Positions 1-64,000 of a DNA stretch of 64,000 nucleotides are shown here, in pieces. The number at the start of each line of letters is the position of its first letter. Position 1 is the first letter of the stretch. The notes under the pieces are model-generated. The model was not told the DNA's origin and did not search any database. It saw only the letters and a list, made by a program, of their open reading frames with translations. The stretch is from contig NC_081183.1 in assembly GCF_029867415.1 (NCBI RefSeq), positions 55,378,336 through 55,442,335 of the forward strand. The letters run 5' to 3'. A program made the translations under genes and the position numbers. This stretch comes from Vicia villosa (taxonomy: Eukaryota > Streptophyta > Magnoliopsida > Fabales > Fabaceae).

Positions 1-1090
1 AAGTTCAATTTGAACTTGTGTGTTGTTGGTTTAAATTTTTATTTCAGTTTTGGCAACTAAGGCATTTTCAATTAAATAAGTAGAACCTTCCTTTAAGGAT
101 TCTTGAAACTGTGTGATAAGTCTTTTCTTCACTGTAGCCTTAATGTTTCCATACTACAATGAAAAAAAGATGAAAATACAAAAAAAAAATCAATATAGAT
201 TGTAAATATTATTATGAAATTAAAAATATAAAATATTTATACCTTTTCGTCAAGTAGAATCATCTCCAAACTGTTTGTTTCAGATGGATTTTTGAATTCA
301 GGTTGAGTCCACATACAAATGAATCGAACCTTCAAATTCCAATCAATCTTTCCAGCGTGAATGTTATCAATGAAAGTAATTATAGGAAGTGCCATTGATT
401 AAACTATGGAAAAGAAGCTGAATATTGGAGAGATGAATTTATACCAATTTGGTGGAAGAGAACTGAATTTATACCAATCTGGAGGAGGAGGAGGAGTTAC
501 GCATTAATAAAATGAGATTGTGAATTGTAACATGGGTTTATGATTTATAAAAAACGTGGGTTTATAATTTGGATATGGGGTTTTAAAACAAGTATCAAAG
601 AACGTGGGTTTGTGATTTAAAAAATAAGAATGTATGGTTAGTTGACCTGGTAATGAAACATGGGTTTGAATTAATACGTTGGTGAAAGAAGTAGTTTTTT
701 TAGGATTTATATTATTTAATATATTTAATATTTAATAATAATTAGTGTGTTTAATCTGTTTAAATCAACTAAAAAGTAGGAAACAATGAATGTAGTTTTT
801 TTAGGGTTTATTTCATTAAATATATTTAATAAATTAATAATTAGTAATGAAACGTGGTGACAATGAAAGTTGTTTGAGAAAAACATATATACCATAAATT
901 AATTTATGTAATTAAATATAATGATAAACTATTATTAAATCTTACTCTAAATCCTCAAGAACAATGTTAATCATATGGTAGTTTTTTCCATTCTTTGGAG
1001 TTTGTTTGATGTTGTCCTTTTCCACAATATGTGGAATTACATCTGTTAAATTTAAGAAAAAAATTACATATAAATTGAGCCAAATGAATT
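1..1090. repeat. RPA70-derived satellite, partial monomer left of Tat-like copy 1
   Basis: Position 1 corresponds to 22371, and 1-1090 matches 22371-23460 with one difference I noticed (near 970, atcatatgg against atcatctgg). On the minus strand this stretch holds part of exon 2 (1-153), intron 1 (154-242), exon 1 (243-395, ATG at 395-393), the promoter-like region up to about 810, and exon 3 of the next unit near 1026. The retroelement at 1091 interrupts intron 2. No intact gene is present. Confidence 0.93.
1086..1090. other. Target-site duplication GAATT, left side of Tat-like copy 1
   Basis: GAATT directly precedes the LTR. The partner at 10777-10781 reads AAATT, one substitution off. Copy 2 has GAATT on both sides, so the original duplication was GAATT. 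The empty satellite site reads gaattataaag. Confidence 0.92.
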
Positions 1091-2041
1091 TGTTGGCTGG
1101 AGATTTCGTTTTAAGAAGTTGACCTTCGAAGGTTTTGAGTTTGAAGAGTGATGGTTACTGAAGACCATCTTTGAAGATTTAAAAATGGCTACTGATGGCC
1201 ATGCTTCAAGAAAGATGTCTATGTTTGAACGAAGGAGAGAAGTATTAAAGCTAGCACGAAAGACACTTTTGCCAAGACTTAGATATTTCGCGGAAAATTA
1301 CATGAAGTACTGAAGCTTAATTTGTTTCCGCATCATTTTCGAATATAGTTATATTGCCACGCGTCGAAAAGGACTCAAGCGGGAAGATTCGAATTGCGAA
1401 ACGGTTTTCGTAAACTGCACATCGACAGATGGCATCCCCAGAGTTATCGTGGATAACGTGGCATTAGATTATTGTACGACCGTTAGGGTCGAATTTAGTA
1501 TAAATAGGAGTCTTAATGATAGGATTTCGTGTGTTCATTTTGTACAAATTACTCACATATCGCTCAAGTATCAAGTGTTAAGAGAAAGAGTTCGCTGAGA
1601 AATGTACGTATGACACCACCAATTTGAATACATGTGTATTTACTTTTATCAAATGTCTTTTGTTTTCCTTACTTCTTTTTCTCTGTTTAAATTTTTACTT
1701 TCGAAGTAATTTAATTTTCATGCACGTTAACTTTCTTGCAATTTAACATTCTTGTACGTTAACTTTCTTGCAATTTACATTCTCGCAATTTACATGTTTT
1801 TCTTATTACGATTTATGCTTCGAAATTACACTAACTTATGCAACCAGCGTTATATCGAATGATTAATCATTTGAACATAAGTTTCTTGAAATCAAAACAA
1901 ACAGGTATGAACCAAATCACATCAATAAACCTTTTGTTTGACTATGTCCTAGGATCAATCTAGTCGATCCTGCGAGTAACCAAATCATATTTATTATAGT
2001 TTGGAAGACTAGCGGTTGTTTACCGGAAATCACCGTAAACA
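1091..2041 (+). repeat. 5' LTR of Tat-like copy 1
   Basis: It starts TGTTGGCTGG and ends CGTAAACA, 951 bp. It differs from the 3' LTR of the same element at seven positions I could count (for example gtttgaag/gttcgaag, ctatgtttg/ctaagtttg, ttaatttg/ttaatgtg, ctcaagcg/ctcgagcg, gttatcg/gttctcg, cttgaaatc/ctagaaatc, gtaacc/gtagcc). A 14-bp palindrome AATGATTAATCATT lies at 1858-1871 and a short inverted repeat AGGATC/GATCCT at 1951-1971. Confidence 0.95.
1499..1508 (+). promoter_or_regulatory. TATA box of the Tat-like 5' LTR
   Basis: TATAAATAGG sits about 410 bp into the LTR and is the best TATA match in it. Transcription would start roughly 30 bp downstream, near 1535, marking the U3/R border. 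The same box occurs at 10234 in the 3' LTR, and at 23869 and 32604 in copy 2. Confidence 0.7.
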
Positions 2042-2044
2042 AAT

Positions 2045-2062
2045 TGGCACGCCCAGTGGGAC
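2045..2062 (+). other. Primer binding site of Tat-like copy 1
   Basis: TGGCACGCCCAGTGGGAC begins three bases after the LTR end, the usual place and the usual TGG start of a tRNA primer site. I cannot say with confidence which tRNA it pairs with. A search against plant tRNA 3' ends would settle it. Confidence 0.75.
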
Positions 2063-2125
2063 AGTGTCAAACTAAGTGTTATTAATTGATTGTTTTGTTT
2101 TGTCTAGAAATTGTCTAGACCTTGT

Positions 2126-3406
2126 ATGAACCTTAGGAACGGTAAATTAACCAACAGTGCAAAACTAGTTCCTAAACGAAGGTACAACAAGAAAATGGTC
2201 GTAGCGGCCAGTGCAGGGGGCGAAGAAAATCCCCCACAAGGATCAGGAACAGTAGCGTCAAACGCGACGAATGTTTCGACGTTCACTCAAGGAGTGCAGG
2301 CCATACCGGTTTCGACAGGATCTGAACCAGCGGGTAGTTCGCAAGCCATGATCGAAAATACTTCCACATCAACTGGGACTATCCCAATGTCAGTATCGAC
2401 TACTGCTCCTCCGCCTGTAAGTGCAAGCGAGATACCACCCGTATCGACGAACGCTGCAAGTCATTTATCTACCCCAGGACCTTCATTCACTGTAAATGGT
2501 TGGAGACCAAATATGTCATACGGGATGCCATATTCGTATATGGCAGGACTACAAAGAGCAGGACCTACATACGCTACAACCAACCCAGCGGCGTTTTCAC
2601 CAAACATGGGTTCAGTAGGTCGAAGTGCACACAATATTGGTGCGTCGACTCAGATTCCCCCTATGACCACTAGTACTCAAGCAGCATTCCGACAAGACAT
2701 GGATGCAAGCAACCAGGACATGGTAGGACTCCTTGCTAGAGAGTTAGGGACCATCTTTGATCCAATAGTAACAAGCATCACTAGATCTAGCCAGGATAGC
2801 GCAGAAACATACCAAAGGTTATCGTCACAATTGGGACGAATGGCGGATTTTTTAGGAGTCCCACAAGATAGACAAAGGAATAACCAGTCAACCTACCAAG
2901 AAGAAGATCCAATTATCCGACAAATTCGAAATACAGAACCCCCACCAAGGCCAAATCCAGTCGGACAGAACCCAATGGTCGAATTGGGAACTCAAATCGA
3001 AACAACGGAGACTGGCCAACAAGCTGTCCCTCGACAACAGCCCAGAGTAGTCATGGTAGGGAGAGACGAACATCCTGACGCAGTTATCCACAGAGTCAGG
3101 AGAAATGATTTGGCAATAGAAAATAATCTTACTGCCATGATAGAAAGAATAATGGCTAATAACGGTCTAAATACTGGATTTCGACGTCCAAATTACACAT
3201 CTCCCATACCTGAATACATCATGCAAAGTGAATTGCCAAGGGGCGTTAAGGTACCCAAGTTCACCAAATTTGCAGGGGATACTAATGAATCAACGGTGGA
3301 GCATATAGCCAGATATTTAACAGAGGCAGGAACGCTAGCAGGAACGCTAGCAGGCAAACAAAATCATAATTGGTCTCATAAAGAAACATGTAGGGAAAAA
3401 ACCTAG
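2126..3406 (+). pseudogene. gag: gag, C-terminally truncated (Tat-like copy 1)
   Basis: The open frame begins at 2111 with a TTG; the first ATG is at 2126 (MNLRNGKLTNSAKL). About 425 residues follow. The first 300 or so are low-complexity, rich in Ser, Thr, Pro and Gln, as in the N-terminal region of Tat/Ogre gag. Near the end the conserved gag segment appears (RGVKVPKFTKFAGDTNESTV then EHIARYLTEAG). It is cut just after this, where a 12-bp tandem repeat (gcaggaacgcta twice) leads into integrase sequence in another frame, and the frame ends in about 20 unrelated residues. The capsid C-terminal half and zinc knuckle are missing. Structural protein of the retrotransposon particle; this version is unlikely to assemble alone. 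Confidence 0.85.
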
Positions 3407-3938
3407 AAGTTGGCACAAAACTTTGGACCAAGCACTTTGGGCTTGTCGAACATCTCCAAAAGAAGCTAAGAACACTACACCTTTTCAACTGACATTCGGA
3501 CATGATGCGGTGCTCCCAGTTGAAATATATTTGCAATCAGTCCGGATACAAAGACAAGCAGAAATTCCCCCTAACATGTACTGGGAATTGATGATGAATG
3601 AATTGGTTGACTTGGACGAAGATAGACTTCGAGCTTTGGAGGTGATAAAGAGACAGAAAGAAAGGGTGTCCAGAGCATACAATAAAAAGGTGAAAGGTAA
3701 AACGTTTATTAATAATGACTTAGTGTGGAAAGTTATTTTACCTATAGATCGAAAGAACCAAGCTTTGGGGAAATGGTCCCCACACTGGGAAGGCCCTTTT
3801 CGAATCTTGAAAGTATTTTCAAATAATGCTTACGAGATAGAGGAATTAGCAGAAGATCGTAGGATTTTAAGAGTAAATGGGAAGTATCTAAAGAGATACA
3901 AACCAAGCATGCACGAAGTAAAGATTGCAAAAACGTAG
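3354..3938 (+). pseudogene. Integrase C-terminal remnant (Tat-like copy 1)
   Basis: In the frame of 3423-3938, integrase-like sequence can be read upstream to about 3354 (ANKIIIGLIKKHVGKKPRSW). It continues through LDQALWACRTSPKEAKNTTP, FQLTFGHDAVLPVEIYLQ and the C-terminal GKWSPHWEGPFRILKVF segment, ending in TAG at 3938. This is the last part of the retroviral-type integrase core plus the C-terminal domain. The zinc-binding HHCC domain and the catalytic Asp and Glu residues are absent. The piece is joined to gag at about 3340-3358 by an internal deletion that removed the rest of pol. There is no plausible start of its own. The same junction exists in copy 2. Confidence 0.88.
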
Positions 3939-4140
3939 ATATTTAAGTAATACTACGCAAGCCAAAATGGTCAAATTTGCACCAAAATGGCTCCGTGACC
4001 AGGAAACATGTATAAATAAAAGTACGGCAAAAGATCTTCATTAATTTTAAAAAGTGAAAGGTACAAACGACTTTGGTCCATATGGAACAGCAAAGATTAC
4101 AAAAAGTAGAGCAGTAAAAAACCTAAAAAGGAACTATTCT

Positions 4141-4878
4141 TTAGTTGACCCTCTGGTCTAAGTCTTCCAAAGATAGCGTATGAAGACCCTCTGCTTCGAA
4201 CATGTTCATGCGACCCGAGTCCCGCATCCTTCGCACTACACCTTTCCTGAGGAACAAGTAGGATAAAAACCTACCAAAAGGGAGGCAACTTACTGTACCC
4301 TCTCGAGAGGAAGTTAAAGCAACAGTTTCCACAAGTCGTTTGAAGATCATCAAAGGAAAGTTGATCTTCGCCCCTCGTAAAGCACAGGAGATGAACTCCA
4401 AGTCTTCCACCGTAATCTGGTTTTCATCACAGCTTCGTGGATAAAAGTTACCCACTAGAAGTTGATGCCAAATCCTGAGGATTTTGGCGGTATAAGGATC
4501 ATTCTCCATGAGACTCGCCAGTAAAACAGAAGTGGTCATGGTGAAACTGTTATCATCAAAGGTTGCTCCAGTGTTGCTGCAGCGCAACAACTCAGAGATG
4601 GTGGAAGGCGTGATAGATACTTCAGCCCCTCGAATGTTAGAAACTATTGTAGTTCTTCCTTCAGGATCAATGCGTAGGTACGCAAACATCCAGAAATCAG
4701 CTAGCATCTTAGGATAAACATTTCCTTCTAGAATATATAGGTAAAAACCCATCTCCTAGTTCTGGAAAAGGGCAGGAAGGCTGATGTGATGCCTGTTGAA
4801 TTCTTCTGGGCAAGGTTTGAACTCTTTTTTGATAAACGTTCTAATGTTGGCATAGGATAAGTTGTTGTTGAGTGCCAT
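4141..4878 (-). pseudogene. aORF2: second antisense gene of the Tat-like element, interrupted by a stop
   Basis: The frame opens at 4980, but a TATA box lies only a few bases above that point, so I place the start at the internal ATG at 4878 (MALNNNLSYANIRTF). After 41 codons an in-frame TAG (4755-4753) interrupts the protein. The same frame continues for about 204 codons to the stop at 4141. The downstream part contains YPKMLADFWMFAYLRIDP, then NIRGAEVSITPSTISELLRC. This reminds me of the putative plant transposon protein domain (Transposase_32 type: a region before a V-x-I-T-P...I-x-x-L-L motif), but I hold that assignment loosely. Role unknown. It lies convergent to the integrase tail and downstream of aORF1 on the same strand, about 570 bp away. 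Confidence 0.6.
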
Positions 4879-4986
4879 GCTAAAAGTTGGAAAAAGTTTG
4901 TAGTTGAAAAGAGTACGAGAAGGAAGAAGAGAGTTCTGAAATGAAGGGGTAAAAAGAGTGTGAAGAGAAGAAAGGGACACTAACCC

Positions 4987-4994
4987 TTTATATA
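4987..4994 (-). promoter_or_regulatory. TATA box for aORF2
   Basis: On the minus strand CTATATAAAGGG is a strong TATA match. It lies about 110 bp upstream of the ATG at 4878, which gives a 5' leader of about 80 nt. It argues that aORF2 is an independent RNA polymerase II gene. Confidence 0.65.
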
Positions 4995-4995
4995 G

Positions 4996-5445
4996 TCATG
5001 AGGAACGGTAAAGAAACGTTTTTTGGTTTTAATGATTGATTAGATTGCATTTGGTGTTTCCAGAGGGAAGTTATGATCACCGCCGTTTCCCGCCCTTGGA
5101 AGGTGAAATGTAATCATAAAACTGATGCACGCACGTCTTAAATAGACGTTTGGAAAAGAAATGACGTCAGCAAATAATGATGATTACGGCTAATGGGAGG
5201 AGAAACGTCAAGTCTAGGGCTGCGAAGGGCAATCGAGCCACGTGAGGCATTCATTAAGGTTACTGTGGCGTAAAAAGGAAGGTATTGGTAAGATTTTGAA
5301 GTATTGCCAAACATTTACCATGGATCATTTCAGAGCAAAATGTGAACACATAAAAAGACAAGTTTGCATACATATATATTCTGAAAATGAGCAAGTACAA
5401 AACAAAAGGATCATCGCTACAAAAAAATACAAAGTTCGAAGACAA
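4996..5445. other. Spacer between aORF2 promoter and aORF1 3' end
   Basis: About 450 bp without a supportable ORF. It holds the upstream region of aORF2 and presumably the 3' untranslated region of aORF1, both read on the minus strand. I see no other feature. Confidence 0.6.
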
Positions 5446-6678
5446 TTAAATAAAATCCCTAGGAAGGCTATCTTTGATCTTTGAGTATTGAGCCTCCCAC
5501 GAAGACATACTAAGCTCGAGTAATGCTCGTTGCCTCTTTAACTCTTCGATCTCTGGCACCAATTTCTGTGCAGCTTCGAAGTGTTGGATACCCAGCCGTG
5601 CTACTTCAGCTATCTCTTGATTATTGGTTTGTTGAATAGTAGCTTGGCGAGACTTAGCTTCCTGTATCTTCTCTTCGAGTTTCTTAATCTCTTGCTTCCA
5701 AGATTGTATATTTTTCTCACACTCATCATATTCTTTTTGGTTCTTCAAACGGTCCATCCTAAGAGCGTCACCCTTGTTGGTTGCCTCAGTGGCAGCTTTC
5801 CATGAAGAACTATGAGAAGCCATTTTTGCAGCAAGCTGCTCATTAACATTGTTCTGTCGAAGAATGTTAGACTGAAGCTGGTCGAGTAATGAGCCCAAAA
5901 GTACAATCACATCTGAGACCTCTTTCGAAACCAGAAGTAAATCCACTTTCTTCAAGAGTTGCTTCAAGCCATGACATTTCATGGAATCCTTGCTTAAGAA
6001 TTCGTCGAGGTTCGTTTCGAAGAAATGTTCCTTTATTTGATGAAGGAGGCTGGAGATGTCCTCTTTGTCTCTAGACTTGGTCTGAACAGTTGGAGAAGCT
6101 TCAGACGTAAGAATTGAAGTACTATCAATGTTCATCACGGTTTTAAGAAAGCTGAGAGGATCAGTTTGTTTAAGTTGCTCCAATTTTGAAGGAGTAGGTA
6201 TGGTTGGAGTAGGCAGTGGAGTAGTTTCGGGAATAACTACAGTTTCGACATTTGAGTTTCCACAGGGGTCAGTTTCGATTAACTTGGAGGTTTTTTCTGC
6301 GACACCTTGATCAGATACGGTGTCCTCACTCCCAGTCGATGGTACCGCTGCATTATCTTCGCCTAAGAAGTGACCCTCCTCACCCATACATGCGTCTTTG
6401 CGAATAGGAGGAGAATCATCAGTCGAATGGCTTCCTTCAACAGGGGATGCAGTATTGATAGTGGCAAGAGGAGCGATATCTTCAAGGACTGGTGAAAGTA
6501 TATGAGAAATGTGTTGAGAGGCATCTGCAAAATGAGCAAATATGGGTAATTGTGGTGTAAGAGTTGCAAGAGAATTATTCAATTTAAGCAAAAGACTTCT
6601 TTGCTCACCTTGGGGACTACCAAGGTCAATAGCAGCATTGAAAGAGTTGAAATCAGAAGTAGCTGTTCCGATATCATC
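5446..6678 (-). pseudogene. aORF1 exon 4: acidic linker and C-terminal coiled coil
   Basis: After the acceptor TTATGATTGCAG the exon starts DDIGTATSDFNSFNAAIDLG and stays open for about 410 codons to the stop at 5446. The first half is acidic and Ser/Thr/Pro-rich. The second half is strongly helical with heptad-like spacing, for example KNIQSWKQEIKKLEEKIQEA and LVPEIEELKRQRALLELSMS, consistent with a dimerising coiled coil. It ends in DSLPRDFI. It belongs to aORF1 rather than being a separate gene, because its only early Met is followed at once by the splice acceptor. Confidence 0.7.
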
Positions 6679-6757
6679 CTGCAATCATAAGGTGATATTA
6701 ATTTAATCATTCGAAATAAAGTTCATAGAAATGATTATGCTGTAAAGACCTAGATAC

Positions 6758-7226
6758 CTTAGCTGTATTAGTGGCTGGACTTGAATTGTGGCTTTCCATC
6801 ACTAGAGCGTTACTAGTGGCTTTTAAAGGTGATTCTTCAAAAGGCGCCTTATCACTCGAAGAGGTAATCTTCGAAGACCCATATTTTTTCCCTTTGCCCA
6901 CAGGAGTGGTAGCCTTTTGTTTCTTTTTGGGCCCTTGCCTGGTACGAGGGGGAGACTTGTCGTCCCCATCTGAAGCAGCATCTGGAGTAGTAGTTGGAAG
7001 AGTATTTCGCTTCGAAGATATTTGAGGCTTCGAACTCTGAAAAAATAAAAAGAGAAGAGAAAATAAGCGTTATCCGTAAGACATGCAAATTGGAATATGA
7101 AAGGTGTGTATACCGTGGGTTTCGCGTCAGTCGTAATAGAATCACTCCCACTTGGCTTATTGCTCTTCGAAGCCTCAGAATATTTCTGCGCAGGAATTGT
7201 TTTAGCCTTTCTCTTGTGAGCAACAG
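6758..7226 (-). pseudogene. aORF1 exons 2 and 3: basic linker region
   Basis: Exon 2 (7226-7114, 113 bp) reads AVAHKRKAKTIPAQKYSEAS and on to TTDAKPT. Exon 3 (7036-6758, 279 bp, 93 codons) reads SSKPQISSKRNTLPTTTPDA and includes PPRTRQGPKKKQKATTPVGK, a likely nuclear localisation signal. No stop interrupts either exon. The region is rich in Ser, Thr, Pro and Lys, typical of a flexible linker. Copy 2 has several replacement differences here (Tyr to Ser, Phe to Ser, Gln to Pro). Confidence 0.65.
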
Positions 7227-7299
7227 CTGTAACAAAGATGGAAATTATTAACTTAGTAAGGGAAAGGGAAGTCAGTCTAAAGTTTAACTAGACCCAAAC

Positions 7300-9383
7300 C
7301 TTCGGGTATTGGAGTCAAGACACGAACGTGTTTAAGATCTATATGAATATGCCCTTTGAAAGTATCCAGGGTATGCTTAGTCGGGACCACTCGTTCAGCG
7401 TGTTTTTTGGTACTCTCTCGAAGAATTTTGAGATCATTCCCACACACGAACCAGTCTGGGAAAGGAGGACTTAAAGCCACACCAAAATCAGCACTTGGTA
7501 GTGGAGGGGATTTTGGAGGATTAAGTTTAAATGCCACTTCATAACGTAGTTCTGGTCGAACAGACGGGGGCAATTTCAACTTATCCAGTTTTGCAGAAAA
7601 CTTTTCACGTAAAGTAACAGCAGCTTCGCGAACTGTCCGACTAAGATCATCAGGCCTGTAAATAGTTTCAAAGAACTTTTGAAAAGCTTGGATTTCTTTA
7701 ATGTGAGTTGAAGTACCTTTGCGAAATTTATCCTGCACAGCAGTAAAAGCTTCAGTTAGTTCTCAAGTTAGGCCTTCGACATCATATATGTGTGTGGTAT
7801 AATAATCTGACCATCATTGTTGAAAATCTGGAGTGGTATAGAAAGCAGGACAAAAGAGATAGGTGAAAGGGTGAAAACATCAGTATATTTGGCTATCTTC
7901 GCTTCACATTCCTCTTCAGTTAGGTATAAGGTACGGAAACACATGTGGTTCCTTTTGTCATACAAACACTTAGGCTTCATTTGGACCAAACCAAACTGTC
8001 TTGACACAAGATTTGGCTGATAGCAAACAAGGATGTATTGACCTTTGGAAGGTCGAAGGCGGTAATAGAATAACCTTGGGATAAGGAAAGCTTCCCAAAT
8101 AGCCAAAGATTCAGCTTGGTGTTCCGGAGATGTTGCAGGAAACTCTCGAGTAAACCATTCAGGACCTACAGCTCTTCGTACAAATGGAGCCATTGAAGAA
8201 CTGAACTGGTAACGTTTAGCAAACATCATTACATATGCTAATAAATGTTCACGAAGTTTCCCAGTCTCTTCTTTTGGGGTCAACAAGGCCAATCTGGTCC
8301 CTTCGACAGTTCGATTTTTGATTTCTGGAATTTCTTCGTTAACGACGCCCCGGAATGGGAGGTGTGCTTCGAAAGTGGCATTAAGCCATAATTGTAGTAA
8401 CCAGAACGGAGCAGCGAAAAGGAGAGATCCTGTTGTGTAAGTCTTTACAAGGTCTACAGCTTCACCAAGGTTTTCATAAAGAAATCCTAGAATCAATTCG
8501 CTCAGGTTCAATTTCTTGCCATCGTGTAATTGATTAGCCATGCATAGATATCTTTTCGCTACTTGTATGGACCTGGAGCAGAAAACACATCTCGAAAGCC
8601 ATAATGCCAGGAAAGCAATATGTTCTACGTCGGAGACTTCAACATTTGTCTGATCATGGTATTGCTGGATGAAAGCAGTATAAGTAACTGTAGCTTCGTT
8701 GAAGTTGATGGTATCAACATCCAAGACATTAGGATCAAAAGTTTCACCAGTCGGTCGAAGCCCTGTGATGGCAGCTACATCGAAAAGAGTTGGAGTAATC
8801 ATTCCACATGGGAGATGAAAGGTATTGTGAGAAGCGTCCCAGAAGTGGACTGACGCTACTAACATAGTTTGGTTATACTCTAAACCAGTCTTGGACAATT
8901 GAATGAGATCATAAATCCCTAATTCTTGCCAGAAAGAAGCCTTCTGTTTCTCCACTTTGTTTAACCAAGAATAGTATAGTTCTGGATCCTTTGCTAAAGG
9001 GATTGACCTAAAAACCCTTACAAAATTGGTTACATAATCTAACCTAATTTTCTCTAAGACTACGGGAGGCGTAGTCGAAGCTTCTTCTATAGGGTTAACA
9101 TCCTCTGAGATTGGATTACCTTTGTCATCTATTTTTATCTTGCTCACAGAGGCCTAGTCTTATAATATGCAGGAAAGAATTTATCTAGTGAACTATTTTC
9201 TCCTGATAATGGGCCCATGAAAGCACAAGTTTTTCCAGAAAGTTCAAAAGGGATGATTACCTGAGAAGCGTAAATAGCGCGTTCCTCCGCAGTATTCGGT
9301 TTGGGAATGTATTCCTGATTCCCCAGTTGTGTAGGTTTCTGAAGCTTCAGAACTGGTTGGAGAACATTTGAAGAAGACGCCAT
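7300..9383 (-). pseudogene. aORF1 exon 1: plant mobile domain region
   Basis: The first 79 codons from ATG 9383 (MASSSNVLQPVLK, later FELSGKTCAFMGPLSGE) end at a TGA at 9144. The continuation MSKIKIDDKGNPISEDV lies one base off frame and begins with a GTG, not an ATG, so this is a frameshift rather than a new gene. About 450 codons follow with the PMD signature near residues 90-150 of that stretch (FWDASHNTFHLPCGMITPTL, FDVAAITGLRPTGE). Near 7770 a second frameshift moves reading into the 7738-7300 segment. That segment carries an in-frame TGA at the position of a likely Arg codon, before QDKFRKGTSTHIKEIQ. It ends TPIPEG at the donor site. Exon and defects are the same in copy 2. Confidence 0.75.
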
Positions 9384-9810
9384 TGAAAGATGTTTGATTT
9401 GGGGAAGAAGTTTGAAGGTAACTAAGTATGTTGTTTTCTGGAAAGAGTTTGAAGAAATGGAACTGAAAGGAAAAAGAAAGGAAGAGACTAAGTATTTAAA
9501 GGTTTAACGGGAACCCTTTCAAACCTTTTGGGTAAAAACTAGAAGACACGCGGCAAGCATTGATTTAATCCAACGGCGGTCGAATAGTCACCAGCTCTAT
9601 TCCTAGGATATAGGAGTAATGATCATAAAGTAAGGTCAAGACGTGGGAATGTAACTGTTGAGAAGACGTTTCTGAAAGCGACAAGACATTTTGGAAATAG
9701 AGTTATAATTGATTATGACGTCAATTATTAGTCTTGGGACTCTAAGAAAGCAAAACGAAATCCCGTTATAGCAAGAAACGCCTATTTCTTTCGTTGGTCG
9801 AAACATGCAT
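9384..9810 (-). promoter_or_regulatory. Promoter and leader region of aORF1
   Basis: About 430 bp between the aORF1 ATG and the polypurine tract hold no ORF worth calling. On the minus strand a TATA-like TTTAAATACT lies at 9500-9491, roughly 110 bp upstream of the ATG. That is nearly the spacing seen for aORF2, giving a leader of about 80 nt. Confidence 0.5.
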
Positions 9811-9823
9811 TTATTGGGGGCAA
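9811..9823 (+). other. Polypurine-tract region of Tat-like copy 1
   Basis: TTATTGGGGGCAA directly before the 3' LTR is the only G-rich tract at the expected place for plus-strand priming. It is short compared with classical tracts. Confidence 0.55.
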
Positions 9824-9825
9824 TT

Positions 9826-10776
9826 TGTTGGCTGGAGATTTCGTTTTAAGAAGTTGACCTTCGAAGGTTTTGAGTTCGAAGAGTGATGGTTACTGAAGAC
9901 CATCTTTGAAGATTTAAAAATGGCTACTGATGGCCATGCTTCAAGAAAGATGTCTAAGTTTGAACGAAGGAGAGAAGTATTAAAGCTAGCACGAAAGACA
10001 CTTTTGCCAAGACTTAGATATTTCGCGGAAAATTACATGAAGTACTGAAGCTTAATGTGTTTCCGCATCATTTTCGAATATAGTTATATTGCCACGCGTC
10101 GAAAAGGACTCGAGCGGGAAGATTCGAATTGCGAAACGGTTTTCGTAAACTGCACATCGACAGATGGCATCCCCAGAGTTCTCGTGGATAACGTGGCATT
10201 AGATTATTGTACGACCGTTAGGGTCGAATTTAGTATAAATAGGAGTCTTAATGATAGGATTTCGTGTGTTCATTTTGTACAAATTACTCACATATCGCTC
10301 AAGTATCAAGTGTTAAGAGAAAGAGTTCGCTGAGAAATGTACGTATGACACCACCAATTTGAATACATGTGTATTTACTTTTATCAAATGTCTTTTGTTT
10401 TCCTTACTTCTTTTTCTCTGTTTAAATTTTTACTTTCGAAGTAATTTAATTTTCATGCACGTTAACTTTCTTGCAATTTAACATTCTTGTACGTTAACTT
10501 TCTTGCAATTTACATTCTCGCAATTTACATGTTTTTCTTATTACGATTTATGCTTCGAAATTACACTAACTTATGCAACCAGCGTTATATCGAATGATTA
10601 ATCATTTGAACATAAGTTTCTAGAAATCAAAACAAACAGGTATGAACCAAATCACATCAATAAACCTTTTGTTTGACTATGTCCTAGGATCAATCTAGTC
10701 GATCCTGCGAGTAGCCAAATCATATTTATTATAGTTTGGAAGACTAGCGGTTGTTTACCGGAAATCACCGTAAACA
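9826..10776 (+). repeat. 3' LTR of Tat-like copy 1
   Basis: 951 bp, TGTTGGCTGG to CGTAAACA. It has one base (gtagcc near 10713) that neither its own 5' LTR nor copy 2 shares, so that change came after the duplication. The ORF at 10055-10333 inside it is a chance frame. It is followed by AAATT, the mutated target duplication, and then satellite sequence. Confidence 0.95.
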
Positions 10777-13700
10777 AAATTATAAAGTTTGTTTTTGTAA
10801 ATTCATAAAAAAATGTCAAAGTAAATATAAAATATTATATATACCAAGTAATTTATCACCATTTGTAGCTGAGAGGATATATGAAAAAGCAACAAAATCT
10901 AAATGATTTGTTGGAATTTCATTCACAACTATGTTACTGCACTTTGTAGCTCCCATAAAGTTCAATTTGAACTTGTGTGTTGTCGGTTTGAATTTTGATT
11001 TCAGTTTTGGCAACTAAGACATTTTCAATTAAATAAGTAGAACCATCCTTTAAGGATTCTTGAAACTGTGTGATAAGTCTTTTCTTCACTATAGCCTAAA
11101 TGTTTCCTTACTACAATGAAAAAAAGATGAAAATACAAAAAAAAATCAATATAGATTGTAAATATTATTATGAAATTAAAAATATAAAATATTTATACCT
11201 TTTCGTCAAGTAGAATCATCTCCAAACTGTTTATTTCAGATGGATTTTTGAATTCAGGTTGAGTCCACATACAAATGAATCGAACCTTCAAATTCCAATC
11301 AATCTTTCCAGCATGAATGTTATCAATGAAAGTAATTATAGGAAGTGCCATTGAATAAACTATGGAAAAGAAGCTGAATATTGGAGAGATGAATTTATAC
11401 CAATTTGGTGGAAGAGAACTGAATTTATACCAATCTGGAGGAGGAGGAGGAGTTACGCATTAATAAAATGAGATTGTGATTTGTAACATGGGTTTATGAT
11501 TTATAAAAAACGTGGGTTTAGAATTTGGATATGGGGTTTTAAAACAAGTATCAAAGAACGTGGGTTTGTGATTTAAAAAATAAGAATGTATGGTTGGTTG
11601 ACCTGGTAATGAAACATGGGTTTGAATTAATACGTTGGTGAAAGAAGTAGTTTTTTTAGGATTTATATTATTTAATATATTTAATATTTAATAATAATTA
11701 GTGTGTTTAATCTATTTAAATCAACTAAAAAGTAGGAAACAATGAATGTAGTTTTTTTAGGGTTTATTTCATTTAATATATTTAATAAATTAATAATTAG
11801 TAATGAAATGTGGTGACAATGAAAGTTGTTTCAGAAAAAAATATATACCATAAATTAATTTATGTAATTAAATATAATGATAAACTATTATTAAATCTTA
11901 CTCTAAATCCTCAAGAACAATGTTAATCATCTGGTAGTTTTTTCCATTCTTTGGAGTTTGTTTGATGTTGTCCTTTTCCACAATATGTGGAATTACATCT
12001 GTTAAATTTAAGAAAAAAATTACATATAAATTGAGCCAAATGAATTATAAAGTTTGTTTTTGTAAATTCATAAAAAAATGTGAAAGTAAATATAAAATAG
12101 TATATATACCAAGTAATTTATCACCATTTGTAGCTGAGAGGATATATGAAAAAGCAACAAAATCTAAATGATTTGTTGGAATTTCATTCACAACTATGTT
12201 ACTGCACTTTGTAGCTCCCATAAAGTTCAATCTGAACTTGTGTGTTGTCGGTTTGAATTTTTATTTCAGTTTTGGCAACTAAGGCATTTTCAATTAAATA
12301 AGTAGAACCTTCCTTTAAGGATTCTTGAAACTGTGTGATAAGTCTTTTCTTCACTGTAGCCTTAATGTTTCCATACTACAATGAAAAAAAGAAGAAAATA
12401 CAAAAAAAAAAAAATCAATATAGATTGTAAATATTATTATGAAATTAAAAATATAAAATATTTATACCTTTTCGTCAAGTAGAATCATCTCCAAACTGTT
12501 TGTTTCAGATGGATTTTTTTAATTCAGGTTGAGTCCACATACAAATGAATCGAACCTTCAAATTCCAATCAATCTTTCCAGCGTGAATGTTATCAATGAA
12601 AGTAATTATAGGAAGTGCCATTGAATAAACTATGGAAAAGAAGCTGAATATTGGAGAGATGAATTTATACCAATTTGGTGGAAGAGAACTGAATTTATAC
12701 CAATCTGGAGGAGGAGGAGGAGTTACGCATTAATAAAATGAGATTGTGATTTGTAACATGGGTTTATGATTTATAAAAAACGTGGGTTTAGAATTTGGAT
12801 ATGGGGTTTTAAAACAAGTATCAAAGAACGTGGGTTTGTGATTTAAAAAATAAGAATGTATGGTTGGTTGACCTGGTAATGAAACATGGGTTTGAATTAA
12901 TACGTTGGTGAAAGAAGTAGTTTTTTTAGGATTTATATTATTTAATATATTTAATATTTAATAATAATTAGTGTGTTTAATCTATTTAAATCAACTAAAA
13001 AGTAGGAAACAATGAATGTAGTTTTTTTAGGGTTTATTTCATTTAATATATTTAATAAATTAATAATTAGTAATGAAATGTGGTGACAATGAAAGTTGTT
13101 TCAGAAAAAAATATATACCATAAATTAATTTATGTAATTAAATATAATGATAAACTATTATTAAATCTTACTCTAAATCCTCAAGAACAATGTTAATCAT
13201 CTGGTAGTTTTTTCCATTCTTTGGAGTTTGTTTGATGTTGTCCTTTTCCACAATATGTGGAATTACATCTGTTAAATTTAAGAAAAAAATTACATATAAA
13301 TTGAGCCAAATGAATTATAAAGTTTGTTTTTGTAAATTCATAAAAAAATGTGAAAGTAAATATAAAATAGTATATATACCAAGTAATTTATCACCATTTG
13401 TAGCTGAGAGGATATATGAAAAAGCAACAAAATCTAAATGATTTGTTGGAATTTCATTCACAACTATGTTACTGCACTTTGTAGCTCCCATAAAGTTCAA
13501 TTTGAACTTGTGTGTTGTCGGTTTGAATTTTTATTTCAGTTTTGGCAACTAAGGCATTTTCAATTAAATAAGTAGAACCTTCCTTTAAGGATTCTTGAAA
13601 CTGTGTGATAAGTCTTTTCTTCACTGTAGCCTAAATGTTTCCATACTACAATGAAAAAAAGATGAAAATACAAAAAAAAAAAATCAATATAGATTGTAAA

Positions 13701-16700
13701 TATTATTATGAAATTAAAAATATAAAATATTTATACCTTTTCGTCAAGTAGAATCATCTCCAAACTGTTTGTTTCAGATGGATTTTTTGAATTCAGGTTG
13801 AGTCCACATACAAATGAATCGAACCTTCAAATTCCAATCAATCTTTCCAGCGTGAATGTTATCAATGAAAGTAATTATAGGAAGTGCCATTGAATAAACT
13901 ATGGAAAAGAAGCTGAATATTGGAGAGATGAATTTATACCAATTTGGTGGAAGAGAACTGAATTTATACCAATCTGGAGGAGGAGGAGGAGTTACGCATT
14001 AATAAAATGAGATTGTGATTTGTAACATGGGTTTATGATTTATAAAAAACGTGGGTTTAGAATTTGGATATGGGGTTTTAAAACAAGTATCAAAGAACGT
14101 GGGTTTGTGATTTAAAAAATAAGAATGTATGGTTAGTTGACCTGGTAATGAAACATGGGTTTGAATTAATACGTTGGTGAAAGAAGTAGTTTTTTTAGGA
14201 TTTATATTATTTAATATATTTAATATTTAATAATAATTAGTGTGTTTAATCTGTTTAAATCAACTAAAAAGTAGGAAACAATGAATGTAGTTTTTTTAGG
14301 GTTTATTTCATTTAATATATTTAATAAATTAATAATTAGTAATGAAACGTGGTGACAATGAAAGTTGTTTGAGAAAAAAATATATACCATAAATTAATTT
14401 ATGTAATTAAATATAATGATAAACTATTATTAAATCTTACTCTAAATCCTCAAGAACAATGTTAATCATCTGGTAGTTTTTTCCATTCTTTGGAGTTTGT
14501 TTGATGTTGTCCTTTTCCACAATATGTGGAATTACATCTGTTAAATTTAAGAAAAAAATTACATATAAATTGAGCCAAATGAATTATAAAGTTTGTTTTT
14601 GTAAATTCATAAAAAAATGTGAAAGTAAATATAAAATATTATATATACCAAGTAATTTATCACCATTTGTAGCTGAGAGGATATATGAAAAAGCAACAAA
14701 ATCTAAATGATTTGTTGGAATTTCATTCACAACTATGTTACTGCACTTTGTAGCTCCCATAAAGTTCAATTTGAACTTGTGTGTTGTCGGTTTGAATTTT
14801 GATTTCAGTTTTGGCAACTAAGACATTTTCAATTAAATAAGTAGAACCTTCCTTTAAGGATTCTTGAAACTGTGTGATAAGTCTTTTCTTCACTGTAGCC
14901 TAAATGTTTCCATACTACAATGAAAAAAAGATGAAAATACAAAAAAAAAAATCAATATAGATTGTAAATATTATTATGAAATTAAAAATATAAAATATTT
15001 ATACCTTTTCGTCAAGTAGAATCATCTCCAAACTGTTTGTTTCAGATGGATTTTTGAATTCAGGTTGAGTCCACATACAAATGAATCGAACCTTCAAATT
15101 CCAATCAATCTTTCCAGCGTGAATGTTATCAATGAAAGTAATTATAGGAAGTGCCATTGAATAAACTATGGAAAAGAAGCTGAATATTGGAGAGATGAAT
15201 TTATACCAATTTGGTGGAAGAGAACTGAATTTATACCAATCTGGATGAGGAGGAGGAGTTACGCATTAATAAAATGAGATTGTGATTTGTAACATGGGTT
15301 TATGATTTATAAAAAACGTGGGTTTAGAATTTGGATATGGGGTTTTAAAACAAGTATCAAAGAACGTGGGTTTGTGATTTAAAAAATAAGAATGTATGGT
15401 TAGTTGACCTGGTAATGAAACATGGGTTTGAATTAATACGTTGGTGAAAGAAGTAGTTTTTTTTAGGATTTATATTATTTATATTATTTAATATTTAATA
15501 ATAATTAGTGTGTTTAATCTGTTTAAATCAACTAAAAAGTAGGAAACAATGAATGTAGTTTTTTTAGGGTTTATTTCATTTAATATATTTAATAAATTAA
15601 TAATTAGTAATGAAACGTGGTGACAATGAAAGTTGTTTGAGAAAAAAATATATACCATAAATTAATTTATGTAATTAAATATAATGATAAACTATTATTA
15701 AATCTTACTCTAAATCCTCAAGAACAATGTTAATCATCTGGTAGTTTTTTCCATTCTTTGGAGTTTGTTTGATGTTGTCCTTTTCCACAATATGTGGAAT
15801 TACATCTGTTAAATTTAAGAAAAAAATTACATATAAATTGAGCCAAATGAATTATAAAGTATGTTTTTGTAAATTCATAAAAAAATGTGAAAGTAAATAT
15901 AAAATAGTATATATACCAAGTAATTTATCACCATTTGTAGCTGAGAGGATATATGAAAAAGCAACAAAATCTAAATGATTTGTTGGAATTTCATTCACAA
16001 CTATGTTACTGCACTTTGTAGCTCCCATAAAGTTCAATTTGAACTTGTGTGTTGTCGGTTTGAATTTTTATTTCAGTTTTTGCAACTAAGGCATTTTCAA
16101 TTAAATAAGTAGAACCTTCCTTTAAGGATTCTTGAAACTGTGTGATAAGTCTTTTCTTCACTGTAGCCTAAATGTTTCCATACTACAATGAAAAAAAGAT
16201 GAAAATACAAAAAAAAAAATCAAAATAGATTGTAAATATTATTATGAAATTAAAAATATAAAATATTTATACCTTTTCGTCAAGTAGAATCATCTCCAAA
16301 CTGTTTGTTTCAGATGGATTTTTGAATTCAGGTTGAGTCCACATACAAATGAATCGAACCTTCAAATTCCAATCAATCTTTCCAGCGTGAATGTTATCAA
16401 TGAAAGTAATTATAGGAAGTGCCATTGAATAAAGTATGGAAAAGAAGCTGAATATTGGAGAGATGAATTTATACCAATTTGGTGGAAGAGAACTGAATTT
16501 ATACCAATCTGGAGGAGGAGGAGGAGTTACGCATTAATAAAATGAGATTGTGATTTGTAACATGGGTTTATGATTTATAAAAAACGTGGGTTTAGAATTT
16601 GGATATGGGGTTTTAAAACAAGTATCAAAGAACGTGGGTTTGTGATTTAAAAAATAAGAATGTATGGTTAGTTGACTTGGTAATGAAACATGGGTTTGAA

Positions 16701-19700
16701 TTAATACGTTGGTGAAAGAAGTAGTTTTTTTTAGGATTTATATTATTTATATTATTTAATATTTAATAATAATTAGTGTGTTTAATCTGTTTAAATCAAC
16801 TAAAAAGTAGGAAACAATGAATGTAGTTTTTTTAGGGTTTATTTCATTTAATATATTTAATAAATTAATAATTAGTAATGAAACGTGGTGACAATGAAAG
16901 TTGTTTGAGAAAAAAATATATACCATAAATTAATTTATGTAATTAAATATAATGATAAACTATTATTAAATCTTACTCTAAATCCTCAAGAACAATGTTA
17001 ATCATCTGGTAGTTTTTTCCATTCTTTGGAGTTTGTTTGATGTTGTCCTTTTCCACAATATGTGGAATTACATCTGTTAAATTTAAGAAAAAAATTACAT
17101 ATAAATTGAGCCAAATGAATTATAAAGTTTGTTTTTGTAAATTCATAAAAAAATGTGAAAGTAAATATAAAATAGTATATATACCAAGTAATTTATCACC
17201 ATTTGTAGCTGAGAGGATATATGAAAAAGCAACAAAATCTAAATGATTTGTTGGAATTTCATTCACAACTATGTTACTGCACTTTGTAGCTCCCATAAAG
17301 TTCAATTTGAACTTGTGTGTTGTCGGTTTGAATTTTTATTTCAGTTTTGGCAACTAAGGCATTTTCAATTAAATAAGTAGAACCTTCCTTTAAGGATTCT
17401 TGAAACTGTGTGATAAGTCTTTTCTTCACTGTAGCCTAAATGTTTCCATACTACAATGAAAAAAAGATGAAAATACAAAAAAAAAAATCAATATAGATTG
17501 TAAATATTATTATGAAATTAAAAATATAAAATATTTATACCTTTTCGTCAAGTAGAATCATCTCCAAACTGTTTGTTTCAGATGGATTTTTGAATTCAGG
17601 TTGAGTCCACATACAAATGAATCGAACCTTCAAATTCCAATCAATCTTTCCAGCGTGAATGTTATCAATGAAAGTAATTATAGGAAGTGCCATTGAATAA
17701 ACTATGGAAAAGAAGCTGAATATTGGAGAGATGAATTTATACCAATTTGGTGGAAGAGAACTGAATTTATACCAATCTGGATGAGGAGGAGGAGTTACGC
17801 ATTAATAAAATGAGATTGTGATTTGTAACATGGGTTTATGATTTATAAAAAACGTGGGTTTAGAATTTGGATATGGGGTTTTAAAACAAGTATCAAAGAA
17901 CGTGGGTTTGTGATTTAAAAAATAAGAATGTATGGTTAGTTGACCTGGTAATGAAACATGGGTTTGAATTAATACGTTGGTGAAAGAAGTAGTTTTTTTT
18001 AGGATTTATATTATTTAATATATTTAATATTTAATAATAATTAGTGTGTTTAATCTGTTTAAATCAACTAAAAAGTAGGAAACAATGAATGTAGTTTTTT
18101 TAGGGTTTATTTCATTTAATATATTTAATAAATTAATAATTAGTAATGAAACGTGGTGACAATGAAAGTTGTTTGAGAAAAAAATATATACCATAAATTA
18201 ATTTATGTAATTAAATATAATGATAAACTATTATTAAATCTTACTCTAAATCCTCAAGAACAATGTTAATCATCTGGTAGTTTTTTCCATTCTTTGGAGT
18301 TTGTTTGATGTTGTCCTTTTCCACAATATGTGGAATTACATCTGTTAAATTTAAGAAAAAAATTACATATAAATTGAGCCAAATGAATTATAAAGTTTGT
18401 TTTTGTAAATTCATAAAAAAATGTGAAAGTAAATATAAAATAGTATATATACCAAGTAATTTATCACCATTTGTAGCTGAGAGGATATATGAAAAAGCAA
18501 CAAAATCTAAATGATTTGTTGGAATTTCATTCACAACTATGTTACTGCACTTTGTAGCTCCCATAAAGTTCAATTTGAACTTGTGTGTTGTCGGTTTGAA
18601 TTTTTATTTCAGTTTTGGCAACTAAGGCATTTTCAATTAAATAAGTAGAACCTTCCTTTAAGGATTCTTGAAACTGTGTGATAAGTCTTTTCTTCACTGT
18701 AGCCTTAATGTTTCCATACTACAATGAAAAAAAGATGAAAATACAAAAAAAAAATCAATATAGATTGTAAATATTATTATGAAATTAAAAATATAAAATA
18801 TTTATACCTTTTCGTCAAGTAGAATCATCTCCAAACTGTTTGTTTCAGATGGATTTTTGAATTCAGGTTGAGTCCACATACAAATGAATCGAACCTTCAA
18901 ATTCCAATCAATCTTTCCAGCGTGAATGTTATCAATGAAAGTAATTATAGGAAGTGCCATTGAATAAACTATGGAAAAGAAGCTGAATATTGGAGAGATG
19001 AATTTATACCAATTTGGTGGAAGAGAACTGAATTTATACCAATCTGGATGAGGAGGAGGAGTTACGCATTAATAAAATGAGATTGTGATTTGTAACATGG
19101 GTTTATGATTTATAAAAAACGTGGGTTTAGAATTTGGATATGGGGTTTTAAAACAAGTATCAAAGAACGTGGGTTTGTGATTTAAAAAATAAGAATGTAT
19201 GGTTAGTTGACCTGGTAATGAAACATGGGTTTGAATTAATACGTTGGTGAAAGAAGTAGTTTTTTTTAGGATTTATATTATTTAATATATTTAATATTTA
19301 ATAATAATTAGTGTGTTTAATCTGTTTAAATCAACTAAAAAGTAGGAAACAATGAATGTAGTTTTTTTAGGGTTTATTTCATTTAATATATTTAATAAAT
19401 TAATAATTAGTAATGAAACGTGGTGACAATGAAAGTTGTTTGAGAAAAAAATATATACCATAAATTAATTTATGTAATTAAATATAATGATAAACTATTA
19501 TTAAATCTTACTCTAAATCCTCAAGAACAATGTTAATCATCTGGTAGTTTTTTCCATTCTTTGGAGTTTGTTTGATGTTGTCCTTTTCCACAATATGTGG
19601 AATTACATCTGTTAAATTTAAGAAAAAAATTACATATAAATTGAGCCAAATGAATTATAAAGTTTGTTTTTGTAAATTCATAAAAAAATGTGAAAGTAAA

Positions 19701-22049
19701 TATAAAATAGTATATATACCAAGTAATTTATCACCATTTGTAGCTGAGAGGATATATGAAAAAGCAACAAAATCTAAATGATTTGTTGGAATTTCATTCA
19801 CAACTATGTTACTGCACTTTGTAGCTCCCATAAAGTTCAATTTGAACTTGTGTGTTGTCGGTTTGAATTTTTATTTCAGTTTTGGCAACTAAGGCATTTT
19901 CAATTAAATAAGTAGAACCTTCCTTTAAGGATTCTTGAAACTGTGTGATAAGTCTTTTCTTCACTGTAGCCTTAATGTTTCCATACTACAATGAAAAAAA
20001 GATGAAAATACAAAAAAAAAATCAATATAGATTGTAAATATTATTATGAAATTAAAAATATAAAATATTTATACCTTTTCGTCAAGTAGAATCATCTCCA
20101 AACTGTTTGTTTCAGATGGATTTTTGAATTCAGGTTGAGTCCACATACAAATGAATCGAACCTTCAAATTCCAATCAATCTTTCCAGCGTGAATGTTATC
20201 AATGAAAGTAATTATAGGAAGTGCCATTGAATAAACTATGGAAAAGAAGCTGAATATTGGAGAGATGAATTTATACCAATTTGGTGGAAGAGAACTGAAT
20301 TTATACCAATCTGGAGGAGGAGGAGGAGTTACGCATTAATAAAATGAGATTGTGATTTGTAACATGGGTTTATGATTTATAAAAAACGTGGGTTTAGAAT
20401 TTGGATATGGGGTTTTAAAACAAGTATCAAAGAACGTGGGTTTGTGATTTAAAAAATAAGAATGTATGGTTAGTTGACCTGGTAATGAAACATGGGTTTG
20501 AATTAATACGTTGGTGAAAGAAGTAGTTTTTTTTAGGATTTATATTATTTAATATATTTAATATTTAATAATAATTAGTGTGTTTAATCTGTTTAAATCA
20601 ACTAAAAAGTAGGAAACAATGAATGTAGTTTTTTTAGGGTTTATTTCATTTAATATATTTAATAAATTAATAATTAGTAATGAAACGTGGTGACAATGAA
20701 AGTTGTTTGAGAAAAAAATATATACCATAAATTAATTTATGTAATTAAATATAATGATAAACTATTATTAAATCTTACTCTAAATCCTCAAGAACAATGT
20801 TAATCATCTGGTAGTTTTTTCCATTCTTTGGAGTTTGTTTGATGTTGTCCTTTTCCACAATATGTGGAATTACATCTGTTAAATTTAAGAAAAAAATTAC
20901 ATATAAATTGAGCCAAATGAATTATAAAGTTTGTTTTTGTAAATTTATAAAAAAATGTGAAAGTAAATATAAAATAGTATATATACCAAGTAATTTATCA
21001 CCATTTGTAGCTGAGAGGATATATGAAAAAGCAACAAAATATTAATGATTTGTTGGAATTTCATTCACAACTATGTTACTGCACTTTGTAGCTCCCATAA
21101 AGTTCAATTTGAACTTGTGTGTTGTCGGTTTGAATTTTTATTTCAGTTTTGGCAACTAAGGCATTTTCAATTAAATAAGTAGAACCTTCCTTTAAGGATT
21201 CTTGAAACTGTGTGATAAGTCTTTTCTTCACTGTAGCCTTAATGTTTCCATACTACAATGAAAAAAAGATGAAAATACAAAAAAAAAAAATCAATATAGA
21301 TTGTAAATATTATTATGAAATTAGAAATATAAAATATTTATACCTTTTCGTCAAGTAGAATCATCTCCAAACTGTTTGTTTCGGATGGATTTTTGAATTC
21401 AGGTTGAGTCCACATACAAATGAATCGAACCTTCAAATTCCAATCAATCTTTCCCGCGTGAATGTTATCAATGAAAGTAATTATAGGAAGTGCCATTGAA
21501 TAAACTATGGAAAAGAAGCTGAATATTGGAGAGATGAATTTATACCAATTTGGTGGAAGAGAACTGAATTTATACCAATCTGGAGGAGGAGGAGGAGGAG
21601 TTACGCATTAATAAAATGAGATTGTGATTTGTAACATGGGTTTATGATTTATAAAAAACGTGGGTTTAGAATTTGGATATGGGGTTTTAAAACAAGTATC
21701 AAAGAACGTGGGTTTGTGATTTAAAAAATAAGAATGTATGGTTAGTTGACCTGGTAATGAAACATGGGTTTGAATTAATACGTTGGTGAAAGAAGTAGTT
21801 TTTTTAGGATTTATATTATTTAATATATTTAATATTTAATAATAATTAGTGTGTTTAATCTGTTTAAATCAACTAAAAAGTAGGAAACAATGAATGTAGT
21901 TTTTTTAGGGTTTATTTCATTTAATATATTTAATAAATTAATAATTAGTAATGAAACGTGGTGACAATGAAAGTTGTTTGAGAAAAAAATATATACCATA
22001 AATTAATTTATGTAATTAAATATAATGATAAACTATTATTAAATCTTAC

Positions 22050-22765
22050 TCTAAATCCTCAAGAACAATGTTAATCATCTGGTAGTTTTTTCCATTCTTT
22101 GGAGTTTGTTTGATGTTGTCCTTTTCCACAATATGTGGAATTACATCTGTTAAATTTAAGAAAAAAATTACATATAAATTGAGCCAAATGAATTATAAAG
22201 TTTGTTTTTGTAAATTCATAAAAAAATGTGAAAGTAAATATAAAATAGTATATATACCAAGTAATTTATCACCATTTGTAGCTGAGAGGATATATGAAAA
22301 AGCAACAAAATCTAAATGATTTGTTGGAATTTCATTCACAACTATGTTACTGCACTTTGTAGCTCCCATAAAGTTCAATTTGAACTTGTGTGTTGTTGGT
22401 TTAAATTTTTATTTCAGTTTTGGCAACTAAGGCATTTTCAATTAAATAAGTAGAACCTTCCTTTAAGGATTCTTGAAACTGTGTGATAAGTCTTTTCTTC
22501 ACTGTAGCCTTAATGTTTCCATACTACAATGAAAAAAAGATGAAAATACAAAAAAAAAATCAATATAGATTGTAAATATTATTATGAAATTAAAAATATA
22601 AAATATTTATACCTTTTCGTCAAGTAGAATCATCTCCAAACTGTTTGTTTCAGATGGATTTTTGAATTCAGGTTGAGTCCACATACAAATGAATCGAACC
22701 TTCAAATTCCAATCAATCTTTCCAGCGTGAATGTTATCAATGAAAGTAATTATAGGAAGTGCCAT
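22050..22765 (-). pseudogene. RPA70-like gene fragment, the reference unit of the satellite (exons 1-3)
   Basis: Minus-strand reading: exon 1 22765-22613 (51 codons, MALPIITFID to MILLDEK), donor GTATAAAT; exon 2 22523-22258 (YGNIKATVKKRLITQFQES to GDKLLG), acceptor ATTGTAG, donor GTATATAT; exon 3 22146-22050 (DVIPHIVEKDNIKQTPKNG to VLEDLE), acceptor TTAACAG, donor GTAAGA. Motifs such as LEMILLDEK, GSTYLIEN, HKFKLNFMGATK and a DVIP/G stretch are those of plant RPA70-like proteins with an N-terminal OB fold (DUF223 type), which bind single-stranded DNA. Exon 2 is 266 bp where splice phases require 3n+1. The frame breaks in an A-run, with about one extra base. Later exons are absent. All other monomers carry the same layout, so none can make the normal protein. 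Confidence 0.82.
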
Positions 22766-22806
22766 TGATTAAACTATGGAAAAGAAGCTGAATATTGGAG
22801 AGATGA

Positions 22807-23180
22807 ATTTATACCAATTTGGTGGAAGAGAACTGAATTTATACCAATCTGGAGGAGGAGGAGGAGTTACGCATTAATAAAATGAGATTGTGAATTGTAA
22901 CATGGGTTTATGATTTATAAAAAACGTGGGTTTATAATTTGGATATGGGGTTTTAAAACAAGTATCAAAGAACGTGGGTTTGTGATTTAAAAAATAAGAA
23001 TGTATGGTTAGTTGACCTGGTAATGAAACATGGGTTTGAATTAATACGTTGGTGAAAGAAGTAGTTTTTTTAGGATTTATATTATTTAATATATTTAATA
23101 TTTAATAATAATTAGTGTGTTTAATCTGTTTAAATCAACTAAAAAGTAGGAAACAATGAATGTAGTTTTTTTAGGGTTTA
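22807..23180 (-). promoter_or_regulatory. Promoter-like region of the RPA70-like satellite unit
   Basis: Upstream of the minus-strand ATG lie two TATAAAT boxes at 22813-22807 and 22843-22837, in a 30-bp tandem duplication of the motif TTGGTATAAATTCA (22806-22850). Further up, four copies of AAACCCAYG (plus strand catgggttt or cgtgggttt) stand at about 22901, 22925, 22973 and 23029. A telo-box AAACCCTAA lies at about 23171-23180. Tandem TATA boxes, ACGT-core repeats and a telo-box are features of active plant promoters. Activity is inferred only. Confidence 0.5.
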
Positions 23181-23460
23181 TTTCATTAAATATATTTAAT
23201 AAATTAATAATTAGTAATGAAACGTGGTGACAATGAAAGTTGTTTGAGAAAAACATATATACCATAAATTAATTTATGTAATTAAATATAATGATAAACT
23301 ATTATTAAATCTTACTCTAAATCCTCAAGAACAATGTTAATCATCTGGTAGTTTTTTCCATTCTTTGGAGTTTGTTTGATGTTGTCCTTTTCCACAATAT
23401 GTGGAATTACATCTGTTAAATTTAAGAAAAAAATTACATATAAATTGAGCCAAATGAATT

Positions 23461-24411
23461 TGTTGGCTGGAGATTTCGTTTTAAGAAGTTGACCTTCGAA
23501 GGTTTTGAGTTTGAAGAGTGATGGTTACTGAAGACCATCTTTGAAGATTTAAAAATGGCTACTGATGGCCATGCTTCAAGAAAGATGTCTATGTTTGAAC
23601 GAAGGAGAGAAGTATTAAAGCTAGCACGAAAGACACTTTTGCCAAGACTTAGATATTTCGCGGAAAATTACATGAAGTACTGAAGCTTAATTTGTTTCCG
23701 CATCATTTTCGAATATAGTTATATTGCCACGCGTCGAAAAGGACTCAAGCGGGAAGATTCGAATTGCGAAACGGTTTTCGTAAACTGCACATCGACAGAT
23801 GGCATCCCCAGAGTTATCGTGGATAACGTGGCATTAGATTATTGTACGACCGTTAGGGTCGAATTTAGTATAAATAGGAGTCTTAATGATAGGATTTCGT
23901 GTGTTCATTTTGTACAAATTACTCACATATCGCTCAAGTATCAAGTGTTAAGAGAAAGAGTTCGCTGAGAAATGTACGTATGACACCACCAATTTGAATA
24001 CATGTGTATTTACTTTTATCAAATGTCTTTTGTTTTCCTTACTTCTTTTTCTCTGTTTAAATTTTTACTTTCGAAGTAATTTAATTTTCATGCACGTTAA
24101 CTTTCTTGCAATTTAACATTCTTGTACGTTAACTTTCTTGCAATTTACATTCTCGCAATTTACATGTTTTTCTTATTACGATTTATGCTTCGAAATTACA
24201 CTAACTTATGCAACCAGCGTTATATCGAATGATTAATCATTTGAACATAAGTTTCTTGAAATCAAAACAAACAGGTATGAACCAAATCACATCAATAAAC
24301 CTTTTGTTTGACTATGTCCTAGGATCAATCTAGTCGATCCTGCGAGTAACCAAATCATATTTATTATAGTTTGGAAGACTAGCGGTTGTTTACCGGAAAT
24401 CACCGTAAACA
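23461..24411 (+). repeat. 5' LTR of Tat-like copy 2
   Basis: 951 bp and, by eye, identical to the 5' LTR of copy 1, including the six bases that separate 5' from 3' LTRs in both copies. TATA box at 23869-23878. Confidence 0.95.
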
Positions 24412-24414
24412 AAT

Positions 24415-24432
24415 TGGCACGCCCAGTGGGAC
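24415..24432 (+). other. Primer binding site of Tat-like copy 2
   Basis: TGGCACGCCCAGTGGGAC three bases after the LTR, the same as in copy 1. Confidence 0.75.
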
Positions 24433-24495
24433 AGTGTCAAACTAAGTGTTATTAATTGATTGTTTTGTTTTGTCTAGAAATTGTCTAGACCTTGT

Positions 24496-25776
24496 ATGAA
24501 CCTTAGGAACGGTAAATTAACCAACAGTGCAAAACTAGTTCCTAAACGAAGGTACAACAAGAAAATGGTCGTAGCGGCCAGTGCAGGGGGCGAAGAAAAT
24601 CCCCCACAAGGATCAGGAACAGTAGCGTCAAACGCGACGAATGTTTCGACGTTCACTCAAGGAGTGCAGGCCATACCGGTTTCGACAGGATCTGAACCAG
24701 CGGGTAGTTCGCAAGCCATGATCGAAAATACTTCCACATCAACTGGGACTATCCCAATGTCAGTATCGACTACTGCTCCTCCGCCTGTAAGTGCAAGCGA
24801 GATACCACCCGTATCGACGAACGCTGCAAGTCATTTATCTACCCCAGGACCTTCATTCACTGTAAATGGTTGGAGACCAAATATGTCATACGGGATGCCA
24901 TATTCGTATATGGCAGGACTACAAAGAGCAGGACCTACATACGCTACAACCAACCCAGCGGCGTTTTCACCAAACATGGGTTCAGTAGGTCGAAGTGCAC
25001 ACAATATTGGTGCGTCGACTCAGATTCCCCCTATGACCACTAGTACTCAAGCAGCATTCCGACAAGACATGGATGCAAGCAACCAGGACATGGTAGGACT
25101 CCTTGCTAGAGAGTTAGGGACCATCTTTGATCCAATAGTAACAAGCATCACTAGATCTAGCCAGGATAGCGCAGAAACATACCAAAGGTTATCGTCACAA
25201 TTGGGACGAATGGCGGATTTTTTAGGAGTCCCACAAGATAGACAAAGGAATAACCAGTCAACCTACCAAGAAGAAGATCCAATTATCCGACAAATTCGAA
25301 ATACAGAACCCCCACCAAGGCCAAATCCAGTCGGACAGAACCCAATGGTCGAATTGGGAACTCAAATCGAAACAACGGAGACTGGCCAACAAGCTGTCCC
25401 TCGACAACAGCCCAGAGTAGTCATGGTAGGGAGAGACGAACATCCTGACGCAGTTATCCACAGAGTCAGGAGAAATGATTTGGCAATAGAAAATAATCTT
25501 ACTGCCATGATAGAAAGAATAATGGCTAATAACGGTCTAAATACTGGATTTCGACGTCCAAATTACACATCTCCCATACCTGAATACATCATGCAAAGTG
25601 AATTGCCAAGGGGCGTTAAGGTACCCAAGTTCACCAAATTTGCAGGGGATACTAATGAATCAACGGTGGAGCATATAGCCAGATATTTAACAGAGGCAGG
25701 AACGCTAGCAGGAACGCTAGCAGGCAAACAAAATCATAATTGGTCTCATAAAGAAACATGTAGGGAAAAAACCTAG
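24496..25776 (+). pseudogene. gag: gag, C-terminally truncated (Tat-like copy 2)
   Basis: The translation is identical to copy 1: ATG at 24496, low-complexity Ser/Thr/Pro/Gln-rich N-terminal region, the gag segment KVPKFTKFAGDTNESTVEH, then the deletion junction with its 12-bp tandem repeat and a short foreign tail. No zinc knuckle. The complete identity over this part contrasts with the substitutions in the right half of the element. Confidence 0.85.
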
Positions 25777-26308
25777 AAGTTGGCACAAAACTTTGGACCA
25801 AGCACTTTGGGCTTGTCGAACATCTCCAAAAGAAGCTAAGAACACTACACCTTTTCAACTGACATTCGGACATGATGCGGTGCTCCCAGTTGAAATATAT
25901 TTGCAATCAGTCCGGATACAAAGACAAGCAGAAATTCCCCCTAACATGTACTGGGAATTGATGATGAATGAATTGGTTGACTTGGACGAAGATAGACTTC
26001 GAGCTTTGGAGGTGATAAAGAGACAGAAAGAAAGGGTGTCCAGAGCATACAATAAAAAGGTGAAAGGTAAAACGTTTATTAATAATGACTTAGTGTGGAA
26101 AGTTATTTTACCTATAGATCGAAAGAACCAAGCTTTGGGGAAATGGTCCCCACACTGGGAAGGCCCTTTTCGAATCTTGAAAGTATTTTCAAATAATGCT
26201 TACGAGATAGAGGAATTAGCAGAAGATCGTAGGATTTTAAGAGTAAATGGGAAGTATCTAAAGAGATACAAACCAAGCATGCACGAAGTAAAGATTGCAA
26301 AAACGTAG
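25724..26308 (+). pseudogene. Integrase C-terminal remnant (Tat-like copy 2)
   Basis: Identical in translation to the copy-1 fragment. It holds the end of the integrase core and the C-terminal domain (WSPHWEGPFRILKVF) and lacks the HHCC zinc domain and the catalytic Asp and Glu residues. It overlaps the tail of the gag frame in another reading frame, as expected for a deletion junction. Confidence 0.88.
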
Positions 26309-26510
26309 ATATTTAAGTAATACTACGCAAGCCAAAATGGTCAAATTTGCACCAAAATGGCTCCGTGACCAGGAAACATGTATAAATAAAAGTACGGCAA
26401 AAGATCTTCATTAATTTTAAAAAGTGAAAGGTACAAACGACTTTGGTCCATATGGAACAGCAAAGATTACAAAAAGTAGAGCAGTAAAAAACCTAAAAAG
26501 GAACTATTCT

Positions 26511-27248
26511 TTAGTTGACCCTCTGGTCTAAGTCTTCCAAAGATAGCGTATGAAGACCCTCTGCTTCGAACATGTTCATGCGACCCGAGTCCCGCATCCT
26601 TCGCACTACACCTTTCCTGAGGAACAAGTAGGATAAAAACCTACCAAAAGGGAGGCAACTTACTGTACCCTCTCGAGAGGAAGTTAAAGCAACAGTTTCC
26701 ACAAGTCGTTTGAAGATCATCAAAGGAAAGTTGATCTTCGCCCCTCGTAAAGCACAGGAGATGAACTCCAAGTCTTCCACCGTAATCTGGTTTTCATCAC
26801 AGCTTCGTGGATAAAAGTTACCCACTAGAAGTTGATGCCAAATCCTGAGGATTTTGGCGGTATAAGGATCATTCTCCATGAGACTCGCCAGTAAAACAGA
26901 AGTGGTCATGGTGAAACTGTTATCATCAAAGGTTGCTCCAGTGTTGCTGCAGCGCAACAACTCAGAGATGGTGGAAGGCGTGATAGATACTTCAGCCCCT
27001 CGAATGTTAGAAACTATTGTAGTTCTTCCTTCAGGATCAATGCGTAGGTACGCAAACATCCAGAAATCAGCTAGCATCTTAGGATAAACATTTCCTTCTA
27101 GAATATATAGGTAAAAACCCATCTCCTAGTTCTGGAAAAGGGCAGGAAGGCTGATGTGATGCCTGTTGAATTCTTCTGGGCAAGGTTTGAACTCTTTTTT
27201 GATAAACGTTCTAATGTTGGCATAGGATAAGTTGTTGTTGAGTGCCAT
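26511..27248 (-). pseudogene. aORF2, copy 2, interrupted by a stop
   Basis: Same sequence as in copy 1: ATG at 27248, in-frame TAG at 27125-27123 after 41 codons, then about 204 open codons to 26511. The TATA box CTATATAAAGGG is at 27364-27357. The shared stop shows that the gene was already broken before the duplication. Family assignment (Transposase_32-like) is tentative. Confidence 0.6.
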
Positions 27249-27356
27249 GCTAAAAGTTGGAAAAAGTTTGTAGTTGAAAAGAGTACGAGAAGGAAGAAGA
27301 GAGTTCTGAAATGAAGGGGTAAAAAGAGTGTGAAGAGAAGAAAGGGACACTAACCC

Positions 27357-27364
27357 TTTATATA
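27357..27364 (-). promoter_or_regulatory. TATA box for aORF2, copy 2
   Basis: TATATAAA on the minus strand, about 110 bp above the ATG at 27248, identical to copy 1. The 450 bp on its right, up to 27815, hold no gene. Confidence 0.65.
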
Positions 27365-27815
27365 GTCATGAGGAACGGTAAAGAAACGTTTTTTGGTTTT
27401 AATGATTGATTAGATTGCATTTGGTGTTTCCAGAGGGAAGTTATGATCACCGCCGTTTCCCGCCCTTGGAAGGTGAAATGTAATCATAAAACTGATGCAC
27501 GCACGTCTTAAATAGACGTTTGGAAAAGAAATGACGTCAGCAAATAATGATGATTACGGCTAATGGGAGGAGAAACGTCAAGTCTAGGGCTGCGAAGGGC
27601 AATCGAGCCACGTGAGGCATTCATTAAGGTTACTGTGGCGTAAAAAGGAAGGTATTGGTAAGATTTTGAAGTATTGCCAAACATTTACCATGGATCATTT
27701 CAGAGCAAAATGTGAACACATAAAAAGACAAGTTTGCATACATATATATTCTGAAAATGAGCAAGTACAAAACAAAAGGATCATCGCTACAAAAAAATAC
27801 AAAGTTCGAAGACAA

Positions 27816-30800
27816 TTAAATAAAATCCCTAGGAAGGCTATCTTTGATCTTTGAGTATTGAGCCTCCCACGAAGACATACTAAGCTCGAGTAATGCTCGT
27901 TGCCTCTTTAACTCTTCGATCTCTGGCACCAATTTCTGTGCAGCTTCGAAGTGTTGGATACCCAGCCGTGCTACTTCAGCTATCTCCTGATTATTGGTTT
28001 GTTGAATAGTAGCTTGGCGAGACTTAGCTTCCTGTATCTTCTCTTCGAGTTTCTTAATCTCTTGCTTCCAAGATTGTATATTTTTCTCACACTCATCATA
28101 TTCTTTTTGGTTCTTCAAACGGTCCATCCTAAGAGCGTCACCCTTGTTGGTTGCCTCAGTGGCAGCTTTCCATGAAGAACTATGAGAAGCCATTTTTGCA
28201 GCAAGCTGCTCATTAACATTGTTCTGTCGAAGAATGTTAGACTGAAGCTGGTCGAGTAATGAGCCCAAAAGTACAATCACATCTGAGACCTCTTTCGAAA
28301 CCAGAAGTAAATCCACTTTCTTCAAGAGTTGCTTCAAGCCATGACATTTCATGGAATCCTTGCTTAAGAATTCGTCGAGGTTCGTTTCGAAGAAATGTTC
28401 CTTTATTTGATGAAGGAGGCTGGAGATGTCCTCTTTGTCTCTAGACTTGGTCTGAACAGTTGGAGAAGCTTCAGACGTAAGAATTGAAGTACTATCAATG
28501 TTCATCACGGTTTTAAGAAAGCTGAGAGGATCAGTTTGTTTAGGTTGCTCCAATTTTGAAGGAGTAGGTATGGTTGGAGTAGGCAGTGGAGTAGTTTCGG
28601 GAATAACTACAGTTTCGACATTTGAGTTTCCACAGGGGTCAGTTTCGATTAACTTGGAGGTTTTTTCTGCGACACCTTGATCAGATACGGTGTCCTCACT
28701 CCCAGTCGATGGTACCGCTGCATTATCTTCGCCTAAGAAGTGACCCTCCTCACCCATACATGCGTCTTTGCGAATAGGAGGAGAATCATCAGTCGAATGG
28801 CTTCCTTCAACAGGGGATGCAGTATTGATAGTGGCAAGAGGAGCGATATCTTCAAGGACTGGTGAAAGTATATGAGAAATGTGTTGAGAGGCATCTGCAA
28901 AATGAGCAAATATGGGTAATTGTGGTGTAAGAGTTGCAAGAGAATTATTCAATTTAAGCAAAAGACTTCTTTGCTCACCTTGGGGACTACCAAGGTCAAT
29001 AGCAGCATTGAAAGAGTTGAAATCAGAAGTAGCTGTTCCGATATCATCCTGCAATCATAAGGTGATATTAATTTAATCATTCGAAATAAAGTTCATAGAA
29101 ATGATTATGCTGTAAAGACCTAGATACCTTAGCTGTATTAGTGGCTGGACTTGAATTGTGGCTTTCCATCACTAGAGCGTTACTAGTGGCTTTTAAAGGT
29201 GATTCTTCAGAAGGCGCCTTATCACTCGAAGAGGTAATCTTCGAAGACCCAGATTTTTTCCCTTTGCCCACAGGAGTGGTAGCCTTTTGTTTCTTTTTGG
29301 GCCCTTGCCTGGTACGAGGGGGAGACTTGTCGTCCCCATCTGAAGCAGCATCTGGAGTAGTAGTTGGAAGAGTATTTCGCTTCGAAGATATTGGAGGCTT
29401 CGAACTCTGAAAAAATAAAAAGAGAAGAGAAAATAAGCGTTATCCGTAAGACATGCAAATTGGAATATGAAAGGTGTGTATACCGTGGGTTTCGCGTCAG
29501 TCGTAATAGAATCACTCCCACTTGGCTTATTGCTCTTCGAAGCCTCAGAATATTTCTGCGCAGGAATTGTTTTAGCCTTTCTCTTGTGAGCAACAGCTGT
29601 AACAAAGATGGAAATTATTAACTTAGTAAGGGAAAGGGAAGTCAGTCTAAAGTTTAACTAGACCCAAACCTTCGGGTATTGGAGTCAAGACACGAACGTG
29701 TTTAAGATCTATATGAATATGCCCTTTGAAAGTATCCAGGGTATGCTTAGTCGGGACCACTCGTTCAGCGTGTTTTTTGGTACTCTCTCGAAGAATTTTG
29801 AGATCATTCCCACACACGAACCAGTCTGGGAAAGGAGGACTTAAAGCCACACCAAAATCAGCACTTGGTAGTGGAGGGAATTTTGGAGGATTAAGTTTAA
29901 ATGCCACTTCATAACGTAGTTCTGGTCGAACAGACGGGGGCAATTTCAACTTATCCAGTTTTGCAGAAAACTTTTCACGTAAAGTAACAGCAGCTTCGCG
30001 AACTGTCCGACTAAGATCATCAGGCCTGTAAATAGTTTCAAAGAACTTTTGAAAAGCTTGGATTTCTTTAATGTGAGTTGAAGTACCTTTGCGAAATTTA
30101 TCCAGCACAGCAGTAAAAGCTTCAGTTAGTTCTCAAGTTAGGCCTTCGACATCATAGATGTGTGTGGTATAATAATCTGACCACCATTGTTGAAAATCTG
30201 GAGTGGTATAGAAAGCAGGACAAAAGAGATAGGTGAAAGGGTGAAAACATCAGTATATTTGGCTATCTTCGCTTCACATTCCTCTTCAGTTAGGTATAAG
30301 GTACGGAAACACATGTGGTTCCTTTTGTCATACAAACACTTAGGCTTCATTTGGACCAAACCAAACTGTCTTGACACAAGATTTGGCTGATAGCAAACAA
30401 GGATGTATTGACCTTTGGAAGGTCGAAGGCGGTAATAGAATAACCTTGGGATAAGGAAAGCTTCCCAAATAGCCAAAGATTCAGCTTGGTGTTCCGGAGA
30501 TGTTGCAGGAAACTCTCGAGTAAACCATTCAGGACCTACAGCTCTTCGTACAAATGGAGCCATTGAAGAACTGAACTGGTAACGTTTAGCAAACATCATT
30601 ACATATGCTAAGAAATGTTCACGAAGTTTCCCAGTCTCTTCTTTTGGGGTCAACAAGGCCAATCTGGTCCCTTCGACAGTTTGATTTTTGATTTCTGGAA
30701 TTTCTTCGTTAACGACGCCCCGGAATGGGAGGTGTGCTTCGAAAGTGGCATTAAGCCATAATTGTAGTAACCAGAACGGAGCAGCGAAAAGGAGAGATCC

Positions 30801-31753
30801 TGTTGTGTAAGTCTTTACAAGGTCTACAGCTTCACCAAGGTTTTCATAAAGAAATCCTAGAATCAATTCGCTCAGGTTCAATTTCTTGCCATCGTGTAAT
30901 TGATTAGCCATGCATAGATATCTTTTCGCTACTTGTATGGACCTGGAGCAGAAAACACATCTCGAAAGCCATAATGCCAGGAAAGCAATATGTTCTACGT
31001 CGGAGACTTCAACATTTGTCTGATCATGGTATTGCTGGATGAAAGCAGTATAAGTAACTGTAGCTTCGTTGAAGTTGATGGTATCAACATCCAAGACATT
31101 AGGATCAAAAGTTTCACCAGTCGGTCGAAGCCCTGTGATGGCAGCTACATCGAAAAGAGTTGGAGTAATCATTCCACATGGGAGATGAAAGGTATTGTGA
31201 GAAGCGTCCCAGAAGTGGACTGACGCTACTAACATAGTTTGGTTATACTCTAAACCAGTCTTGGACAATTGAATGAGATCATAAATCCCTAATTCTTGCC
31301 AGAAAGAAGCCTTCTGTTTCTCCACTTTGTTTAACCAAGAATAGTATAGTTCTGGATCCTTTGCTAAAGGGATTGACCTAAAAACCCTTACAAAATTGGT
31401 TACATAATCTAACCTAATTTTCTCTAAGACTACGGGAGGCGTAGTCGAAGCTTCTTCTATAGGGTTAACATCCTCTGAGATTGGATTACCTTTGTCATCT
31501 ATTTTTATCTTGCTCACAGAGGCCTAGTCTTATAATATGCAGGAAAGAATTTATCTAGTGAACTATTTTCTCCTGATAATGGGCCCATGAAAGCACAAGT
31601 TTTTCCAGAAAGTTCAAAAGGGATGATTACCTGAGAAGCGTAAATAGCGCGTTCCTCCGCAGTATTCGGTTTGGGAATGTATTCCTGATTCCCCAGTTGT
31701 GTAGGTTTCTGAAGCTTCAGAACTGGTTGGAGAACATTTGAAGAAGACGCCAT
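27816..31753 (-). pseudogene. aORF1, copy 2: antisense PMD plus coiled-coil gene with introns, frameshifted
   Basis: Exons on the minus strand: 31753-29670, 29596-29484, 29406-29128, 29048-27816, with the same splice sites as copy 1. The PMD region (HFWDASHNTFHLPCGMITPT), basic linker and C-terminal coiled coil are all present. Frameshifts near 31516 and 30140 and the TGA before the LDKFRKG segment are shared with copy 1. Replacement differences from copy 1 include Gln for Arg in KNQTVEG, Phe for Leu in REHFLAYV, Gly for Asp in NNGGQI, Leu for Gln in LDKFRKG, Phe for Ser in PPKFPPL and Pro for Leu in LEQPKQTD. Most differences alter amino acids, as expected for drift without constraint. Promoter region 31754-32180 with TATA-like TTTAAATACT at 31870-31861. 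Confidence 0.75.
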
Positions 31754-32180
31754 TGAAAGATGTTTGATTTGGGGAAGAAGTTTGAAGGTAACTAAGTATG
31801 TTGTTTTCTGGAAAGAGTTTGAAGAAATGGAACTGAAAGGAAAAAGAAAGGAAGAGACTAAGTATTTAAAGGTTTAACGGGAACCCTTTCAAACCTTTTG
31901 GGTAAAAACTAGAAGACACGCGGCAAGCATTGATTTAATCCAACGGCGGTCGAATAGTCACCAGCTCTATTCCTAGGATATAGGAGTAATGATCATAAAG
32001 TAAGGTCAAGACGTGGGAATGTAACTGTTGAGAAGACGTTTCTGAAAGCGACAAGACATTTTGGAAATAGAGTTATAATTGATTATGACGTCAATTATTA
32101 GTCTTGGGACTCTAAGAAAGCAAAACGAAATCCCATTATAGCAAGAAACGCCTATTTCTTTCGTTGGTCGAAACATGCAT

Positions 32181-32193
32181 TTATTGGGGGCAA
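32181..32193 (+). other. Polypurine-tract region of Tat-like copy 2
   Basis: TTATTGGGGGCAA before the 3' LTR, the same as copy 1. Confidence 0.55.
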
Positions 32194-32195
32194 TT

Positions 32196-33146
32196 TGTTG
32201 GCTGGAGATTTCGTTTTAAGAAGTTGACCTTCGAAGGTTTTGAGTTCGAAGAGTGATGGTTACTGAAGACCATCTTTGAAGATTTAAAAATGGCTACTGA
32301 TGGCCATGCTTCAAGAAAGATGTCTAAGTTTGAACGAAGGAGAGAAGTATTAAAGCTAGCACGAAAGACACTTTTGCCAAGACTTAGATATTTCGCGGAA
32401 AATTACATGAAGTACTGAAGCTTAATGTGTTTCCGCATCATTTTCGAATATAGTTATATTGCCACGCGTCGAAAAGGACTCGAGCGGGAAGATTCGAATT
32501 GCGAAACGGTTTCCGTAAACTGCACATCGACAGATGGCATCCCCAGAGTTCTCGTGGATAACGTGGCATTAGATTATTGTACGACCGTTAGGGTCGAATT
32601 TAGTATAAATAGGAGTCTTAATGATAGGATTTCGTGTGTTCATTTTGTACAAATTACTCACATATCGCTCAAGTATCAAGTGTTAAGAGAAAGAGTTCGC
32701 TGAGAAATGTACGTATGACACCACCAATTTGAATACATGTGTATTTACTTTTATCAAATGTCTTTTGTTTTCCTTACTTCTTTTTCTCCGTTTAAATTTT
32801 TACTTTCGAAGTAATTTAATTTTCATGCACGTTAACTTTCTTGCAATTTAACATTCTTGTACGTTAACTTTCTTGCAATTTACATTCTCGCAATTTACAT
32901 GTTTTTCTTATTACGATTTATGCTTCGAAATTACACTAACTTATGCAACCAGCGTTATATCGAATGATTAATCATTTGAACATAAGTTTCTAGAAATCAA
33001 AACAAACAGGTATGAACCAAATCACATCAATAAACCTTTTGTTTGACTATGTCCTAGGATCAATCTAGTCGATCCTGCGAGTAACCAAATCATATTTATT
33101 ATAGTTTGGAAGACTAGCGGTTGTTTACCGGGAATCACCGTAAACA
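32196..33146 (+). repeat. 3' LTR of Tat-like copy 2
   Basis: 951 bp. It shares six diagnostic bases with the 3' LTR of copy 1 and has three of its own that I noticed (tttccg near 32512, ctccgttt near 32789, ccgggaatc near 33131). It is followed by intact GAATT at 33147-33151. Confidence 0.95.
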
Positions 33147-36100
33147 GAATTATAAAGTTTGTTTTTGTAAATTCATAAAAAAATGTCAAAGTAAATATAA
33201 AATATTATATATACCAAGTAATTTATCACCATTTGTAGCTGAGAGGATATATGAAAAAGCAACAAAATCTAAATGATTTGTTGGAATTTCATTCACAACT
33301 ATGTTACTGCACTTTGTAGCTCCCATAAAGTTCAATTTGAACTTGTGTGTTGTCGGTTTGAATTTTGATTTCAGTTTTGGCAACTAAGACATTTTCAATT
33401 AAATAAGTAGAACCATCCTTTAAGGATTCTTGAAACTGTGTGATAAGTCTTTTCTTCACTATAGCCTAAATGTTTCCATACTACAATGAAAAAAAGATGA
33501 AAATACAAAAAAAAAATCAATATAGATTGTAAATATTATTATGAAATTAAAAATATAAAATATTTATACCTTTTCGTCAAGTAGAATCATCTCCAAACTG
33601 TTTATTTCAGATGGATTTTTGAATTCAGGTTGAGTCCACATACAAATGAATCGAACCTTCAAATTCCAATCAATCTTTCCAGCATGAATGTTATCAATGA
33701 AAGTAATTATAGGAAGTGCCATTGAATAAACTATGGAAAAGAAGCTGAATATTGGAGAGATGAATTTATACCAATTTGGTGGAAGAGAACTGAATTTATA
33801 CCAATCTGGAGGAGGAGGAGGAGTTACGCATTAATAAAATGAGATTGTGATTTGTAACATGGGTTTATGATTTATAAAAAACGTGGGTTTAGAATTTGGA
33901 TATGGGGTTTTAAAACAAGTATCAAAGAACGTGGGTTTGTGATTTAAAAAATAAGAATGTATGGTTGGTTGACCTGGTAATGAAACATGGGTTTGAATTA
34001 ATACGTTGGTGAAAGAAGTAGTTTTTTTAGGATTTATATTATTTAATATATTTAATATTTAATAATAATTAGTGTGTTTAATCTATTTAAATCAACTAAA
34101 AAGTAGGAAACAATGAATGTAGTTTTTTTAGGGTTTATTTCATTTAATATATTTAATAAATTAATAATTAGTAATGAAATGTGGTGACAATGAAAGTTGT
34201 TTCAGAAAAAAATATATACCATAAATTAATTTATGTAATTAAATATAATGATAAACTATTATTAAATCTTACTCTAAATCCTCAAGAACAATGTTAATCA
34301 TCTGGTAGTTTTTTCCATTCTTTGGAGTTTGTTTGATGTTGTCCTTTTCCACAATATGTGGAATTACATCTGTTAAATTTAAGAAAAAAATTACATATAA
34401 ATTGAGCCAAATGAATTATAAAGTTTGTTTTTGTAAATTCAAAAAAAAATGTGAAAGTAAATATAAAATAGTATATATACCAAGTAATTTATCACCATTT
34501 GTAGCTGAGAGGATATATGAAAAAGCAACAAAATCTAAATGATTTGTTGGAATTTCATTCACAACTATGTTACTGCACTTTGTAGCTCCCATAAAGTTCA
34601 ATTTGAACTTGTGTGTTGTCGGTTTGAATTTTTATTTCAGTTTTGGCAACTAAGGCATTTTCAATTAAATAAGTAGAACCTTCCTTTAAGGATTCTTGAA
34701 ACTGTGTGATAAGTCTTTTCTTCACTGTAGCCTTAATGTTTCCATACTACAATGAAAAAAAAGAAGAAAATACAAAAAAAAAATCAATATAGATTGTAAA
34801 TATTATTATGAAATTAAAAATATAAAATATTTATACCTTTTCGTCAAGTAGAATCATCTCCAAACTGTTTGTTTCAGATGGATTTTTTTAATTCAGGTTG
34901 AGTCCACATACAAATGAATCGAACCTTCAAATTCCAATCAATCTTTCCAGCGTGAATGTTATCAATGAAAGTAATTATAGGAAGTGCCATTGAATAAACT
35001 ATGGAAAAGAAGCTGAATATTGGAGAGATGAATTTATACCAATTTGGTGGAAGAGAACTGAATTTATACCAATCTGGAGGAGGAGGAGGAGTTACGCATT
35101 AATAAAATGAGATTGTGATTTGTAACATGGGTTTATGATTTATAAAAAACGTGGGTTTAGAATTTGGATATGGGGTTTTAAAACAAGTATCAAAGAACGT
35201 GGGTTTGTGATTTAAAAAATAAGAATGTATGGTTGGTTGACCTGGTAATGAAACATGGGTTTGAATTAATACGTTGGTGAAAGAAGTAGTTTTTTTAGGA
35301 TTTATATTATTTAATATATTTAATATTTAATAATAATTAGTGTGTTTAATCTATTTAAATCAACTAAAACGTAGGAAACAATGAATGTAGTTTTTTTAGG
35401 GTTTATTTCATTTAATATATTTAATAAATTAATAATTAGTAATGAAATGTGGTGACAATGAAAGTTGTTTCAGAAAAAAATATATACCATAAATTAATTT
35501 ATGTAATTAAATATAATGATAAACTATTATTAAATCTTACTCTAAATCCTCAAGAACAATGTTAATCATCTTGTAGTTTTTTCCATTCTTTGGAGTTTGT
35601 TTGATGTTGTCCTTTTCCACAATATGTGGAATTACATCTGTTAAATTTAAGAAAAAAATTACATATAAATTGAGCCAAATGAATTATAAAGTTTGTTTTT
35701 GTAAATTCATAAAAAAATGTGAAAGTAAATATAAAATAGTATATATACCAAGTAATTTATCACCATTTGTGGCTGAGAGGATATATGAAAAAGCAACAAA
35801 ATCTAAATGATTTGTTGGAATTTCATTCACAACTATGTTACTGCACTTTGTAGCTCCCATAAAGTTCAATTTGAACTTGTGTGTTGTCGGTTTGAATTTT
35901 TATTTCAGTTTTGGCAACTAAGGCATTTTCAATTAAATAAGTAGAACCTTCCTTTAAGGATTCTTGAAACTGTGTGATAAGTCTTTTCTTCACTGTAGCC
36001 TTTATGTTTCCATACTACAATGAAAAAAAGAAGAAAATACAAAAAAAAAAAAATCAATATAGATTGTACATATTATGATGAAATTAAAAATATAAAATAT

Positions 36101-39100
36101 TTATACCTTTTCGTCAAGTAGAACCATCTCCAAACTGTTTGTTTCAGATGGATTTTTTTAATTCAGGTTGAGTCCACATACAAATGAATCGAACCTTCAA
36201 ATTCCAATCAATCTTTCCAGCATGAATGTTATCAATGAAAGTAATTATAGGAAGTGCCATTGAATAAACTATGGAAAAGAAGCTGAATATTGGAGAGATG
36301 AATTTATACCAATTTGGTGGAAGAGAACTGAATTTATACCAATCTGGAGGAGGAGGAGGAGTTACGCATTAATAAAATGAGATTGTGATTTGTAACATGG
36401 GTTTATGATTTATAAAAAACGTGGGTTTAGAATTTGGATATGGGGTTTTAAAACAAGTATCAAAGAACGTGGGTTTGTGATTTAAAAAATAAGAATGTAT
36501 GGTTGGTTGACCTGGTAATGAAACATGGGTTTGAATTAATACGTTGGTGAAAGAAGTAGTTTTTTTAGGATTTATATTATTTAATATATTTAATATTTAA
36601 TAATAATTAGTGTGTTTAATCTATTTAAATCAACTAAAAAGTAGGAAACAATGAATGTAGTTTTTTTAGGGTTTATTTCATTTAATATATTTAATAAATT
36701 AATAATTAGTAATGAAACGTGGTGACAATGAAAGTTGTTTGAGAAAAACATATATACCATAAATTAATTTATGTAATTAAATATAATGATAAACTATTAT
36801 TAAATCTTACTCTAAATCCTCAAGAACAATGTTAATCATCTGGTAGTTTTTTCCATTCTTTGGAGTTTGTTTGATGTTGTCCTTTTCCACAATATTTGGA
36901 ATTACATCTGTTAAATTTAAGAAAAAAATTACATATAAATTGAGCCAAATGAATTATAAAGTTTGTTTTTGTAAATTCATAAAAAAATGTGAAAGTAAAT
37001 ATAAAATATTATATATATACCAAGTAATTTATCACCATTTGTAGCTAAGAGGATATATGAAAAAGCAACAAAATCTAAATGATTTGTTGGAATTTCATTC
37101 ACAACTATGTTACTGCACTTTGTAGCTCCCATAAAGTTCATTTTGAACTTGTGTGTTGTCGGTTTGAATTTTGATTTCAGTTTTGGCAACTAAGACATTT
37201 TCAATTAAATAAGTAGAACCTTCCTTTAAGGATTCTTGAAACTGTGTGATAAGTCTTTTCTTCACTGTAGCCTAAATGTTTCCATACTACAATGAAAAAA
37301 AGATGAAAATACAAAAAAAAAAATCAATATAGATTGTAAATATTATTATGAAATTAAAAATATAAAATATTTATACCTTTTCGTCAAGTAGAATCATCTC
37401 CAAACTGTTTATTTCAGATGGATTTTTGAATTCAGGTTGAGTCCACATACAAATGAATCGATCCTTCAAAGTCCAATCAATCTTTCCAGCGTGAATGTTA
37501 TCAATGAAAGTAATTATAGGAAGTGCCATTGAATAAACTATGGAAAAGAAGCTGAATATTGGAGAGATGAATTTATACCAATTTGGTGGAAGAGAACTGA
37601 ATTTATACCAATCTGGAGGAGGAGGAGGAGTTACGCATTAATAAAATGAGATTGTGATTTGTAACATGGGTTTACGATTTATAAAAAACGTGGGTTTAGA
37701 ATTTGGATATGGGGTTTTAAAACTAGTATCAAAGAACGTGGGTTTGTGATTTAAAAAATAAGAATGTATGGTTGGTTGACCTGGTAATGAAACATGGGTT
37801 TGAATTAATACGTTGGTGAAAGAAGTAGTTTTTTTAGGATTTATATTATTTAATATATTTAATATTTAATAATAATTAGTGTGTTTAATCTGTTTAAATC
37901 AACTAAAAAGTAGGAAACAATGAATGTAGTTTTTTTAGGGTTTATTTCATTTAATATATTTAATAAATTAATAATTAGTAATGAAACGTGGTGACAATGA
38001 AACTTGTTTGAGAAAAAAAATATATACCATAAATTAATTTATGTAATTAAATATAATGATATAAACTATTATTAAATATTACTCTAAATCCTCAAGAACA
38101 ATGTTAATCATCTGGTAGTTTTTTCCATTCTTTGGAGTTTGTTTGATGTTGTCCTTTTCCACAATATTTGGAATTACATCTGTTAAATTTAAGAAAAAAA
38201 TTACATATAAATTGAGCCAAATGAATTATAAAGTTTGTTTTTGTAAATTCATAAAAAAATGTGAAAGTAAATATAAAATATTATATATATACCAAGTAAT
38301 TTATCACCATTTGTAGCTAAGAGGATATATGAAAAAGCAACAAAATCTAAATGATTTGTTGGAATTTCATTCACAACTATGTTACTGCACTTTGTAGCTC
38401 CCATAAAGTTCAATTTGAACTTGTGTGTTGTCGGTTTGAATTTTGATTTCAGTTTTGGCAACTAAGACATTTTCAATTAAATAAGTAGAACCTTCCTTTA
38501 AGGATTCTTGAAACTGTGTGATAAGTCTTTTCTTCACTATAGCCTAAATGTTTCCATACTACAATGAAAAAAAAGATGAAAATACAAAAAAAAAAAATCA
38601 ATATAGATTGTAAATATTATTATGAAATTAAAAATATAAAATATTTATACCTTTTCGTCAAGTAGAATCATCTCCAAACTGTTTATTTCAGATGGATTTT
38701 TGAATTCAGGTTGAGTCCACATACAAATGAATCGAACCTTCAAATTCCAATCAATCTTTCCAGCGTGAATGTTATCAATGAAAGTAATTATAGGAAGTGC
38801 CATTGAATAAACTATGGAAAAGAAGCTGAATATTGGAGAGATGAATTTATACCAATTTGGTGGAAGAGAACTGAATTTATACCAATCTGGAGGAGGAGGA
38901 GGAGTTACGCATTAATAAAATGAGATTGTGATTTGTAACATGGGTTTATGATTTATAAATAACGTGGGTTTAGAATTTGGATATGGGGTTTTAAAACAAG
39001 TATCAAAGAACGTGGGTTTGTGATTTAAAAAATAAGAATGTATGGTTAGTTGACCTGGTAATGAAACATGGGTTTGAATTAATACGTTGGTGAAAGAAGT

Positions 39101-40054
39101 AGTTTTTTAGGATTTATATTATTTAATATATTTAATATTTAATAATAATTAGTGTGTTTAATCTGTTTAAATCAACTAAAAAGTAGGAAACAATGAATGT
39201 AGTTTTTTTAGGGTTTATTTCATTTAATATATTTAATAAATTAATAATTAGTAGTGAAACGTGGTGACAATGAAAGTTGTTTGAGAAAAAAATATATACC
39301 ATAAATTAATTTATGTAATTAAATATAATGATAAACTATTATTAAATCTTACTCTAAATCCTCAAGAACAATGTTAATCATCTTGTAGTTTTTTCCATTC
39401 TTTGGAGTTTGTTTGATGTTGTCCTTTTCCACAATATGTGGAATTACATCTGTTAAATTTAATAAAAAAATTACATATAAATTGAGCCAAATGAATTATA
39501 AAGTTTGTTTTTGTAAATTCATAAAAAAATGTGAAAGTAAATATAAAATATTACATATACCAAGTAATTTATCACCATTTGTAGCTGAGAGGATATATGA
39601 AAAAGCAACAAAATCTAAATGATTTGTTGGAATTTCATTCACAACTATGTTACTGCACTTTGTAGCTCCCATAAAGTTCAATTTGAACTTGTGTGTTGTC
39701 GGTTTGAATTTTTATTTCAGTTTTGGCAACTAAGACATTTTCAATTAAATAAGTAGAACCTTCCTTTAAGGATTCTTGAAACTGTGTGATAAGTCTTTTC
39801 TTCACTGTTGCCTAAATGTTTCCATATATACTACAATGAAAAAAAGATGAAAATACCAAAAAAAAATCAATATAGATTGTAAATATTATTATGAAATTAA
39901 AAATATAAAATATTTATACCTTTTCGTCAAGTAGAATTATCTCCAAACTGTTTGTTTCAGATGGATTTTTGAATTCAGGTTGATTCCACATACAAATGAA
40001 TCGAACCTTCAAATTCCAATCAATCTTTCCAGCGTGAATGTTATCAATGAATGT
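33147..40054. repeat. Satellite array B: monomers between Tat-like copy 2 and the first solo LTR
   Basis: Five full monomers plus part of a sixth. The RPA70-like ATGs on the minus strand end at 33722, 34990, 36260, 37529 and 38803. The first two monomers carry the same diagnostic variants as those after copy 1 (for example ccagcatgaatg in the first, and gaagaaaatac with tttttttaattc in the second). From the third monomer on, the two arrays no longer correspond. The sixth unit, near 39.5-40.05 kb, already has the variants of the higher-order repeat that follows (ccatatatactac, agaattatctcc). Confidence 0.95.
40050..40054. other. Target-site duplication AATGT of solo LTR 1
   Basis: AATGT at 40050-40054 and again at 42158-42162. 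Same pair at 43432-43436/45540-45544, 46814-46818/48941-48945 and 50217-50221/52325-52329. Monomers without an LTR read AAAGT at this place. Confidence 0.93.
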
Positions 40055-40353
40055 TGTAACACCCATATATAAATACATACATCAAAGCATATACATATAC
40101 ATGAATCCAAGTATTTGGTACTGAAAATACTTATAAGTTCCTAGTTAACACATTATACATATTAATGCCCTAAATACCAAGTTCTAACAACGGCATAATA
40201 CATACAAGATGTTCAAAACAAAATACTAAGAACTAGATCAACAATGATCACAAAAGAAAAATCCACAACGGAAGCTTTGCCATATCCAAAACAAGCATAA
40301 GGATTAAGGAAATCAAACTGCTTTCCCCTTACCCTTCGCGGAACCTGTAGTAC

Positions 40354-41880
40354 CTGAAATCAATATATAATGGGGTGAGATACAACATCTAAGTGAGTTC
40401 CCTATCCTATGGATCCTCTCGGCTTTACAAGGTTCTAACCTATAAGTCTCAAGTCATAAAAGGAACTAGACCTTGAGTTCTCATACTAACATTATATGGA
40501 ATCATACTTAGAGTTCAACAACTCAACACAAGATTATTAATCGGAAACTAATACCAAGGCATCCCTATATTCCCGTCCCCTTCTACGTCTAGGAGGTGGC
40601 ACGAGTCATGGATCCTTTGGAAAATCTTGACATACGAAATGGATTCGGATTCATGAGCCTTTCCCCATGAATCGTCACTTCACATGGCCCGTACACCATC
40701 ACAAGTCTCTACCCGTAGGTTCCATTCGTACACAAAAGCGGGAATCAAACCTGCCAAGATTATTAGTGCCTCTCTGCACAGTGCCTCTCTGCACGAAGAA
40801 TGCCTGTTAGCATTCAAAAGAAAATAAAGAAATAAAGAATACAATGGTTTCGATTAATACATCATACAATGGTGATCGCTCACGCAAACCACTAGGCCTG
40901 TTAGCCTTTCCTCAGAAAATTCAAGTACCCGTATGTTCCATATAATGTCTCATCCTAGGTTTCTTTGTTAAGCTAAATAACCTAACAATTCCTAGTTTCC
41001 TCACTTAACCTTTATTCACATAACAATGAAGTTATTCAAACCTCTCTGATATAAATATATATAACAAAGGTATACTAATCCACCTGCAATAGAACTCAAC
41101 CAACAATTATTATCATTGTCCGTAAACAAATGGTAATTTATCACAATTATAGAGTACACAAGCATCATACAAAAGCATAACGTTCTCATGATTCCGAACG
41201 AAAACCAACCCAAGTAATCAAGCAAATTCCCGACTCTCGATTAAATAATTCTCCTTTGTTCCCAAAACCTACACTACTAGAAATTACACGCTTGTAGCCT
41301 ACTACTGCTTCGAACGGTGATTAAAACTGAGTTACGGTTCAAAAGTTACGATTGAAACAATTTATCTCATTAAACTAAAGAATTGGCTAAGAAAGCTTCA
41401 GTTCGCGCCGCGCAACAGCTAGGTCGCGCCGCGAACCCTCTGGCAGTAGCCAACCCTCATAATCTTCAACAATGTTCGCGCCGTCCAACCTCTGGCAGTG
41501 GCAAGTCTCTCAAGGATTCCCATAGTGTTCGCGCCGCGAACCCCTGTACGCGCCGCGTACTGATGGCAGAATCAAAACCTCTAATAACCTGCATAGTTCG
41601 CGCCGCGAAGCGCGCGAAAACTGAGTTCTCAGCTCTGTTTCTCACACAGTACTCACGGTTCAAACCGGCCAAAACCATTCCAAACCTGCTCTAAATCATA
41701 CCAATGCATGAAAACAACATATATATGATATACTTGTGGATTACCAACAGTTATTCATGGACATTGATGATTTTTGTTCAAAAACCTAGATTTCTCTATG
41801 AAATCCCTAATATCCAAACTTATGATTTCTCATCCACAATCAAATCTATAAGTTTCTAACTAGAACCCACCTCGATTATG
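40354..41880 (-). other. Possible intron inside solo LTR 1
   Basis: On the minus strand, donor GAG/GTGGGTTC at 41880 and acceptor TTGATTTCAG/GTAC ending at 40354 would define a 1,527-bp intron. The LTR at 57856 has a donor and acceptor at corresponding places. Inference only. Confidence 0.35.
41401..41610. repeat. Palindrome cluster TTCGCG-C-CGCGAA in solo LTR 1
   Basis: Six related sites in 210 bp: 41401-41416, 41422-41437, 41474-41489, 41527-41541, 41546-41560 and 41596-41610. The fourth (GTTCGCGCCGCGAAC) and fifth (GTACGCGCCGCGTAC) are perfect inverted repeats with 7-bp arms and a one-base centre. The rest of the LTR is AT-rich, so this block stands out by composition. Equivalent clusters lie near 44783-44992, 48165-48393 and 51568-51777. 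Confidence 0.85.
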
Positions 41881-42157
41881 AGTCGTTGATGTCGAAGATG
41901 AGTTGATTCGGCGGAGAAATGATGAAGATCCAAGCTTCTCCTCTTTGCTCCTCTTGCTCTTCCTTCTCTCTACTCTTCTCTCTAACTTTGCCTTTGAAGA
42001 AGAATAATGAAGAAGAAAAGCAAAGTGAAGGATATAAGAAAATATCTTAAGTTAGCACTACTAACTCATGTCCAAAAGTATCTCTAATGCACCAATTAAT
42101 AAAACCTCAGTGTCAGCTAATAACATTAGAGCATTTAATTTAATAAGGGGTATTACA

Positions 42158-43436
42158 AATGTAATTATAGGAAGTGCCATTGAATAAACTATGGAAAAGA
42201 AGCTGAATATTGGAGAGATGAATTTATACCAATTTGGTGGAAGAGAACTGAATTTATACCAATCTGGAGGAGGAGGAGGAGTTACGCATTAATAAAATGA
42301 GATTGTGATTTGTAACATGGGTTTATGATTTATAAAAAACGTGGGTTTAGAATTTAGATATGGGGTTTTAAAACAAGTATCAAAGAACGTGAGTTTGTGA
42401 TTTAAAAAATAAGAATGTATGGTTAGTTGACCTGGTAATGAAACATGGGTTTGAATTAATACGTTGGTGAAAGAAGTATTTTTTTTAGGATTTATATTAT
42501 TTAATATATTTAATATTTAATAATAATTAGTGTGTTTAATCTGTTTAAATCAACTAAAAAGTAGGAAACAATGAATGTAGTTTTTTTAGGGTTTATTTCA
42601 TTTAATATATTTAATAAATTAATAATTATTAATGAAACGTGGTGACAATGAAAGTTGTTTGAGAAAAAAAATATATACCATAAATTAATTTATGTAATTA
42701 AATATAATGATATAAACTATTATTAAATCTTACTCTAAATCCTCAAGAACAATGTTAATCATCTGGTAGTTTTTTCCATTCTTTGGAGTTTGTTTGATGT
42801 TGTCCTTTTCCACAATATGTGGAATTACATCTGTTAAATTTAAGAAAAAAATTACATATAAATTGAGCCAAATGAATTATAAAGTTTGTTTTTGTAAATT
42901 CATAAAAAAATGTGAAAGTAAATATAAAATATTATATATACCAAGTAATTTATCACCATTTGTAGCTGAGAGGATATATGAAAAAGCAACAAAATCTAAA
43001 TGATTTGTTGGAATTTCATTCACAACTATGTTACTGCACTTTGTAGCTCCCATAAAGTTCAATTTGAACTTGTGTGTTGTCGGTTTGAATTTTTATTTCA
43101 GTTTTGGCAACTAAGACATTTTCAATTAAATAAGTAGAACCTTCCTTTAAGGATTCTTGAAACTGTGTGATAAGTCTTTTCTTCACTGTTGCCTAAATGT
43201 TTCCATATATACTACAATGAAAAAAAGATGAAAATACCAAAAAAAAAATCAATATAGATTGTAAATATTATTATGAAATTAAAAATATAAAATATTTATA
43301 CCTTTTCGTCAAGTAGAATTATCTCCAAACTGTTTGTTTCAGATGGATTTTTGAATTCAGGTTGAGTCCACATACAAATGAATCGAACCTTCAAATTCCA
43401 ATCAATCTTTCCAGCGTGAATGTTATCAATGAATGT
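42158..43436. repeat. Satellite monomer between solo LTRs 1 and 2
   Basis: One monomer of the same satellite, ATG at 42180 on the minus strand, cut from the rest of its exon 1 by the solo LTR. Variants typical of this block are gaatttagatatgg, gaacgtgagtttg, attattaatg and gatataaac. Confidence 0.93.
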
Positions 43437-45539
43437 TGTAACACCCATATATAAATACATACATCAAAGCATATACATATACATGAATCCAAGTATTTGG
43501 TACTGAAAATACTTATAAGTTCCTAGTTAACACATTATACATATTAATGCCCTAAATACCAAGTTCTAACAATGGCATAATACATACAAGATGTTCAAAA
43601 CAAAATACTAAGAACTAGATCAACAATGATCACAAAAGAAAAATCCACAACGGAAGCTTCGCCATATCCAAAACAAGCATAAGGAATAAGGAAATCAAAC
43701 TGCTTTCCCCTTACCCTTCGCGGAACCTGTAGTACCTGAAATCAATATATAATGGGGTGAGATACAACATCTAAATGAGTTCCCTATCCTATGGATCCTC
43801 TCGGCTTTACAAGGTTCTAACCTATAAGTCTCAAGTCATAAAAGGAACTAGACCTTGAGTTCTCATACTAACATTATATGGAATCATACTTAGAGTTCAA
43901 CAACTCAACACAAGATTATTAATCGGAAACTAATACCAAGGCATCCCTATATTCCCGTCCCCTTCTACGTCTAGGAGGTGGCACGAGTCATGGATCCTTT
44001 GGAAAATCTTGACATACGAAATGGATTCGGATTCATGAGCCTTTCCCCATGAATCGTCACTTCACATGGCCCGTACACCATCACAAGTCTCTACCCGTAG
44101 GTTCCATTCGTACACAAAAGCGGGAATCAAACCTGCCAAGATTATTAGTGCCTCTCTGCACAGTGCCTCTCTGCACGAAGAATGCCTGTTAGCATTCAAA
44201 AGAAAATAAAGAAATAAAGAATACAATGGTTTCGATTAATACATCATACAATGGTGATCGCTCACGCAAACCACTAGGCCTGTTAGCCTTTCCTCAGAAA
44301 ATTCAAGTACCCGTATGTTCCATATAATGTCTCATCCTAGGTTTCTTTGTTAAGCTAAATAACCTAACAATTCCTAGTTTCCTCACTTAACCTTTATTCA
44401 CATAACAATGAAGTTATTCAAACCTCTCTGATATAAATATATATAACAAAGGTATACTAATCCACCTGCAATAGAACTCAACCAACAATTATTATCATTG
44501 TCCGTAAACAAATGGTAATTTATCACAATTATAGAGTACACAAGCATCATACAAAAGCATAACGTTCTCATGATTCCGAACGAAAACCAACCCAAGTAAT
44601 CAAGCAAATTCCCGACTCTCGATTAAATAATTCTCCTTTGTTCCCAAAACCTACACTACTAGAAATTACACGCTTGTAGCCTACTACTGCTTCGAACGGT
44701 GATTAAAACTGAGTTACGGTTCAAAAGTTACGATTGAAACAATTTATCTCATTAAACTAAAGAATTGGCTAGGAAAGCTTCAGTTCGCGCCGCGCAACAG
44801 CTAGGTCGCGCCGCGAACCCTCTGGCAGTAGCCAACCCTCATAATCTTCAACAATGTTCGCGCCGTCCAACCTCTGGCAGTGGCAAGTCTCTCAAGGATT
44901 CCCATAGTGTTCGCGCCGCGAACCCCTGTACGCGCCGCGTACTGATGGCAGAATCAAAACCTCTAATAACCTGCATAGTTCGCGCCGCGAAGCGCGCGAA
45001 AACTGAGTTCTCAGCTCTGTTTCTCACACAGTACTCACGGTTCAAACCGGCCAAAACCATTCCAAACCTGCTCTAAATCATACCAATGCATGAAAACAAC
45101 ATATATATGATATACTTGTGGATTACCAACAGTTATTCATGGACATTGATGATTTTTGTTCAAAAACCTAGATTTCTCTATGAAATCCCTAATATCCAAA
45201 CTTATGATTTCTCATCCACAATCAAATCTATAAGTTTCTAACTAGAACCCACCTCGATTATGAGTCGTTGATGTCGAAGATGAGTTGATTCGGCGGAGAA
45301 ATGATGAAGATCCAAGCTTCTCCTCTTTGCTCCTCTTGCTCTTCCTTCTCTCTACTCTTCTCTCTAACTTTGCCTTTGAAGAAGAATAATGAAGAAGAAA
45401 AGCAAAGTGAAGGATATAAGAAAATATCTTAAGTTAGCACTACTAACTCATGTCCAAAAGTATCTCTAATGCACCAATTAATAAAACCTCAGTGTCAGCT
45501 AATAACATTAGAGCATTTAATTTAATAAGGGGTATTACA
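43437..45539 (-). mobile_element. Solo LTR 2 of a Tekay-like chromovirus
   Basis: 2,103 bp, same ends, same TSD AATGT and same monomer position as solo LTR 1, 3,382 bp further on. It is a copy made by tandem amplification. It has acaatggc where LTRs 1 and 4 have acaacggc. Confidence 0.9.
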
Positions 45540-46818
45540 AATGTAATTATAGGAAGTGCCATTGAATAAACTATGGAAAAGAAGCTGAATATTGGAGAGA
45601 TGAATTTATACCAATTTGGTGGAAGAGAACTGAATTTATACCAATCTGGAGGAGGAGGAGGAGTTACGCATTAATAAAATGAGATTGTGATTTGTAACAT
45701 GGGTTTATGATTTATAAAAAACGTGGGTTTAGAATTTAGATATGGGGTTTTAAAACAAGTATCAAAGAACGTGAGTTTGTGATTTAAAAAATAAGAATGT
45801 ATGGTTAGTTGACCTGGTAATGAAACATGGGTTTGAATTAATACGTTGGTGAAAGAAGTATTTTTTTTAGGATTTATATTATTTAATATATTTAATATTT
45901 AATAATAATTAGTGTGTTTAATCTGTTTAAATCAACTAAAAAGTAGGAAACAATGAATGTAGTTTTTTTAGGGTTTATTTCATTTAATATATTTAATAAA
46001 TTAATAATTATTAATGAAACGTGGTGACAATGAAAGTTGTTTGAGAAAAAAAATATATACCATAAATTAATTTATGTAATTAAATATAATGATATAAACT
46101 ATTATTAAATCTTACTCTAAATCCTCAAGAACAATGTTAATCATCTGGTAGTTTTTTCCATTCTTTGGAGTTTGTTTGATGTTGTCCTTTTCCACAATAT
46201 GTGGAATTACATCTGTTAAATTTAAGAAAAAAATTACATATAAATTGAGCCAAATGAATTATAAAGTTTGTTTTTGTAAATTCATAAAAAAAATGTGAAA
46301 GTAAATATAAAATATTATATATACCAAGTAATTTATCACCATTTGTAGCTGAGAGGATATATGAAAAAGCAACAAAATCTAAATGATTTGTTGGAATTTC
46401 ATTCACAACTATGTTACTGCACTTTGTAGCTCCCATAAAGTTCAATTTGAACTTGTGTGTTGTCGGTTTGAATTTTTATTTCAGTTTTGGCAACTAAGAC
46501 ATTTTCAATTAAATAAGTAGAACCTTCCTTTAAGGATTCTTGAAACTGTGTGATAAGTCTTTTCTTCACTGTTGCCTAAATGTTTCCATATATACTACAA
46601 TGAAAAAAAGATGAAAATACCAAAAAAAAATCAATATAGATTGTAAATATTATTATGAAATTAAAAATATAAAATATTTATACCTTTTCGTCAAGTAGAA
46701 TTATCTCCAAACTGTTTGTTTCAGATGGATTTTTGAATTCAGGTTGAGTCCACATACAAATGAATCGAACCTTCAAATTCCAATCAATCTTTCCAGCGTG
46801 AATGTTATCAATGAATGT
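45540..46818. repeat. Satellite monomer between solo LTRs 2 and 3
   Basis: Same variants as the monomer at 42158. One extra A near 46290 lengthens a chance minus-strand frame through the introns (46137-46445). ATG of the RPA70-like exon 1 at 45562. Confidence 0.93.
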
Positions 46819-48940
46819 TGTAACACCCATATATAAATACATACATCAAAGCATATACATATACATGAATCCAAGTATTTGGTACTGAAAATACTTATAA
46901 GTTCCTAGTTAACACATTATACATATTAATGCCCTAAATACCAAGTTCTAACAATGGCATAATACATACAAGATGTTCAAAACAAAATACTAAGAACTAG
47001 ATCAACAATGATCACAAAAGAAAAATCCACAACGGAAGCTTCGCCATATCCAAAACAAGCATAAGGAATAAGGAAATCAAACTGCTTTCCCCTTACCCTT
47101 CGCGGAACCTGTAGTACCTGAAATCAATATATAATGGGGTGAGATACAACATCTAAATGAGTTCCCTATCCTATGGATCCTCTCGGCTTTACAAGGTTCT
47201 AACCTATAAGTCTCAAGTCATAAAAGGAACTAGACCTTGAGTTCTCATACTAACATTATATGGAATCATACTTAGAGTTCAACAACTCAACACAAGATTA
47301 TTAATCGGAAACTAATACCAAGGCATCCCTATATTCCCGTCCCCTTCTACGTCTAGGAGGTGGCACGAGTCATGGATCCTTTGGAAAATCTTGACATACG
47401 AAATGGATTCGGATTCATGAGCCTTTCCCCATGAATCGTCACTTCACATGGCCCGTACACCATCACAAGTCTCTACCCGTAGGTTCCATTCGTACACAAA
47501 AGCGGGAATCAAACCTGCCAAGATTATTAGTGCCTCTCTGCACAGTGCCTCTCTGCACGAAGAATGCCTGTTAGCATTCAAAAGAAAATAAAGAAATAAA
47601 GAATACAATGGTTTCGATTAATACATCATACAATGGTGATCGCTCACGCAAACCACTAGGCCTGTTAGCCTTTCCTCAGAAAATTCAAGTACCCGTATGT
47701 TCCATATAATGTCTCATCCTAGGTTTCTTTGTTAAGCTAAATAACCTAACAATTCCTAGTTTCCTCACTTAACCTTTATTCACATAACAATGAAGTTATT
47801 CAAACCTCTCTGATATAAATATATATAACAAAGGTATACTAATCCACCTGCAATAGAACTCAACCAACAATTATTATCATTGTCCGTAAACAAATGGTAA
47901 TTTATCACAATTATAGAGTACACAAGCATCATACAAAAGCATAACGTTCTCATGATTCCGAACGAAAACCAACCCAAGTAATCAAGCAAATTCCCGACTC
48001 TCGATTAAATAATTCTCCTTTGTTCCCAAAACCTACACTACTAGAAATTACACGCTTGTAGCCTACTACTGCTTCGAACGGTGATTAAAACTGAGTTACG
48101 GTTCAAAAGTTACGATTGAAACAATTTATCTCATTAAACTAAAGAATTGGCTAAGAAAGCTTCAGTTCGCGCCGCGCAACAGCTAGGTCGCGCCGCGAAC
48201 CCTCTGGCAGTAGCCAACCCTCATAATCTTCAACAATGTTCGCGCCGTCCAACCTCTGGCAGTGGCAAGTCTCTCAAGGATTCCCATAGCGTTCGCGCCG
48301 CGAACCCCTGTACGCGCCGCGAACCCCTGTACGCGCCGCGTACTGATGGCAGAATCAAAACCTCTAATAACCTGCATAGTTCGCGCCGCGAAGCGCGCGA
48401 AAACTGAGTTCTCAGCTCTGTTTCTCACACAGTACTCACGGTTCAAACCGGCCAAAACCATTCCAAACCTGCTCTAAATCATACCAATGCATGAAAACAA
48501 CATATATATGATATACTTGTGGATTACCAACAGTTATTCATGGACATTGATGATTTTTGTTCAAAAACCTAGATTTCTCTATGAAATCCCTAATATCCAA
48601 ACTTATGATTTCTCATCCACAATCAAATCTATAAGTTTCTAACTAGAACCCACCTCGATTATGAGTCGTTGATGTCGAAGATGAGTTGATTCGGCGGAGA
48701 AATGATGAAGATCCAAGCTTCTCCTCTTTGCTCCTCTTGCTCTTCCTTCTCTCTACTCTTCTCTCTAACTTTGCCTTTGAAGAAGAATAATGAAGAAGAA
48801 AAGCAAAGTGAAGGATATAAGAAAATATCTTAAGTTAGCACTACTAACTCATGTCCAAAAGTATCTCTAATGCACCAATTAATAAAACCTCAGTGTCAGC
48901 TAATAACATTAGAGCATTTAATTTAATAAGGGGTATTACA
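46819..48940 (-). mobile_element. Solo LTR 3 of a Tekay-like chromovirus
   Basis: 2,122 bp, which is 19 bp longer than its siblings. The extra 19 bp are a tandem duplication in the palindrome cluster at 48294-48341 that adds one more CGCGCCGCG site. Same TSD AATGT. Confidence 0.9.
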
Positions 48941-50221
48941 AATGTAATTATAGGAAGTGCCATTGAATAAACTATGGAAAAGAAGCTGAATATTGGAGAG
49001 ATGAATTTATACCAATTTGGTGGAAGAGAACTGAATTTATACCAATCTGGAGGAGGAGGAGGAGGAGTTACGCATTAATAAAATGAGATTGTGATTTGTA
49101 ACATGGGTTTATGATTTATAAAAAACGTGGGTTTAGAATTTAGATATGGGGTTTTAAAACAAGTATCAAAGAACGTGAGTTTGTGATTTAAAAAATAAGA
49201 ATGTATGGTTAGTTGACCTGGTAATGAAACATGGGTTTGAATTAATACGTTGGTGAAAGAAGTATTTTTTTTAGGATTTATATTATTTAATATATTTAAT
49301 ATTTAATAATAATTAGTGTGTTTAATCTGTTTAAATCAACTAAAAAGTAGGAAACAATGAATGTAGTTTTTTTAGGGTTTATTTCATTTAATATATTTAA
49401 TAAATTAATAATTATTAATGAAACGTGGTGACAATGAAAGTTGTTTGAGAAAAAAAATATATACCATAAATTAATTTATGTAATTAAATATAATGATATA
49501 AACTATTATTAAATCTTACTCTAAATCCTCAAGAACAATGTTAATCATCTGGTAGTTTTTTCCATTCTTTGGAGTTTGTTTGATGTTGTCCTTTTCCACA
49601 ATATGTGGAATTACATCTGTTAAATTTAAGAAAAAAATTACATATAAATTGAGCCAAATGAATTATAAAGTTTGTTTTTGTAAATTCATAAAAAAATGTG
49701 AAAGTAAATATAAAATATTATATATACCAAGTAATTTATCACCATTTGTAGCTGAGAGGATATATGAAAAAGCAACAAAATCTAAATGATTTGTTGGAAT
49801 TTCATTCACAACTATGTTACTGCACTTTGTAGCTCCCATAAAGTTCAATTTGAACTTGTGTGTTGTCGGTTTGAATTTTTATTTCAGTTTTGGCAACTAA
49901 GACATTTTCAATTAAATAAGTAGAACCTTCCTTTAAGGATTCTTGAAACTGTGTGATAAGTCTTTTCTTCACTGTTGCCTAAATGTTTCCATATATACTA
50001 CAATGAAAAAAAGATGAAAATACCAAAAAAAAATCAATATAGATTGTAAATATTATTATGAAATTAAAAATATAAAATATTTATACCTTTTCGTCAAGTA
50101 GAATTATCTCCAAACTGTTTGTTTCAGATGGATTTTTGAATTCAGGTTGAGTCCACATACAAATGAATCGAACCTTCAAATTCCAATCAATCTTTCCAGC
50201 GTGAATGTTATCAATGAATGT
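48941..50221. repeat. Satellite monomer between solo LTRs 3 and 4
   Basis: Same block-specific variants. The GGA run at about 49050 is one unit longer than in the two monomers before. ATG of exon 1 at 48963. Confidence 0.93.
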
Positions 50222-52324
50222 TGTAACACCCATATATAAATACATACATCAAAGCATATACATATACATGAATCCAAGTATTTGGTACTGAAAATACTTA
50301 TAAGTTCCTAGTTAACACATTATACATATTAATGCCCTAAATACCAAGTTCTAACAACGGCATAATACATACAAGATGTTCAAAACAAAATACTAAGAAC
50401 TAGATCAACAATGATCACAAAAGAAAAATCCACAACGGAAGCTTCGCCATATCCAAAACAAGCATAAGGAATAAGGAAATCAAACTGCTTTCCCCTTACC
50501 CTTCGCGGAACCTGTAGTACCTGAAATCAATATATAATGGGGTGAGATACAACATCTAAGTGAGTTCCCTATCCTATGGATCCTCTCGGCTTTACAAGGT
50601 TCTAACCTATAAGTCTCAAGTCATAAAAGGAACTAGACCTTGAGTTCTCATACTAACATTATATGGAATCATACTTAGAGTTCAACAACTCAACACAAGA
50701 TTATTAATCGGAAACTAATACCAAGGCATCCCTATATTCCCGTCCCCTTCTACGTCTAGGAGGTGGCACGAGTCATGGATCCTTTGGAAAATCTTGACAT
50801 ACGAAATGGATTCGGATTCATGAGCCTTTCCCCATGAATCGTCACTTCACATGGCCCGTACACCATCACAAGTCTCTACCCGTAGGTTCCATTCGTACAC
50901 AAAAGCGGGAATCAAACCTGCCAAGATTATTAGTGCCTCTCTGCACAGTGCCTCTCTGCACGAAGAATGCCTGTTAGCATTCAAAAGAAAATAAAGAAAT
51001 AAAGAATACAATGGTTTCGATTAATACATCATACAATGGTGATCGCTCACGCAAACCACTAGGCCTGTTAGCCTTTCCTCAGAAAATTCAAGTACCCGTA
51101 TGTTCCATATAATGTCTCATCCTAGGTTTCTTTGTTAAGCTAAATAACCTAACAATTCCTAGTTTCCTCACTTAACCTTTATTCACATAACAATGAAGTT
51201 ATTCAAACCTCTCTGATATAAATATATATAACAAAGGTATACTAATCCACCTGCAATAGAACTCAACCAACAATTATTATCATTGTCCGTAAACAAATGG
51301 TAATTTATCACAATTATAGAGTACACAAGCATCATACAAAAGCATAACGTTCTCATGATTCCGAACGAAAACCAACCCAAGTAATCAAGCAAATTCCCGA
51401 CTCTCGATTAAATAATTCTCCTTTGTTCCCAAAACCTACACTACTAGAAATTACACGCTTGTAGCCTACTACTGCTTCGAACGGTGATTAAAACTGAGTT
51501 ACGGTTCAAAAGTTACGATTGAAACAATTTATCTCATTAAACTAAAGAATTGGCTAAGAAAGCTTCAGTTCGCGCCGCGCAACAGCTAGGTCGCGCCGCG
51601 AACCCTCTGGCAGTAGCCAACCCTCATAATCTTCAACAATGTTCGCGCCGTCCAACCTCTGGCAGTGGCAAGTCTCTCAAGGATTCCCATAGCGTTCGCG
51701 CCGCGAACCCCTGTACGCGCCGCGTACTGATGGCAGAATCAAAACCTCTAATAACCTGCATAGTTCGCGCCGCGAAGCGCGCGAAAACTGAGTTCTCAGC
51801 TCTGTTTCTCACACAGTACTCACGGTTCAAACCGGCCAAAACCATTCCAAACCTGCTCTAAATCATACCAATGCATGAAAACAACATATATATGATATAC
51901 TTGTGGATTACCAACAGTTATTCATGGACATTGATGATTTTTGTTCAAAAACCTAGATTTCTCTATGAAATCCCTAATATCCAAACTTATGATTTCTCAT
52001 CCACAATCAAATCTATAAGTTTCTAACTAGAACCCACCTCGATTATGAGTCGTTGATGTCGAAGATGAGTTGATTCGGCGGAGAAATGATGAAGATCCAA
52101 GCTTCTCCTCTTTGCTCCTCTTGCTCTTCCTTCTCTCTACTCTTCTCTCTAACTTTGCCTTTGAAGAAGAATAATGAAGAAGAAAAGCAAAGTGAAGGAT
52201 ATAAGAAAATATCTTAAGTTAGCACTACTAACTCATGTCCAAAAGTATCTCTAATGCACCAATTAATAAAACCTCAGTGTCAGCTAATAACATTAGAGCA
52301 TTTCATTTAATAAGGGGTATTACA
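50222..52324 (-). mobile_element. Solo LTR 4 of a Tekay-like chromovirus
   Basis: 2,103 bp, same ends and TSD. Shares atagcgttcgcg with LTR 3, and acaacggc and aagtgagttcc with LTR 1. It has a private catttcatttaat near its right end. Confidence 0.9.
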
Positions 52325-55300
52325 AATGTAATTATAGGAAGTGCCATTGAATAAACTATGGAAAAGAAGCTGAATATTGGAGAGATGAATTTATACCAAT
52401 TTGGTGGAAGAGAACTGAATTTATACCAATCTGGAGGAGGAGGAGGAGGAGTTACGCATTAATAAAATGAGATTGTGATTTGTAACATGGGTTTATGATT
52501 TATAAAAAACGTGGGTTTAGAATTTAGATATGGGGTTTTAAAACAAGTATCAAAGAACGTGAGTTTGTGATTTAAAAAATAAGAATGTATGGTTAGTTGA
52601 CCTGGTAATGAAACATGGGTTTGAATTAATACGTTGGTGAAAGAAGTATTTTTTTTAGGATTTATATTATTTAATATATTTAATATTTAATAATAATTAG
52701 TGTGTTTAATCTGTTTAAATCAACTAAAAAGTAGGAAACAATGAATGTAGTTTTTTTAGGGTTTATTTCATTTAATATATTTAATAAATTAATAATTATT
52801 AATGAAACGTGGTGACAATGAAAGTTGTTTGAGAAAAAAAATATATACCATAAGTTAATTTATGTAATTAAATATAATGATATAAACTATTATTAAATCT
52901 TACTCTAAATCCTCAAGAACAATGTTAATCATCTGGTAGTTTTTTCCATTCTTTGGAGTTTGTTTGATGTTGTCCTTTTCCACAATATGTGGAATTACAT
53001 CTGTTAAATTTAAGAAAAAAATTACATATAAATTGAGCCAAATGAATTATAAAGTTTGTTTTTGTAAATTCATAAAAAAATGTGAAAGTAAATATATAAT
53101 AGTATATATACCAAGTAATTTATCACCATTTGTAGCTGAGAGGATATATGAAAAAGCAACAAAATCTAAATGATTTGTTGGAATTTCATTCACAACTATG
53201 TTACTGCACTTTATAGCTCCCATAAAGTTCAATTTGAACTTGTGTGTTGTCGGTTTGAATATTGATTTCAGTTTTGGCAACTAAGACATTTTCAATTAAA
53301 TAAGTAGAACCTTCCTTTAAGGATTCTTGAAACTGTGTGATAATTCTTTTCTTCACTATAGCCTGAATGTTTGCATGCTACAATGAAAAAAAGATGAAAA
53401 TACAAAAATAAATCAATATAGATTGTAAATATTATTATGAAATTAAAAATGTAAAATATTTATACCTGTTCGTCAAGTAGAATTATCTCCAAACTGTTTG
53501 TTTCAGATGGATTTTTGAATTCAGGTTGATTCCACATACAAATGAATCGAACCTTCAAATTCCAATCAATCTTTCCAGCGTGAATGTTATCAATGAAAGT
53601 AATTATAGGAAGTGCCATTGAATAAACTATGGAAAAGAAGCTGAATATTGGAGAGATGAATTTATACCAATTTGGTGGAAGAGAACTGAATTTATACCAA
53701 TCTGGAGGAGGAGGAGTTACGCATTAATAAAATGAGATTGTGATTTGTAACATGGGGTTATGATTTATAAAAAACGTGGGTTTATAATTTGGATATGGGG
53801 TTTTAAAACAAGTATCAAAGAACGTGGGTTTGTGATTTAAAAAATAAGAATGTATGGTTAGTTGACCTGGTAATGAAACATGGGTTTGAATTAATAAGTT
53901 GGTGAAAGAAGTAGTTTTTTTAGGATTTATATTATTTAATATATTTAATATTTAATAATAATTAGTGTGTTTAATCTGTTTAAATCAACTAAAAAGTAGG
54001 AAACAATGAATGTAGTTTTTTTAGGGTTTATTTCATTTAATATATTTAATAAATTAATAATTAGTAATGAAACGTGGTGACAATGAAAGTTGTTTGAGAA
54101 AAAAATATATACCATAAATTAATTTATGTAATTAAATATAATGATTAACTATTATTAAATCTTACTCTAAATCCTCAAGAACAATGTTAATCATCTGGTA
54201 GTTTTTTCCATTCTTTGGAGTTTGTTTGATGTTGTCCTTTTCCACAATATGTGGAATTACATCTGTTAAATTTAAGAAAAAAATTACATATAAATTGAGC
54301 CACATGAATTATAAAGTTTGTTTTTGTAAATTCATAAAAAAATGTGAAAGTAAATATAAAATATTATATATACCAAGTAATTTATCACCATTTGTAGCTG
54401 AGAGGATATATGAAAAAGCAACAAAATCTAAATGATTTGTTGGAATTTCATTCACAACTATGTTACTGCACTTTGTAGCTCCCATTAAGTTCAATTTGAA
54501 CTTGTGTGTTGTCGGTTTGAATATTGATTTCAGTTTTGGCAACTAAGACATTTTCAATTAAATATGTAGAACCTTCCTTTAAGGATTCTTGAAACTGTGT
54601 GATAAGTCTTTTCTTCACTGTAGCCTAAATGTTTCCATACTACAATGAAAAAAAGATGAAAATACAAAAAAAAAAATCAATATAGATTGTAAATATTATA
54701 ATGAAATTAAAAATATAAAATATTTATACCTTTTCGAAAAGTAGAATCATCTCCAAACTGTTTGTTTCAGATGGATTTTTGAATTCAGGTTGAGTCCACA
54801 TACAAATGAATCGAACCTTCAAATTCCAAACAATCTTTCCAGCGTGAATGTTATCAATGAAAGTAATTATAGGAAGTGCCATTGAATAAACTATGGAAAA
54901 GAAGCTGAATATTGGAGAGATGAATTTATACCAATTTGGTGGAAGAGAACTGAATTTATACCAATCTGGAGGAGGAGGAGGAGTTACGCATTAATAAAAT
55001 GAGATTGTGATTTGTAACATGGGTTTATGATTTATAAAAAACGTGGGTTTAGAATTTGGATATGGGGTTTTAAAACAAGTATCAAAGAATGTGGGTTTGT
55101 GATTTAAAACATAAGAATGTATGGTTAGTTGACCTGGTAATGAAACATGGGTTTGAATTAATACGTTGGTGAAAGAAGTAGTTTTTTTAGGATTTATATT
55201 ATTTAATATATTTAATATTTAATAATAATTAGTGTGTTTAATCTGTTTAAATCAACTAAAAAGTAGGAAACAATGAATGTAGTTTTTTTAGGGTTTATTT

Positions 55301-57855
55301 CATTTAATATATTTAATAAATTAATAATTAGTAATGAAACGTGGTGACAATGAAAGTTGTTTGAGAAAAAAATATATACCATAAATTAATTTATGTAATT
55401 AAATATAATGGTAAACTATTATTAAATCTTACTCTAAATCCTCAAGAACAATGTTAATCATCTGGTAGTTATTTCCATTCTTTAGAGTTTGTTTGATGTT
55501 GTCCTTTTCCACAATATGTGGAATTACATCTGTTAAATTTAAGAAAAAAATTACATATAAATTGAGCCAAATGAATTATAAAGTTTGTTTTTGTAAATTC
55601 ATAAAAAAATGTGAAAGTAAATATAAAATATTATATATACCAAGTAATTTATCACCATTTGTAGCTGAGAGGATATATGAAAAAGCAACAAAATCTAAAT
55701 GATTTGTTGGAATTTCATTCACAACTATGTTACTGCACTTTGTAGCTCCCATAAAGTTCAATTTGAACTTGTGTGTTGTTGGTTTGAATTTTTATTTCAG
55801 TTTTGGCAACTAAGACATTTTCAATTAAATAAGTAAAACCTTCCTTTAAGGATTCTTGAAACTGTGTGATAAGTCTTTTCTTCAATGTAGCCTGAATGTT
55901 TCCATACTACAATGAAAAAAAAGATGAAAATACAAAAAAAATCAATATAGATTGTAAATATTATTATGAAATTAAAAATATAAAATATTTATACCTTTTC
56001 GTCAAGTAGAATCATCTCCAAACTGTTTGTTTCAGATGGATTTTTGAATTCAGGTTGAGTCCACATACAAATGGATCGAACCTTCAAATTCCAATCAATC
56101 TTTCCAGCGTGAATGTTATCAATGAAAGTAATTATAGGAAGTGCCATTGAATAAACTATGGAAAAGAAGCTGAATATTGGAGAGATGAATTTATACCAAT
56201 TTGGTGGAAGAGAACGGAATTTATACCAATCTGGAGGAGGAGGAGGAGTTACGCATTAATAAAATGAGATTGTGATTTGTAACATGGGTTTATGATTTAT
56301 AAAAAACGTGGGTTTAGAATTTGGATATGGGATTTTAAACAAGTATCAAAGAACGTGGGTTTGTGATTTAAAAAATAAAAATGTATGGTTAGTTGACCTG
56401 GTAATGAAACATGGGTTTGAATTAATACGTTGGTGGAAGAAGTAGGTTTTTTAGGATTTATATTATTTAATATATTTAATATTTAAAAATAATTAGTATG
56501 TTTAATCTGTTTAAATCAACTAAAAAGTAGGAAACAATGAATGTAGTTCTTTTAGGGTTTATTTCATTTAATATATTTAATAAATTAATAATTAGTAATG
56601 AAACGTGGTGACAATGAAAGTGGTTTGAGAAAAAAATATATACCATAAATTAATTTATGTAATTAAATATAATGATAAACTATTATTAAATCTTACTCTA
56701 AATCCTCAAGAACAATGTTAATCATCCGGTAGTTTTTTCCATTCTTTGGAGTTTGTTTGATGTCGTCCTTTTCCACAATATGTGGAATTACATCTAATAA
56801 ATTTAAGAAAAAAATTACATATAAATTGAGCCAAATGAATTATAAAGTTTGTTTTTGTAAATTCTTAAAAAAATGTGAAAGTAAATATGAAATATTATAT
56901 ATACCAAGTAATTTATCACCATTTGTAGCTGAGAGGATATATGAAAAAGCAACAAAATCTAAATGATTTGCTGGAATTTCATTCACAACTATGTTACTGC
57001 ACTTTGTAGCTCCCATTAAGTTCAATTTGAACTTAAGTGTTGTCGGTTTGAATATTGATTTCAGTTTTGGCAACTAAGACATTTTCAATTAAATAAGTAG
57101 AACCTTCCTTTAAGGATTCTTGAAACTGTGTGATAAGTCTTTTCTTCAATGTAGCCTGAATGTTTCCATACTACAATGAAAAAAAGATGAAAATACAAAA
57201 AAAATCAATATAGATTGTAAATATTATTATGAAATTAAAAATATAAAATATTTATACCTTTTCGTCAAGTAGAATCATCTCCAAACTGTTTGTTTCAGAT
57301 GGATTTTTGAATTCAGGTTGAGTCCACATACAAATGAATCGAACCTTCAAATTCCAATCAATCTTTCCAGCGTGAATGTTATCAATGAAAGTAATTATAG
57401 GAAGTGCCATTGAATAAACTATGGAAAAGAAGCTGAATATTGGAGAGATGAATTTATACCAATTTGGTGGAAGAGAACTGAATTTATACCAATCTGGAGG
57501 AGGAGGAGGAGTTACGCATTAATAAAATGAGATTGTGATTTGTAACATGGGTTTATGATTTATAAAAAACGTGGGTTTAGAATTTGGATATGGGGTTTTA
57601 AAACAAGTATCAAAGAACGTGGGTTTGTGATTTAAAAAATAAAAATGTATGGTTGGTTGACCTGGTAATGAAACATGGGTTTGAATTAATACGTTGGTGA
57701 AAGAAGTAGTTTTTTTAGGATTTATATTATTTAATGTATTTAATATTTAATAATAATTAGTGTGTTAAATCTGTTTAAATCAACTAAAAAGTAGGAAACA
57801 ATGAATGTAGTTTTTTTAGGGTTTATTTCATTTAATATATTTAATAAATTAATAA
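52325..57855. repeat. Satellite array C: diverged monomers right of the higher-order repeat
   Basis: ATGs of the RPA70-like exon 1 end at 52347, 53618, 54882, 56147 and 57410; spacing is 1,262-1,271 bp. The monomers from 53.3 to 57.4 kb have clearly more private substitutions than array A (for example gtttgcatgctac, ttcgaaaagtag, tcatccggtag, acttaagtgttg). The last monomer is cut at 57855 by the Tekay-like element, in the AT-rich region above the promoter. Confidence 0.93.
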
Positions 57856-58253
57856 TGTAATGCCCGGTATTATATTTATTCGATCATCCTTATTACTAAT
57901 GTAATTAGTATAAAGTAAGATGGATAAATATGATGTATATTCCACTAATTGATCTTTAGTGTTAACTAAACCTATTGGTGGTAATAGGAAGGGTATAATG
58001 GTATTTTCACCCTTAAGTAGAATAGAGACATGTTTGGTTGATCCTTCTTTTCTTTTCCAAAAACCAGAATTTTGTGAAAGAGATAAAGAGAGGAGAACGT
58101 GGGAAGAGAGGAAGAAGAGAAGAGGAAGTCTCAAACTTGGTCCCATTGTTCAACCTTGCATGCAACCAATTCTGCCCCAAATCTTTCTCTTTCCATCATC
58201 TTCATCTTGCTTCAGCACCATCAGCATCATCATCATCTGATTTCATCTCTAAG

Positions 58254-59732
58254 GTGAGTCCTTAGATAGAAACCATGGGCTTTGCATGTTGGGGTTCTGT
58301 TTGGGGTTTAGGGATTGTGTGATAATTAATGAATACATGAAGCTAATTATGTTGTATTACCTTAAACCCTTGTTGGTTGATGATTCTGAATACAATGCAT
58401 GTTTTAAATTCGTGGGAATCTGGTTAGTAATGCAGGGGATGACTTTAGAAGCACTTTTGGACTGTTATAGAATCCTTAAAAACGCAGAAAAATGGTTCTG
58501 GTTCAGTGTAACCGGTTACGGGTTTTGATGTAACCGGTTACGCAGTTGAAAATTGGGAAATCTAGGCATTTTGCGTGACCGTAACCGGTTACGGTTCCTG
58601 GTGTAACCGGTTACACTGGGCGCAGATGGAAAAATTCAGCAGTTTGGGAAATTCATATCTCCCGTTTCGTGCGTCCGTTTGACGCGTACCATATACCGTT
58701 AGAAAGCTAATTGAGTGTACTATCTAGGGAAATTAACCTTGGTGTTTAAGTAACATTTTTCAATATATCTGATATACCTTCAGTTAAAGTGCGACACTGA
58801 TATTATGTAAATTATGTGTAGTTAGACTGGATTAGCTCATTGATTCTAACTGCTATGTTATGCTAGAATAAGAATGCTATATCTTGATGAAATATGATCA
58901 TTCTATTGGTGCCCATTGTTTCGGTTAAACAATCGGGGTTGTCTGCTTGCGTGCTTTAGCGTTTGCTTATGTGCGTGTGTGCTGAATCGAAGTAGACCAG
59001 GTACTAAGTTACGATTCGGACCATGGGTCCTTGAGTTGTCCGTGGGACTGCCCTGATCATGGATCCTAGAGGCACATACCTGAACTACCGTTGCAGTGTG
59101 CTTGTGAGGTTCTGGAGGCATTTTACTCACTTGCTGTATACACACTCGCGTGCTCAGTATGATGGCGTTATGCGGCTAAGTAAGCCTACGCATAACAGGT
59201 AAACCATCTCTAATGATGCCATGTAGGCTACATCATTAGGTTCCTACCCGGATGGGCTCATGCGTCGAGACGGCGTGTTGCACTTGCTGTTAACACCACG
59301 TGCATACAGATGGTTAATGGGACGGTGTCGCCTCCTAGGCAAGGTCACCTCGCAGCCATGTAGGCTTATGCGAACCCATTTAACCATTCTTGCAGGGTGC
59401 TTGTGCAAGTCTCTTGACAAACAGGCATGGGTGAACCCACCGAGGGTGTGTTATTAACTTAGTCTAGTGGTATTAACGTACTTCTGGATTCCCCGTTTAT
59501 GGATGCGGGTTGTGCACACTTGTTGCTATAATGTATAATAGTATGAGGCAAGTCCAATGGTGGACGAGTCACTTGTTTGCTCTGTACTTGTACCGGAAGT
59601 GAGTATAACCCCGAATCAATGGTGGATTCGGTTTTGATTGCATGTTCCCTTTAGATCCGAGTGGATTAATAGGATAGGCGGGCTCACTGAGATTTAGTAA
59701 TCTCATCCCATTCCAATTATTATTTTTTTCAG
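58254..59732 (+). other. Possible intron inside the Tekay-like LTR
   Basis: Donor AAG/GTGAGTCC at 58254 and acceptor TATTTTTTTCAG/GTGG ending at 59732 are both strong plant splice sites and would define a 1,479-bp intron. The sequence after the acceptor (GGTTCGAGGC, CGGTAAGGGAAAG) resembles that after the acceptor in the solo LTRs. Splicing itself is inferred. Confidence 0.4.
58508..58614. repeat. Four GTAACCGGTTAC palindromes in the Tekay-like LTR
   Basis: Perfect 12-bp palindromes at 58508-58519, 58530-58541, 58581-58592 and 58603-58614. The last extends to the 16-bp palindrome GTGTAACCGGTTACAC (58601-58616). The cluster lies between the putative splice donor and acceptor, as does the CGCG cluster of the solo LTRs. 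Confidence 0.92.
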
Positions 59733-60003
59733 GTGGTTCGAGGCAAGATCGCGGTAAGGGAAAGATGGATTAGATCTCTTGGCGATGCTTGGATATTTCT
59801 TTTAGCTCTTATCGTGCTTGCTAGTTTTTGTATTTTGGATATGTACCGTTGTGATGTACCTGTATTTTGGCCATGATACATTCGGCTTTTGTATTCGTGT
59901 ACTTCTATTTTCCGCTGCAAACATTATGTAACTGTTGTCTTATGAACCATATTTAATACTTTATGCATATTATTCTAGACAAATATGTGTGGGGTATTAC
60001 AGT

Positions 60004-60015
60004 TGGTATCAGAGC
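60004..60015 (+). other. Primer binding site, initiator Met tRNA type
   Basis: TGGTATCAGAGC two bases after the LTR is the standard plant retrotransposon site for the 3' end of initiator methionine tRNA. Confidence 0.9.
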
Positions 60016-60049
60016 AGGTCGATCCTCGACTTTGCTAAGACGCATCACA

Positions 60050-60250
60050 ATGCAGTACAATTCTGCCTCATATGTGTATAAGCAGTATGATTCCTTATGT
60101 CTTATTTATGGCATTGAGTCTGATCAACTTGATTCCATGCGTAGGACAGACAGGGAGATGGCTGAGCAACGCAGAGGTCCCGTAAGGCCCAGAACTAGGA
60201 ATGTGGAGCCCGAGCATGAAGCCGGAGGTGCAGGCGTGCCTTGGCAGTAG
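60050..60250 (+). pseudogene. gag: gag N-terminal end, cut by TAG (Tekay-like element)
   Basis: The frame with ATG at 60050 (MQYNSASYVYKQYDSLCL) is in phase with the long gag-pol frame at 60251 and separated from it only by one TAG at 60248-60250. The stop lies in a Gln/Met-rich run, so CAG to TAG is the simplest origin. An alternative start would be the ATG at 60137. The open frame extends upstream to 59963, into the LTR, without meaning. Confidence 0.65.
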
Positions 60251-63200
60251 ATGATGCAGCAGATGATGCAGCAAAACCAGATGATGGCTCAAATGATGCA
60301 AGGCATGCAAGGACAACAGCCTCCTACTCAAGCTCCTGTTCCTCAAGCTGCAGCTGGACCATATTTTCGTGCCTTCTTCAGGATGGATCCTCCAGAGTTT
60401 GTTGGTGGACTTGACTCACTCTTGGCTCATGATTGGTTAGCTGGTATGGAGAGGGTGTTTCAAGCTATTCAGCGTACTGAAGAAGAGAAGGTGATTTTTG
60501 CTACTCAGAAAATGAAGGGACCAGCTCTTAGGTGGTGGAACACTGCATCTACTTATTTCACCACTCAAGAGATTCCTAAGGATTGGCAACACTTCAAGGT
60601 GGCATTCTTGGAGAAGTATTTTCCTAATAGTGTGAGAACTCAGAAGGAGCGAGAATTCCAGAACTTCAAGCAAGGTGACATGTCTGTTTCAGAATATGCA
60701 GAGAAGTTCGAGGACTTGGCAGACTACTCCAGACAGGCTGTTTATGCTCCAGATGAACTATGGAAGATTGATCAGTTTATGATGGGTCTGAGAGCTGACA
60801 TTGCTCATAGTGTTTCCCAAAGAGAGTTCACTACCTATGCTGAATGTCTAAGGCAATGCTATGTTGCTGAAAATAGTTTGAAGAGAGTTCAAGAAGAGAG
60901 GAACCAGAACAGGACTAACTTTAGGGAGCAAGGGAGATCTACTCAAAACTTGAGGCCCCGTAATCCTCCACCAAAGATGAAGCAAAGCCACGGTGACCGT
61001 TTCCCCCGACCACCCTTTTGTGATAAGTGTAAGAGGAAGCACACTGGCAATTGTGAGGTTTATCCTGTTAGATGCTTTGAGTGTGGCGAGCAAGGTCACG
61101 TGATGAGGAATTGCCCGAAGAAGAGAGCTCCAGAAAAGACTGCAGGTCGTGTTTACACTTTGGATTCGAGGAAGGCCAAGGGAAACAACAATCTCATTGC
61201 GGGTACGTGTTATGTTAACAATCAACCTTTATGTGTTTTAGTTGATTGTGGAGCCACTCATTCTTTTGTCTCTACCGAGTGTGTTTACCGACTTGGTTTG
61301 GAAGCTACTCCATTACCCAGTCCTATGATTATTTCTTCGGCAACGGATGATACTGTGAAAGCTCGAATAATTTGCAAAGATTGTTTGGTGTCTTTTAATG
61401 GTCGTGACTTCCCGATTGATCTGATTTGCTTACCCCTCAAGAAGCTTGATGTTATTCTAGGGATGGATTGGTTGTCTCTTAACTCGGTGTACATTGGTTG
61501 CAAAGAGAAGGCCATATTCATTCCTGCTGAAGAGATTTCTTCCGATGATGCAATTACCAAGTTGATAGAAGGTACAATCAGCACGGTTAATTATCTCTTT
61601 TCTCAAGAAAGATCCTTTCTTTTGGTTCTTTCCAAGGAGCCTTCTGTGAGAGTTGAATTGTCAGAGATTCCGATGGTGTGCGAATTCCCTGATGTATTTC
61701 CTGAGGATATCACTTCTCTTCCTCCGGAAAGGGAAGCGGAGTTCTCAATTGATCTTGTTCCTGGAACAGCCCCAGTTTCCATCACTCCATATAGGATGTC
61801 TCCTATTGAACTCAGAGAACTGAAGCATCAGTTGGAAGAGCTTCTTGCTAAGCATTTTATCCAACCCAGTGTTTCTCCATGGGGAGCTCCTGTTCTTTTG
61901 GTGAAGAAGAAAGACGGAAGTATGCGCTTGTGCATCGATTATCGTCAGCGGAACAAAGTCACCATAAAGAACAAATATCCTTTACCACGGATTGATGACC
62001 TCCTAAATCAGTTGAAAGGAGCCAGTGTGTTCTCGAAGATTGATCTTAGGTCAGGATACCATCAAATCCGAGTGAAGAGCTCAGATGTGCCTAAGACTGC
62101 ATTCAAGACTCGATATGGTCACTACGAGTTATTGGTTATGCCTTTTGGTGTGACTAATGCCCCAGCAGTTTTCATGGATTACATGAATCGAATCTTTCAG
62201 CCATATCTGGACAAGTTCGTAGTGATCTTCATTGATGATATTCTTGTGTATTCTCGCACTCCCGAAGACCATGAAGAGCATTTGCGGATTGTGTTATCTA
62301 CTCTTCGAGAGAAACAATTGTATGCCAAGTTCAGCAAGTGTGAATTTTGGCTATCCGAAGTAAGTTTTCTTGGTCACGTCATCTCTGGAGGAGGCGTGGC
62401 AGTGGATCCTTCTAAAGTAGAAGCCGTGGTGAATTGGGATAGGCCAAAGAGTGTGACTGAAGTCAGAAGCTTCTTAGGTTTGGCAGGCTATTACCGGAGA
62501 TTTATTATGGGGTTTGCTAAGTTAGCCTTACCATTGACAAAGCTTACGCGGAAGGAAGTTGCTTTTGAATGGGATTCTGAGTGTGAGAAGAGTTTCCAGA
62601 AACTTAAGAAGAAGTTGACTACTGCACCCGTGTTAGTAATTCCGGATCCAAACCGATCCTATGAGGTGTTCTGCGACGCTTCTAAGAAATGTTTAGGCGG
62701 AGTATTGATGCAAGACGGCCAGATGGTAGCTTATGCCTCTCGACAATTGAGATCTCATGAAGAGAATTACCCGACCCATGATCTTGAGCTTGCTGCAATA
62801 GTTTTTGCACTCAAGGTGTGGCGACATTACCTATATGGCGTTCACTTTGAAATGTTCAGCGATCATAAAAGCTTGAGATATCTTTTCGACCAGAAGGAGT
62901 TGAATATGCGACAAAGGAGATGGATGGAGTACCTCAAAGATTATGACTTTGAATTGAAGTATCAACCAGGAAAGGCTAACAAAGTGGCAGATGCGTTAAG
63001 TAGGAAGGAATTTCGAGTTGCGGAGTTGATGATGTTAGAAAATGACTTATTGGAAAGGTTTCGAAATCTTAACCTTCAGTTTGAATGGACACCCAATGGT
63101 GTGTTGATCAGTAATTTGAGCATTCAAAATGAGCTACGAGAAAGAATTTGGATATCCCAAGGGTATGATGAGCAATTGCAAGCGAGCGAAGGCATGCCGG

Positions 63201-63793
63201 ATTTTGTGAGAGCACTTGATGGAGTAATCTTGTTTAAGCAACGGATGTGTGTACCGAATGATTCTGAGTTGAAGCGTTTGATTCTGGATGAAGCACACAA
63301 GAGTAGATTTTCTATTCATCCTGGATCGACCAAAATGTATCAAGACTTGAGGAAAGATTTTTGGTGGCCAGGGATGAAGAAGGAGATTGCAGAGTATGTA
63401 GCGCAATGTCCCATTTGTCAACAAGTTAAGATTGAGCATCAGAGACCAGGAGGAATGTTACAGCCACTGGAGATACCAATGTGGAAATGGGATAGTATCT
63501 CGATAGATTTCATTGTGGGATTACCTCGTACTCGAGGCGGGCATGATTCTATATGGGTGATAGTGGACAAGTTGACTAAGTCTGCTCACTTTTTACCTGT
63601 AAAGACCACTTATAAGGTGATTCATCTCGCAAGGCTTTTCATAGCGGAGATTGTACGGTTGCATGGTGTGCCATCTAGTATAGTGTCCGATCGTGATCCA
63701 AAATTCACTTCAAGATTTTGGAAGATATTTCATAAGGAATTGGGGACTAGACTGGATATGAGTACGTCTAACCATCCTCAATCCGATGGGTAG
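60251..63793 (+). pseudogene. gag-pol: gag-pol polyprotein, truncated at TAG in integrase (Tekay-like element)
   Basis: 1,180 codons. Gag core around residues 90-210 ([16 protein letters not shown]). Zinc knuckle C275-C278-H283-C288. Aspartic protease around 327-345 with DCGA (D332) instead of the usual DSGA or DTGA. RT about 530-700 with [10 protein letters not shown] and FIDDILVYS (D662, D663). RNase H with D809, E846, D871 and D914. Integrase zinc-binding H1016, H1023, C1053, C1056, then catalytic D1086 and D1147. The frame stops at TAG 63791-63793, two codons before the expected catalytic Glu. Apart from protease DCGA, I see no active-site loss up to there. The polyprotein makes the particle, copies the RNA and integrates the DNA; this copy cannot integrate itself. 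Confidence 0.9.
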
Positions 63794-64000
63794 ACGGAGA
63801 GGACAATCCAGACGATAGAGGATATGTTGAGAGCTTTCATTCTAGAAGAAGGTGGGAGTTGGAAGGATCATTTGCCATTGATAGAGTTCGCATACAATAA
63901 CAGTTACCATGCTAGTTTGGGTATGGCTCCCTATGAAGCTCTATACGGGAGAAAATGTCGATCACCTTTGTGTTGGGCCGAAGTAGGGGAGAAGAATATT
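63794..64000 (+). pseudogene. Integrase continuation after the TAG, open to the window end
   Basis: The same frame runs on without a stop from [15 protein letters not shown] through [20 protein letters not shown] to the last base. This is the part of the integrase core that carries the third catalytic residue. The C-terminal domain, any chromodomain and the 3' LTR lie beyond the window. Confidence 0.85.

What the first reader, a model, noticed from the sequence alone, without database searches (positions are those of the whole stretch)
22050..23180. The satellite monomer is a promoter plus the first three exons of an RPA70-like gene
Seen: an ATG exon, two introns with good GT/AG sites and agreeing phases, and residues typical of plant RPA70-like OB-fold proteins on the minus strand of every monomer. 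Known: RPA-like genes are carried by plant Helitrons, and Helitrons can amplify by rolling circle into tandem arrays. Inferred: the array began as a gene fragment, perhaps Helitron-borne, that ended at the third 5' splice site and was then amplified. A satellite keeping a whole promoter and splice sites is unusual.
Basis: partly seen in the sequence, partly recalled or inferred. Interest (0 to 1): 0.85.

Follow-up and report, generated by a model that had tools for sequence, protein, structure and literature searches.

The report
Satellite grown inside a Helitron transposon
In what is very probably hairy vetch, a piece of a Helitron transposon (the control region and first three exons of its own replication-protein gene, now broken) was copied head to tail into a satellite array that spans hundreds of kilobases, insertions included, with the transposon's own sequence still lying at the array's edge.

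Summary
On the minus strand each ~1,267-bp unit carries 5' flank, ATG exon, two GT/AG introns and a third exon; the spliced read-through matches DUF223 (RPA-type OB fold; Pfam E=2e-13). Two details fail: exon 2 is out of frame in all 23 window copies that have it whole, and the unit ends 70 nt into intron 3, not at the splice site. Splice-site constancy is expected at this identity (p=0.42). The genome (size and scaffold number of Vicia villosa Vvill1.0) holds the donor family: two dispersed Helitrons with TC and hairpin-CTAG ends carry the same gene at 84% identity plus later exons, and their homology to the unit stops at one base. Both array blocks begin exactly there and run on into Helitron 5' sequence and a TC end. 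RPA 3' exons, RepHel and a CTAG end lie 16-40 kb beyond the other edge, same strand. The unit holds neither terminus, so rolling-circle concatemers are not indicated; insertions copied with neighbouring units point to growth in place. Helitron origin supported; the proposed amplification not.

The parts
1..1090 (-). satellite array segment (units of ~1,267 bp)
   Evidence: blastn of one unit against the window
10778..23460 (-). satellite array segment, about ten unit lengths
33147..40051 (-). satellite array segment
42157..43433 (-). satellite piece between solo-LTR-like inserts
45539..46815 (-). satellite piece between solo-LTR-like inserts
48940..50218 (-). satellite piece between solo-LTR-like inserts
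52324..57862 (-). satellite array segment, interrupted at 57862
21980..23245 (-). one amplified unit, bounded by the joints 21979/21980 and 23245/23246
   Evidence: joint read from the sequence with the comparison (TTTTTTTCTC of intron 3 joined to AAACAACTTTC of the Helitron 5' region)
22766..23245 (-). 5' flank of the Helitron's RPA gene (with a ~57-bp repeat pair and a duplicated TATAAATTCA stretch)
   Evidence: cons 964-1209 matches L030 3293-3538
22613..22765 (-). exon 1, MALPIITFIDNIHAGKIDW..LDEK
22258..22523 (-). exon 2, 266 nt, one nucleotide too long (frame broken)
   Evidence: L030, L031 and older units have 265 columns there
22050..22146 (-). exon 3, DVIPHIVEKDN..NIVLEDLE
21980..22049 (-). 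70-nt stub of intron 3 (GTAAG...) where the unit ends
1091..10777 (.). 9.69-kb LTR element inserted in the array, multiplied with it (second copy 22,370 bp away at the same unit position)
23461..33146 (.). second copy of the same insertion, 99.84% identical
40052..42156 (.). ~2.1-kb TG..CA insert (solo-LTR-like) in exon 1; also at 43434-45538, 46816-48939, 50219-52323, forming a ~3.38-kb higher-order repeat

Best explanation
A Helitron carrying an RPA-like gene inserted at this locus. Shown: an internal segment of it, from the 5' non-coding region (1.1 kb or more inside the TC end) to 70 nt into intron 3 of the RPA gene, is repeated head to tail, with no clear microhomology at the joint. Inferred: one illegitimate (non-homologous) duplication made the first pair of units. 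Shown: an LTR element and a solo-LTR-like insert are multiplied together with neighbouring units (22.37-kb and ~3.38-kb repeats). Inferred: the array therefore grew in place, by unequal exchange between chromatids. The gene pieces are decaying pseudogene DNA. No function is proposed beyond a selfish, homogenised satellite. The older block mostly has exon 2 in frame; a one-base insertion then spread through the younger block that holds the window.
For: DUF223 match. L030 and L031 match cons 31-825 and 269-825 at 84.0% and 84.8%, both stopping at 825, while L030 and L031 stay 87.4% alike across that point. They continue into further RPA exons and, in L030, a frame like the RepHel C-terminus, and end in CGTGCATCGCACGGG-N7-CTAG|T. 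Homology of L030, L031 and the C4 copy begins at TC; A precedes it in L030 and L031 and T follows their 3' end. The 5' pattern (up to 3 mismatches) occurs 557+522 times against 107+112 in the reversed control, the 3' pattern 232+252 against 0+0; of 46 listed exact 5' ends on C1-C3 up to 102.46 Mb, 16 have a listed same-strand downstream 3' end within 5 kb and 2 an opposite-strand one. The 5'-most unit of each array block starts at cons 826 and runs on into Helitron 5' sequence and TC at C4:55781851 and C4:55547476. RPA exon 5 to C-terminus, RepHel (Helitron_like_N 1.7e-25, PIF1 5.1e-41) and a CTAG end lie beyond the left edge on the same strand. Copied insertions. No constraint.
Against: The left edge has an assembly gap (C4:55365795-55365894); exon 3 to exon 4 are missing there, and about 16 kb of other sequence separates the edge from the RPA 3' exons. 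The RepHel/CTAG element may be a second Helitron: it has a 5'-type repeat of its own at 55336013. The base before the C4 TC end is C, not A. The assembly is of a heterozygous plant (PMC10659084, passages), so the two blocks, which share one host flank, may be haplotypes joined in tandem. No genome-wide count of the RPA 3' exons could be had. Against L031 exons are better kept than introns (0.865 v 0.784), though intron 1 of L031 is largely not homologous there.
Confidence: 0.8

Rival explanations
1. Helitron rolling-circle replication of a truncated element made the array (many 5' parts, one 3' end), the model credited to Xiong et al. 2016 in the review PMC12628747.
For: Two exact TC ends and one CTAG end lie around the array on its strand; the amplified part is from the 5' side of the element; the review describes such plant arrays (passages).
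Against: The two TC ends share one host flank, so they are copies of one insertion. The unit has no CTRRTC joint and none of its 10+10 CTRR sites lies behind a hairpin; this is weak alone, because the criterion finds the true ends of L030 and L031 but also fires at 3 of 76 and 3 of 98 other sites. The scan for further TC ends (up to 9 of 36 mismatches) covered the fetched left, window and middle stretches, L029 and L032, not L033 or L034; the complete list of exact genome-wide matches has only the two known ones in the array region; about 0.2 Mb of 55.552-55.779 Mb was not read. Each block's first unit is joined to unrearranged 5' sequence.
Confidence: 0.1
2. An extrachromosomal circle of the internal segment was amplified and reinserted, giving the array.
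For: The joint without clear microhomology would also fit circle formation; units also lie on unplaced contigs C1261 and C1329, whose place is unknown.
Against: The 5'-most units are in phase with the parental Helitron sequence, which reinsertion would have to reproduce by homologous integration at the source.
Confidence: 0.1
3. Tandem duplication of a host RPA70 gene, with no transposon involved.
For: The best solved relative is a chain named Replication factor-A protein 1, only at E=0.13.
Against: The same gene sits inside elements with TC and hairpin-CTAG ends, and the array is joined to that 5' end.
Confidence: 0.03
4. The units are maintained as coding or regulatory DNA (selection on promoter, splice sites or reading frame).
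For: GT/AG sites kept in 17 of 17 window units; exon 2 in frame in most fetched units of the older block; exons better kept than introns against L031 (0.865 v 0.784; intron 2 alone 0.835 v exon 2 0.891 and exon 3 0.794).
Against: Within the window exons vary about as much as introns; against L030 exons are not better kept than introns (0.864 v 0.899); 1 of 75 units is intact in frame and splice sites; splice constancy expected by chance p=0.42.
Confidence: 0.03

Closest known systems
Tandem arrays of truncated Helitrons in plant genomes (Xiong et al. 2016; the paper was not seen, only its description in review PMC12628747, passages)
   Same: tandem array of the 5' part of a Helitron, 3' part single or absent
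   Different: there the arrays are described as having multiple Helitron 5' ends; here the unit is internal and no terminus was found in it
Mothra Helitrons of rice and plant Helitron RPA (PHRPA; PMC4683698, passages)
   Same: plant Helitron with an RPA-like gene; AT-rich repeats in the element
   Different: Mothra's repeat blocks stay inside small elements; here promoter plus three exons became a 1.27-kb satellite unit
Satellites from internal repeats of Helitron-type elements (reviews PMC12692304 and PMC12628747, passages; DINE-TR1 seen there only as a cited title)
   Same: satellite born from an internal part of a Helitron-type element
   Different: those are described as expansions of short arrays inside the element; in L030 and L031 the unit occurs once
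Retrotransposon-derived satellites of Lathyrus sativus, a related legume (PMC7004042, passages)
   Same: legume satellite from a mobile element
   Different: source is a Helitron gene rather than an LTR element

Membership tests
satellite DNA | long head-to-tail array of homogenised units | tested here: met
   mean pairwise identity 98.7% for 17 window units; 98,114 bp of units in C4:55365895-55542335; further units listed to 55.780 Mb
satellite DNA | heterochromatic or centromeric location | not testable with these tools
   no chromatin or FISH data
Helitron (source element) | 5' TC end | tested here: met
   homology of L030, L031 and the C4 copy starts at TC
Helitron (source element) | 3' CTRR preceded by a hairpin | tested here: met
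   CGTGCATCGCACGGG-N7-CTAG in L030, L031 and at C4:55326320; the C4 end may belong to a separate element
Helitron (source element) | insertion between A and T, no target duplication | tested here: inconclusive
   A before and T after in L030 and L031; the C4 5' end is preceded by C
Helitron (source element) | RepHel protein in the family | tested here: inconclusive
   L030 holds a frame 80% identical in DNA to the RepHel C-terminus left of the array, itself without a convincing Pfam hit; Helitron_like_N and PIF1 lie in that left element, which may be a separate copy
Helitron (the satellite unit itself) | TC and CTRR ends at the unit joint | tested here: not met
   no CTRRTC joint and no CTRR behind a hairpin in the unit
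RPA-like / DUF223 protein gene | DUF223 match | tested here: met
   E=2e-13 for the read-through
RPA-like / DUF223 protein gene | intact reading frame | tested here: not met
   0 of 23 window copies in frame in exon 2; 1 of 75 units intact in frame and splice sites
plant Helitron RPA clade (PHRPA) | phylogenetic placement outside core RPA | not tested
   no tree built; only two fragments retrieved

The most novel reading that the evidence does not exclude
A Helitron locus amplified its own RPA promoter and first OB fold in place, so that for a time (older block, exon 2 in frame, and a TAA right after exon 3 if intron 3 stays unspliced) many copies could express truncated single-strand-binding peptides that interfere with Helitron replication: a transposon giving rise to its own brake, before frameshifts and stops spread through the array.
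Probability: 0.04. Interest if true: 0.8.

Novelty: new member of a known kind. Interest (0 to 1): 0.45.

Why it matters
How a satellite starts is rarely visible, because flanks and the founding joint are usually lost. Here the source family, the founding joint, the parental 5' sequence next to the first unit of both blocks, and later insertions that record how the array grew can be read in one assembly. That makes the steps of satellite birth testable in Vicia, and separates Helitron origin from Helitron replication as the amplifying process.

Tried and rejected
Host-gene origin: rejected after dispersed Helitron copies with the same gene were found. Unit as a complete Helitron concatemer: rejected. 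Selection on frame or splice sites: judged unlikely (the L031 comparison points the other way and is told under the rivals). The protein database gave two fragments that read through intron 2; a second search with the query padded with X to admit longer proteins had 965 word-sharing candidates and none at E<=1. Viral contigs: 8 stretches matched a pattern, none confirmed. Eight paper searches listed no report of this satellite; only open-licence papers are held. PMC4659654 (passages) reports 12.3% satellite DNA in V. villosa; its supplementary tables were not seen, so this unit may be among its unnamed clusters. One regex script timed out and one failed on a missing file; both were redone.

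Never answered: a copy count for the RPA 3' half and the DNA query L030:4430-5510. So the RPA exons beside the array have no genome-wide control; only the densities of Helitron ends are known.

Rows left out: one search used 17 full-length window units, only units whose gene part aligned whole (75), only whole exon 2 (77, before L033 and L034 were fetched); interrupted and truncated units were dropped. The border between younger and older block (55.5295 Mb) was set.

Full report
Setting. The window is G000:C4:55378336-55442335, in a genome of 2,034,964,285 bases in 1,888 contigs. The hairy vetch assembly Vvill1.0 has 2,034,988,938 bp in 1,888 scaffolds, seven of them matching linkage groups (PMC10659084, passages). 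The organism is therefore very probably Vicia villosa; the identification rests on these numbers only.

The unit. One unit used as a probe finds 30,058 bp, 23.7 unit equivalents, in the window, in one orientation and broken by insertions. On the minus strand the copy at 22765-22050 reads exon 1 (153 nt), intron (89), exon 2 (266), intron (111), exon 3 (97) and GTAAG. The read-through protein matches DUF223 at E=2e-13; exon 1 alone scores 0.047, the first part of exon 2 alone 0.0002, and the rest alone gives no match. The best solved chain, named Replication factor-A protein 1, is not significant (E=0.13). Exon 2 is one nucleotide too long: 0 of 23 window copies are in frame by length. L030, L031 and most units of the older part of the array lack the extra base, so the frameshift most likely arose within the array.

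Constraint. Over 17 full window units, substitutions per site and copy are 0.0073, 0.0117 and 0.0042 in exons 1-3, 0.0065 and 0.0079 in the introns, 0.0064 after exon 3 and 0.0031 in the 38 nt before ATG; variable sites fall 3, 7, 5 on codon positions 1, 2, 3 in exon 1 and 3, 2, 1 in exon 3. Five random dinucleotides would all be unaltered in the 17 copies with p=0.42. Of 75 units with a whole gene part (57 in the younger block, 18 in the older), 65 keep all five splice dinucleotides, 3 have an open spliced frame (all in the older block) and 1 has both. Against L030 exons are not better kept than introns (0.864 v 0.899). Against L031 they are (0.865 v 0.784), but intron 1 of L031 is largely not homologous there; intron 2 alone is 0.835 against 0.891 and 0.794 for exons 2 and 3. 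On balance this is homogenised pseudogene DNA.

The donor. A DNA search with the unit listed 139 matches, all on C4 from 55.41 to 55.70 Mb (best candidates only). The joined exons found units on C4 from 55.366 to 55.780 Mb, on unplaced contigs C1261 and C1329, and single matches on C574 and at two places of C3 (capped list). The two C3 places were read. L030 (C3:27262001-27272000) matches cons 31-825 at 84.0% and the 5' flank (964-1209) at 75%; L031 (C3:183221001-183230000) matches 269-825 at 84.8%; both stop at 825. Past that point L030 and L031 remain alike (87.4% over 1,033 bp), with a further exon, then in L030 a frame like the RepHel C-terminus and in L031 a zinc-finger-like exon (own Pfam hits weak). 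Both end in CGTGCATCGCACGGG-N7-CTAG followed by T, where their mutual homology ends. Their 5' homology starts at TC, with A before it in both. The 5' pattern (up to 3 mismatches) occurs 557+522 times against 107+112 for the reversed control; the 3' pattern (1 mismatch) 232+252 against 0+0. Of the 46 listed exact 5' ends on C1, C2 and C3 up to 102.46 Mb, 16 have a listed exact same-strand 3' end downstream within 5 kb (14 distinct 3' ends), 2 an opposite-strand one. So this is a Helitron family with an RPA-like gene.

The edges. At the right end (L032) the last unit starts at cons 826, the base after the dispersed copies stop, and the sequence runs on as Helitron 5' region to a TC end at C4:55781851, 1.13 kb on. 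A second block ends in the same way with TC at C4:55547476, 3.9 kb on, and the host flanks beyond the two TC ends are the same sequence: one insertion, later duplicated, or two haplotypes joined in scaffolding. The founding joint reads TTTTTTTCTC|AAACAACTTTC; intron 3 of the relatives goes on TTTACTAATC, and the 5' region of both first units reads CCCTAAAAAAACAACTTTC, so there is no clear microhomology. At the left end (gap at C4:55365795-55365894) a stub of about 34 bp of intron 2 borders other DNA. At 55349919-55349320 lie RPA exon 5 to C-terminus (Rep_fac-A_C 1.6e-5), and from about 55330 to 55326.3 kb RepHel (Helitron_like_N 1.7e-25, PIF1 5.1e-41, Pif1_2B 1e-21) ending in CTAG, all on the array's strand. 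Whether these belong to the same insertion is open: the RepHel element has a 5'-type repeat of its own at 55336013. With 484 3' ends in 2.03 Gb, one lying in the right orientation within 40 kb of the edge would be rare by chance (about 0.5%, my estimate), but Helitrons may cluster.

Growth. The 9.69-kb LTR element occurs twice at the same unit position, 22,370 bp apart (copies 99.84% identical; LTR pairs 99.27% and 99.05%), inside a 17.7-kb stretch that repeats at 99.45%. The ~2.1-kb insert occurs four times at ~3.38-kb spacing. Insertions that multiply with their neighbours show duplication of array segments; unequal exchange is the usual reading (inference). The unit has no CTRRTC joint and none of its 20 CTRR sites lies behind a hairpin; the same criterion finds the true ends of L030 and L031, with a background of 3 of 76 and 3 of 98 other sites. 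The array model credited to Xiong et al. in PMC12628747 (passages; the original not seen) keeps Helitron 5' ends, so it does not fit well.

Verdict. The Helitron guess is right about origin and, on this evidence, not about amplification. Known kind: a satellite from part of a mobile element. What is uncommon is that source, founding joint and growth record can all be read.

Noticed in passing
1091-10777 and 23461-33146: LTR element with a gag-like ORF, an ORF with weak integrase-end matches and, in antisense, ORFs with a plant mobile domain (PMD, E=1.2e-33) and Transposase_32 (5.7e-12): it looks like gene capture by an LTR element.
   Followed up: partly
40052-52323: A solo-LTR-like TG..CA insert of ~2.1 kb with a likely 5-bp target duplication (AATGT, read) became part of a four-copy ~3.38-kb higher-order repeat.
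   Followed up: partly
C4:55.37-55.55 and 55.60-55.78 Mb (outside the window): Two array blocks with the same host flank at their 5' ends: tandem duplication, or haplotypes joined in scaffolding of a heterozygous plant.
   Followed up: no
57863-63793: A gypsy-type element (1,180-aa open polyprotein ORF at 60251-63793; type recalled, not searched) seems to cut the array at 57862.
   Followed up: no
C2:158274584-158284133 (outside the window): Seven exact Helitron 3' ends in one orientation at about 1.0-1.8-kb spacing: perhaps a true tandem array of Helitron 3' ends.
   Followed up: no
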